DNA of 30,610 nucleotides, from IMG/VR virus record IMGVR_UViG_3300008735_001162, positions 1 to 30,610 of that record, one strand, 5' to 3'. Numbering within the stretch: the stretch's first letter is position 1; each line of letters begins with the position of its first letter. The DNA comes from a virus. Made by a program: the position numbers and the translations under genes. Under the pieces are notes generated by a model. That model worked only from the letters and a program-made list of their open reading frames with translations, ran no database searches and was not told the DNA's origin. Of this stretch, positions 1 to 30,610 are shown piece after piece.

Positions 1-108
1 CTGAATCGCAGCATAGTGTTGAGTAGCATCGACCCATGTCTGTCTCATGCTACCCGCAATGTTACGATAGATGATATGGTATCGCTTGTTAGTGGCTTTC
101 AATTTCAT
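1..108 (-). CDS. Partial hypothetical protein (N-terminal 36 residues)
   Basis: The gene starts at the ATG at 108-106 and runs off the left edge of the window, so only 36 residues are visible. They are basic and aromatic (MKLKATNKRYHIIYRNIAGS and on) and I do not recognise a family. Its ATG overlaps the stop codon of the upstream gene in a TAATG arrangement, so the two are probably translationally coupled. Codon use looks more GC-rich than in most of the window. Function unknown. Confidence 0.7.
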   Translation of the reverse strand, partial: MKLKATNKRYHIIYRNIAGSMRQTWVDATQHYAAIQ

Positions 109-416
109 TATACGGCTCCCTGGACAACACGGTCCCAGTAGGTGTCATGTAAAACATTCTCACGGAGTCCACGCTCGAGCATCTCGTCCTCGTCCATGTC
201 CAACTCATATCGGACTACCTCATAACGGGGCTCTTCCCCACCGTTTAAGTCACGGTCGAAGCGGGCCATCCGTTCAGCGTGGGTAGCGCCGGCATCGCAG
301 TCAATAATACGAAAGTATGACTGGCTACTGTGGATGTCTTTAAAATCCACAAGGTAGAAGTAGTAACCTTTGGGGTGGTCCTCTGTGGACTGGTTGAACG
401 TGTTGAGAGTTTTCAT
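108..416 (-). CDS. Hypothetical acidic 102-aa protein
   Basis: This is a 102-residue acidic protein of unknown function. It has no signal peptide, membrane segment or cysteine cluster that I can see. The ATG at 416 is preceded by AGGG about 6 nt upstream, a usable ribosome binding site. A well-formed sigma-70 promoter (-35 GTGACA, 17-nt spacer, -10 TATAAT) lies just upstream at 476-448, so this gene and the coupled gene after it are probably transcribed early by the unmodified host polymerase. The C-terminal half is rich in Asp, Glu and Arg. It could be a small host-takeover protein, but that rests only on the promoter type. Confidence 0.8.
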   Translation of the reverse strand: MKTLNTFNQSTEDHPKGYYFYLVDFKDIHSSQSYFRIIDCDAGATHAERMARFDRDLNGGEEPRYEVVRYELDMDEDEMLERGLRENVLHDTYWDRVVQGAV

Positions 417-436
417 CTGTTTCCCTGTTTCTTTAA

Positions 437-457
437 CCTATATATACATTATATAGG
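437..457. repeat. 8-bp inverted repeat with 5-nt loop
   Basis: CCTATATA at 437-444 and TATATAGG at 450-457 are perfect inverted repeats around TACAT. The repeat overlaps the -10 element and start region of the sigma-70 promoter for the gene ending at 108, so it could be an operator or a 5'-end hairpin. The sequence is AT-rich, so chance is possible. Confidence 0.4.
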
Positions 458-476
458 ATTATGGGAAAAATGTCAC
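448..476 (-). promoter_or_regulatory. Sigma-70-type promoter (probable early promoter)
   Basis: Minus-strand -35 GTGACA (476-471), 17-nt spacer and perfect -10 TATAAT (453-448). The predicted start lies near 441, giving a leader of about 25 nt to the ATG at 416. The rest of the 417-603 gap is AT-rich with a TCATTGA repeat near 570-590 and no gene that I can support. Confidence 0.7.
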
Positions 477-603
477 GAAGAAAGTGTATCTAAGTGCTTG
501 AAAAATAAGGGGAATTAAAAAAGTTGAAATTTTGAGAAAATCCTTTAAAATCAAGCATTTAAAAAGTCAATGATTTCAATGACTTAGGGAAAATGGGGGA
601 TTT

Positions 604-1062
604 TTACCCAGAAACGGCTTTTTCAACTGCATCATCTATGTCTTTAGGACGATCTTTTAGTTTTTGAAAGATATTCTTTTTCTTTGCGGCTAGTGGCGTT
701 TCTTCGTCATCTTTGCCTGTTAGTTTTTTATAACCAGCATATCCAGCACCTGCAAGCGCCGCAAGACTCCGAGCGGCGCCCGCGGCGTCCACGCGGGCAA
801 GCGCCGCAAGACCCGCCACTAGTGGCCAGCCTTCGTATAATGAGCCTTCTTGAATTTGACGCCTAATAGTAGCAGGGTCTTTGCCTGCCAATAACATGCC
901 TTCTTTGCCTTTCATATCTAAAGCATTGTCAGTAGGCTTCCACTTTTTAGTTGGTTTTTTGTTATTGTGTGCTACGTGCGGATTAGCAACGGTAGCGATA
1001 TTACCACTACTAGTGGCTTCTGGTGTTGCGGCTTCAAAGATTTCAAATTCTTTAAGTCTCAT
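604..1062 (-). CDS. Hypothetical late protein with Ala/Gly-rich repeat segment
   Basis: A 152-residue lysine-rich protein of unknown function. Its opening, MRLKEFEIFE, resembles the short amphipathic starts of late structural proteins in marine T4-like phages, but I cannot name it. The start codon is 5 nt below a perfect TATAAATA late-promoter octamer (1075-1068) with no ribosome binding site, so a leaderless late transcript is likely. Residues about 82-106 are an Ala/Gly/Leu segment encoded by GC-rich DNA at 752-815, far richer than the flanks. It contains a perfect 16-nt direct repeat 45 nt apart, so LAAL is encoded twice. This segment looks duplicated or inserted in frame. The last 45 residues are highly basic and acidic. 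Confidence 0.8.
   Translation of the reverse strand: MRLKEFEIFEAATPEATSSGNIATVANPHVAHNNKKPTKKWKPTDNALDMKGKEGMLLAGKDPATIRRQIQEGSLYEGWPLVAGLAALARVDAAGAARSLAALAGAGYAGYKKLTGKDDEETPLAAKKKNIFQKLKDRPKDIDDAVEKAVSG
752..812. repeat. GC-rich in-frame direct repeat (16 nt, 45-nt period)
   Basis: The 16-mer gcaagcgccgcaagac occurs at 752-767 and again at 797-812. Between them lies CCCGCG (779-784) facing CGCGGG (792-797), a 6-bp hairpin stem. The whole stretch is about three quarters G+C by eye, in an otherwise AT-rich genome. The 45-nt period keeps the reading frame. Confidence 0.75.
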
Positions 1063-1067
1063 ACTAT

Positions 1068-1075
1068 TATTTATA
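1068..1075 (-). promoter_or_regulatory. T4-type late promoter octamer, leaderless geometry
   Basis: Perfect TATAAATA on the minus strand, separated by 5 nt from the ATG at 1062. In T4 the late start site lies about 6 nt below this octamer, so transcription would begin at or next to the start codon. Confidence 0.7.
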
Positions 1076-1077
1076 CT

Positions 1078-1416
1078 TTATAGGCGTTTATATAACCACT
1101 GTGAAATAGGAATATACGGATAGTCGTCCCAATCTGAGTACGGTGCGTCCTTTAGTTTCTCGTCTTTAGTTTCTTTTTTATCGTGTGTTTCTTTGTCTTT
1201 TTGTTGAGGAATATGTTGAGAATTACTAATCATTTCCCATTCCTCTTCTGTGTAAGGCATATGTGCTACTTCTTTTTTCTCTTGTGCCTCTGTACTTAAA
1301 TCACGAGTAAACCCACACTTTTTACAAACATAAATGCGATGGTCTATGATGTAACTACTATTTCCCTCACATTGCGAACATTGTATAAGTGTAGATTTTT
1401 TTTCGTTTTTAGCCAT
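1078..1416 (-). CDS. Small zinc-ribbon protein with charged tail
   Basis: A 112-residue protein whose N-terminal third carries two CxxC knuckles (C13/C16 and C31/C34) in a zinc-ribbon arrangement. A long Lys/Glu/Asp-rich linker follows (about 60-90), then a short aromatic C-terminus. Zinc ribbons of this kind bind nucleic acid or a protein partner such as RNA polymerase, but nothing here shows which. The ATG at 1416 overlaps the end of the SpeD gene by 8 nt, so it is read from the same transcript by coupled translation. It could be a transcription or translation accessory factor; function not established. Confidence 0.75.
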   Translation of the reverse strand: MAKNEKKSTLIQCSQCEGNSSYIIDHRIYVCKKCGFTRDLSTEAQEKKEVAHMPYTEEEWEMISNSQHIPQQKDKETHDKKETKDEKLKDAPYSDWDDYPYIPISQWLYKRL

Positions 1417-1846
1417 TGTTTAAGACATGATGGTCAGGTAACTCATCTTGTGAGTCGCTCCACTTTCCAACATGTTCCGTTTTAAACTCATGCTCTCTGT
1501 CTAAATATTTCCATTCAAGTTTTACTAAACCGAATTCTTGCAATTTCTCAAAAACTTGAATAGGTTTAAATGGCCCGCAAGTATAAACATCTAATTGAAG
1601 CAATGCTGGGTTTGGTTCGTCCCAAATATGCATTGCAATATGGCTTGTTTCAATGATTGAAACAACTGTGATGCCTGCGTTTCCTTCTACTTTCACATAC
1701 TCACAATGTGGACCTGAAAGTAATTTCATATCGATAGTTTTAATTAAATCTATCATCCATTGTTTTGTTTTTTCTACATCGTTCTCATCAGGAGGATTTG
1801 ATACTTCCGCTCTAATGATTAAATGTTTATGAATTGGCAATGCCAT
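1409..1846 (-). CDS. speD: S-adenosylmethionine decarboxylase proenzyme
   Basis: This enzyme self-cleaves to make a pyruvoyl cofactor and decarboxylates S-adenosylmethionine, supplying aminopropyl groups for spermidine synthesis in the cytoplasm. At 145 residues it matches the short prokaryotic class. The motif ETSHIAMHIW (66-75) supplies the cleavage serine S68 and catalytic H73, and the later DVYTCG supplies C90. Spacing matches the family except for a two-residue insertion before the Cys. The ATG at 1846 has AGGA about 10 nt upstream. It sits between a small membrane protein and the zinc-ribbon gene, two genes away from an amidinotransferase-like gene that may also touch arginine or polyamine metabolism. 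speD is known in marine cyanophages; no spermidine synthase is visible here, so the host's would be needed. Confidence 0.93.
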   Translation of the reverse strand: MALPIHKHLIIRAEVSNPPDENDVEKTKQWMIDLIKTIDMKLLSGPHCEYVKVEGNAGITVVSIIETSHIAMHIWDEPNPALLQLDVYTCGPFKPIQVFEKLQEFGLVKLEWKYLDREHEFKTEHVGKWSDSQDELPDHHVLNNG

Positions 1847-1857
1847 TATAATAATTC

Positions 1858-2049
1858 CTATATTTTTGCTAATATTGCAATTAATAAGATAATAATTAAA
1901 AACAACTCAGCCGCTAGAATAGTATGATACCAAACCCAACGTGCTTTGTATACTTTCTTTTTGTTAAACGTTTCTTTAATTTCAGTAACAAAGCTAGTGT
2001 CTTTGGCTGGTTCTTTTTTGTTATTATCTTTTGCAAAAAATTGCTTCAT
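1858..2049 (-). CDS. Small single-pass membrane protein
   Basis: A 63-residue protein with a charged Lys-rich N-terminal half and one strong C-terminal hydrophobic helix (about 43-62, AAELFLIIILLIAILA). This predicts a tail-anchored inner-membrane protein with its N-terminus in the cytoplasm. The ATG at 2049 lies 6 nt below a perfect TATAAATA octamer (2063-2056) and has no Shine-Dalgarno sequence, so it is probably a leaderless late gene. No family recognised. A lysis or membrane-remodelling role is possible but unsupported. Confidence 0.75.
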   Translation of the reverse strand: MKQFFAKDNNKKEPAKDTSFVTEIKETFNKKKVYKARWVWYHTILAAELFLIIILLIAILAKI

Positions 2050-2055
2050 ATATGG

Positions 2056-2063
2056 TATTTATA
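2056..2063 (-). promoter_or_regulatory. T4-type late promoter octamer, leaderless geometry
   Basis: Perfect minus-strand TATAAATA followed by CC and 4 more bases before the ATG at 2049 (6-nt gap). It should drive the small membrane protein and probably speD and the zinc-ribbon gene behind it. Confidence 0.7.
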
Positions 2064-2079
2064 TAAAACAGTTTTTAGG

Positions 2080-3114
2080 TTAAGAATAGTCTTCTAATTC
2101 ACCGTTACGTTCTATTTCATTTGTAGCACAATGAACACCTGTATCCCAAAAGGTTGTTGCTTTCATGTCTACTGGAACACACGTTATGCCTTTTTTCTCT
2201 AATTTGTCGAATAAAGTAGGATATGTTCCTGTAAACAAAATTGTTTTTTCGTTAATACTTAAACTATTTAAATTAAAATAAGTTTCTTCTGTACATGTCT
2301 CTAAAAACTTATAAAACCATTGAGCAATTATTGGGTGGAATTTTTTATGGCGATGTTCATTCACTTTATGCCATGCTTCTTTTACATCGCCGAAGCCTTC
2401 TACATGAATCCTTTCCCATTTTGCAAAAAACGTAGGTAAACATTCAGAAGGTAAACTTGTTATTAATAGTCCTGGTCGAACAAGGAATAGTTGAGAATCT
2501 ATATGGCCATCTGTATCTAATAAATGAAACTTTGCTTTAGGATTAATAGATTTAATCCACTCCATATATAATTGCTTACCTAACTCATTACCCTCATTAG
2601 CAGAATCTTTAGATAATATGATATCATTGCCACATTTTAGTGAAAGTGTGGGTTCATATAAGGGTCTGCCTAAATCTATTTCTGGATCAAACTTATCATA
2701 GTCACCATCAAAAAATATATCATTAGTAGGTAATTCATATATATTATCAAAACTATATTGATTTAGAACATGATCACATGAATTTATACTAAAGCGGTCC
2801 CAGTCCATTGCATAATTTCCTTTATAAAGACTGTTTCCATATATAGTATACATATCTCTAACAGCTAACGGCGGTGTAGTAATTGATGTGCCGTTGTGAA
2901 ATGGATAATCTTGCACACTTCGATGTGTTTGAATATCATAACTAATGAGTACTTTTTCTAACTCATCTAACTCTTGTCTTGACTTGTTGATTATTTCAGT
3001 AAAATACTTTTCATATCTGTTTTTTAATTTTGTATAAGGAATAATACTTTCAGAATTTGGCAATGTGCCAATGATACAAGATTTTAATGGATTAAATTCC
3101 GCCCAAACACTCAT
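2080..3114 (-). CDS. Amidinotransferase-like protein (glycine amidinotransferase family)
   Basis: The 344-residue protein has the pentein-fold amidinotransferase pattern: an N-terminal NPLKSCIIG strand, DGHIDSQLFLVRPG around residues 202-215 with the catalytic His (H204), and a C-terminal HCATNEIERNG with the nucleophile Cys (C329). Family members move an amidino group from arginine to an amine such as glycine, giving ornithine and guanidinoacetate. I cannot match the family's catalytic Asp; the aligned stretch EPTLSLKCGND lacks the usual FDAAD pattern, so substrate or activity may differ. I chose the ATG at 3114 rather than a TTG one codon upstream because AGGA lies about 8 nt above it. It precedes the speD cluster, suggesting arginine or polyamine metabolism. 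Confidence 0.8.
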   Translation of the reverse strand: MSVWAEFNPLKSCIIGTLPNSESIIPYTKLKNRYEKYFTEIINKSRQELDELEKVLISYDIQTHRSVQDYPFHNGTSITTPPLAVRDMYTIYGNSLYKGNYAMDWDRFSINSCDHVLNQYSFDNIYELPTNDIFFDGDYDKFDPEIDLGRPLYEPTLSLKCGNDIILSKDSANEGNELGKQLYMEWIKSINPKAKFHLLDTDGHIDSQLFLVRPGLLITSLPSECLPTFFAKWERIHVEGFGDVKEAWHKVNEHRHKKFHPIIAQWFYKFLETCTEETYFNLNSLSINEKTILFTGTYPTLFDKLEKKGITCVPVDMKATTFWDTGVHCATNEIERNGELEDYS

Positions 3115-3130
3115 CAAATTTCCTAAATCT

Positions 3131-3559
3131 TTAATATATAAAAATAGATATTATAGTATAAAATACTATAAACAACATTACATAATTCAATAAACGACTT
3201 GATGAGTGTCGCTTTTGAGGATGTAGAAGACCTTGTCTTTCTTCCCACGTTGTGTTTGCTTCTAATACTTGTGTAAAGTGTTCTACTTTAAGTCTACCTT
3301 CTAATATAAATTTACCAATTGCTTCTTGCAACTCTATACGCACAGGAAAAGGAAGTTGCAACTTATTAGTTGGCATTAGTGAAAAATTACGTGACCACTT
3401 ATCCCAAGGATCACCTTGTACACCTACTTGACTGTGTGCATACATATAGGTTTGTTCGTCAGTATAATTTTGGACACTACTAACAACATTAATAAGTTGG
3501 CAATCTGTTAAACCTTGTACTATGACTTCTTGAGCATTGTCTGAGTATGTTGTTTTCAA
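3131..3559 (-). CDS. Hypothetical protein with C-terminal membrane anchor
   Basis: A 142-residue protein of unknown function with a soluble body and a C-terminal hydrophobic helix (about 125-141), suggesting a tail-anchored membrane protein. The start appears to be TTG at 3559, overlapping the stop codon of the upstream gene (TTGA), with AAAGGTG about 9 nt upstream; no in-frame ATG fits better. This stop-start overlap indicates coupled translation with the preceding gene. Confidence 0.7.
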   Translation of the reverse strand: MKTTYSDNAQEVIVQGLTDCQLINVVSSVQNYTDEQTYMYAHSQVGVQGDPWDKWSRNFSLMPTNKLQLPFPVRIELQEAIGKFILEGRLKVEHFTQVLEANTTWEERQGLLHPQKRHSSSRLLNYVMLFIVFYTIISIFIY

Positions 3560-3957
3560 TGGAATGCACCTTTAATTTTAAGTTCTTCAAGTTTTTCAGC
3601 GAACATTTCTTTATCTTCTATACTCATATCTTCCATGAGTTGCTTTTCTGTCATAAACTTTTTTATTACTTTGGTTCTTTCAGTGTTTTCATCAAAAGTT
3701 ATTTCTGCTTCACCAAAGTCTAACTCTTCCTTAGGAATACGTGGCATTATTTTTAAGAACAAAATATATAACTGCAAATAAGTTTTGGCATAGACATAAG
3801 ATTGCTTCATAGCCTGCTCTTCAATTGAGTCATCAGGATTTATTTTCATATCTTCTTTGTTGCCGGGGTTTTCATGTAACCAATCTTCAAACACCTCTGC
3901 TACATCTGCATAGAGGTCAAGTTCTTCAGCAGTTATTTTAATTTTATCACCCATCAT
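3556..3957 (-). CDS. Hypothetical acidic helical protein
   Basis: A 133-residue acidic protein, mostly helix-forming by composition, with no Cys cluster, signal or membrane segment. The ATG at 3957 is followed by a second ATG, and AAGGG lies 8 nt upstream of the first. Its stop overlaps the TTG start of the next gene by 4 nt. It resembles small phage proteins of unknown role; I cannot assign a family. Confidence 0.75.
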   Translation of the reverse strand: MMGDKIKITAEELDLYADVAEVFEDWLHENPGNKEDMKINPDDSIEEQAMKQSYVYAKTYLQLYILFLKIMPRIPKEELDFGEAEITFDENTERTKVIKKFMTEKQLMEDMSIEDKEMFAEKLEELKIKGAFH

Positions 3958-3970
3958 AGTATTTACCCTT

Positions 3971-4588
3971 TTATTCCCATGGCGTGATTATATCAAAGTC
4001 CAGTGACTTACCATCCGTGCTCATGTCTTGATTATCGATATATTCGCCATCGTAGTATATACCAGTGACGAGAATATCATCGTTAATTTCACATATATCA
4101 AAGTTAACTTTTGATGGATCAAACTTGCCTTCAATATCAATAGTGCCTTCGTAGAATGTACCTTTCTCAGTATGGATACCAGCAAGTGTATATTCTTTAG
4201 GCTTTGGCATGATTTCTTCTTCTTGTAGCATGTTTCCTTCTTCATCATAGTCTTCTACAAATTCGACAAGGCCCCCGTAATAGATATTGTCTAGTTCTTT
4301 GGCTTCCCAACCAATGCCATCCATTTCAACAATCTCAAGTTGGGCATGATCTCGAGACACGCCATATTCATGGCCGCGGTCATCATGCTCATACCAATTG
4401 CTTAATGTTGCGTATTTTGGAATTTTGATGTCAGGGTTTTCTTCAGCAAACCAGTCCGGACTACCTACATACTCGTAAAAGTAATCACTCATTTCGTCTG
4501 ATTGCCAAAACTCGGCGCACTTTTTGGTAATTTTACCAAGTACCACTTCGCCGCCGTAACCGGTTAATATAAATTTAATGTGTGCCAT
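3971..4588 (-). CDS. Hypothetical 205-aa acidic protein
   Basis: A 205-residue acidic protein with many aromatic residues, opening MAHIKFILTGYGGEVVLG. The composition suggests a beta-rich cytosolic fold, and I recognise no catalytic motif. The ATG at 4588 has AGGAAA about 7 nt upstream. A sigma-70 promoter with 17-nt spacing lies upstream at 4652-4624, so this gene and the short genes after it may be expressed early. Function unknown. Confidence 0.8.
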   Translation of the reverse strand: MAHIKFILTGYGGEVVLGKITKKCAEFWQSDEMSDYFYEYVGSPDWFAEENPDIKIPKYATLSNWYEHDDRGHEYGVSRDHAQLEIVEMDGIGWEAKELDNIYYGGLVEFVEDYDEEGNMLQEEEIMPKPKEYTLAGIHTEKGTFYEGTIDIEGKFDPSKVNFDICEINDDILVTGIYYDGEYIDNQDMSTDGKSLDFDIITPWE

Positions 4589-4623
4589 AACTAATTTCCT
4601 TTAAGGTGATTAAAAGTACTATT

Positions 4624-4652
4624 AGTATAACATTATTTTGAGATCACGTCAA
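4624..4652 (-). promoter_or_regulatory. Sigma-70-type promoter
   Basis: Minus-strand -35 TTGACG (4652-4647), 17-nt spacer, -10 TATACT (4629-4624). The leader to the ATG at 4588 is about 30 nt and contains AGGAAA. Confidence 0.7.
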
Positions 4653-4677
4653 GATTAACGAGATTTTTTAAGAAGGG

Positions 4678-5001
4678 TTATTTTTCGCTTGGTTTGTGGG
4701 TCTTATAAGAATTTTCGTCTTTCACCAACGCCAAAATTAATTGATATTTTTCCCAGGCTTCTTGTAATGCTGGGTGTTTATCACGCAATCGTTGTTCATC
4801 AAAGTGTTGTTTACCTATATTCAATAAATCATCGTGAGATAGCCAACGTCCATGCTCTTTTGTTATTGGTGGTTCGTCGTCTGTTGGGACAAGTACTTCA
4901 GTAGTAGATCCCATGGGCACTCTTCTGGTGATAGTTCTCCCATTATCGGGAGTTTCATAGATATATTTTTCTTGTGTTTCTGATCGACGAAAGAGTGCCA
5001 C
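4678..5001 (-). CDS. Hypothetical protein, GTG start
   Basis: A 107-residue protein beginning (V/M)ALFRRSETQEKYIYETPD and containing several Asp/Pro-rich turns. I choose GTG at 5001 because TAGGG lies about 7 nt upstream. A TTG at 5016 would add five residues but leaves little room after the preceding gene's stop at 5023. No domain recognised. It follows the outer-membrane-like gene on the same strand with a 21-nt gap and may share its transcript. Confidence 0.7.
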   Translation of the reverse strand: MALFRRSETQEKYIYETPDNGRTITRRVPMGSTTEVLVPTDDEPPITKEHGRWLSHDDLLNIGKQHFDEQRLRDKHPALQEAWEKYQLILALVKDENSYKTHKPSEK

Positions 5002-5022
5002 ATGGAGCCCTACCAATTCTAA

Positions 5023-5619
5023 TTAGAATGAGACGTTTACATTAACGCCTGCTACAGACTCACTAGTTTCCCAATCACTGTCTAATGGCATTTCCCAGTA
5101 AGGTCTAATAGCAAAAGTTGGGGTCATAGCAATACTCCAGCCTACGCCTATAGTGGATCCTAGGAATGCGTCGGCCTCTTCCCAATCCCACCATAATCTT
5201 CCATATGCATCAATATCATATAAAGCAATGCGGGCCAAAACATCTGTATCCAATGCACTTTCATCAATGTTCCAATTTACTCTTGGAACAATGTTTAAAA
5301 TACTTAATTGCATACCTAAACCAGCACCAACTACATAATCTTTATCATCCGCATATTCGGCCCATGAACTCGCACTTAACGTGCCATTACCAATTCCGGC
5401 CGTAACTGAAAAACCAATATCAGTGTCACTATCAGAATAAGCAGAAAGCCTGTCATTACCGATTCTAAATTCATCCTTATCTGAATAGTTAGCACCTGAT
5501 TGGTCATAACTAACAAACCAGTCTGTTGCGCTAATACGAACGCTACTTTTTGATTCGGCTGCATTTGCTGTACTAAATGCAAAAAACGTTGCCATAATGG
5601 CGTACATCATATTTCTCAT
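5023..5619 (-). CDS. Secreted outer-membrane-barrel-like protein
   Basis: A 198-residue protein with a clear signal peptide (cleavage expected after the ANA near residue 20). Alternating polar and hydrophobic strands with many Tyr and Trp follow, and the chain ends ...GVNVNVSF. A terminal Phe after beta-strands is the usual recognition signal of bacterial outer-membrane barrels. Small phage-encoded outer-membrane proteins exist (lambda Lom, for example) and can alter the surface of infected cells; this may act similarly, for instance in superinfection exclusion or permeability, but that is inference. The ATG at 5619 has a strong AAGGAGAT upstream. A periplasmic beta protein is the alternative. 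Confidence 0.7.
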   Translation of the reverse strand: MRNMMYAIMATFFAFSTANAAESKSSVRISATDWFVSYDQSGANYSDKDEFRIGNDRLSAYSDSDTDIGFSVTAGIGNGTLSASSWAEYADDKDYVVGAGLGMQLSILNIVPRVNWNIDESALDTDVLARIALYDIDAYGRLWWDWEEADAFLGSTIGVGWSIAMTPTFAIRPYWEMPLDSDWETSESVAGVNVNVSF

Positions 5620-5657
5620 TAATATCTCCTTGTGTGAAATTTACATCTGGGCCTACT

Positions 5658-5685
5658 AATATATAGTCAAACATTAATATGTTAA
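5658..5685 (-). promoter_or_regulatory. Possible sigma-70 promoter for the barrel-like gene
   Basis: Minus-strand -35 TTAACA (5685-5680), 16-nt spacer and -10 TATATT (5663-5658). It is weaker than the other sigma-70 candidates. An AACAT/ATGTT inverted repeat overlaps the -35 region. Confidence 0.4.
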
Positions 5686-5710
5686 CCTAGAAACTGATTT
5701 AAGAAAAATA

Positions 5711-7780
5711 TTAACCAGTGCGTTTTGTGATCATTTCAGTGATATTAGCAGGGCACGGTGCGTAGTGACTAAACTCCATACTAAACTGACCACGGCCGCT
5801 CGTCATACCACGCAAGTCGCCAATATAGCCAAACATTTCACCAATTGGTGCTTCTGCCCAAATGCGTACCTTTTGTCCACTAACTTCTTGATTGCTAATC
5901 ATGCCGCGGCGTCTGTTAATGTCGCCAATAACGTCACCAACTTTATCCTCTGGAGCAATTACGTCAAGTTTCATGACAGGCTCTAGTAATTGTGGTCCTG
6001 CTTTAGGCATGGTTTGTCTAAAGCCACCTCGAGCCGCTAATTCAAACGCAATAGCACTTGAGTCAACTGCGTGTGAAGAACCGTCTGTTAATGTCACTTT
6101 AAAGTCTAACAACGGATAACCTGCTACAATGCCGTTATTAGCAGACTCTCTAAAACCTTTTTCAACAGCAGGCCAAAACTCTCTTGGCACATTACCACCG
6201 ACAACTTTTGATTCAAACTCAAAGCCGCCGCCTGATGGCAATGGCTCTATAGTATATTCAATATCACCAAATTGGCCAGAACCACCTGATTGCTTTTTAT
6301 GAACAAATTTGTCTTCCACTGTTTGTGTAATAGTTTCTCTGTATGCTACTTGTGGTTTACCAATACTTACTTCAATGCCATGGGTTCTTTTAAGAATGTC
6401 GCACTTAATGTCTAAGTGTAGTTCGCCCATACCCTTAAGAATAGTTTGCCCACTTTCTTGATCTGTTTCAACATGGAAGGACGGATCTTCAGCGACCATT
6501 TTACCAATAGCAGTTCCTAACTTATCCATGTCACCTTGTGTCTTTGGTTCAACAGCAATACTAATAACCGGGGCAGGGAATACCATTGGCTCTAGTACGG
6601 CGGGTTTATTTTTATCACACAGTGTATGACCTGTTTGTACAGTTTTCATACCAAGCAATGCAATAATATCGCCTGCTTGTGCAGAGTCCTTTTCTTCTCT
6701 ATTGTCGGCATGCATTTCTACAATACGGCCAACACGTTCGGACTTGCCTGTGCTACTGTTATAAATTGTATCACCTTTGTTAAGTTTGCCAGAGTAAATG
6801 CGTGTAAATGTCAATGCACCATACTTGTCGTCCATAATCTTAAACGCAAGTGCTCTTAGTGGTCTGTCATCATCAACAATAGCATGTTCACCTGTTTCAT
6901 TGCCTTCTAAGTCTACTTCTGGCTGTGGATCAACCTCAGTAGGATTAGGCAAATAATCAACCACGGCACTCAATACATTTTGTACGCCTTTATTTTTAAA
7001 TGAACTACCACAGAATGTTGGGAAGAAATCACAATTAATTGTACCCTTGCGAATACACTTTTTAAGATCTTCTTCGCTAATGCTGTCAGGATCCTCCATC
7101 CACTGCATCATTACATCGTCGTCTTGCTCTACAACTTGCTCTACCATTAGATCATAATATTCTTTGGCCTTGTCTGCCAAGTCTGCAGGAATGTCGCTAA
7201 TAGTGTAAGAAGTAGGATCTGCTGAATTTGACCAGGCCCATGCTTTTTGCGTAAGAATGTCTACAATGCCTACAAAATCATCTTCAGCACCAATTGGAAT
7301 AGCCATAATAACTGGTACTGCGTTTAAGCGATCTTTAATTTGCTCTACTACACGATAGAAATCTGCACCAACTCTATCCATTTTGTTAACGTAAATAACA
7401 CGGGCAACTTCACTGTCATTAGCATAACGCCAGTTTGTTTCGGATTGTGGTTCTACGCCTCCTACCGCGCAAAAAACACCAACGCCACCGTCTAATACTT
7501 TCAATGAGCGGTATACTTCAATTGTAAAGTCAACGTGTCCTGGTGTGTCAATAATGTTAAACTGGTGGTCATCCCAAAAGCATGTTGTAGCGGCTGACTG
7601 AATAGTAATACCGCGTTCCTGCTCTTGCTCCATAAAATCTGTAGTAGCGGCGCCGTCATGTACTTCGCCTATCTTATGGATTTTACCTGTTAGTTTTAAA
7701 ATGCGCTCTGTTGTTGTAGTTTTACCTGCATCAACGTGAGCGAAAATTCCTATGTTTCTATACTTTTGTAGATCTGACAT
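5711..7780 (-). CDS. fusA: Translation elongation factor G, complete
   Basis: EF-G is the GTPase that moves tRNAs and mRNA through the ribosome after peptide transfer, and with RRF it splits post-termination ribosomes. All G motifs are intact: P-loop AHVDAGKTT (14-22), RGITI (56-60), DTPGH (78-82) and NKMD (132-135). The domain IV tip sequence SHAVDSSA with its conserved His is present, and the C-terminal domain ends TEMITKRTG. At 689 residues it has normal bacterial length with no truncation or frameshift, so it is probably functional. The ATG at 7780 has GGAG 7-8 nt upstream. It has its own tandem promoters, sigma-70 (7854-7826) and late TATAAATA (7815-7808), unlike a passive passenger. It lies directly downstream of the PrkA-YeaH-SpoVR operon. 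Whole EF-G genes are unusual in phages. Confidence 0.97.
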
Positions 7781-7807
7781 TCTTATTGCTCCAGCAAAAA
7801 TTTCTTA

Positions 7808-7815
7808 TATTTATA
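7808..7815 (-). promoter_or_regulatory. T4-type late promoter octamer for EF-G
   Basis: Perfect minus-strand TATAAATA, 27 nt above the EF-G ATG. It leaves a short leader that contains the GGAG ribosome binding site. Confidence 0.65.
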
Positions 7816-7825
7816 AGCAATAAGT

Positions 7826-7854
7826 ATTGTACACTATTATTATGGTAATGTCAA
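7826..7854 (-). promoter_or_regulatory. Near-consensus sigma-70 promoter for EF-G
   Basis: Minus-strand -35 TTGACA (7854-7849, perfect), 17-nt spacer and -10 TACAAT (7831-7826), entirely within the SpoVR to EF-G gap. Together with the late octamer just below, it predicts EF-G expression both early and late. Confidence 0.8.
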
Positions 7855-7858
7855 ATAA

Positions 7859-9490
7859 TTAGAAACCCCACCAATCACGTACTCCGGGATTAAATGACCC
7901 GCTGGTTGTTCCTGTTATTTTCTCAACTTGCCCATCGCTGTTAGGCACGGGAGTAGAACTGAAATATTTATACTTTATCCATTCTTTACATTTATGACCT
8001 CCAACAAAAATTTCTTGTTCATTATAAGCATCTAATTCTACTTTATATCCCCAGATATAAGCAATATAGTTTAGCACGTCTACAGTAGATTCGTTTGCTA
8101 ATTCTCTACCGCTTTTACCTCTGTATAAATGTAACAATAATGTTCTTTTATCATCATGATCAAAGTCTCTTACTTGTATATCTGGAATGCGATAGTTATA
8201 GTCATATTGTCTTGCTAATTCTTTGCGTATGCTCTTGTAACCAGCGTTGTTATGGATTGCTTTTACTTGATAATGTGGATCTTGCTTGCGGTCGCCAAGT
8301 TGGAACAATCTAAAATCACGTATAACTTTTGGAGATAAAAACTGTAGTATAAAACTCTCGTCCCTATAATTAGCAACGATGTCTAATGTAATCTCTTTCC
8401 AATTACCGCCAGCAACATCAGGAAACCATTCTTTATCTTCTTTTGTTGGCTCATCGCACATACGTTTAATGTCTTGAAAAATAGCAAAACCTAATGCATA
8501 TGGATTTATGCCACCATAATATGGTTTATCAAATGTAAGTTGGTTTAAAACGTTTGTGTGTAGTTTTAAAAACTCTAGCATACTTGCGTCACAAATCAAA
8601 CCTTTTTCATGTAAACGATTCATTGTATAATAATGCACAAAGCAAGCATATCCTTCGTTCATCACTTTTGTTTGTCCTTGCGGATAAAAATATTGTGCTA
8701 TCTTACGCACAATACGACATAATTCGCGTTGCCAATCTGTTAAATTAGGCGCGTTTTTTTCAAGGAAATATATAATGTTTTCTTCTGGTTTATCCAAATA
8801 AACATATTTTCTGTCTGTTTTCTTCTTTTCTTCCTTTTTACGTTTAATTACTGTTGTGTCCCATAACTCATTAACATGTTTGCGTAAGTATTCTGCCCTT
8901 TCACCCGCTTTCTCTGCCTCTGCATACGAATTAAGTTTTACTGGACGCTTATATTTGTTAATACCGTAATTACGAATAGAGTGTAATGCATCTAAAAATA
9001 GTTCTACTTCGTCTAATCCATATTTTTCTTCACACTTCTTAACAAAGTTTTTAGCAAATACAAGATAATCAATAATTGCTTCTGCGTTTGTCCATGTTTT
9101 AAACAAGTAGTTATTTTTAAAGAAATGGTTGTGGCCAAACGCGGCGTGAGCAATAACTAATGCTTGCGTGGTCATTGTATTCTCTTCCATGAGATAGTTT
9201 ATGCATGGATTACTATTAATAACGAGTTCGTATGCTAAACTAGTTCTACCTTTTCTGTATTGATTTTCATAATGTGACCATGCCTTACCATTGCTCCAAT
9301 GGTTATATGATAAGGGCATACCAATACTTGCATATGCATCTAACATTTGCTCAAACGTTACAACTTCAAGTTGGTTCGTGTAAGTATCGCAACCAAGTTC
9401 ATTAACTGCAATATCTTCGCAAGCATCGTAGATGTTACTTACAAGTTCAAAACTCCAATCATCTTGTTGTGTGAATAATAGTTTAGTCAT
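7859..9490 (-). CDS. spoVR: SpoVR family protein (YcgB homologue)
   Basis: SpoVR/YcgB proteins are widespread in bacteria and are co-expressed with PrkA and YeaH in stationary phase and nitrogen starvation; their biochemical activity is not settled. The family is unmistakable here: VTFEQMLDAYASIGMPLSYNHWS, then AYELVINSNPCINYLMEENT and ALVIAHAAFGHNHFFKNNYLF in the first 150 residues, including the His-rich motif that may bind metal. The length (543 aa) is close to E. coli YcgB, so the protein looks complete. I use the ATG at 9490; a GTG one codon upstream is the alternative. It overlaps the end of yeaH by 8 nt, so it is the third gene of a PrkA-YeaH-SpoVR operon. Confidence 0.96.
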   Translation of the reverse strand: MTKLLFTQQDDWSFELVSNIYDACEDIAVNELGCDTYTNQLEVVTFEQMLDAYASIGMPLSYNHWSNGKAWSHYENQYRKGRTSLAYELVINSNPCINYLMEENTMTTQALVIAHAAFGHNHFFKNNYLFKTWTNAEAIIDYLVFAKNFVKKCEEKYGLDEVELFLDALHSIRNYGINKYKRPVKLNSYAEAEKAGERAEYLRKHVNELWDTTVIKRKKEEKKKTDRKYVYLDKPEENIIYFLEKNAPNLTDWQRELCRIVRKIAQYFYPQGQTKVMNEGYACFVHYYTMNRLHEKGLICDASMLEFLKLHTNVLNQLTFDKPYYGGINPYALGFAIFQDIKRMCDEPTKEDKEWFPDVAGGNWKEITLDIVANYRDESFILQFLSPKVIRDFRLFQLGDRKQDPHYQVKAIHNNAGYKSIRKELARQYDYNYRIPDIQVRDFDHDDKRTLLLHLYRGKSGRELANESTVDVLNYIAYIWGYKVELDAYNEQEIFVGGHKCKEWIKYKYFSSTPVPNSDGQVEKITGTTSGSFNPGVRDWWGF

Positions 9491-10829
9491 CACTTTTATC
9501 CTTTGGTGTAAAAAACCTTCTAAAAACTGGATATATATCTTTGCTTTGATGAACTCTACCTAATTGTATATTCGACCATTCTTGTGATAACATATAATAT
9601 CTCTTTTCCATACCAGCGCCTGCTACATATTTCAAATCAGCATGTGTCTGACCTGCATTAGGAACAATGCATAAGAATGTAAAATATTGGCAAATAGGTA
9701 AAAGATCGTTGCGTAAAACTTCTGCTACTTTATCATTGTCTGTTGTAAAATTATCACCATCACTTGCCTGGCTAATATAAATGTTCCAGTGTTCTAAATC
9801 ATATCGCTTCTTAATAATTTCATGTGTTAATTCTAATGCTGAACTTACTACTGTGCCGCCACTTTCTTTGCTATTAAAGAATTCATCTTCTGTACATTCC
9901 TTAGCAACAGTATGGTGGCGTATAAACACAATGTCTACCAAGTCATACTTCATATTTAAAAACATATGTAGTAAAATAAAAAAGCGTTTTGCTAAATTCT
10001 TTTCACGTTCTTGCATTGATATTGATACATCTAAAATACAAAACATTACAGCCGCATTTTTAGGCTTTGGTACTTTAGAGAAGTTGTTAAACTTTAGATC
10101 AATTGGATCAATAAACGAGATAGCATTGTATCTTGCTCGTATGCGTTTTATCTCTTCCTCAATCTCTTGCAAACGTAGCCATTCTTGTGTTCTATGATCT
10201 TTGCCTGGTGGCAATGTAGCAAAAAACTCAAGTATTTTATCACGCTCTTCTAGTAGTTCGCGTAATTTTCTTCCCTTAGGCTTTTTAAGAGCCAAACGTC
10301 TGCCAATACTGCGTATCATGCTCTGTTCTAAATTTAGATTGTTTGGTGAGCCTTCATTTACATAACCTGCTCTTTCAACACTAAACTCTTCAATACTTTT
10401 CTTTTGTTTCTCTATTAAATCAGGAAGTTCTAAGTCTTCAAATAATATATCTAAAAATTCATCTTTGTTTATAGAGAATACAAAATCGTCTTCGCCATAT
10501 GCATCATCTGAACCTTCAGATCCGCCGCCGCCTCCTTGGCCACCCTGGGGTGGTTTGCGTATTTTATCGCCAGGAACATATTCTTTATTGCCGGGTAAGA
10601 CATAATCTTTTTCACCTGATTTAGGATCGTATTGGAATTGTGGTTCTTTAATACTTTTAGCAGGAACTTTGACGCGGCTGCCAGACTTTAGATCCTTGAT
10701 AGATCTGTTTTTAATAGTTTCGTCTAAGCTTTCCTTAATATACTTCTTTGACCGCTCAATGAAGCGTTGTCTATTGGAAAGATTCTTTCCCTTAGGATTT
10801 GAACGCCTGTCAATAATATGCTTGGCCAT
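9483..10829 (-). CDS. yeaH: YeaH/DUF444 family protein with von Willebrand-like domain
   Basis: YeaH-type proteins partner the PrkA/YeaG kinase in bacterial stress responses. The 448-residue protein has the conserved N-terminus (IIDRRSNPKGKNLSNRQRF), a Gly-rich linker at about 95-105, DEFLDILFEDLELPDL at 123-138, and a von Willebrand-type MIDAS motif DVSIS at 267-271. This suggests metal-dependent protein binding. Length and order match E. coli YeaH. The ATG at 10829 follows AAGGG by about 7 nt, and that site overlaps the end of prkA 9 nt upstream. The gene overlaps spoVR, so all three should be made together. Confidence 0.96.
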   Translation of the reverse strand: MAKHIIDRRSNPKGKNLSNRQRFIERSKKYIKESLDETIKNRSIKDLKSGSRVKVPAKSIKEPQFQYDPKSGEKDYVLPGNKEYVPGDKIRKPPQGGQGGGGGSEGSDDAYGEDDFVFSINKDEFLDILFEDLELPDLIEKQKKSIEEFSVERAGYVNEGSPNNLNLEQSMIRSIGRRLALKKPKGRKLRELLEERDKILEFFATLPPGKDHRTQEWLRLQEIEEEIKRIRARYNAISFIDPIDLKFNNFSKVPKPKNAAVMFCILDVSISMQEREKNLAKRFFILLHMFLNMKYDLVDIVFIRHHTVAKECTEDEFFNSKESGGTVVSSALELTHEIIKKRYDLEHWNIYISQASDGDNFTTDNDKVAEVLRNDLLPICQYFTFLCIVPNAGQTHADLKYVAGAGMEKRYYMLSQEWSNIQLGRVHQSKDIYPVFRRFFTPKDKSDD

Positions 10830-10838
10830 GGTAAACCC

Positions 10839-12779
10839 TTAACTTGACTTCTGGGTTCTCATGTACCATTCAACAAGTCTACGAACTTGCCTATCAGTAT
10901 AACCTTTCTCTTCCATACGAGCAACAAAGTCATTGTGCTTTTGTTGGTCATCTTTGTTTTGCTTATTACCAAAGGAAATAATAGGTAGTAGTTCTTCTGT
11001 GGACGCAAACATTTTCTTTTCAATAATCTCGCGTAGTTTTTCATAACTCGACCACTTTGGATTCTTACCTTTGTTTTTTGCTTTTGCTCTCAATACAAAG
11101 TTGACTACTTCGCTACGGAAGTCTTTTGGATTAGCGATACCGGCTGGTTTCTCAATCTTCTCTAACTCCTCGTTTAGTACTTCGCGGCTAAACAAGTTGC
11201 CTGTGTCAGGATCTTTAAAGTCAATCTCTTGAATCCAGTGATCAGCGTATTCAATATAACGATCAAACAAGTTTTGTCCATAATCACTATAACTTTCTAA
11301 ATATGCTTTTTGTATTTCATTACCAATAAAGTCAGCATACTTTGGAGCCAACCATTCTTTAATAAAGTTTGTGAGCGTTTTTTCATTTTCCTCACCAAAC
11401 TGATCGCGTCTAATTGCTTGCTCTAGTACAAACATCAAATGTACTGGATCAGCCGCAATCTCGTTTGTGTCAAAGTTAAACACTTGTGACAGTATCTTAA
11501 ACGCAAAACGTGTTGATGAGCCAGACATGCCTTCGTCTACTCCCGCAACGTCTTTATATTCTTGTAGTGACTTTGCTTGTGGATCAGTGTCTTTTAAATT
11601 CTTGCCGTTATACACTTGCATTTTGGAAAACAAATTACTGTTTTCATGCTCACGCAGTCTACTTAAAATACTATACTGCGATAACATTTCAAGTGTTTGC
11701 GGGGCACATGGATGCTGTGCTAGTCCACTTGAGTCTAGCATCTTTTCGTAAATACTAATCTCTTCATCAATACGTAAGCAGTAAGGAACCTTAACAACAT
11801 ACACACGATCTAGGAACGCTTCGTTGTTTTTGTTGTTCTTAAATGACTGCCATTCTGATTCGTTACTATGTGCTAAAATTGTTCCACTAAACGGAATAGC
11901 ACTAATACCTTCTGTACCCATATAGTTGCCTTCCTGCGTAGCAGTTAGCAATGGGTGTAATACTTTGATTGGTGCTTTAAACATTTCAACAAATTCCATA
12001 AGGCCTTGGTTGCCTTTACATAATGCACCACTAAATGCGTATGAGTCTGGATCGTGTTGTGAGAAGTACTCAAGTTGACGAATATCTGTCTTACCAACCA
12101 ATGAACTAATGTCTTGGTTGTTTTCGTCACCTGGCTCTGTTTTTACTACAGCAATCTGTTTTAGTTTACTTGGCTGTAATTTTACTACTGTAAATTTAGT
12201 AATGTCACCATCAAATTCATCCAAGCGTTTAATTGCCCATGGGCTTAGTAAGCCAGTTAGGTAACGCTTTGATATTTTATATTCTTTCTCAATTTGCTCA
12301 CCATATTTCTCAGGAGAGAACAGAGACAACGGACTTTCAAAAACAGGGCTAATTACATCGCCTGCTTTTAGTACATAAATTGGATGTATTTCCATTAATT
12401 CTTTTAAACGTTCAGCAAGACTCGACTTGCCGCCGCCCACTGGGCCCAACAAATATAATATTTGTTTACGTTCTTCTAAGCCTTGTGCGGCATGTTTAAA
12501 AAATCCAACAATTCTTTCTACGGTATCTTCTAGTCCGTAAAAGTCTTTAAATGCTGGATATACTCGTAATGTTCTGTTCAGGAAGATGCGTGACAACCGT
12601 GGATCTTCCGAAGTATCTATATGCTCTGGGTCCCCAATGGCAGCTAACATTCGTTCTGCTGATGTAGCATATGCGAGTGGGTCCTTCTTACATAGATTTA
12701 GATACTCTTCAAGTGTGAACTCTTGCTCTTTATATGATTGGTAATCTGCAGAGAACTCCTTTAATAGTTTGCTTGCCAT
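10839..12779 (-). CDS. prkA: PrkA family AAA+ serine protein kinase (YeaG homologue)
   Basis: PrkA/YeaG is a cytoplasmic AAA+ protein with reported kinase activity, induced in starvation and sporulation. A Walker A motif GPVGGGKSS lies at 112-120, embedded in the typical PrkA AAA domain with the conserved YGLEDTVERIVGFFKHAAQG upstream. The C-terminal PrkA kinase domain also appears full length; the total of 646 residues equals E. coli YeaG within a few residues. The ATG at 12779 has AGGAG about 8 nt upstream. It leads the yeaH and spoVR genes, and with fusA it fills a 7-kb block of host-type genes. A GCTAAATA octamer (12821-12814) may be its late promoter, and a perfect 17-nt palindrome lies farther upstream. 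Confidence 0.96.
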   Translation of the reverse strand: MASKLLKEFSADYQSYKEQEFTLEEYLNLCKKDPLAYATSAERMLAAIGDPEHIDTSEDPRLSRIFLNRTLRVYPAFKDFYGLEDTVERIVGFFKHAAQGLEERKQILYLLGPVGGGKSSLAERLKELMEIHPIYVLKAGDVISPVFESPLSLFSPEKYGEQIEKEYKISKRYLTGLLSPWAIKRLDEFDGDITKFTVVKLQPSKLKQIAVVKTEPGDENNQDISSLVGKTDIRQLEYFSQHDPDSYAFSGALCKGNQGLMEFVEMFKAPIKVLHPLLTATQEGNYMGTEGISAIPFSGTILAHSNESEWQSFKNNKNNEAFLDRVYVVKVPYCLRIDEEISIYEKMLDSSGLAQHPCAPQTLEMLSQYSILSRLREHENSNLFSKMQVYNGKNLKDTDPQAKSLQEYKDVAGVDEGMSGSSTRFAFKILSQVFNFDTNEIAADPVHLMFVLEQAIRRDQFGEENEKTLTNFIKEWLAPKYADFIGNEIQKAYLESYSDYGQNLFDRYIEYADHWIQEIDFKDPDTGNLFSREVLNEELEKIEKPAGIANPKDFRSEVVNFVLRAKAKNKGKNPKWSSYEKLREIIEKKMFASTEELLPIISFGNKQNKDDQQKHNDFVARMEEKGYTDRQVRRLVEWYMRTQKSS

Positions 12780-12813
12780 AATCTTTGCTCCTGTGCTTTA
12801 TGGTTCTTTACTA

Positions 12814-12821
12814 TATTTAGC
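12814..12821 (-). promoter_or_regulatory. Possible late promoter of the prkA operon
   Basis: Minus-strand GCTAAATA, one of the TAAATA variants seen before other genes here, 34 nt above the prkA ATG and its AGGAG site. Confidence 0.4.
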
Positions 12822-12825
12822 GTTT

Positions 12826-12842
12826 TTTATTACGGTAATAAA
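12826..12842. promoter_or_regulatory. Perfect palindrome between divergent genes, possible operator
   Basis: TTTATTAC and GTAATAAA face each other around a single G. The palindrome lies between the candidate prkA late promoter and the plus-strand AATAAATA octamer, where a repressor could act on both directions. Confidence 0.35.
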
Positions 12843-12847
12843 CGCAT

Positions 12848-12855
12848 AATAAATA
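12848..12855 (+). promoter_or_regulatory. Possible late promoter for the 12885 gene
   Basis: Plus-strand AATAAATA, 29 nt above the ATG at 12885. It is a one-base variant of TATAAATA. Confidence 0.45.
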
Positions 12856-12884
12856 CAAGTACACGTTCGTGATATATCATTGCA

Positions 12885-14333
12885 ATGATTACATTTATAT
12901 TTGAGCCAGATATTCCTTCAAACCAGAAAGAAGAAAAAGAGGTTAAAGCAGGTGGCGCTCCGATTATTTCAAACGGAGCGGGGATAGATAAACATTCATC
13001 GTTACCGTACAGTATTATTTCTAATGCTGTTAGACCCGCCACCTTTAAAGATGCTATCAATAACACTGAAGGTATGCAAGCAAAGTCTCTTAAAGAAGTT
13101 GATTTATCAGCTGACGATATCTATATATACCCCATTTTTACAACAGAATTCTTAAGCGTATTTGGTTATACACATGAATATGAATCAAAATATAAATTTT
13201 TAGATCCTGTAAGAGTAATAATACCATCTATTTTCGAGTTTTTGCCAGATTCTATTATTGACAAAGCAAGAAAAAAGGAATTGTATATTGCTGTTATGTC
13301 AATTTGTGAAGGGAAGTCTTATTATTCTGGCTGGGATTATGTTAAGTTTTCTTGTAACATGCACGGAATTTCTGAATCGCAAATTATACCTGTGTTGTGT
13401 GGTGAGCATAGTGAATATAAAGATGATGTCTTAAATTTTCGCAAAGACTATATACATTTAAATTATTATGCATTGGAGCTCAGTTATAAAATAAAAAAAG
13501 GCTATGAAACTATATTAAACACATTATCAAATGAAAAAAAGAAGCATTTTATTTGTCTTAATTCACAAATAAAACCACATAGATATCACTTAGTGTCAAA
13601 TATTTTTAATAACGATTTAATAAATTATGGATATATATCTTGCCAAAATTATGAAAGTCATGTAAACAATTTTTCACAAATTGAAGGAATCTATCAAATG
13701 AGAGAAGTATTAAGACAAGATGGCGCTAATATTTCTGAATTTTTACAATTTTATTCCACCTTACCTTACACTGTAGATAGTATCAATCAAAACAATTACA
13801 CTAATGCATTGCATTCTTCATGGAATCATGATTCAAAATTATATGACCTTAATATTAACAAGGCCTGTGATATTACTAGTAATCAAATTGATGCTTATTA
13901 TAAAGCTGCTGTAATTGATGTTATAACAGAAACAGCATTAATAGATCACGATATTAAATTTTTAACTGAAAAAACATTTAAAGCAATTATGTATAAAATG
14001 CCTTTTATTATATCCGGAGATAAAGGAAACAATAAAGAACTATTACGACATGGTTTTAAGTTATATGACATGCTCTTTGATTATACATTTGACGATTATG
14101 ATTCATACGTTGATAGAAACAATGCTATCACGAAACAACTTAAAAAGTATTGTGATATGCCACTTAAAGACTTCGTCAATAGAGTACAACAAGATGATGT
14201 TCAGAAAGTAATAGAACATAATTTTACAATGCTAAAAAATAATAATGTGTGGCAGAACTTTGCTAACGACTTGGTGCGACAGCTACTGGGGCATAATAAT
14301 GTATGGCTAAACTTTGATAATGATTTATACTGA
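12885..14333 (+). CDS. Glycosyltransferase-like phage protein (uncertain)
   Basis: A 482-residue protein of unknown function. Around residues 360-400 it has FLTEKTFKAIMYKMPFIISG and then HGFKLYDMLFDYTFDD, a pattern I know from large marine-phage proteins that are often grouped with glycosyltransferases. I can see no catalytic proof. The last 30 residues hold two near copies of NNVWxNFxNDL, encoded by similar but not identical DNA. The gene is strongly AT-rich. The ATG at 12885 has no clear ribosome binding site; an AATAAATA octamer lies 29 nt upstream. It is divergent from prkA and convergent with the radical SAM gene, with only 11 nt between their stops. Confidence 0.65.
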   Translation: MITFIFEPDIPSNQKEEKEVKAGGAPIISNGAGIDKHSSLPYSIISNAVRPATFKDAINNTEGMQAKSLKEVDLSADDIYIYPIFTTEFLSVFGYTHEYESKYKFLDPVRVIIPSIFEFLPDSIIDKARKKELYIAVMSICEGKSYYSGWDYVKFSCNMHGISESQIIPVLCGEHSEYKDDVLNFRKDYIHLNYYALELSYKIKKGYETILNTLSNEKKKHFICLNSQIKPHRYHLVSNIFNNDLINYGYISCQNYESHVNNFSQIEGIYQMREVLRQDGANISEFLQFYSTLPYTVDSINQNNYTNALHSSWNHDSKLYDLNINKACDITSNQIDAYYKAAVIDVITETALIDHDIKFLTEKTFKAIMYKMPFIISGDKGNNKELLRHGFKLYDMLFDYTFDDYDSYVDRNNAITKQLKKYCDMPLKDFVNRVQQDDVQKVIEHNFTMLKNNNVWQNFANDLVRQLLGHNNVWLNFDNDLY

Positions 14334-14344
14334 ACTCTAACCAG

Positions 14345-15664
14345 TTAGTAATAGATTTTATATATTTCTCTTACGTCATATTCAGGGTGATGTTTTTGTA
14401 GTATTTCTAGAGCGTTTCGAATTCTACTATAATCATTTTCTTTATTGAATGTAAAGTTTTTCAAAGATTCAATTAGATTTTTTATTTGTTCAATATCATC
14501 GCTGTAAAAACAACTACTTTTCTTCAGTGTGTGTTCAATTTTCTCTCTGCAATTTTGGACGACATCATAGGGAACTAATCGCAAGTTAAAATCACTGCTA
14601 TCTACCATTTGAACAAGCCCTGCTATACGCACTCTCTTATGCATAGGTATTTTTTTATTTTTTAGATCCATAAAAGAAAGTAGTTCATCTAAATATGGCA
14701 ACGTTAACGCTGTTATAACTATATTAAACGAAACTGGAGTATGATCGCATTCTAGGCTAATCTGTAAATATTGATCAATATTTTTTTCTAGTTTTGTCCA
14801 TTTTACAGGATATCTCTGTAATTCAATCGCCGGGCCTACACTATCAATACTTAATACTAACATAACAAGTTTAAAATGCTTGATGATTTCAATGAATCTA
14901 GGATGAATCATTGTCGTATTTGTAGTTATTACTAATTCTATATTTTTACTGTGATCGCATTCTATCAAATATTCTAAAAATTTTAAATTTTCTAATATTA
15001 TAGTGGGTTCGCCGCCACTTAAATACAATCGAGTAATATTGCTTATTCTTTTTTCTCCAATAATATTTTTTAATCCTATTTTTGAAGGCCAATTATATTT
15101 TTTAAGTTTTTTAGAAGTTCTACTCGCACCCGCGTATTCATTGTCAGGCCTGCCTGTTTCAGAAAGATCATATTTAAATTGGCTTAAATCATCAACGCCT
15201 AGTCTATTAAAAAATCTTCCATAGGTAATACTATAATCACTATTACAAATTTTACATGCCAAGTTACATGTATTTCCAGACTGTATTTGATAAAAATAAG
15301 GATAGCTATCGTCTAATATAAAATTATTTTTAACACTTTTATCAACAACGTCTTGTATGTGAGGATAGCTATCCTCCGCACCAAGCGCCGCCTGGCGAAC
15401 ACTCCACATGCCACGTTCTTCAGAGTCCCAGCAATTCTGACATTCAGGTGCCTTAACTCCATTATATAGATTTTCTCGAAGTTTAAGCATCCTTTTGGAA
15501 TTCCACGCATCATTTAAAGTATGTGTGTTTATGTTATAGTGATTTCCGTTCTCATCCAAGTGGGCATACTCTTTATCGTTACTCGAGGCACAACAAAATT
15601 TTATATCACCATTGGTTTCTATTTCTTGATGGGCCCAGGGATAAGTGCAAAGTGGTTTATTCAT
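14345..15664 (-). CDS. Radical SAM protein with N-terminal twitch-like Cys domain
   Basis: Radical SAM enzymes use a [4Fe-4S] cluster and S-adenosylmethionine to start radical chemistry. The cluster motif CNLACKIC gives C133, C137 and C140, and LSGGEPT (215-221) is the SAM-binding motif. The N-terminal 90 residues carry extra cysteines (C6, C24, C25, C75, C78) in an LCTYPW...CC...CQNC pattern resembling the twitch/SPASM auxiliary-cluster region. Such proteins recur in marine T4-like phages, substrate unknown. I chose ATG at 15664 (MNKPLCTYPW), which overlaps the upstream gene by 8 nt; a TTG at 15688 would add eight residues. The neighbouring glycosyltransferase-like genes suggest sugar or peptide modification. 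Confidence 0.88.
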   Translation of the reverse strand: MNKPLCTYPWAHQEIETNGDIKFCCASSNDKEYAHLDENGNHYNINTHTLNDAWNSKRMLKLRENLYNGVKAPECQNCWDSEERGMWSVRQAALGAEDSYPHIQDVVDKSVKNNFILDDSYPYFYQIQSGNTCNLACKICNSDYSITYGRFFNRLGVDDLSQFKYDLSETGRPDNEYAGASRTSKKLKKYNWPSKIGLKNIIGEKRISNITRLYLSGGEPTIILENLKFLEYLIECDHSKNIELVITTNTTMIHPRFIEIIKHFKLVMLVLSIDSVGPAIELQRYPVKWTKLEKNIDQYLQISLECDHTPVSFNIVITALTLPYLDELLSFMDLKNKKIPMHKRVRIAGLVQMVDSSDFNLRLVPYDVVQNCREKIEHTLKKSSCFYSDDIEQIKNLIESLKNFTFNKENDYSRIRNALEILQKHHPEYDVREIYKIYY

Positions 15665-16301
15665 TATCTTGTATTTTAGATTGGACAAATCTATCTAACC
15701 CTTCGTATGTGTCGTACAGCACATAACGCCACGAATCAAACTCTGCCGGATGTGGATATTCTTCTGGCTTTATAAAAATAAAAGTAATATTATAAAAATG
15801 TTTAAACAATAACTCAAACTGTTTTATCCATTTTTCTGGATTACGTGGTCCTTGCTTTTCGTTTCTATAATGTTCTGTATTTAGATATATGTTATTAGCA
15901 TACTTTTGGTTTTTTCCCTTGCCATAAAAGTCGTAACCCAACAACATAATAACATCTGCTTCTTCTTTTATAGCAGTATAAACAGCATACAATCCACTGC
16001 TCCAATTAATAGGTTGTTGGTATGTTTCTAAACCAAAATAAGGAAGATCGGGCAACACTCTTACTTTATCTTTTGCTAAGTAGTGCGCCCAATCCTTACG
16101 GGTGTAAAAGTTAGAGCGTAAGTGAACGCCATTACTGACTGCTTCTCTTGCCCTAAACTTATTACAGCATATCAAATTGTCAACGTGATTGTCTCGCCAA
16201 ATCGCGCCGCATCCGTATAACGGTCCTATGTCGCGCAACTTTTGTAAATCATAACTTTTGCGTGTCTCACCATTGCCAATACAATATGCTATTTTTTTCA
16301 T
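15657..16301 (-). CDS. GNGxSR-type phage protein, copy A (DUF115-like, uncertain)
   Basis: A 214-residue protein opening MKKIAYCIGNGETRKSYDLQKL, a Rossmann-like strand and Gly loop. Then come LYGCGAIWRD, WSSGLYAV and LLGYDFYG...NNIYLNTEHY. The same ordered motifs occur in the gene at 27727-28311, so the two are diverged paralogues. The family resembles phage glycan-related proteins with DUF115/MptE-type nucleotide-binding folds; activity is not proven. The ATG at 16301 has AAGGT about 10 nt upstream and a perfect TATAAATA at 16327-16320. It is the first gene of a pair with the radical SAM gene. Confidence 0.7.
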   Translation of the reverse strand: MKKIAYCIGNGETRKSYDLQKLRDIGPLYGCGAIWRDNHVDNLICCNKFRAREAVSNGVHLRSNFYTRKDWAHYLAKDKVRVLPDLPYFGLETYQQPINWSSGLYAVYTAIKEEADVIMLLGYDFYGKGKNQKYANNIYLNTEHYRNEKQGPRNPEKWIKQFELLFKHFYNITFIFIKPEEYPHPAEFDSWRYVLYDTYEGLDRFVQSKIQDNE

Positions 16302-16313
16302 CTGGTAATTACC

Positions 16314-16321
16314 TTTAAATA
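16314..16321 (+). promoter_or_regulatory. Plus-strand late promoter, leaderless geometry
   Basis: TTTAAATA followed by 5 nt and the ATG at 16327. It overlaps the minus-strand TATAAATA at 16320-16327 by two bases, forming a back-to-back divergent pair. Confidence 0.55.
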
Positions 16322-16327
16322 TTTATA
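16320..16327 (-). promoter_or_regulatory. Minus-strand late promoter
   Basis: Perfect TATAAATA on the minus strand, 18 nt above the ATG at 16301, with the AAGGT binding site in between. It lies over the start codon of the divergent plus-strand gene. Confidence 0.65.
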
Positions 16328-16707
16328 TGAGCGAAGTAACATCCCCAGAAGAAGCAGTAGAAAAAGCAGAAAAAACAGCAACAAGTATCGAAGAACTACT
16401 TCTGAATACTAGTTTAGATGCTACTGAATTTTTATTACCTTGGATTGCAATCCTAGTCAGCGTAATTGCGGCATTAATGGTCAAGGACTGGACTGTTGCT
16501 ATTGTTCGTGGTATACGTTTTAAAATGAGTCCTACTTTTAATCCGGGCGACTTGGTATTACTAGAAGGTGAAGAAGCAGTTATTATATCTATAGGACTTA
16601 TTAGAACTATATTTGAACGAACTGAAAATGGCGCCACTGTTTGGCGTTATGTTCCGAACGAAAGACTTGCGTTTTTAAAACTAGAGAAAGTAGTTAGACC
16701 TGCCTAA
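16327..16707 (+). CDS. Minimal MscS-like membrane protein
   Basis: A 126-residue protein with an acidic N-terminus (1-35), one hydrophobic helix (about 37-60) and then FNPGDLVLLEGEEAVIISIG and VPNERL (to about 115). The last part resembles the beta (Sm-like) domain of mechanosensitive MscS channels, including the PGD turn and VPN motif. MscS proteins need several helices to form a pore, so this reduced form may be a regulator, an anchor or a subunit that joins host channels. It is translated from an ATG 5 nt below TTTAAATA with no ribosome binding site. It is convergent with the 75-aa gene, whose stop overlaps its own. Confidence 0.65.
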   Translation: MSEVTSPEEAVEKAEKTATSIEELLLNTSLDATEFLLPWIAILVSVIAALMVKDWTVAIVRGIRFKMSPTFNPGDLVLLEGEEAVIISIGLIRTIFERTENGATVWRYVPNERLAFLKLEKVVRPA

Positions 16708-16931
16708 GGCTTTATATAATCAAAATAAGAAGAACGTTCTTCTTCTAATTGTCTATTTTTATTATAATGACTATAAACATTATCTAACACACTTTTATGG
16801 CCCAGGCAAGTGACACCATCAATTGGTAAATCACCGCAACTCATCTTAAAGAATTTAATTGCATCTGCATGAGTTTTTGCTGATGTCACATATAGCGTAG
16901 TACCAGATTTTACTTCAAATTGATATTCCAT
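16704..16931 (-). CDS. Hypothetical 75-aa protein
   Basis: A small soluble protein opening MEYQFEVKSGTTLYVTSAKT, with a beta then helix pattern (THADAIKFFKMSCGD) and a charged C-terminus. No family recognised. The ATG at 16931 lies 5 nt below CTTAAATA (16944-16937) and lacks a ribosome binding site, the leaderless pattern seen elsewhere in the window. Confidence 0.7.
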   Translation of the reverse strand: MEYQFEVKSGTTLYVTSAKTHADAIKFFKMSCGDLPIDGVTCLGHKSVLDNVYSHYNKNRQLEEERSSYFDYIKP

Positions 16932-16936
16932 AGAAG

Positions 16937-16944
16937 TATTTAAG
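16937..16944 (-). promoter_or_regulatory. Late promoter variant, leaderless geometry
   Basis: CTTAAATA on the minus strand, 5 nt from the ATG at 16931. It lies in the 18-nt gap behind the secreted-protein gene. Confidence 0.5.
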
Positions 16945-16949
16945 TATGG

Positions 16950-18032
16950 CTAGTCAAAAGTACCAACAAATCCGAAAAAGATTCTATTTTGATAAAAATC
17001 ATCAGTTGTGGTATAGGTATAGTCCATTACAAAGTCTAATGAATTATTATTAGTTTCACTTTCAAGTAAATTAAATGTTCTTCTTGTACCATACATTTGA
17101 TAATTGTCTGTCAAATCCATTCTCAATTCAAAATCATAATTGGTATGTAGATAGTAGGCACCAAATGCAATCAAAGCAACACCTACAACTGCCATGGCAG
17201 TTTCAGCATCTTTGTTTTTCTTCTCAGGCACTTCTTCTGCACCACAAAACGTAATACTTCTGCCGTTACCTGTGCCTATTGCGCCCGCCGCACATGCCGC
17301 ATCACCTAATGCTCTAGCGTTCGCTGATCTACTTTCAAATGAATACTCGGACGCAACAACTGGTTTACCAGTTACTGCAATTGCATGAGCCACCATGGCC
17401 TTTACTTGTTCTGCTGTCTTACCGAAACCTGTCTGTAGAAATACATAGTCTGCATTTGCAAAGTATGCCGGTTTAACGCCCGGCGTTAAATGCACACCAA
17501 CAGGTTTATTTGTTTTACTTTTTAGATGTGCGACTAGTGCCTGTACTTGCGCGGCACTCCAATACTCATCACATTCTAGGCAAGTAACATATCCTGTGAC
17601 TTTGTCATCAAATCTAGCAACCATATTACTAAAGTGTGCCTTCTGGGCCTCCATGGATTGATTTGTGATAGAAGGACTATCATCAGGTGTCAACCATAGA
17701 ACTGGTTTAAGTCCCATGTTATTAAGTTCATCTAGTCTTGTTTCCCAATCGGGTCGAGGACTGATGGCATTGAGATTATAACCACCGCCATTGTCTCCAC
17801 CGTTTCTGGTGTAGAGATAGATGTGAGTATCGCCGTTTGCTTTGGCGGCATTTCGCATACCAGCCTTATTGGCATTGGGGTGAAGATAATTAAGTGTCAT
17901 CCACTTACTATCTAACATCAAAAAACTGGCACTGTGGCCATGTAGTGAATATGCAGGGTCGTATGCATATGTATTGGAAACGCCTAATACCACTAGTATA
18001 AACGCAACCAATGTTGCAATATACTTTTTCAT
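16950..18032 (-). CDS. Secreted TIM-barrel-like (glycoside-hydrolase-like) protein with C-terminal membrane segment
   Basis: A 360-residue protein with a signal peptide cut after about residue 23 (TYA). Residues 35-240 show repeating strand-helix units with HIYLYTRNGGDNGGGYN, DELNNMGLKPVLWLTPDD, CLECDEYW and KPVGVHLTPG, as in TIM-barrel glycoside hydrolases. The D-E of CDEYW and E in KPVVASEYS could be acids of an active site, but I cannot place it in a family. A hydrophobic helix follows near 276-296, then a beta-like Tyr/Thr-rich tail. The ATG at 18032 has AGGA about 8 nt upstream. Export suggests action on the periplasm or envelope. The 123-nt gap upstream is AT-rich with a TTATAAAT stretch but no clear promoter. 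Confidence 0.6.
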   Translation of the reverse strand: MKKYIATLVAFILVVLGVSNTYAYDPAYSLHGHSASFLMLDSKWMTLNYLHPNANKAGMRNAAKANGDTHIYLYTRNGGDNGGGYNLNAISPRPDWETRLDELNNMGLKPVLWLTPDDSPSITNQSMEAQKAHFSNMVARFDDKVTGYVTCLECDEYWSAAQVQALVAHLKSKTNKPVGVHLTPGVKPAYFANADYVFLQTGFGKTAEQVKAMVAHAIAVTGKPVVASEYSFESRSANARALGDAACAAGAIGTGNGRSITFCGAEEVPEKKNKDAETAMAVVGVALIAFGAYYLHTNYDFELRMDLTDNYQMYGTRRTFNLLESETNNNSLDFVMDYTYTTTDDFYQNRIFFGFVGTFD

Positions 18033-18155
18033 ATAAGAATCCTTGTCGATATTATTATGACTTAATTGAGATTCTTAATAATTGATAAAGTCTGTATAAT
18101 TTATAATAGTATGTTATTATTTAAGTAAAATTTCACAAAGAATAATATACGCATA

Positions 18156-19088
18156 TTATCCTTTAAATTTTGGACATGGATGTATCGTGCCAAACTCACC
18201 CCAAATACCTGGCTCGCCTGTGCCAATGCAAACCCAACCTATAGGTTTGCCCTGTCTTGGCTCAAGGTTCCAAACAATTTCGCCACGTACATGATAACCA
18301 GAGTCTGGTTGAATTTTAGAGGATGACATCGTAGTTTGTGCAAATTTAATATCACCGCGCACTTCTAATTTAGTGCTAGGATCAATAGTGCCAATGCCTA
18401 CATTGCCGTCAGGTGTGATAGTTAGATGGGATTGTTTTTCGGTAGTCATAGCATCTGTGCCCAGATGCATTTTTTCTTTTCTTGCAGTACCTATGTAGCC
18501 TTCACCTTTTTTGCCGTCAATAAAAAGTTCTGCGCCACCTTGTGTAATAACATGTAAAGTAGCGGCGGGCTCTGATGTATTAATACCAATTCTTTGGTCT
18601 GTTGCATTTACCATGAACGTACCATAACCAGCAGAAAGATTGCCCATTACACCAAGTTTTTCCAAATTACCTACACTTCTTAAATTACTATATACAATAC
18701 TTGGTCCCAATTCATTGCGAGATAAGACCTTATCTGCACCCATGTGAATAAAGTTGCCTTTGCCTAAGTGTAAGTCAGTTTCAAATTCGTTTGATGAAAA
18801 AACATAATGTAAATTTTGTACAGTAAGTTTATTACTGACCGTCATCGTTCGTACATTAATATCTGATGCATCAATGTCTGTTACATAAATGCTGTCTACA
18901 CTTAAACCGTCGTTATCTAAATGTAAAACTTGCTGTGTTGCTTCATCTCTAATACCAGTACTAGAAAAATCGGTAATTGTTCCGCCTTTAATATAATCAC
19001 CTGATAAATCATCTTCAGAAAATTTTAAATAATTTACTGTAATTAAATCCGGATGTATTAATGTTTCTAAAGATGCAATGCTTCCCAT
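18156..19088 (-). CDS. Tail-fibre-like structural protein
   Basis: A 310-residue beta-rich protein with motifs typical of phage tail-fibre or appendage proteins: RIGINTSEPAATLHV and GNVGIGTIDPSTKLEVRGDI in the second half, and a C-terminal KPIGWVCIGTGEPGIWGEFG. The N-terminal half alternates short beta repeats of the VTDIDASDINVRTMTVSNKL type. It probably forms part of a trimeric fibre or virion decoration that contacts the host surface. The ATG at 19088 has AGGA about 9 nt upstream. It is followed at 19099 by the methyltransferase-like gene on the same strand, and both probably share the late promoter at 19925-19918. Confidence 0.8.
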   Translation of the reverse strand: MGSIASLETLIHPDLITVNYLKFSEDDLSGDYIKGGTITDFSSTGIRDEATQQVLHLDNDGLSVDSIYVTDIDASDINVRTMTVSNKLTVQNLHYVFSSNEFETDLHLGKGNFIHMGADKVLSRNELGPSIVYSNLRSVGNLEKLGVMGNLSAGYGTFMVNATDQRIGINTSEPAATLHVITQGGAELFIDGKKGEGYIGTARKEKMHLGTDAMTTEKQSHLTITPDGNVGIGTIDPSTKLEVRGDIKFAQTTMSSSKIQPDSGYHVRGEIVWNLEPRQGKPIGWVCIGTGEPGIWGEFGTIHPCPKFKG

Positions 19089-19098
19089 AATTTATTCC

Positions 19099-19869
19099 TC
19101 ATCGAGTTATAGATATAATATATTGATTCTCACTACTATACATTGGCTTGTAAATAAGTTTTTTATGTACAACAAAATTGTTCCAGCCCAGTGATGCTGT
19201 ATGATAAGCAAGTTGCTTAAAGAACATTGCTTGGCGATCTACTGGTTCAAATGAATTTAATTCATTCGTAGTTTGATTAATAACGTATGCATAATGACGC
19301 CATTTCTTTCTATCTTCTTGATTCCATTTTCTATTGTTAATAAAGATAAATTCGGAATCATCATTTCTTAGATAAAATGGATCTGCGAATAATTTACTGT
19401 TAAATTTGATATTTTTATAATCCATTAGCGTAGTTAACAATATTCCATCATCATTAAGTAACGTTAGTGAGTCTTGTAGTTGTGAATGTTGGTCGTCTTC
19501 ACTAGTAGAAAATGTATAATACTGATCTAGTGCTAATACACAATCATATTTTTCAATATCTTCATCCATATGGAACTTCATACTAAATGTGTCTAATGGT
19601 GCATTATGGTTGGTAATAGTAACATCATATGCTTCACACAATGCGTTAGCATAATCTATGGCATCAGGATCATCTGAAATATAGCTGACATCGTAACCAC
19701 TGGTGGCGAAATCGACCAAGGAACAATGCCAATTCAAACTAATAATTTTTTTAGGACTAACATTACTTTCTTCAAATGCTTTAAGAATAGTTTCTGTTTT
19801 ACGATTAATTATTTTTTGAATCTTGTCTTTATTAATTAACGTTTTCGCTAAATTATAGAAATCTTTCAA
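19099..19869 (-). CDS. Methyltransferase-fold-like protein, TTG start
   Basis: A 256-residue protein. The segment KKIISLNWHCSLVDFATSGYDVSYISDDPDAIDYANALC resembles the first two strands of a class I SAM-dependent methyltransferase fold, with DCVLALDQYYTF as a later strand; the Gly-rich motif is not canonical. I propose a TTG start at 19869 because GGAG lies about 7 nt upstream and no earlier ATG exists. A perfect TATAAATA at 19925-19918 lies 48 nt above. It is immediately upstream of the tail-fibre-like gene, so a role in late virion or glycan modification is possible. Uncertain. Confidence 0.55.
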   Translation of the reverse strand: MKDFYNLAKTLINKDKIQKIINRKTETILKAFEESNVSPKKIISLNWHCSLVDFATSGYDVSYISDDPDAIDYANALCEAYDVTITNHNAPLDTFSMKFHMDEDIEKYDCVLALDQYYTFSTSEDDQHSQLQDSLTLLNDDGILLTTLMDYKNIKFNSKLFADPFYLRNDDSEFIFINNRKWNQEDRKKWRHYAYVINQTTNELNSFEPVDRQAMFFKQLAYHTASLGWNNFVVHKKLIYKPMYSSENQYIISITR

Positions 19870-19917
19870 AAGTGTCTCCGGTAAATCTTAATAATAGTTA
19901 AAGTAATTTCTTTATGG

Positions 19918-19925
19918 TATTTATA
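19918..19925 (-). promoter_or_regulatory. T4-type late promoter
   Basis: Perfect minus-strand TATAAATA followed by CC. It lies 48 nt above the TTG at 19869 and probably serves the methyltransferase-like and tail-fibre-like genes. Confidence 0.65.
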
Positions 19926-19998
19926 CAAAATTCCGCAGAAATACGCTATAAGTTTAGCCGTTAAAATACTTTTAGGTTATGAAGTCGTGCAGAAACCC

Positions 19999-20017
19999 AT
20001 ATAACAAATTGTTATAT
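19999..20017. terminator. AT-rich hairpin, weak terminator candidate
   Basis: ATATAACA and TGTTATAT form a perfect 8-bp stem with a 3-nt loop, just after the gene ending at 20030. There is little G+C and no strong U-run, so it may instead be an operator. Confidence 0.35.
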
Positions 20018-20029
20018 AGTGTAATTAAT

Positions 20030-20230
20030 TTAGGATTGTTCGCCAGTAGAGATGAATTCTAAACCGGCATATCTACCAACGTATGTTTTATCAACAGGAG
20101 TTTTTCTATATAGCTTAATAGGAACGTCTGTTCCATGAATAGCCACCTCAAGTATTTTATCGCTTTTACGTAAAATATCTGCTGGAACCTTTTGATTGTT
20201 GTCAGTACAAGTTAATTCAGTTGTTTTCAT
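20030..20230 (-). CDS. Small hypothetical phage protein
   Basis: A 66-residue protein, MKTTELTCTDNNQKVPADIL onward, with alternating strand and turn residues and a conserved-looking YVGRYAGLEF near the end. I have seen similar short proteins in marine T4-like phages, function unknown. The ATG at 20230 overlaps the end of the SGNH-like gene by 4 nt, and a TATAAATA octamer lies 10 nt upstream, inside that gene's last codons. Confidence 0.75.
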   Translation of the reverse strand: MKTTELTCTDNNQKVPADILRKSDKILEVAIHGTDVPIKLYRKTPVDKTYVGRYAGLEFISTGEQS

Positions 20231-20988
20231 TTAAGTAATTTATTTATAAACTCCTGTTCTATATAGTTTGCATAATCTTTATGTGCTTCGGGACCAAAAT
20301 GTTGCCATTTGTCCGATTTATGACCTAAGGCCACTGACTTACGAGTGAAAGCAATGGATGGATCATAGGGATCATTAAACAACCATGCGTCATTATTCCA
20401 GTTATTTTTAAAGAATTCGTTTACATTAAAAACCTCGTGTAAATGTAAAAACATGTGCTTAAAGTTTCTTTTAGTTAACCAATCACTAAATTCTTTAAAG
20501 TAGTATTGAAACTCTAGAGTTCTAGATTGAAATATTATGTTGCCTGTTTCCTTATGGTCATTTAATAGTCTATTTGTATAGTTAGACCACATCATGCTAA
20601 GTGTAATCCATTCAGCACTTTTGTCATGCCAGCGTATTTTATCAAAATTGGGAGGAAGCACACTTTCGCGAAAATTATACTGGTATAACGGTTCGCCACA
20701 TATTTGATGCCATACTCCATCTGCATACCATTCGGTACGTTCAACTGTTGACCACCCTATTAGAACTATAGTATTTTCAGGGTCTTTATCTCTTAGAAAT
20801 TCTTTACTAGTGCGAATAATTCTGTTGTTACTACATCCAGCAACGGATTCATTTATATAGTCTAGATTATGTTTTTTTGCTAGTAATCCAGCAAATGATA
20901 CTTCAGGCTGAAACATTATAGATTCTTCACTGTTTGGATGTTGGTAAGTTGCCGCAAGATGGCTGTCGCCGTTAGTGTATAAAAGCAT
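20227..20988 (-). CDS. SGNH hydrolase-like protein, copy A
   Basis: A 253-residue protein with an SGNH/GDSL-type layout: YTNGDSH at residues 4-10 (block I with the nucleophile Ser), VAGCSNNRIIR (block II/III Gly and Asn), VLIGWSTVERTEWY, and a C-terminal HFGPEAHKDYANYI that could supply the catalytic His. Members cut acyl or other esters from sugars or lipids, but phage versions are uncharacterised. The ATG at 20988 has no clear ribosome binding site. A second SGNH-like gene is at 28792-29577. Nearby glycosyltransferase-like genes suggest surface glycan editing. Confidence 0.72.
   Translation of the reverse strand: MLLYTNGDSHLAATYQHPNSEESIMFQPEVSFAGLLAKKHNLDYINESVAGCSNNRIIRTSKEFLRDKDPENTIVLIGWSTVERTEWYADGVWHQICGEPLYQYNFRESVLPPNFDKIRWHDKSAEWITLSMMWSNYTNRLLNDHKETGNIIFQSRTLEFQYYFKEFSDWLTKRNFKHMFLHLHEVFNVNEFFKNNWNNDAWLFNDPYDPSIAFTRKSVALGHKSDKWQHFGPEAHKDYANYIEQEFINKLLK
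20241..20248 (-). promoter_or_regulatory. T4-type late promoter
   Basis: Perfect minus-strand TATAAATA, 10 nt above the ATG at 20230, giving a leader of only a few nucleotides. It is embedded in the 3' end of the SGNH-like gene. Confidence 0.5.
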
Positions 20989-21006
20989 TATTTACAAGTC
21001 AATATG

Positions 21007-21465
21007 TTAATTAACATAATCATCAAATAAACCATGTATTACATCAACAGCATTTTGAAAATCGTTAAACACCCAATTTGCCTTCGCTTTAATAAGTGGA
21101 TGGTTAGCGAGATATTCATCATCTGTGACGACAATAAGAGGTTTTCTTAAGCCAATTGCCCAACCAATTTCAATAATTGTGCCATATGACGGTCTACGGT
21201 TATTTAGTTCTTTTGGCAAAAATGCTAATACTAAGTCACATGTTTCTGTGTCATACCAATTTTTAGCGGCAATTGCTCCGGGAGCATTAAATCTTGGGTC
21301 ATTTCCAGGACCATATGTTTCTCCTTGCATTGGCTCACAACGCAACGGAGAAATTCCAATAATATTAGGATTTAGTTTTTCACTAACTTCATTTCGCCAG
21401 TCGTTCGCTTCGCCGTAAGTGCATTCCGCAATCGGGCCTGCGAGATAGATGTATTTTTTAGTCAT
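21007..21465 (-). CDS. Nucleoside 2-deoxyribosyltransferase-like protein
   Basis: A 152-residue protein of the nucleoside 2-deoxyribosyltransferase family, which moves deoxyribose between bases or cleaves deoxynucleosides and their monophosphates. The N-terminal YLAGPI, TETCDLVLAFLP in the middle, and SYGTIIEIGWAIGLRKP with the catalytic-type Glu are all present. It probably helps nucleotide salvage or removes modified nucleotides during phage DNA synthesis. It is preceded by a good sigma-70 promoter (21500-21472), which fits early nucleotide metabolism. The ATG at 21465 has no strong Shine-Dalgarno sequence. Confidence 0.85.
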   Translation of the reverse strand: MTKKYIYLAGPIAECTYGEANDWRNEVSEKLNPNIIGISPLRCEPMQGETYGPGNDPRFNAPGAIAAKNWYDTETCDLVLAFLPKELNNRRPSYGTIIEIGWAIGLRKPLIVVTDDEYLANHPLIKAKANWVFNDFQNAVDVIHGLFDDYVN

Positions 21466-21471
21466 AACACA

Positions 21472-21500
21472 ATTTTATACTATGTTACTAAGAAAGTCAA
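21472..21500 (-). promoter_or_regulatory. Sigma-70-type promoter
   Basis: Minus-strand -35 TTGACT (21500-21495), 17-nt spacer, -10 TAAAAT (21477-21472). The -10 ends only 6 nt above the ATG at 21465, so the transcript would be nearly leaderless unless TATAAA two bases upstream is used. Confidence 0.6.
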
Positions 21501-21510
21501 GTATATTGTT

Positions 21511-22143
21511 CTAGTCTGCTAAACCTGCGGCCTTAAGGAATAACTCGTCGTTAAAACGTGGGTTGTCTTGTCTAAACAAGGTTACCAAACGATCAGCAAA
21601 GTCCATTCTTGCATTAAGGTCTGTAATTTCTTGCAACATACTTGCAAATAGTTCATAATGCTTGCGTGAAAATGCTTCGTCTAGTTGTTGATCAGAAGTT
21701 TCATCAACTTCTTCAACACTTTCTGATGTTGCTAACATAGCACGTTGAACGGCTGGGTGCTCTGATAAGCCTGGAGCAATACCTTCAATTGCTTCTATTG
21801 CGTCTGTTAAGTTGCCACCTTTATAACGTGGATCATTTAAAATACCAAAAGCCATTCTAATTTGTTTTTCTGTGAACTCGCCATCTTCTCTTTCATACTT
21901 GGATTTATGGAGTGTTCCATGGTCTGTGTCTTCTTCTTCACTGCTTACAAGTTTATATTCACTCGCTGGGCGATCATCAAAGTCATCAACACTTACCCAT
22001 GCTTCTTCTAACTCGTCATCTTCTTCTAATGCTTCAAGTTCTTCTAGAGTAAGTTCTTCTTCAACCTCGTCCTCTGCAATAACATCTGCAGGCTTTGGTT
22101 GGTTAATTAAGTCTAGTGTTGTTAAAATGCTTCTCATATCCAT
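21511..22143 (-). CDS. Acidic hypothetical protein, possible virion or scaffold component
   Basis: A 210-residue protein with an extremely acidic N-terminal half (Glu/Asp runs at about 25-50) and a helical C-terminal half (LDEAFSRKHYELFASMLQEITDLNARMDF). The opening MRSILTTLDLINQP resembles small acidic structural proteins in marine T4-like phages, but the role is unknown. The ATG at 22143 follows a weak GGAAA, and CATAAATA at 22189-22182 is a candidate late promoter about 38 nt upstream. Confidence 0.75.
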   Translation of the reverse strand: MDMRSILTTLDLINQPKPADVIAEDEVEEELTLEELEALEEDDELEEAWVSVDDFDDRPASEYKLVSSEEEDTDHGTLHKSKYEREDGEFTEKQIRMAFGILNDPRYKGGNLTDAIEAIEGIAPGLSEHPAVQRAMLATSESVEEVDETSDQQLDEAFSRKHYELFASMLQEITDLNARMDFADRLVTLFRQDNPRFNDELFLKAAGLAD

Positions 22144-22181
22144 AGTAATGTTTCCATCGTAAAGTTAATAAAGTACTATTG

Positions 22182-22189
22182 TATTTATG
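22182..22189 (-). promoter_or_regulatory. Late promoter variant (minus strand)
   Basis: CATAAATA, 38 nt above the ATG at 22143. It overlaps the plus-strand TGTAAATA octamer at 22188-22195 by two bases, forming a divergent pair. Confidence 0.5.
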
Positions 22190-22195
22190 TAAATA
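22188..22195 (+). promoter_or_regulatory. Late promoter variant (plus strand), leaderless geometry
   Basis: TGTAAATA followed by 5 nt and the ATG at 22201. No ribosome binding site lies between them. Confidence 0.5.
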
Positions 22196-22200
22196 TTAAT

Positions 22201-23088
22201 ATGAACGATGATTTAAAAAAAGTCCGTAAAATGGATTTAGATGTACTAGACAAATTTCTACTAGAAAAAACAGATTATTCTAATGTAAAACCATTAAATT
22301 TAAAGTTTGATGTTATTTTTATGAGTTATTATGAAAAAGATGCTGATAAAAACTTTGAAACTTTAAAAAAACTAGTACCAAATGCAAAAAGAGTAAATGG
22401 CGTTACGGGCATACTCAATGCTTATAACGCATGTAGGGAATTGTCCGAAACAAAATTTTATTATATTGTCGAAGGAGACAATATTATATGTAATGATTTT
22501 GACTTTAAACTTCCTATTCAATGGTATAAAAACGTTTTGTACCATAATATTCGTGATCAAAAAGAAAATTCTATTCCGGTTGACATAGAAACAATTTATC
22601 CAAATTTATCAGTTATGTGGGATACAGTAAATCCTATTAACGGAGAAATTTTACCACACAGTCCAATAGGCTTTACATATAAATCTAATAAACCATATAT
22701 ATATTATCCAAAAGCTACCGCAGCTGATACATTTAAAGCGTCCGGAGTTCCTGTACGACGAATCGGAAGTATTGATGCATTTAATTCTTCTCCTTACGAT
22801 GCATGGAAGGCAGGCTTTAGAATAGGAAATAGACTTACTTATCAAATACTAAATATGAAGACACCCAAGCACGATACACTTTACCAAGAAGAAAGATTGC
22901 ACCATTGGGAAAGCGTAGGTTATGATCGTTATAACGGTAAATATTGCATAGAAGGTGTTAAGTTAGGAATGTCGTTAGCCTTGAAGGACGATAATTGGTG
23001 GCTAAAATATAGAGAGACGTCACAAAATTTTAATAATTTAAAAAATATTTTTAAAAAAGAGTATGGAACAGAGTATCACAATAACTGA
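22201..23088 (+). CDS. Glycosyltransferase-like protein (GT-A type, predicted)
   Basis: A 295-residue protein. Residues about 36-95 read FDVIFMSYYEKDADKNFETL, then RVNGVTGILNAYNACREL and FYYIVEGDN, which fits a GT-A fold with an EGD/DxD-like metal site near 93-95. The C-terminal third, SSPYDAWKAGFRIGN, resembles the same group of marine-phage proteins. It probably adds a sugar to a phage or host glycan. It is translated without an obvious ribosome binding site from an ATG 5 nt below TGTAAATA. It overlaps the A-type carrier gene by 26 nt. Confidence 0.72.
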   Translation: MNDDLKKVRKMDLDVLDKFLLEKTDYSNVKPLNLKFDVIFMSYYEKDADKNFETLKKLVPNAKRVNGVTGILNAYNACRELSETKFYYIVEGDNIICNDFDFKLPIQWYKNVLYHNIRDQKENSIPVDIETIYPNLSVMWDTVNPINGEILPHSPIGFTYKSNKPYIYYPKATAADTFKASGVPVRRIGSIDAFNSSPYDAWKAGFRIGNRLTYQILNMKTPKHDTLYQEERLHHWESVGYDRYNGKYCIEGVKLGMSLALKDDNWWLKYRETSQNFNNLKNIFKKEYGTEYHNN

Positions 23089-23395
23089 ATCAGCACTAGC
23101 ACAACTACTAGTGATTGCAAACAAAAACGAAGTATCCGACGTTAGATACTTTTTAGATGGCGGCGGATGTTCCGGGTTGCTTGGTAAATGGGCAATTGGA
23201 ACAGGTAAAGAGGAAAGCGATATTACTTTTGATCTAGGCGAAAGTAAAGAACTTCTAATAGATAGTTTAACAGCATCATATATGAAAGATGCTACTATAG
23301 ATTATACTGGTGATTTTATGCCTGCTTTTAAAGTAACAATACCAGACACTAATTCATGCGGTTGTGGCGAATCTTTTCAGATGCCTAATAATTAG
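23063..23395 (+). CDS. A-type iron-sulfur cluster carrier (IscA/HesB family)
   Basis: A 110-residue A-type carrier that binds iron or an Fe-S cluster and passes it to target enzymes. The three cluster cysteines are in place: C36 in DGGGCSG and C99/C101 in CGCGESF near the end. It starts inside the preceding gene (26-nt overlap, different frame), with AAAGAG just upstream of the ATG. HesB-like genes are known in marine cyanophages. A plausible client here is the radical SAM enzyme at 14345-15664, or Fe-S ribonucleotide reductase parts elsewhere in the genome. Its stop overlaps the convergent HAD gene by 4 nt. Confidence 0.9.
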   Translation: MEQSITITESALAQLLVIANKNEVSDVRYFLDGGGCSGLLGKWAIGTGKEESDITFDLGESKELLIDSLTASYMKDATIDYTGDFMPAFKVTIPDTNSCGCGESFQMPNN

Positions 23396-24051
23396 ACTGT
23401 AAATCTTTCCACACTTTTATTAATAATTAAATTATAAATTTCTTCCCAATTTTTTGCTAAGGGAATGTCACCTTCATAGTCCATATTATGCCCGTGTTCG
23501 AATATAACGCTGTTAAGTCCTAAACGTTTTCCTACTTCTGCATTTTTTACTTTATCTTCGATCCACCAGCATTGTGTATTTCTGTACGGCGATAGTGCTT
23601 CATCTTTGTCGGCACCAGTATCTAGACAAATAACTTTCTCAAATGCTGTTTCACCAAACAGTTTTGCCAAGTTTCTCTCACGTAGTTTACCTGCGTATGG
23701 ATCTGTGCTTAGTGATGTAATAGCATGGAAAACATAACCGTGCTGTTCATGTAATTTCTTAACATAGTGAACAGAGTCACGCGAGGGCGGCAAAAATCCA
23801 ATTGACGCACTTTCATTAAAACTTGATGTGAGTCGTTTGCCTTGTTCTGGTGTAATGCTAAAACGTTTAGCAATACCATATATTTGTTTGTGTTCTTTTA
23901 TAGGAGTGTGTCCGTGTTTTTCCATCCATACGTGAAAAGCAAACTCCCAATCTAGTAAAACGCCATCTACGTCTGTTAGTATTATTTTGTCTTTTATCAT
24001 GTCTTTGTATTGTTCATAAGTTTTTATATTATATGTGGATATTGTAGTCAC
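23392..24051 (-). CDS. HAD-family phosphatase-like protein, GTG start
   Basis: A 219-residue HAD-superfamily protein. Motif I is LTDVDGVLLDW with the nucleophile and acid aspartates D27 and D29, followed by a helical cap. HAITSLSTD is the likely motif II, and WWIEDKVKNAEV the acidic motif IV with its conserved Asp. It probably removes phosphate from a nucleotide or sugar phosphate; substrate unknown. The start is GTG at 24051, joined to the FmdB stop in TAGTG, so the two are coupled. It could support nucleotide turnover or the sugar pathway suggested by neighbouring genes. Confidence 0.82.
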   Translation of the reverse strand: MTTISTYNIKTYEQYKDMIKDKIILTDVDGVLLDWEFAFHVWMEKHGHTPIKEHKQIYGIAKRFSITPEQGKRLTSSFNESASIGFLPPSRDSVHYVKKLHEQHGYVFHAITSLSTDPYAGKLRERNLAKLFGETAFEKVICLDTGADKDEALSPYRNTQCWWIEDKVKNAEVGKRLGLNSVIFEHGHNMDYEGDIPLAKNWEEIYNLIINKSVERFTV

Positions 24052-24248
24052 TATTCACTAGAAGGCTTTGCTGTGGTTTTAAACCAGCCAGTCCCTTTAA
24101 GAACAAAGTTAGATTGTGATATTATTTTTTTAAGTGTTTCTTGAGAGCAATGTGGGCAAAACTTTAATGGCTCATCATTTATTTTTTGCATGACTTCTAC
24201 CATCATTTCACATACTTCATTTGTGCATTTATATTCGTATATTGGCAT
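24051..24248 (-). CDS. FmdB-type zinc-ribbon protein
   Basis: A 65-residue FmdB-family zinc ribbon: MPIYEYKC with C8 and C13, then FCPHC with C31 and C34. Residues 45-60 hold the usual SNFVLKGTGWFKT ending. The family is common in bacteria and seen in T4-like marine phages, with unknown molecular role (named after a putative formamidase regulator). The ATG is 2 nt after the end of the 98-aa gene. Confidence 0.9.
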   Translation of the reverse strand: MPIYEYKCTNEVCEMMVEVMQKINDEPLKFCPHCSQETLKKIISQSNFVLKGTGWFKTTAKPSSE

Positions 24249-24250
24249 AT

Positions 24251-24547
24251 TTAAATATCCAAATCTTGATCATCCAATATTGATTCAATATGTGGTGATA
24301 CTGTTTTATAATCAGCGATTTCCATTAAAAGCGCATCATCTTTAACCATATATATATAGGCTATACTATTTGGATTTCTCTTTCGCATAACTTTTTCAAG
24401 CCACACTATTTTATTTGATTCTGCAACCTTTCTTTCTTCGCCTTTTGAAATGATATGCCAAAGTCTTACTGGCTTCCAAGCAAACCAAATATGCCATTCT
24501 TGTAATCTTATACGCTTTTCATCCCTGGTTTCTTTTGTCCAATGCAT
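24251..24547 (-). CDS. Hypothetical 98-aa protein
   Basis: A Trp- and Arg-rich small protein (WHIWFAWKPVRLWHII near residues 18-33) with an acidic C-terminus. It looks like a compact alpha/beta protein of the kind found in T4-like phages; no family assigned. The ATG at 24547 has AGGA about 11 nt upstream, placed in the 12-nt gap after the cytidylyltransferase gene. It is part of the operon 25351 to 23392. Confidence 0.75.
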   Translation of the reverse strand: MHWTKETRDEKRIRLQEWHIWFAWKPVRLWHIISKGEERKVAESNKIVWLEKVMRKRNPNSIAYIYMVKDDALLMEIADYKTVSPHIESILDDQDLDI

Positions 24548-24559
24548 TGTTGAGATTTC

Positions 24560-25351
24560 CTATGCAAACTGTTCTCCATATTCATCAATTGATTCAAAAT
24601 CATGCTCATTTGCTAACATCGCATTTCCATATTCAATAACCATTAACTTACATGCTTTGCGTTTGTTTTCATTACGCAATGCATGGAATTGACCCAATGG
24701 AATATAAAAATGTTGATGAGCGTCTAAATCACGTGATTTAATATTTCCTAATGTTTCTTCCCATGCATAGTCTACTATACATTGACCACCCATAACAAAC
24801 CAAAATTCACTTTTTCTCATATGGCGCCCAAAAGTCATTTGATGTTTGGGTTCCAAACTTACTTCTTTTACTCTACAATTACTATCTTGATATACAACAT
24901 TATAATAACCATAATCCGTATAACACATACCAAATTTATAATTACGAATCAATTGACTAGATGAAGTCTTCTTTTCAAAACCACCAACGCCAAAAATAAA
25001 CTCAACGTCTGCTATTGCTTGTTCAGGAACATTGGTGGTGTCTCTGTCACCCCCGTTGGCAAAAACAATTGTATCATTTGGATAATGTTCCTTTATTTTT
25101 TCTAATGCATGGATGGCAGTATTGTCTTTGTCATTAAATCCAACTACATCGTCTACTACTGAAAGACTATTAAGAATAAGTGCCCTCTCTTCAAAAAGCA
25201 TAAATGATCTACCTTTTTTACGAGAAAGCCACTTGTCACTGTTTAAAGCCACGATAAGTTTGTCGCCAAGTTTTTTGGCCTCATTAAATAATGCAATGTG
25301 CCCTTTATGAATCGGATCAAATCCGCCTGAGACTACTACTATCGTCGCCAT
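24560..25351 (-). CDS. Cytidylyltransferase-cupin fusion, probable nucleotide-sugar enzyme
   Basis: A 263-residue two-domain protein. The N-terminal domain (1-140) has GGFDPIHKGH (9-18), the HxGH nucleotide-binding motif of cytidylyltransferases, and a later ISSS-like SSSQLIR. From about 160 the sequence becomes cupin-like, with EPKHQMTFGRHMRKSEFWFV and a His near QFHALRN, resembling the type II mannose-6-phosphate isomerase cupin. Fusions of transferase and cupin suggest activation and isomerisation of a sugar or alditol phosphate for a surface glycan; substrate unknown. It has both a perfect sigma-70 promoter (25417-25389) and AATAAATA (25364-25357) 5 nt before the ATG. Confidence 0.82.
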   Translation of the reverse strand: MATIVVVSGGFDPIHKGHIALFNEAKKLGDKLIVALNSDKWLSRKKGRSFMLFEERALILNSLSVVDDVVGFNDKDNTAIHALEKIKEHYPNDTIVFANGGDRDTTNVPEQAIADVEFIFGVGGFEKKTSSSQLIRNYKFGMCYTDYGYYNVVYQDSNCRVKEVSLEPKHQMTFGRHMRKSEFWFVMGGQCIVDYAWEETLGNIKSRDLDAHQHFYIPLGQFHALRNENKRKACKLMVIEYGNAMLANEHDFESIDEYGEQFA

Positions 25352-25356
25352 ATTAA

Positions 25357-25364
25357 TATTTATT
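25357..25364 (-). promoter_or_regulatory. Late promoter variant, leaderless geometry
   Basis: AATAAATA on the minus strand, 5 nt above the ATG at 25351, with no ribosome binding site between them. Confidence 0.55.
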
Positions 25365-25388
25365 CGTAATCTATTTTACTGTACTATA

Positions 25389-25417
25389 ATTATATATTAC
25401 ATTACGGTCATTGTCAA
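25389..25417 (-). promoter_or_regulatory. Perfect consensus sigma-70 promoter
   Basis: Minus-strand -35 TTGACA (25417-25412), 17-nt spacer and -10 TATAAT (25394-25389). It overlaps the last codon of the transporter gene. It should give strong early transcription of the cytidylyltransferase-cupin gene and those behind it. Confidence 0.85.
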
Positions 25418-26436
25418 GAAATAGCGTATTTGTTTAGATTGCGCTCGAATTCGCTCAAACGTTTATATATTGAACGCAATTCTGTAATTGTTGTCCAGTT
25501 ATGCAAGAATAATGCAAACCCACCATGTACTTTCTGGAACGCATTTGACACTTGCACTACTACACCTAATAATACAGCACCAGTAAACAAACTTGGACCT
25601 ACGATTAAGTAAGGCACAATAACCATTGCTTGATCATACATAATCATCCATGTGTCAAAATATCCATAGTGTAAGTACAAACGTTGATAGTTGAAACGTA
25701 TGCCTGTGAATAAACTTGCTAATGTTTCTGGTTGTGCATAGTTTACTTTGTCATCTTCACCAAACACTAAATCCTTTCTAAATGCGGCTTCGACACGTTG
25801 ATTGTTATATTCAAGTCCGGGCAGTTTAATACCTACAAACCATGAAATAACCAACCCGCCTATAGATACAAATAATGCTACCCATACAAGTGAGCCAGGA
25901 ATGTCGCTAAAGAATGGAATAGTAACTGAAGAACTTAACCCCCACAGCACTGGAATAAACGCAACGAGTGTCATTAACGCCCGCACAACTTGCAATCCCA
26001 AACTTTCTACAATTCTAGCAAACCGATTGCAGTCCTCTTGAATACGCTGTGATGCACCTTCAATTTCTTCTTCAACATTGCGCCAACGCGGAATGTAGTC
26101 AAAGGTCATTGCCTCTCGCCAACGGAGTCCGTATATGCGTGTAAACCACCCAGTGAGCACCGCTAACAGCACATATGGAAATGCTAATACAGCAAATGAG
26201 GGATCACCATCACTAAAATATTGTAAGCCTAGTAATTTTTCATAAAATAAAGAAATGCCTTCACTGGCATTATTTTTATATTCACCAGACTTTTGTAGTA
26301 AGTCATAAAATCCACCATACCATGTGTTTATCGCTACTGTTAATTGAACTTGTAACCATAACGATATAACTAATAGAGAGCCACCGCCATAAGCCCATAG
26401 TGCCCATTTCTTAGTTTTATAAAATGCTTTTATCAT
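25414..26436 (-). CDS. SbmA/BacA-like peptide transporter
   Basis: SbmA and BacA are inner-membrane, proton-driven importers of peptides, including microcins, bleomycin and symbiotic defensin-like peptides. The 340-residue protein keeps the family core: RWREAMTFDYIPRW, then IEGASQRIQEDCNRFARIVE at about 125-145, FIPVLW, GIKLPGLEYNNQRVEAAFRK near 200-220, and NWTTITELRSIYKRL near the end. Several hydrophobic helices are visible. It lacks about the first 65-80 residues of E. coli SbmA, which may be a natural shortening. The ATG at 26436 overlaps the upstream stop (ATGA). A host-type importer in a phage could feed the infected cell or alter its sensitivity to peptides. Confidence 0.92.
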   Translation of the reverse strand: MIKAFYKTKKWALWAYGGGSLLVISLWLQVQLTVAINTWYGGFYDLLQKSGEYKNNASEGISLFYEKLLGLQYFSDGDPSFAVLAFPYVLLAVLTGWFTRIYGLRWREAMTFDYIPRWRNVEEEIEGASQRIQEDCNRFARIVESLGLQVVRALMTLVAFIPVLWGLSSSVTIPFFSDIPGSLVWVALFVSIGGLVISWFVGIKLPGLEYNNQRVEAAFRKDLVFGEDDKVNYAQPETLASLFTGIRFNYQRLYLHYGYFDTWMIMYDQAMVIVPYLIVGPSLFTGAVLLGVVVQVSNAFQKVHGGFALFLHNWTTITELRSIYKRLSEFERNLNKYAIS

Positions 26437-26678
26437 TTATTTTTGTGCCGATAAATTAAAGTGTCCATTAATTGAACTATGATTGATAGATCATGATTAA
26501 AATCTTCATTATCAGTATCAATACCGCTTTCTGCTAAAACATCGAGTGTCTTAATTAACCAACGATCAGATACTGTTTTAGTAAATTCATCATCGAAAAT
26601 TTTATGTAGGAAATTTCCGTCAATATTGGTTTCGTCTATTTTCTTTCCTTTAATATCAACGACGTTGTCATCACTCAT
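26433..26678 (-). CDS. Small phage protein of the MSDDNVVDIKGK type
   Basis: An 81-residue acidic protein. I choose ATG at 26678 (MSDDNVVDIKGKKID), since this opening matches a short protein family of marine T4-like phages; a further ATG at 26714 would overlap the preceding gene by 44 nt. AGGGA lies upstream. The C-terminal helix region (NEDFNHDLSIIVQLMDTLIYR) is typical of the family. No function known. It overlaps genes on both sides and is translated in a coupled run from 27024 to 25414. Confidence 0.75.
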   Translation of the reverse strand: MSDDNVVDIKGKKIDETNIDGNFLHKIFDDEFTKTVSDRWLIKTLDVLAESGIDTDNEDFNHDLSIIVQLMDTLIYRHKNK

Positions 26679-27024
26679 CTGGCCAGTCCCTGTATAATGC
26701 GTGTTGGATATCATCTGCTACAAATTGATTGAACGACTTATGTTTTTCATCAACCTTGCCTTCCACTTCATCTAAAACATAGCGATCAGGCCTGGCAACG
26801 CGATGGAAAGCTGACTCCAATTGCGACATGTCTGTTGTTTCAATCATAATATGCCATTCTGGCAAATCTTGTATACTGCGAAATCCTAACTTACAACGTG
26901 TAATACGATATGATTCGATTTTATTTTCTTCTTTGAGTTGATTAAGGAAACTTTTAATATTGTCGACAAATTCTTCGTCGGTAATATCACCTTCAATATT
27001 TGCCCAGACGTGATAGATATCCAT
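26671..27024 (-). CDS. DUF6614-like small protein
   Basis: A 117-residue protein with MDIYHVWANIEGDITDEEF, RCKLGFRSIQDLPEWHIMIE and ALYRDWPDE, a pattern I connect with a small alphaproteobacterial family (DUF6614) of unknown function; the assignment is from memory. There is no signal or membrane segment. The ATG at 27024 has no clear ribosome binding site. It is the first gene of a tightly overlapping run that includes the SbmA-like transporter. Confidence 0.65.
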   Translation of the reverse strand: MDIYHVWANIEGDITDEEFVDNIKSFLNQLKEENKIESYRITRCKLGFRSIQDLPEWHIMIETTDMSQLESAFHRVARPDRYVLDEVEGKVDEKHKSFNQFVADDIQHALYRDWPDE

Positions 27025-27053
27025 AATAATACTTATGCATAAAGAATTTATGT

Positions 27054-27473
27054 TTAATTTAAATTGAAATTGTTACATACATTATGTTCTTCACAATCTT
27101 TAATAGAATTTTTAGCAACGTCTATTGCTTTTTCTAGCATTGCGAACCAATGTTCAGCGTCGATATAACCAACCCATCTTACAATTTCTCGCTTTTTTTC
27201 TTCGTCCCATATAAAGAACGTAGGAGTGGCATAAAGTTTTTTTATTTTGCCGTCACGATAGTATTGAATATAATCTAAGTTTTCAATAATACCATGTGTA
27301 ATGTTAATTTCTATCAAAGGAAGATACGAATCTAATTCTGGAGTATAGAGTGGCTGTACTTGTGCCTGCCATGCGCGACACGACGGACACCAATCTGCTT
27401 CTACAACAAATAGTTGTAAACTATACGCTGTTGTTGGTATTAATAATAACAAGAATAATAATAATTTTCTCAT
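27054..27473 (-). CDS. Secreted thioredoxin-like protein
   Basis: A 139-residue protein with a signal peptide (MRKLLLFLLLLIPTTAYS) and a thioredoxin fold: CPSC active site at C29-C32, and a cis-Pro in YATPTFF near residue 85. The C-terminus adds two further cysteines (CEEHNVC). Exported thioredoxins reduce or shuffle disulfides in the periplasm. It may help fold or break envelope proteins during infection, and the secreted, Cys-bearing HNH protein at 28304-28795 is a possible client. The ATG at 27473 lies 4 nt below AATAAATA with no ribosome binding site. Confidence 0.85.
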   Translation of the reverse strand: MRKLLLFLLLLIPTTAYSLQLFVVEADWCPSCRAWQAQVQPLYTPELDSYLPLIEINITHGIIENLDYIQYYRDGKIKKLYATPTFFIWDEEKKREIVRWVGYIDAEHWFAMLEKAIDVAKNSIKDCEEHNVCNNFNLN

Positions 27474-27477
27474 ACTG

Positions 27478-27485
27478 TATTTATT
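27478..27485 (-). promoter_or_regulatory. Late promoter variant (minus), leaderless geometry
   Basis: AATAAATA on the minus strand, 4 nt above the ATG at 27473. It faces the plus-strand copy at 27490-27497 across a 4-nt gap. Confidence 0.5.
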
Positions 27486-27489
27486 ATTT

Positions 27490-27497
27490 AATAAATA
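27490..27497 (+). promoter_or_regulatory. Late promoter variant (plus), leaderless geometry
   Basis: AATAAATA followed by 6 nt and the ATG at 27504. It drives the small coiled-coil gene and the GNGxSR gene behind it. Confidence 0.5.
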
Positions 27498-27503
27498 TTG
27501 ATT

Positions 27504-27737
27504 ATGGACGATGGCATAATAGACTTTGACAAAATATTGAAGTTAAAGAAGAAAAAACAACAAGAAATTGAAGAACTTCGTACAAGAATTAAAGAATTAA
27601 ACAACAACAAATTTTGGATTGAAAAGGAAATTCAAATAGCCGAGTTTCTCATTTTTTCTATAGAAAAAGAAATTGCGCCCGGGGCAGTTGTAGCTGCATT
27701 AATCGAAAATGAGTTGAGAGATCTTGATGAAGAATAA
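27504..27737 (+). CDS. Small coiled-coil protein
   Basis: A 77-residue protein dominated by a heptad-like coiled coil (about 8-50, KILKLKKKKQQEIEELRTRI) and an acidic end. I use the ATG at 27504, which fits the promoter spacing; an upstream TTG would add two residues. No family recognised. It overlaps the following gene by 11 nt and is probably coupled to it. Confidence 0.7.
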   Translation: MDDGIIDFDKILKLKKKKQQEIEELRTRIKELNNNKFWIEKEIQIAEFLIFSIEKEIAPGAVVAALIENELRDLDEE

Positions 27738-28311
27738 TATAGCATTTGTACTAGGGAATGGCACAAGTAGACAAGCGATATCTTTAGACAGTTTAAAAGA
27801 AAATGGAATAGTCTATGGATGTAATGCATTGTATAGAGAGTTCACTCCACATCATCTTGTCGCCGTTAATCCTGAAATGATATTTGAAATTAATAAGGCA
27901 AAATATAAAGGAGCAACCTACTTTGAAAATCCACACGGCTGGAGTTCTGGACCTACAGCATTGTGGTTAGCAAGTAACATTGGACATACCACCATCTACA
28001 TATTAGGATTTGACTTTACTGGTTTAAACGGAAAAATTAATAATATATATGCCGGCACACCAAACTATCTAGACACTGATTCTGAAGAAGTGTATTATGG
28101 TAACTGGTTAAAACATACTGCTGAAGTTATAGAAGAGTTCCCACAAATAGATTATATTAGAATTAAAAACAACAATTATAATCCTGAAAAATTATCTATA
28201 CTTAGTAATTACAATGAAGAGGAAATAAGTATGTTTGCAAAAAGAATAAACTTAGCAAATGATATCGGCCAAATTCATCAGGTATTACGAACTAAAAAAG
28301 TTTTTAATTAG
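27727..28311 (+). CDS. GNGxSR-type phage protein, copy B
   Basis: A 194-residue paralogue of the protein at 15657-16301. It shares in order VLGNGTSRQAISLDSL, VYGCNALYRE, HGWSSGPTALWLA and ILGFDFTG...NNIYAGTPNY. Copy B lacks the central insertion of copy A and has a different C-terminus. The Gly-rich N-terminal loop and the LGFDF strand suggest a nucleotide or sugar-nucleotide binding fold, as in DUF115-like glycan enzymes, but activity is unproven. The ATG at 27727 lies inside the coiled-coil gene. Its end overlaps the convergent HNH gene by 8 nt. Confidence 0.7.
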   Translation: MKNNIAFVLGNGTSRQAISLDSLKENGIVYGCNALYREFTPHHLVAVNPEMIFEINKAKYKGATYFENPHGWSSGPTALWLASNIGHTTIYILGFDFTGLNGKINNIYAGTPNYLDTDSEEVYYGNWLKHTAEVIEEFPQIDYIRIKNNNYNPEKLSILSNYNEEEISMFAKRINLANDIGQIHQVLRTKKVFN

Positions 28312-28795
28312 CGGGGTTTGAAAGGAAACGATCTTTTTCTAGGCCATACTTGTCTAATATATAGTAATATAAATCTACATATTTTTCATAATGCAGTATT
28401 TCGTAATCTCTGCCGCGCCCATCTTGCGATCGTTCTAGCCATGTTTCTGGATTTGCTGATCCTTTTGACCTGTTAATAGAAGAACATGCCGGAACATGAT
28501 TTTCCGAATCATTAGCAAACTCTACCCAAAGTTCTTTTGGTAATCCTAACTCACATGCTTCTTTTAAACTTACAACATGGTCAATGTCAATACCGTCGCA
28601 TAGTGGATGAACACCTCGTTCATAGCCTGTATACCAACCATGTGTTGCATCACTTGAGTAGGATCGAAAGTTAAATTGTTCTCTAACGTTAGTACAACCT
28701 TCAACACACGCAACCGCATTAATGCTTGCGTATGTTAGTAAGCCTAATAACCCTAATACTAATATAACATTTTTAATAATATTTCTTGTTATCAT
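28304..28795 (-). CDS. Secreted HNH/DUF1524-like nuclease
   Basis: A 163-residue protein with an N-terminal hydrophobic segment (about 8-29, ending NAVAC, possibly a lipobox-like or signal-peptide cleavage region). The nuclease core is GIDIDHVVSLKEA with H73, followed by FANDSENHVPACSSINRSKG, which provides the N and N-R of the beta-beta-alpha metal finger. Four or more cysteines suggest disulfides outside the cytoplasm. It could act on DNA in the periplasm or medium, such as incoming competitor phage DNA or released host DNA; that is inference. The ATG at 28795 overlaps the SGNH-like gene stop by 4 nt. Confidence 0.8.
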   Translation of the reverse strand: MITRNIIKNVILVLGLLGLLTYASINAVACVEGCTNVREQFNFRSYSSDATHGWYTGYERGVHPLCDGIDIDHVVSLKEACELGLPKELWVEFANDSENHVPACSSINRSKGSANPETWLERSQDGRGRDYEILHYEKYVDLYYYILDKYGLEKDRFLSNPAN

Positions 28796-29577
28796 GAATA
28801 CATACTTCCATATAAATCTAAATAAGGTACTAACACATTTTTACACCAGTCACAATGACCTTCATAACTCGGATGCATCCCGTCTTCATAGAGGGTAATA
28901 TTTTTATCTATAGACCATTGCAGTATGCTTTTTTCTAGAGGTATTACTTTAATATTAGAATATCTATGTAAAAAATCCAATGTTTGTGGGTACATCTCGT
29001 CTTTGTATTCTCCATACCAATCCCAACCAAAATATAATATTATTTCTTTGACCGTATTAGACCATAAGCCTATATTAACAAGCGTTTCTTGCAAATGATA
29101 AATTGTTCGGGTAAGGCAGCCAAATTTCATTTCATAATGAAATCTTTGATTGTTTGCTCTAATACTTATTGCTTTCCTGTTAAAAATACTCCATTCTTCT
29201 TCAGTATAACTTTTTAGTTTATTGTGATAGAACCACATCCAATCCCAGTCAGGTTTCTTCTCAACGTCGTCTTCCCCATATTTAAGACCATGAAACTCTA
29301 CATCTTGATCGTCATTCAATAGATAAAAAAGTCTATCTGGCGCTGTTAACTGCCAAAGTAGTGTGGTATCTTTATTAATTAAATTTTTTGCATAAAGATT
29401 AGATAATCTATGGTGTTGTAAATAATTGTCTCCACCGCCTTGTGAAATATGTTTAATATCTAAACTATAGGTACCATTTAAATAGTGCACATAGCCGTGC
29501 TGTTGAGTTAAACTACATCCTGTTAAACTACATCCTAAAGCAACATATTTGTAAGGCGTTTCTTCTTTCGTTTCCAT
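28792..29577 (-). CDS. SGNH hydrolase-like protein, copy B, with duplicated active-site motif
   Basis: A 261-residue protein. Its N-terminus reads YVALGCSLTGCSLTQQHG, so the GCSLT block, which normally carries the nucleophile Ser of SGNH enzymes, occurs twice (15-19 and 20-24). DNA shows a perfect 15-nt tandem duplication at 29507-29536. Later blocks SQGGGDNYLQHHRL, LLWQLTAPDR and EDGMHPSYEGHCDW fit the family (Asp and His near the end). I choose the ATG at 29577 because it is 5 nt below ACTAAATA; a start at 29583 would lie inside the promoter octamer. It follows the tmRNA and its hairpin, and overlaps the HNH gene. Confidence 0.72.
   Translation of the reverse strand: METKEETPYKYVALGCSLTGCSLTQQHGYVHYLNGTYSLDIKHISQGGGDNYLQHHRLSNLYAKNLINKDTTLLWQLTAPDRLFYLLNDDQDVEFHGLKYGEDDVEKKPDWDWMWFYHNKLKSYTEEEWSIFNRKAISIRANNQRFHYEMKFGCLTRTIYHLQETLVNIGLWSNTVKEIILYFGWDWYGEYKDEMYPQTLDFLHRYSNIKVIPLEKSILQWSIDKNITLYEDGMHPSYEGHCDWCKNVLVPYLDLYGSMYS
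29507..29536. repeat. Perfect 15-nt tandem duplication
   Basis: GTTAAACTACATCCT occurs twice in direct succession (29507-29521 and 29522-29536). On the minus strand it encodes GCSLT twice in frame at the predicted active-site block of an SGNH-like protein. Confidence 0.9.
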
Positions 29578-29582
29578 ACACA

Positions 29583-29590
29583 TATTTAGT
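29583..29590 (-). promoter_or_regulatory. Late promoter variant, leaderless geometry
   Basis: ACTAAATA on the minus strand, 5 nt above the ATG at 29577, immediately below the tmRNA hairpin. Confidence 0.5.
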
Positions 29591-29622
29591 GGGGGCGACT
29601 TTGTTAAGAAGGTGTCGCCCCC
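29591..29622 (-). terminator. Strong hairpin at the tmRNA 3' end
   Basis: GGGGGCGAC (29622-29614 on the minus strand) and GTCGCCCCC (29599-29591) form a perfect 9-bp GC-rich stem with a 14-nt loop. No U-run follows, so this may be a terminator or a processing stem. Its 5' arm can alternatively pair through GCGAC with GTCGC further upstream, after the tag. Confidence 0.6.
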
Positions 29623-29846
29623 GAAACCCCCTACGCGACCGCTAATTAGGCGGCTAATGCGTAATCGTAATAATCGTCATTTGCAATTATATAGTTTGCT
29701 GTTTTTTAATATGGAACTGCTCCCATATGTCGTCCATTTATCCTCTTCACCCTGTCGAAACTGTGTCACCCCCGTAAAAAATTTGGTGGAGGTGCCGGGC
29801 ACTGCCCCCGGGTCCAGAATGCGTACTTTCAACTTCATACGACAAT
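29611..29846 (-). ncRNA. ssrA: Circularly permuted two-piece tmRNA
   Basis: tmRNA rescues stalled ribosomes, adding a degradation tag with help from SmpB. The minus strand reads, in order: an acceptor piece ending ...CACCTCCACCA (3' end at 29784), a 10-nt spacer (29783-29774), then a coding piece opening GGGGGTGACACAG (5' end at 29773). GGGGGTG and CACCTCC form a full 7-bp acceptor stem, and CCGGG/CCCGG a 5-bp T-arm. TGTCGT (29844-29839) pairs with ACGACA (29733-29728), holding the pieces together. The tag at 29684-29646 reads ANDDYYDYALAA then TAA. A TATAAATA octamer (29860-29853) places the start at about the acceptor 5' end. Permuted order is typical of alphaproteobacteria. Exact ends are estimates, and no smpB lies in this window. 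Confidence 0.95.
29646..29684 (-). other. tmRNA tag reading frame
   Basis: GCA AAT GAC opens the frame and TAA closes it, giving ANDDYYDYALAA. The AND start and ALAA end match tags recognised by ClpXP and similar proteases. A TATGG/CCATA hairpin lies just upstream of the resume point. Confidence 0.9.
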
Positions 29847-29852
29847 CAAAAT

Positions 29853-29860
29853 TATTTATA
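29853..29860 (-). promoter_or_regulatory. T4-type late promoter of the tmRNA
   Basis: Perfect minus-strand TATAAATA. A start 6-7 nt downstream coincides with the estimated 5' end of the acceptor piece. Confidence 0.7.
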
Positions 29861-29872
29861 TAGGTGTAGAAG

Positions 29873-29902
29873 AATAAAGGAATACCTGAGCATTCCTTTA
29901 TT
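29873..29902 (-). terminator. Intrinsic-type hairpin after rpmG
   Basis: AATAAAGGAAT and ATTCCTTTATT form a perfect 11-bp stem with an 8-nt loop, overlapping the bL33 stop codon. On the minus strand the stem ends ATTCTTCT, a modest U-rich tail. It separates the bL33 transcript from the tmRNA promoter. Confidence 0.6.
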
Positions 29903-30071
29903 TAATTTTCTTTTCTTCAAACCAGACGTGTTTTCTTAAAACTGGATCGTATTTCTTTTTACGTAGTTTTTCAGGATTGCGTCCGTTTTTAGTAGTAGTA
30001 TAATAGTAGCCAGTGCCTTCTGTTGACACTAGTTTAACTATTCTAATTGATTTACTAGTAGGATAAGACAT
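29898..30071 (-). CDS. rpmG: Ribosomal protein bL33
   Basis: bL33 is a small 50S protein near the E site of the ribosome. The 57-residue product keeps the family pattern across its length: [20 protein letters not shown] in the first half, then [20 protein letters not shown] and a terminal KIK. It has no cysteine, so it is the zinc-independent form, and it resembles alphaproteobacterial bL33 (KYDPV-RKHV-F-E-KIK). The ATG at 30071 overlaps the upstream stop in TAATG, so translation is coupled. An 11-bp hairpin follows. It lies about 50 nt above the tmRNA promoter. It may replace host bL33 in ribosomes made or repaired during infection. Virus-encoded ribosomal proteins have been reported. Confidence 0.95.
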
Positions 30072-30398
30072 TAGTATTGATTTTTTGTTGTGTTGTCGGC
30101 AAACGCATGATTGTCAATAACATGTTCTTTTGCTTTTTCATTTGTCATTTCATCAGATGTTTCCGGAATAAAAGGAACATCAAGATTTGTGTAAGTGTTA
30201 TACCAACGTGATGATGGGCCCCATGTTGCGGGCCCGCAATCGAAATATGGTGTTTCAGTGTACCTATGTGTTTCTTTGAGTATTTGTTTTGAATTTGATT
30301 CTTGCAGATCTTTACAAAATGCGTAAAAAGTTTCTGCTTTTTCAACATCGCCTTCTGCAAGTTTGAGACACTCTAATTTTAAAGTTGAGTCATCCATA
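30071..30398 (-). CDS. Hypothetical protein with UBA-like N-terminus
   Basis: A 108-residue protein. Residues 3-30 ([20 protein letters not shown] and on) resemble the small helical LKLA-GD--KA unit found at the start of several T4-like phage proteins. The rest is polar with aromatic residues ([19 protein letters not shown]). I use the ATG at 30398 because AGGA lies 7 nt upstream; a TTG two codons earlier is possible. It is the middle gene of the set with bL33, and its role is unknown. Confidence 0.75.
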
Positions 30399-30411
30399 AT
30401 CAAATCCTATA

Positions 30412-30579
30412 TTAGTCTTGCCAAATTCTCCATGCACCGTAAATAATAGCGGCCCATGCAATCCAAGTAACTAGTGGTGAAAATAATAGTGCAAGAACAC
30501 CAACACCTACTAGTACTGTGCCATCCCAAGTTGATCTTTCTGACCATTTTGCTTTGGCCCAATCAATTAAATTAAACAT
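30412..30579 (-). CDS. Small membrane protein (55 aa)
   Basis: A 55-residue protein, MFNLIDWAKAKWSERSTWDG then two hydrophobic stretches (about 21-34 and 36-48) with Trp at the edges, so it is probably an inner-membrane hairpin. The WSERSTWDG opening is familiar from small membrane proteins of marine T4-like phages; function unknown. The ATG at 30579 has AAAGGAG about 7 nt upstream. A cut-off ATAAATA at the right window edge may be its late promoter. It heads the gene set that ends with bL33. Confidence 0.75.
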   Translation of the reverse strand: MFNLIDWAKAKWSERSTWDGTVLVGVGVLALLFSPLVTWIAWAAIIYGAWRIWQD

Positions 30580-30603
30580 AATAAGCTCCTTTAAAATATA
30601 AGT

Positions 30604-30610
30604 TATTTAT
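30604..30610 (-). promoter_or_regulatory. Edge-truncated late promoter candidate
   Basis: Minus-strand ATAAATA reaches the window end, so the first base of the octamer is not visible. It lies 24 nt above the ATG at 30579. Confidence 0.4.

Follow-up and report, generated by a model that had tools for sequence, protein, structure and literature searches.

Proteins of the PrkA, DUF444 and SpoVR families are widespread in bacteria, and their joint function has been obscure for decades. In Rhizobium etli, the prkA operon holds the three genes in the order prkA-DUF444-spoVR and forms a single transcription unit, as judged by RT-PCR (PMC3188799). In E. coli, YeaG (PrkA) and YeaH (DUF444) act jointly as a metabolic brake in nitrogen starvation, and recovery is slowed (PMC4664914, PMC6299236, PMC10954441). 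YeaG requires K116, R232, and K426 (PMC4664914), and a weak kinase activity has been reported for it (PMC6299236). AceA has been proposed as a YeaG substrate in vitro (PMC8055822), but purified B. anthracis PrkA had no kinase activity (PMC13001217).

Members of the trio have also been recorded in viruses. Thermus phage phiYS40 and its relatives are annotated with a SpoVR, a serine kinase, and a conserved bacterial protein. The Ralstonia jumbo phage RsoM2USA carries SpoVR (21,854-23,371) and PrkA (24,727-26,670) with a 1,355-bp space between them (PMC8504454), and a study of oxygen-minimum-zone viromes found spoVR to be the most abundant viral gene of the sporulation class (PMC8940887). A preliminary description of the DNA studied here had stated that no phage system built on this trio was known. 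That statement stands insofar as we found no description of the trio as a phage system in the open-access papers searched; however, as a claim of no precedent it fails, given the Thermus phages, metagenomic phages of about 600 kb, RsoM2USA, and the oxygen-minimum-zone spoVR genes. The trio reported here represents a known bacterial operon in a lineage carried by phages, and divergent phage trios are already on record.

The trio and the genome that carries it

The stretch analyzed (hereafter the window) is an IMG/VR virus record of 30,610 bp. Its trio lies on the minus strand and is headed by PrkA/YeaG (10839..12779), an AAA+ ATPase of 646 aa with a C-terminal PrkA domain. DUF444/YeaH (9483..10829), a von Willebrand factor A (VWA) domain protein of 448 aa with a MIDAS, follows, and the last gene encodes a SpoVR/YcgB-like protein of 544 aa (7859..9493) with a GTG start and an ATG one codon on. 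The three reading frames are open and far longer than expected by chance. Pfam matches cover the full length of PrkA (AAA_PrkA PF08298, 577.8 bits; PrkA C-terminal PF06798, 228.3 bits), DUF444 (PF04285, 507.9 bits), and SpoVR (PF04293, 517.5 bits; SpoVR_C PF24755, 47.7 bits). All three exceeded the NCBIfam equivalog cut-offs, SpoVR scoring 718.7 against a cut-off of 679, and PrkA gave 1195 bits with NCBIfam PRK15455. These matches bear out the preliminary description of three full-length host-type genes, the coordinates of which were correct.

A 9-nt gap separates PrkA from DUF444, and DUF444 overlaps SpoVR by 11 nt if the GTG start is used or by 8 nt if the ATG is used. The gene order, the single strand, and the tight spacing follow the pattern of an operon, as had been claimed. 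The same order is usual in cells: all three genes lie within 6 kb of each other in 77 of the 80 closest cellular loci, and DUF444 comes after PrkA in all 80.

The residues K118, R234, and K428 of the window PrkA correspond to K116, R232, and K426 of E. coli YeaG, and equivalents of all three, the Walker A lysine included, are present in 78/78 phage PrkAs. Thermus phage PrkAs retain the Walker A lysine and have an aspartate at the K426 position, a replacement that is suggestive only in an alignment of about 26% identity. The MIDAS pattern of DUF444 (D267-x-S269-x-S271, T326, and D357) is common to phages and bacteria and is retained even in the distant Thermus phages. Both sites singled out in the preliminary description, Walker A and MIDAS, are conserved, and inactivating changes were not seen across relatives. 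In SpoVR, H65, H116, H121, E280, and H287 are invariant; from these histidines and the glutamate one might guess that it is a metalloenzyme.

For the predicted DUF444 model (pLDDT 74, pTM 0.55), structural matches of the VWA/MIDAS type were found, and these include NorD, from the NorQD AAA+ complex, and MDN1-MIDAS. The predicted SpoVR model (pLDDT 80, pTM 0.78) had no match in a fold search of the PDB at E <= 0.001, and a sequence search returned no solved SpoVR relative. A distant PrkA homologue has been solved as a multi-chain assembly (9xip, 9xiq, and 9xir; 30 chains in 3 entries).

The window belongs to a jumbo phage. Contig G001, 201,690 bp in length, matches the window at 99.97-100% over positions 842-22779 and 21692-30610, and it carries a Gp23 T4-type major capsid gene (2.3e-99) and a terminase gene (4.8e-18). 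Gp23 and terminase are also found on 322-kb and 158-kb contigs of near relatives, and the largest trio-bearing contig measures 578 kb. The host-like trio lies inside a genuine phage genome rather than in a bacterial contig or a host flank. The worry that the trio might occur only in bacterial contigs did not materialize, since contigs with capsid and terminase genes carry it. For the window and its relatives, host contamination was ruled out by these genes and by a phage-only lineage (see below). Two other IMG/VR loci were accepted as host contamination and left out of the 78 phage copies. The PrkA of one (L074) is identical to that of the Enterobacter 'phage' LAU1, whose record opens with YeaG/YeaH genes that resemble host flank; the other (L077) clusters with bacteria.

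Linkage and descent of the trio in phages

Scanning IMG/VR for PrkA gave 121 matching relatives. We retained 80, and subtraction of the two bacterial-looking loci gave the 78 phage copies. DUF444 and SpoVR were present in every one of the 51 PrkA-seeded loci with at least 4.6 kb of downstream sequence. Likewise, PrkA and DUF444 were present in 71/71 SpoVR-seeded loci with enough upstream flank. The co-occurrence in viral genomes that the preliminary description had named as a check is thus borne out. The two sets overlap and both scans favor relatives of the window, so these counts do not show that phages with a lone PrkA, DUF444, or SpoVR are absent; with the phiYS40 PrkA as query, only three close relatives were retrieved. 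In viruses, PrkA and DUF444 are mostly spaced by -1 to 15 nt and DUF444 and SpoVR by -11 to 5, and insertions of 0.2-2.7 kb lie inside the trio in some viral lineages.

In all three gene trees, which were quick searches with SH-aLRT support only and a non-exhaustive cellular sample, the main phage set stood apart from the sampled cellular sequences. The PrkA tree contains a starred set (96) of 31 phage rows with no cellular sequence inside, followed by an alphaproteobacterial set (100*) and a small phage pair that stands separately. A first PrkA tree agreed, with a phage set of 39 rows. The DUF444 tree has a phage set of 29 rows (98*). For SpoVR, 27 phage rows are parted from all cellular rows by a starred branch (97*); this tree is midpoint-rooted, and on that rooting the 27 rows do not appear as one clade. 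Further phage lineages (L080/L081, L076/L078, L079, and the phages of about 600 kb) fall outside the main phage set. Since they sit elsewhere in the trees, phages have likely acquired the trio on several separate occasions.

Among 399 Pseudomonadota genomes sampled, the best cellular PrkA showed 71% identity. Between phage pairs, dN/dS was 0.02-0.07 for PrkA and about 0.03-0.12 for DUF444 and SpoVR, with dS saturated for the more distant pairs; these values indicate strong purifying selection on the trio in phages. The trio is a widespread, long-established phage-resident module rather than stray host DNA. A lineage that keeps the three genes together under purifying selection implies that they work as one unit and are worth carrying in infection. 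A role in spore formation was rejected because the phage sequences group with Proteobacteria. The 'sporulation' reading of virome spoVR needs correction: phage spoVR lies near Proteobacteria, not spore formers, and is mostly one part of a three-gene module.

Expression, neighboring genes, and the likely host

A CTAAATA element that resembles a T4 late promoter lies 41 nt upstream of the PrkA start (12814..12820, minus strand). The canonical T4-type late promoter element, TATAAATA, is found upstream of the elongation factor G (EF-G) gene (7808..7815, minus strand); it precedes 10 of 111 genes in the window virus as against 0 of 336 coding-region samples. Among 43 non-redundant phages, TAAATA occurs within 100 nt upstream of PrkA in 19 (7.9 expected) and CTAAATA in nine (1.2 expected), mostly at -30 to -50 from the start codon. 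These expectations come from simple shuffles, with several patterns tried on related sequences. With TAAATA before PrkA and TATAAATA as the late consensus of the virus, one late-type promoter may drive the whole trio. This claim is a modest one because the signal is confined to CTAAATA and the TAAATA core: ATAAATA is not enriched before PrkA (5/43 against 3.4 expected), and it was not found before DUF444 or SpoVR in the non-redundant set. Scans for sigma-70 promoters and terminators gave no excess over shuffles.

EF-G itself (5711..7780, minus strand; 689 aa; TIGR00484, 952.7 bits) is the next gene downstream. It lies near the trio in 10 of 80 viral loci, a count that extends beyond the window's own population. 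The association is limited to near relatives, and EF-G stands outside the core trio.

Also outside the trio, the window encodes an alphaproteobacterial-type, permuted (two-piece) tmRNA (29588..29882, minus strand; Rfam RF04321, 121.8 bits, and RF01849, 83.7 bits), which offers context and a clue to the host. RF01849 matched 11 of the 15 trio-bearing phage contigs tested, eight of them above the cut-off. With EF-G adjoining and a tmRNA often present, these phages seem equipped for translation under stress. When 385 sampled genomes of one class were compared, the tmRNAs most like that of the window came mostly from genomes of 0.9-1.6 Mb; in such a comparison AT-rich sequence can attract matches, and the tmRNA need not derive from the current host. 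A PrkA search of ten such small genomes returned only matches of about 60 residues, in seven of the ten, and these sit inside frames of 672-860 aa, most of them of Lon size. Because these genomes show no true PrkA, the phage may infect a streamlined alphaproteobacterium that lacks the PrkA operon. A search for the host by tmRNA and EF-G similarity yielded no named organism.

A broader proposal would make the trio a core machine shared by the jumbo phages of one widespread lineage, inherited as a unit, expressed late, and imposed, together with the phage's own tmRNA and (in relatives of the window) EF-G, on streamlined alphaproteobacterial hosts without a PrkA operon. We consider it, taken as a whole, rather unlikely. 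If it is true, the phage imposes on the cell a stress-response apparatus that is foreign to it.

Possible functions and relation to known systems

The pairing of an AAA+ ATPase with a VWA protein is the firmest mechanistic clue for the trio. Therefore, we favor ATP-driven remodeling together with SpoVR. By analogy with NorQ/NorD, PrkA (AAA+) and DUF444 (the VWA/MIDAS adaptor) would form an ATP-driven protein-remodeling machine, which might activate or deliver SpoVR or join it in acting on host targets. The genes may be co-transcribed from the late-type promoter before PrkA. The three genes would bring the infected, probably nutrient-limited cell to a stable, restrained condition that allows late phage production to be completed, as the quiescence imposed by E. 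coli YeaGH could suggest. The main action would be remodeling rather than wholesale protein phosphorylation. We hold this reading tentatively, at a little under even chances. The link of the trio to starvation draws on bacteria distant from the likely host and should be taken as an analogy. Moreover, the preliminary description had supposed that starved cells might be held in a productive state, which the brake role of YeaGH does not simply predict.

The main rival is a factor for virion assembly, in which the PrkA-DUF444 machine would remodel or package a structural protein in head or tail morphogenesis. It owes this rank to the gene neighbors in Thermus phages and in one marine group: the trio genes lie between portal/minor head and TerL in phage Lalka8 and near TerL in phiYS40, and one large group of phages from the sea encodes tape-measure-like, PAAR-lysozyme, and virion structural proteins upstream. 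A late-type promoter would fit this role as well. However, in the window's lineage the trio lies tens of kb from capsid and terminase, and all three genes are near bacterial orthologues that have no virion role; we regard virion assembly as unlikely. Ordinary supplementation, in which the phage raises the dose of a host stress operon for survival of a long infection, would explain the host-like sequence, gene order, and catalytic residues, and spoVR-rich oxygen-minimum-zone viromes have been read in terms of host-survival genes (PMC8940887). On the other hand, the phages form a lineage apart from every cellular lineage sampled, and the small genomes with the most similar tmRNAs are without a true PrkA, so that there is perhaps no host copy to supplement. 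Supplementation appears to us distinctly unlikely.

A third view, in which PrkA works as a Ser/Thr kinase and thereby rewires phosphorylation in the infected host, is close to the reprogramming of phosphorylation raised in the preliminary description. The K426 equivalent, essential in E. coli, is universal among the 78 phage PrkAs, and the weak activity of YeaG and the AceA report (PMC8055822) lend the idea some color. The inactivity of the purified B. anthracis protein (PMC13001217) speaks against it, as does the missing K426 lysine in the distant phage PrkAs that keep Walker A; the idea is left weak, and we judge it quite improbable. Proteins of the AAA+ and VWA types occur in known conflict systems, and jumbo phages often bear such cargo, which could make the trio a system for superinfection exclusion or for blocking host defense. 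PADLOC gave only a marginal IetA match (18.5 bits, about 45 residues of PrkA) and no match to DUF444 or SpoVR; without a full-length match, a known anti-phage defense system was rejected. Furthermore, the trio evolves slowly, keeps its order, and is orthologous to housekeeping stress genes, unlike typical fast-evolving defense cargo; we consider a conflict role very improbable. Whichever role applies, the phage trio is a natural, separable version in which the function of the three proteins can be tested, and it is relevant to phage reproduction in starved cells, the predominant kind in the sea.

The favored AAA+/VWA machine resembles chaperone pairs such as NorQ-NorD, which likewise combine a hexamer-type AAA+ ATPase with a MIDAS-bearing VWA protein. 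In contrast to NorQ/MoxR, PrkA belongs to another AAA+ family and has an extra C-terminal domain, and the trio has a third partner, SpoVR, without a structural match. The Thermus phages phiYS40, TMA, phiLo, and Lalka8/27 hold PrkA and a VWA protein, in some with SpoVR, in one cluster. They differ from the window in their identity (about 25%), in the order VWA-SpoVR-PrkA, in adjoining head and terminase genes, and in the replaced K426 equivalent; their trio probably represents a separate acquisition or a very deep split. RsoM2USA, known here from its published description and placed off the tree, has PrkA and SpoVR like the window, and the gap between them is DUF444-sized. The metagenomic phages LR745206, LR756502, and LR756504 (about 600 kb) carry all three genes, as in the window, whereas their PrkA, at 60-63% identity, forms a branch separate from the window's lineage, and SpoVR lies elsewhere in the genome of LR756502. 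The closest counterpart is the bacterial prkA-DUF444-spoVR operon (R. etli; E. coli yeaGH with ycgB), with the same families, order, and strand, the same catalytic and metal-site residues, and 67-71% identity in PrkA. In contrast to that operon, the phage trio forms a lineage of its own in jumbo-phage genomes with T4-type capsid and terminase, and it has a TAAATA-type element upstream where the R. etli operon is under sigma-N/(p)ppGpp control (PMC3188799).

Translation-related genes in the window

The window carries a full-length EF-G gene on the minus strand (5711-7780), with the TATAAATA element upstream of it, and the best alphaproteobacterial EF-Gs found share 56-59% identity with its product. 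In the window's relatives, EF-G also lies near the trio. A permuted tmRNA of alphaproteobacterial type is encoded at 29588-29882 (minus strand). The corresponding Rfam model, RF01849, matched 11 (G001, G004-G007, G010, G011, G014, and G018-G020) of 15 trio-bearing phage contigs tested, eight of the 11 above the cut-off; in L013-type phages, the tmRNA is located ~6.6 kb downstream of SpoVR.

Further host-type genes

A radical SAM-SPASM protein encoded on the minus strand (14345-15688) matched prokaryotic viperin (pVip) weakly, at 44 bits. An SbmA/BacA-like transporter gene (25414-26436, minus strand; PF05992, 408 bits) is an unusual kind of cargo for a phage. Additional host-type genes are those for S-adenosylmethionine decarboxylase (1409-1846, minus strand) and an IscA/ErpA-like iron-sulphur protein (23063-23395, plus strand), the latter slightly under the TIGR00049 cut-off.

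Trio genes in other phage records

YeaG and YeaH stand at the start of the Enterobacter phage LAU1 record (MN688132.1, 1-3308) and look like bacterial flank left by poor trimming of a prophage; the PrkA of an IMG/VR contig (L074) is identical to that of LAU1. A phage of ~595 kb (LR756511.1) bears the trio within 338938-356941, in the order PrkA-DUF444-SpoVR, with just 25-27% identity to the window's. In the Thermus phages Lalka8 and phiYS40, the PrkA/VWA/SpoVR cluster sits among portal, minor head, and terminase genes, and a dNMP kinase gene lies nearby.
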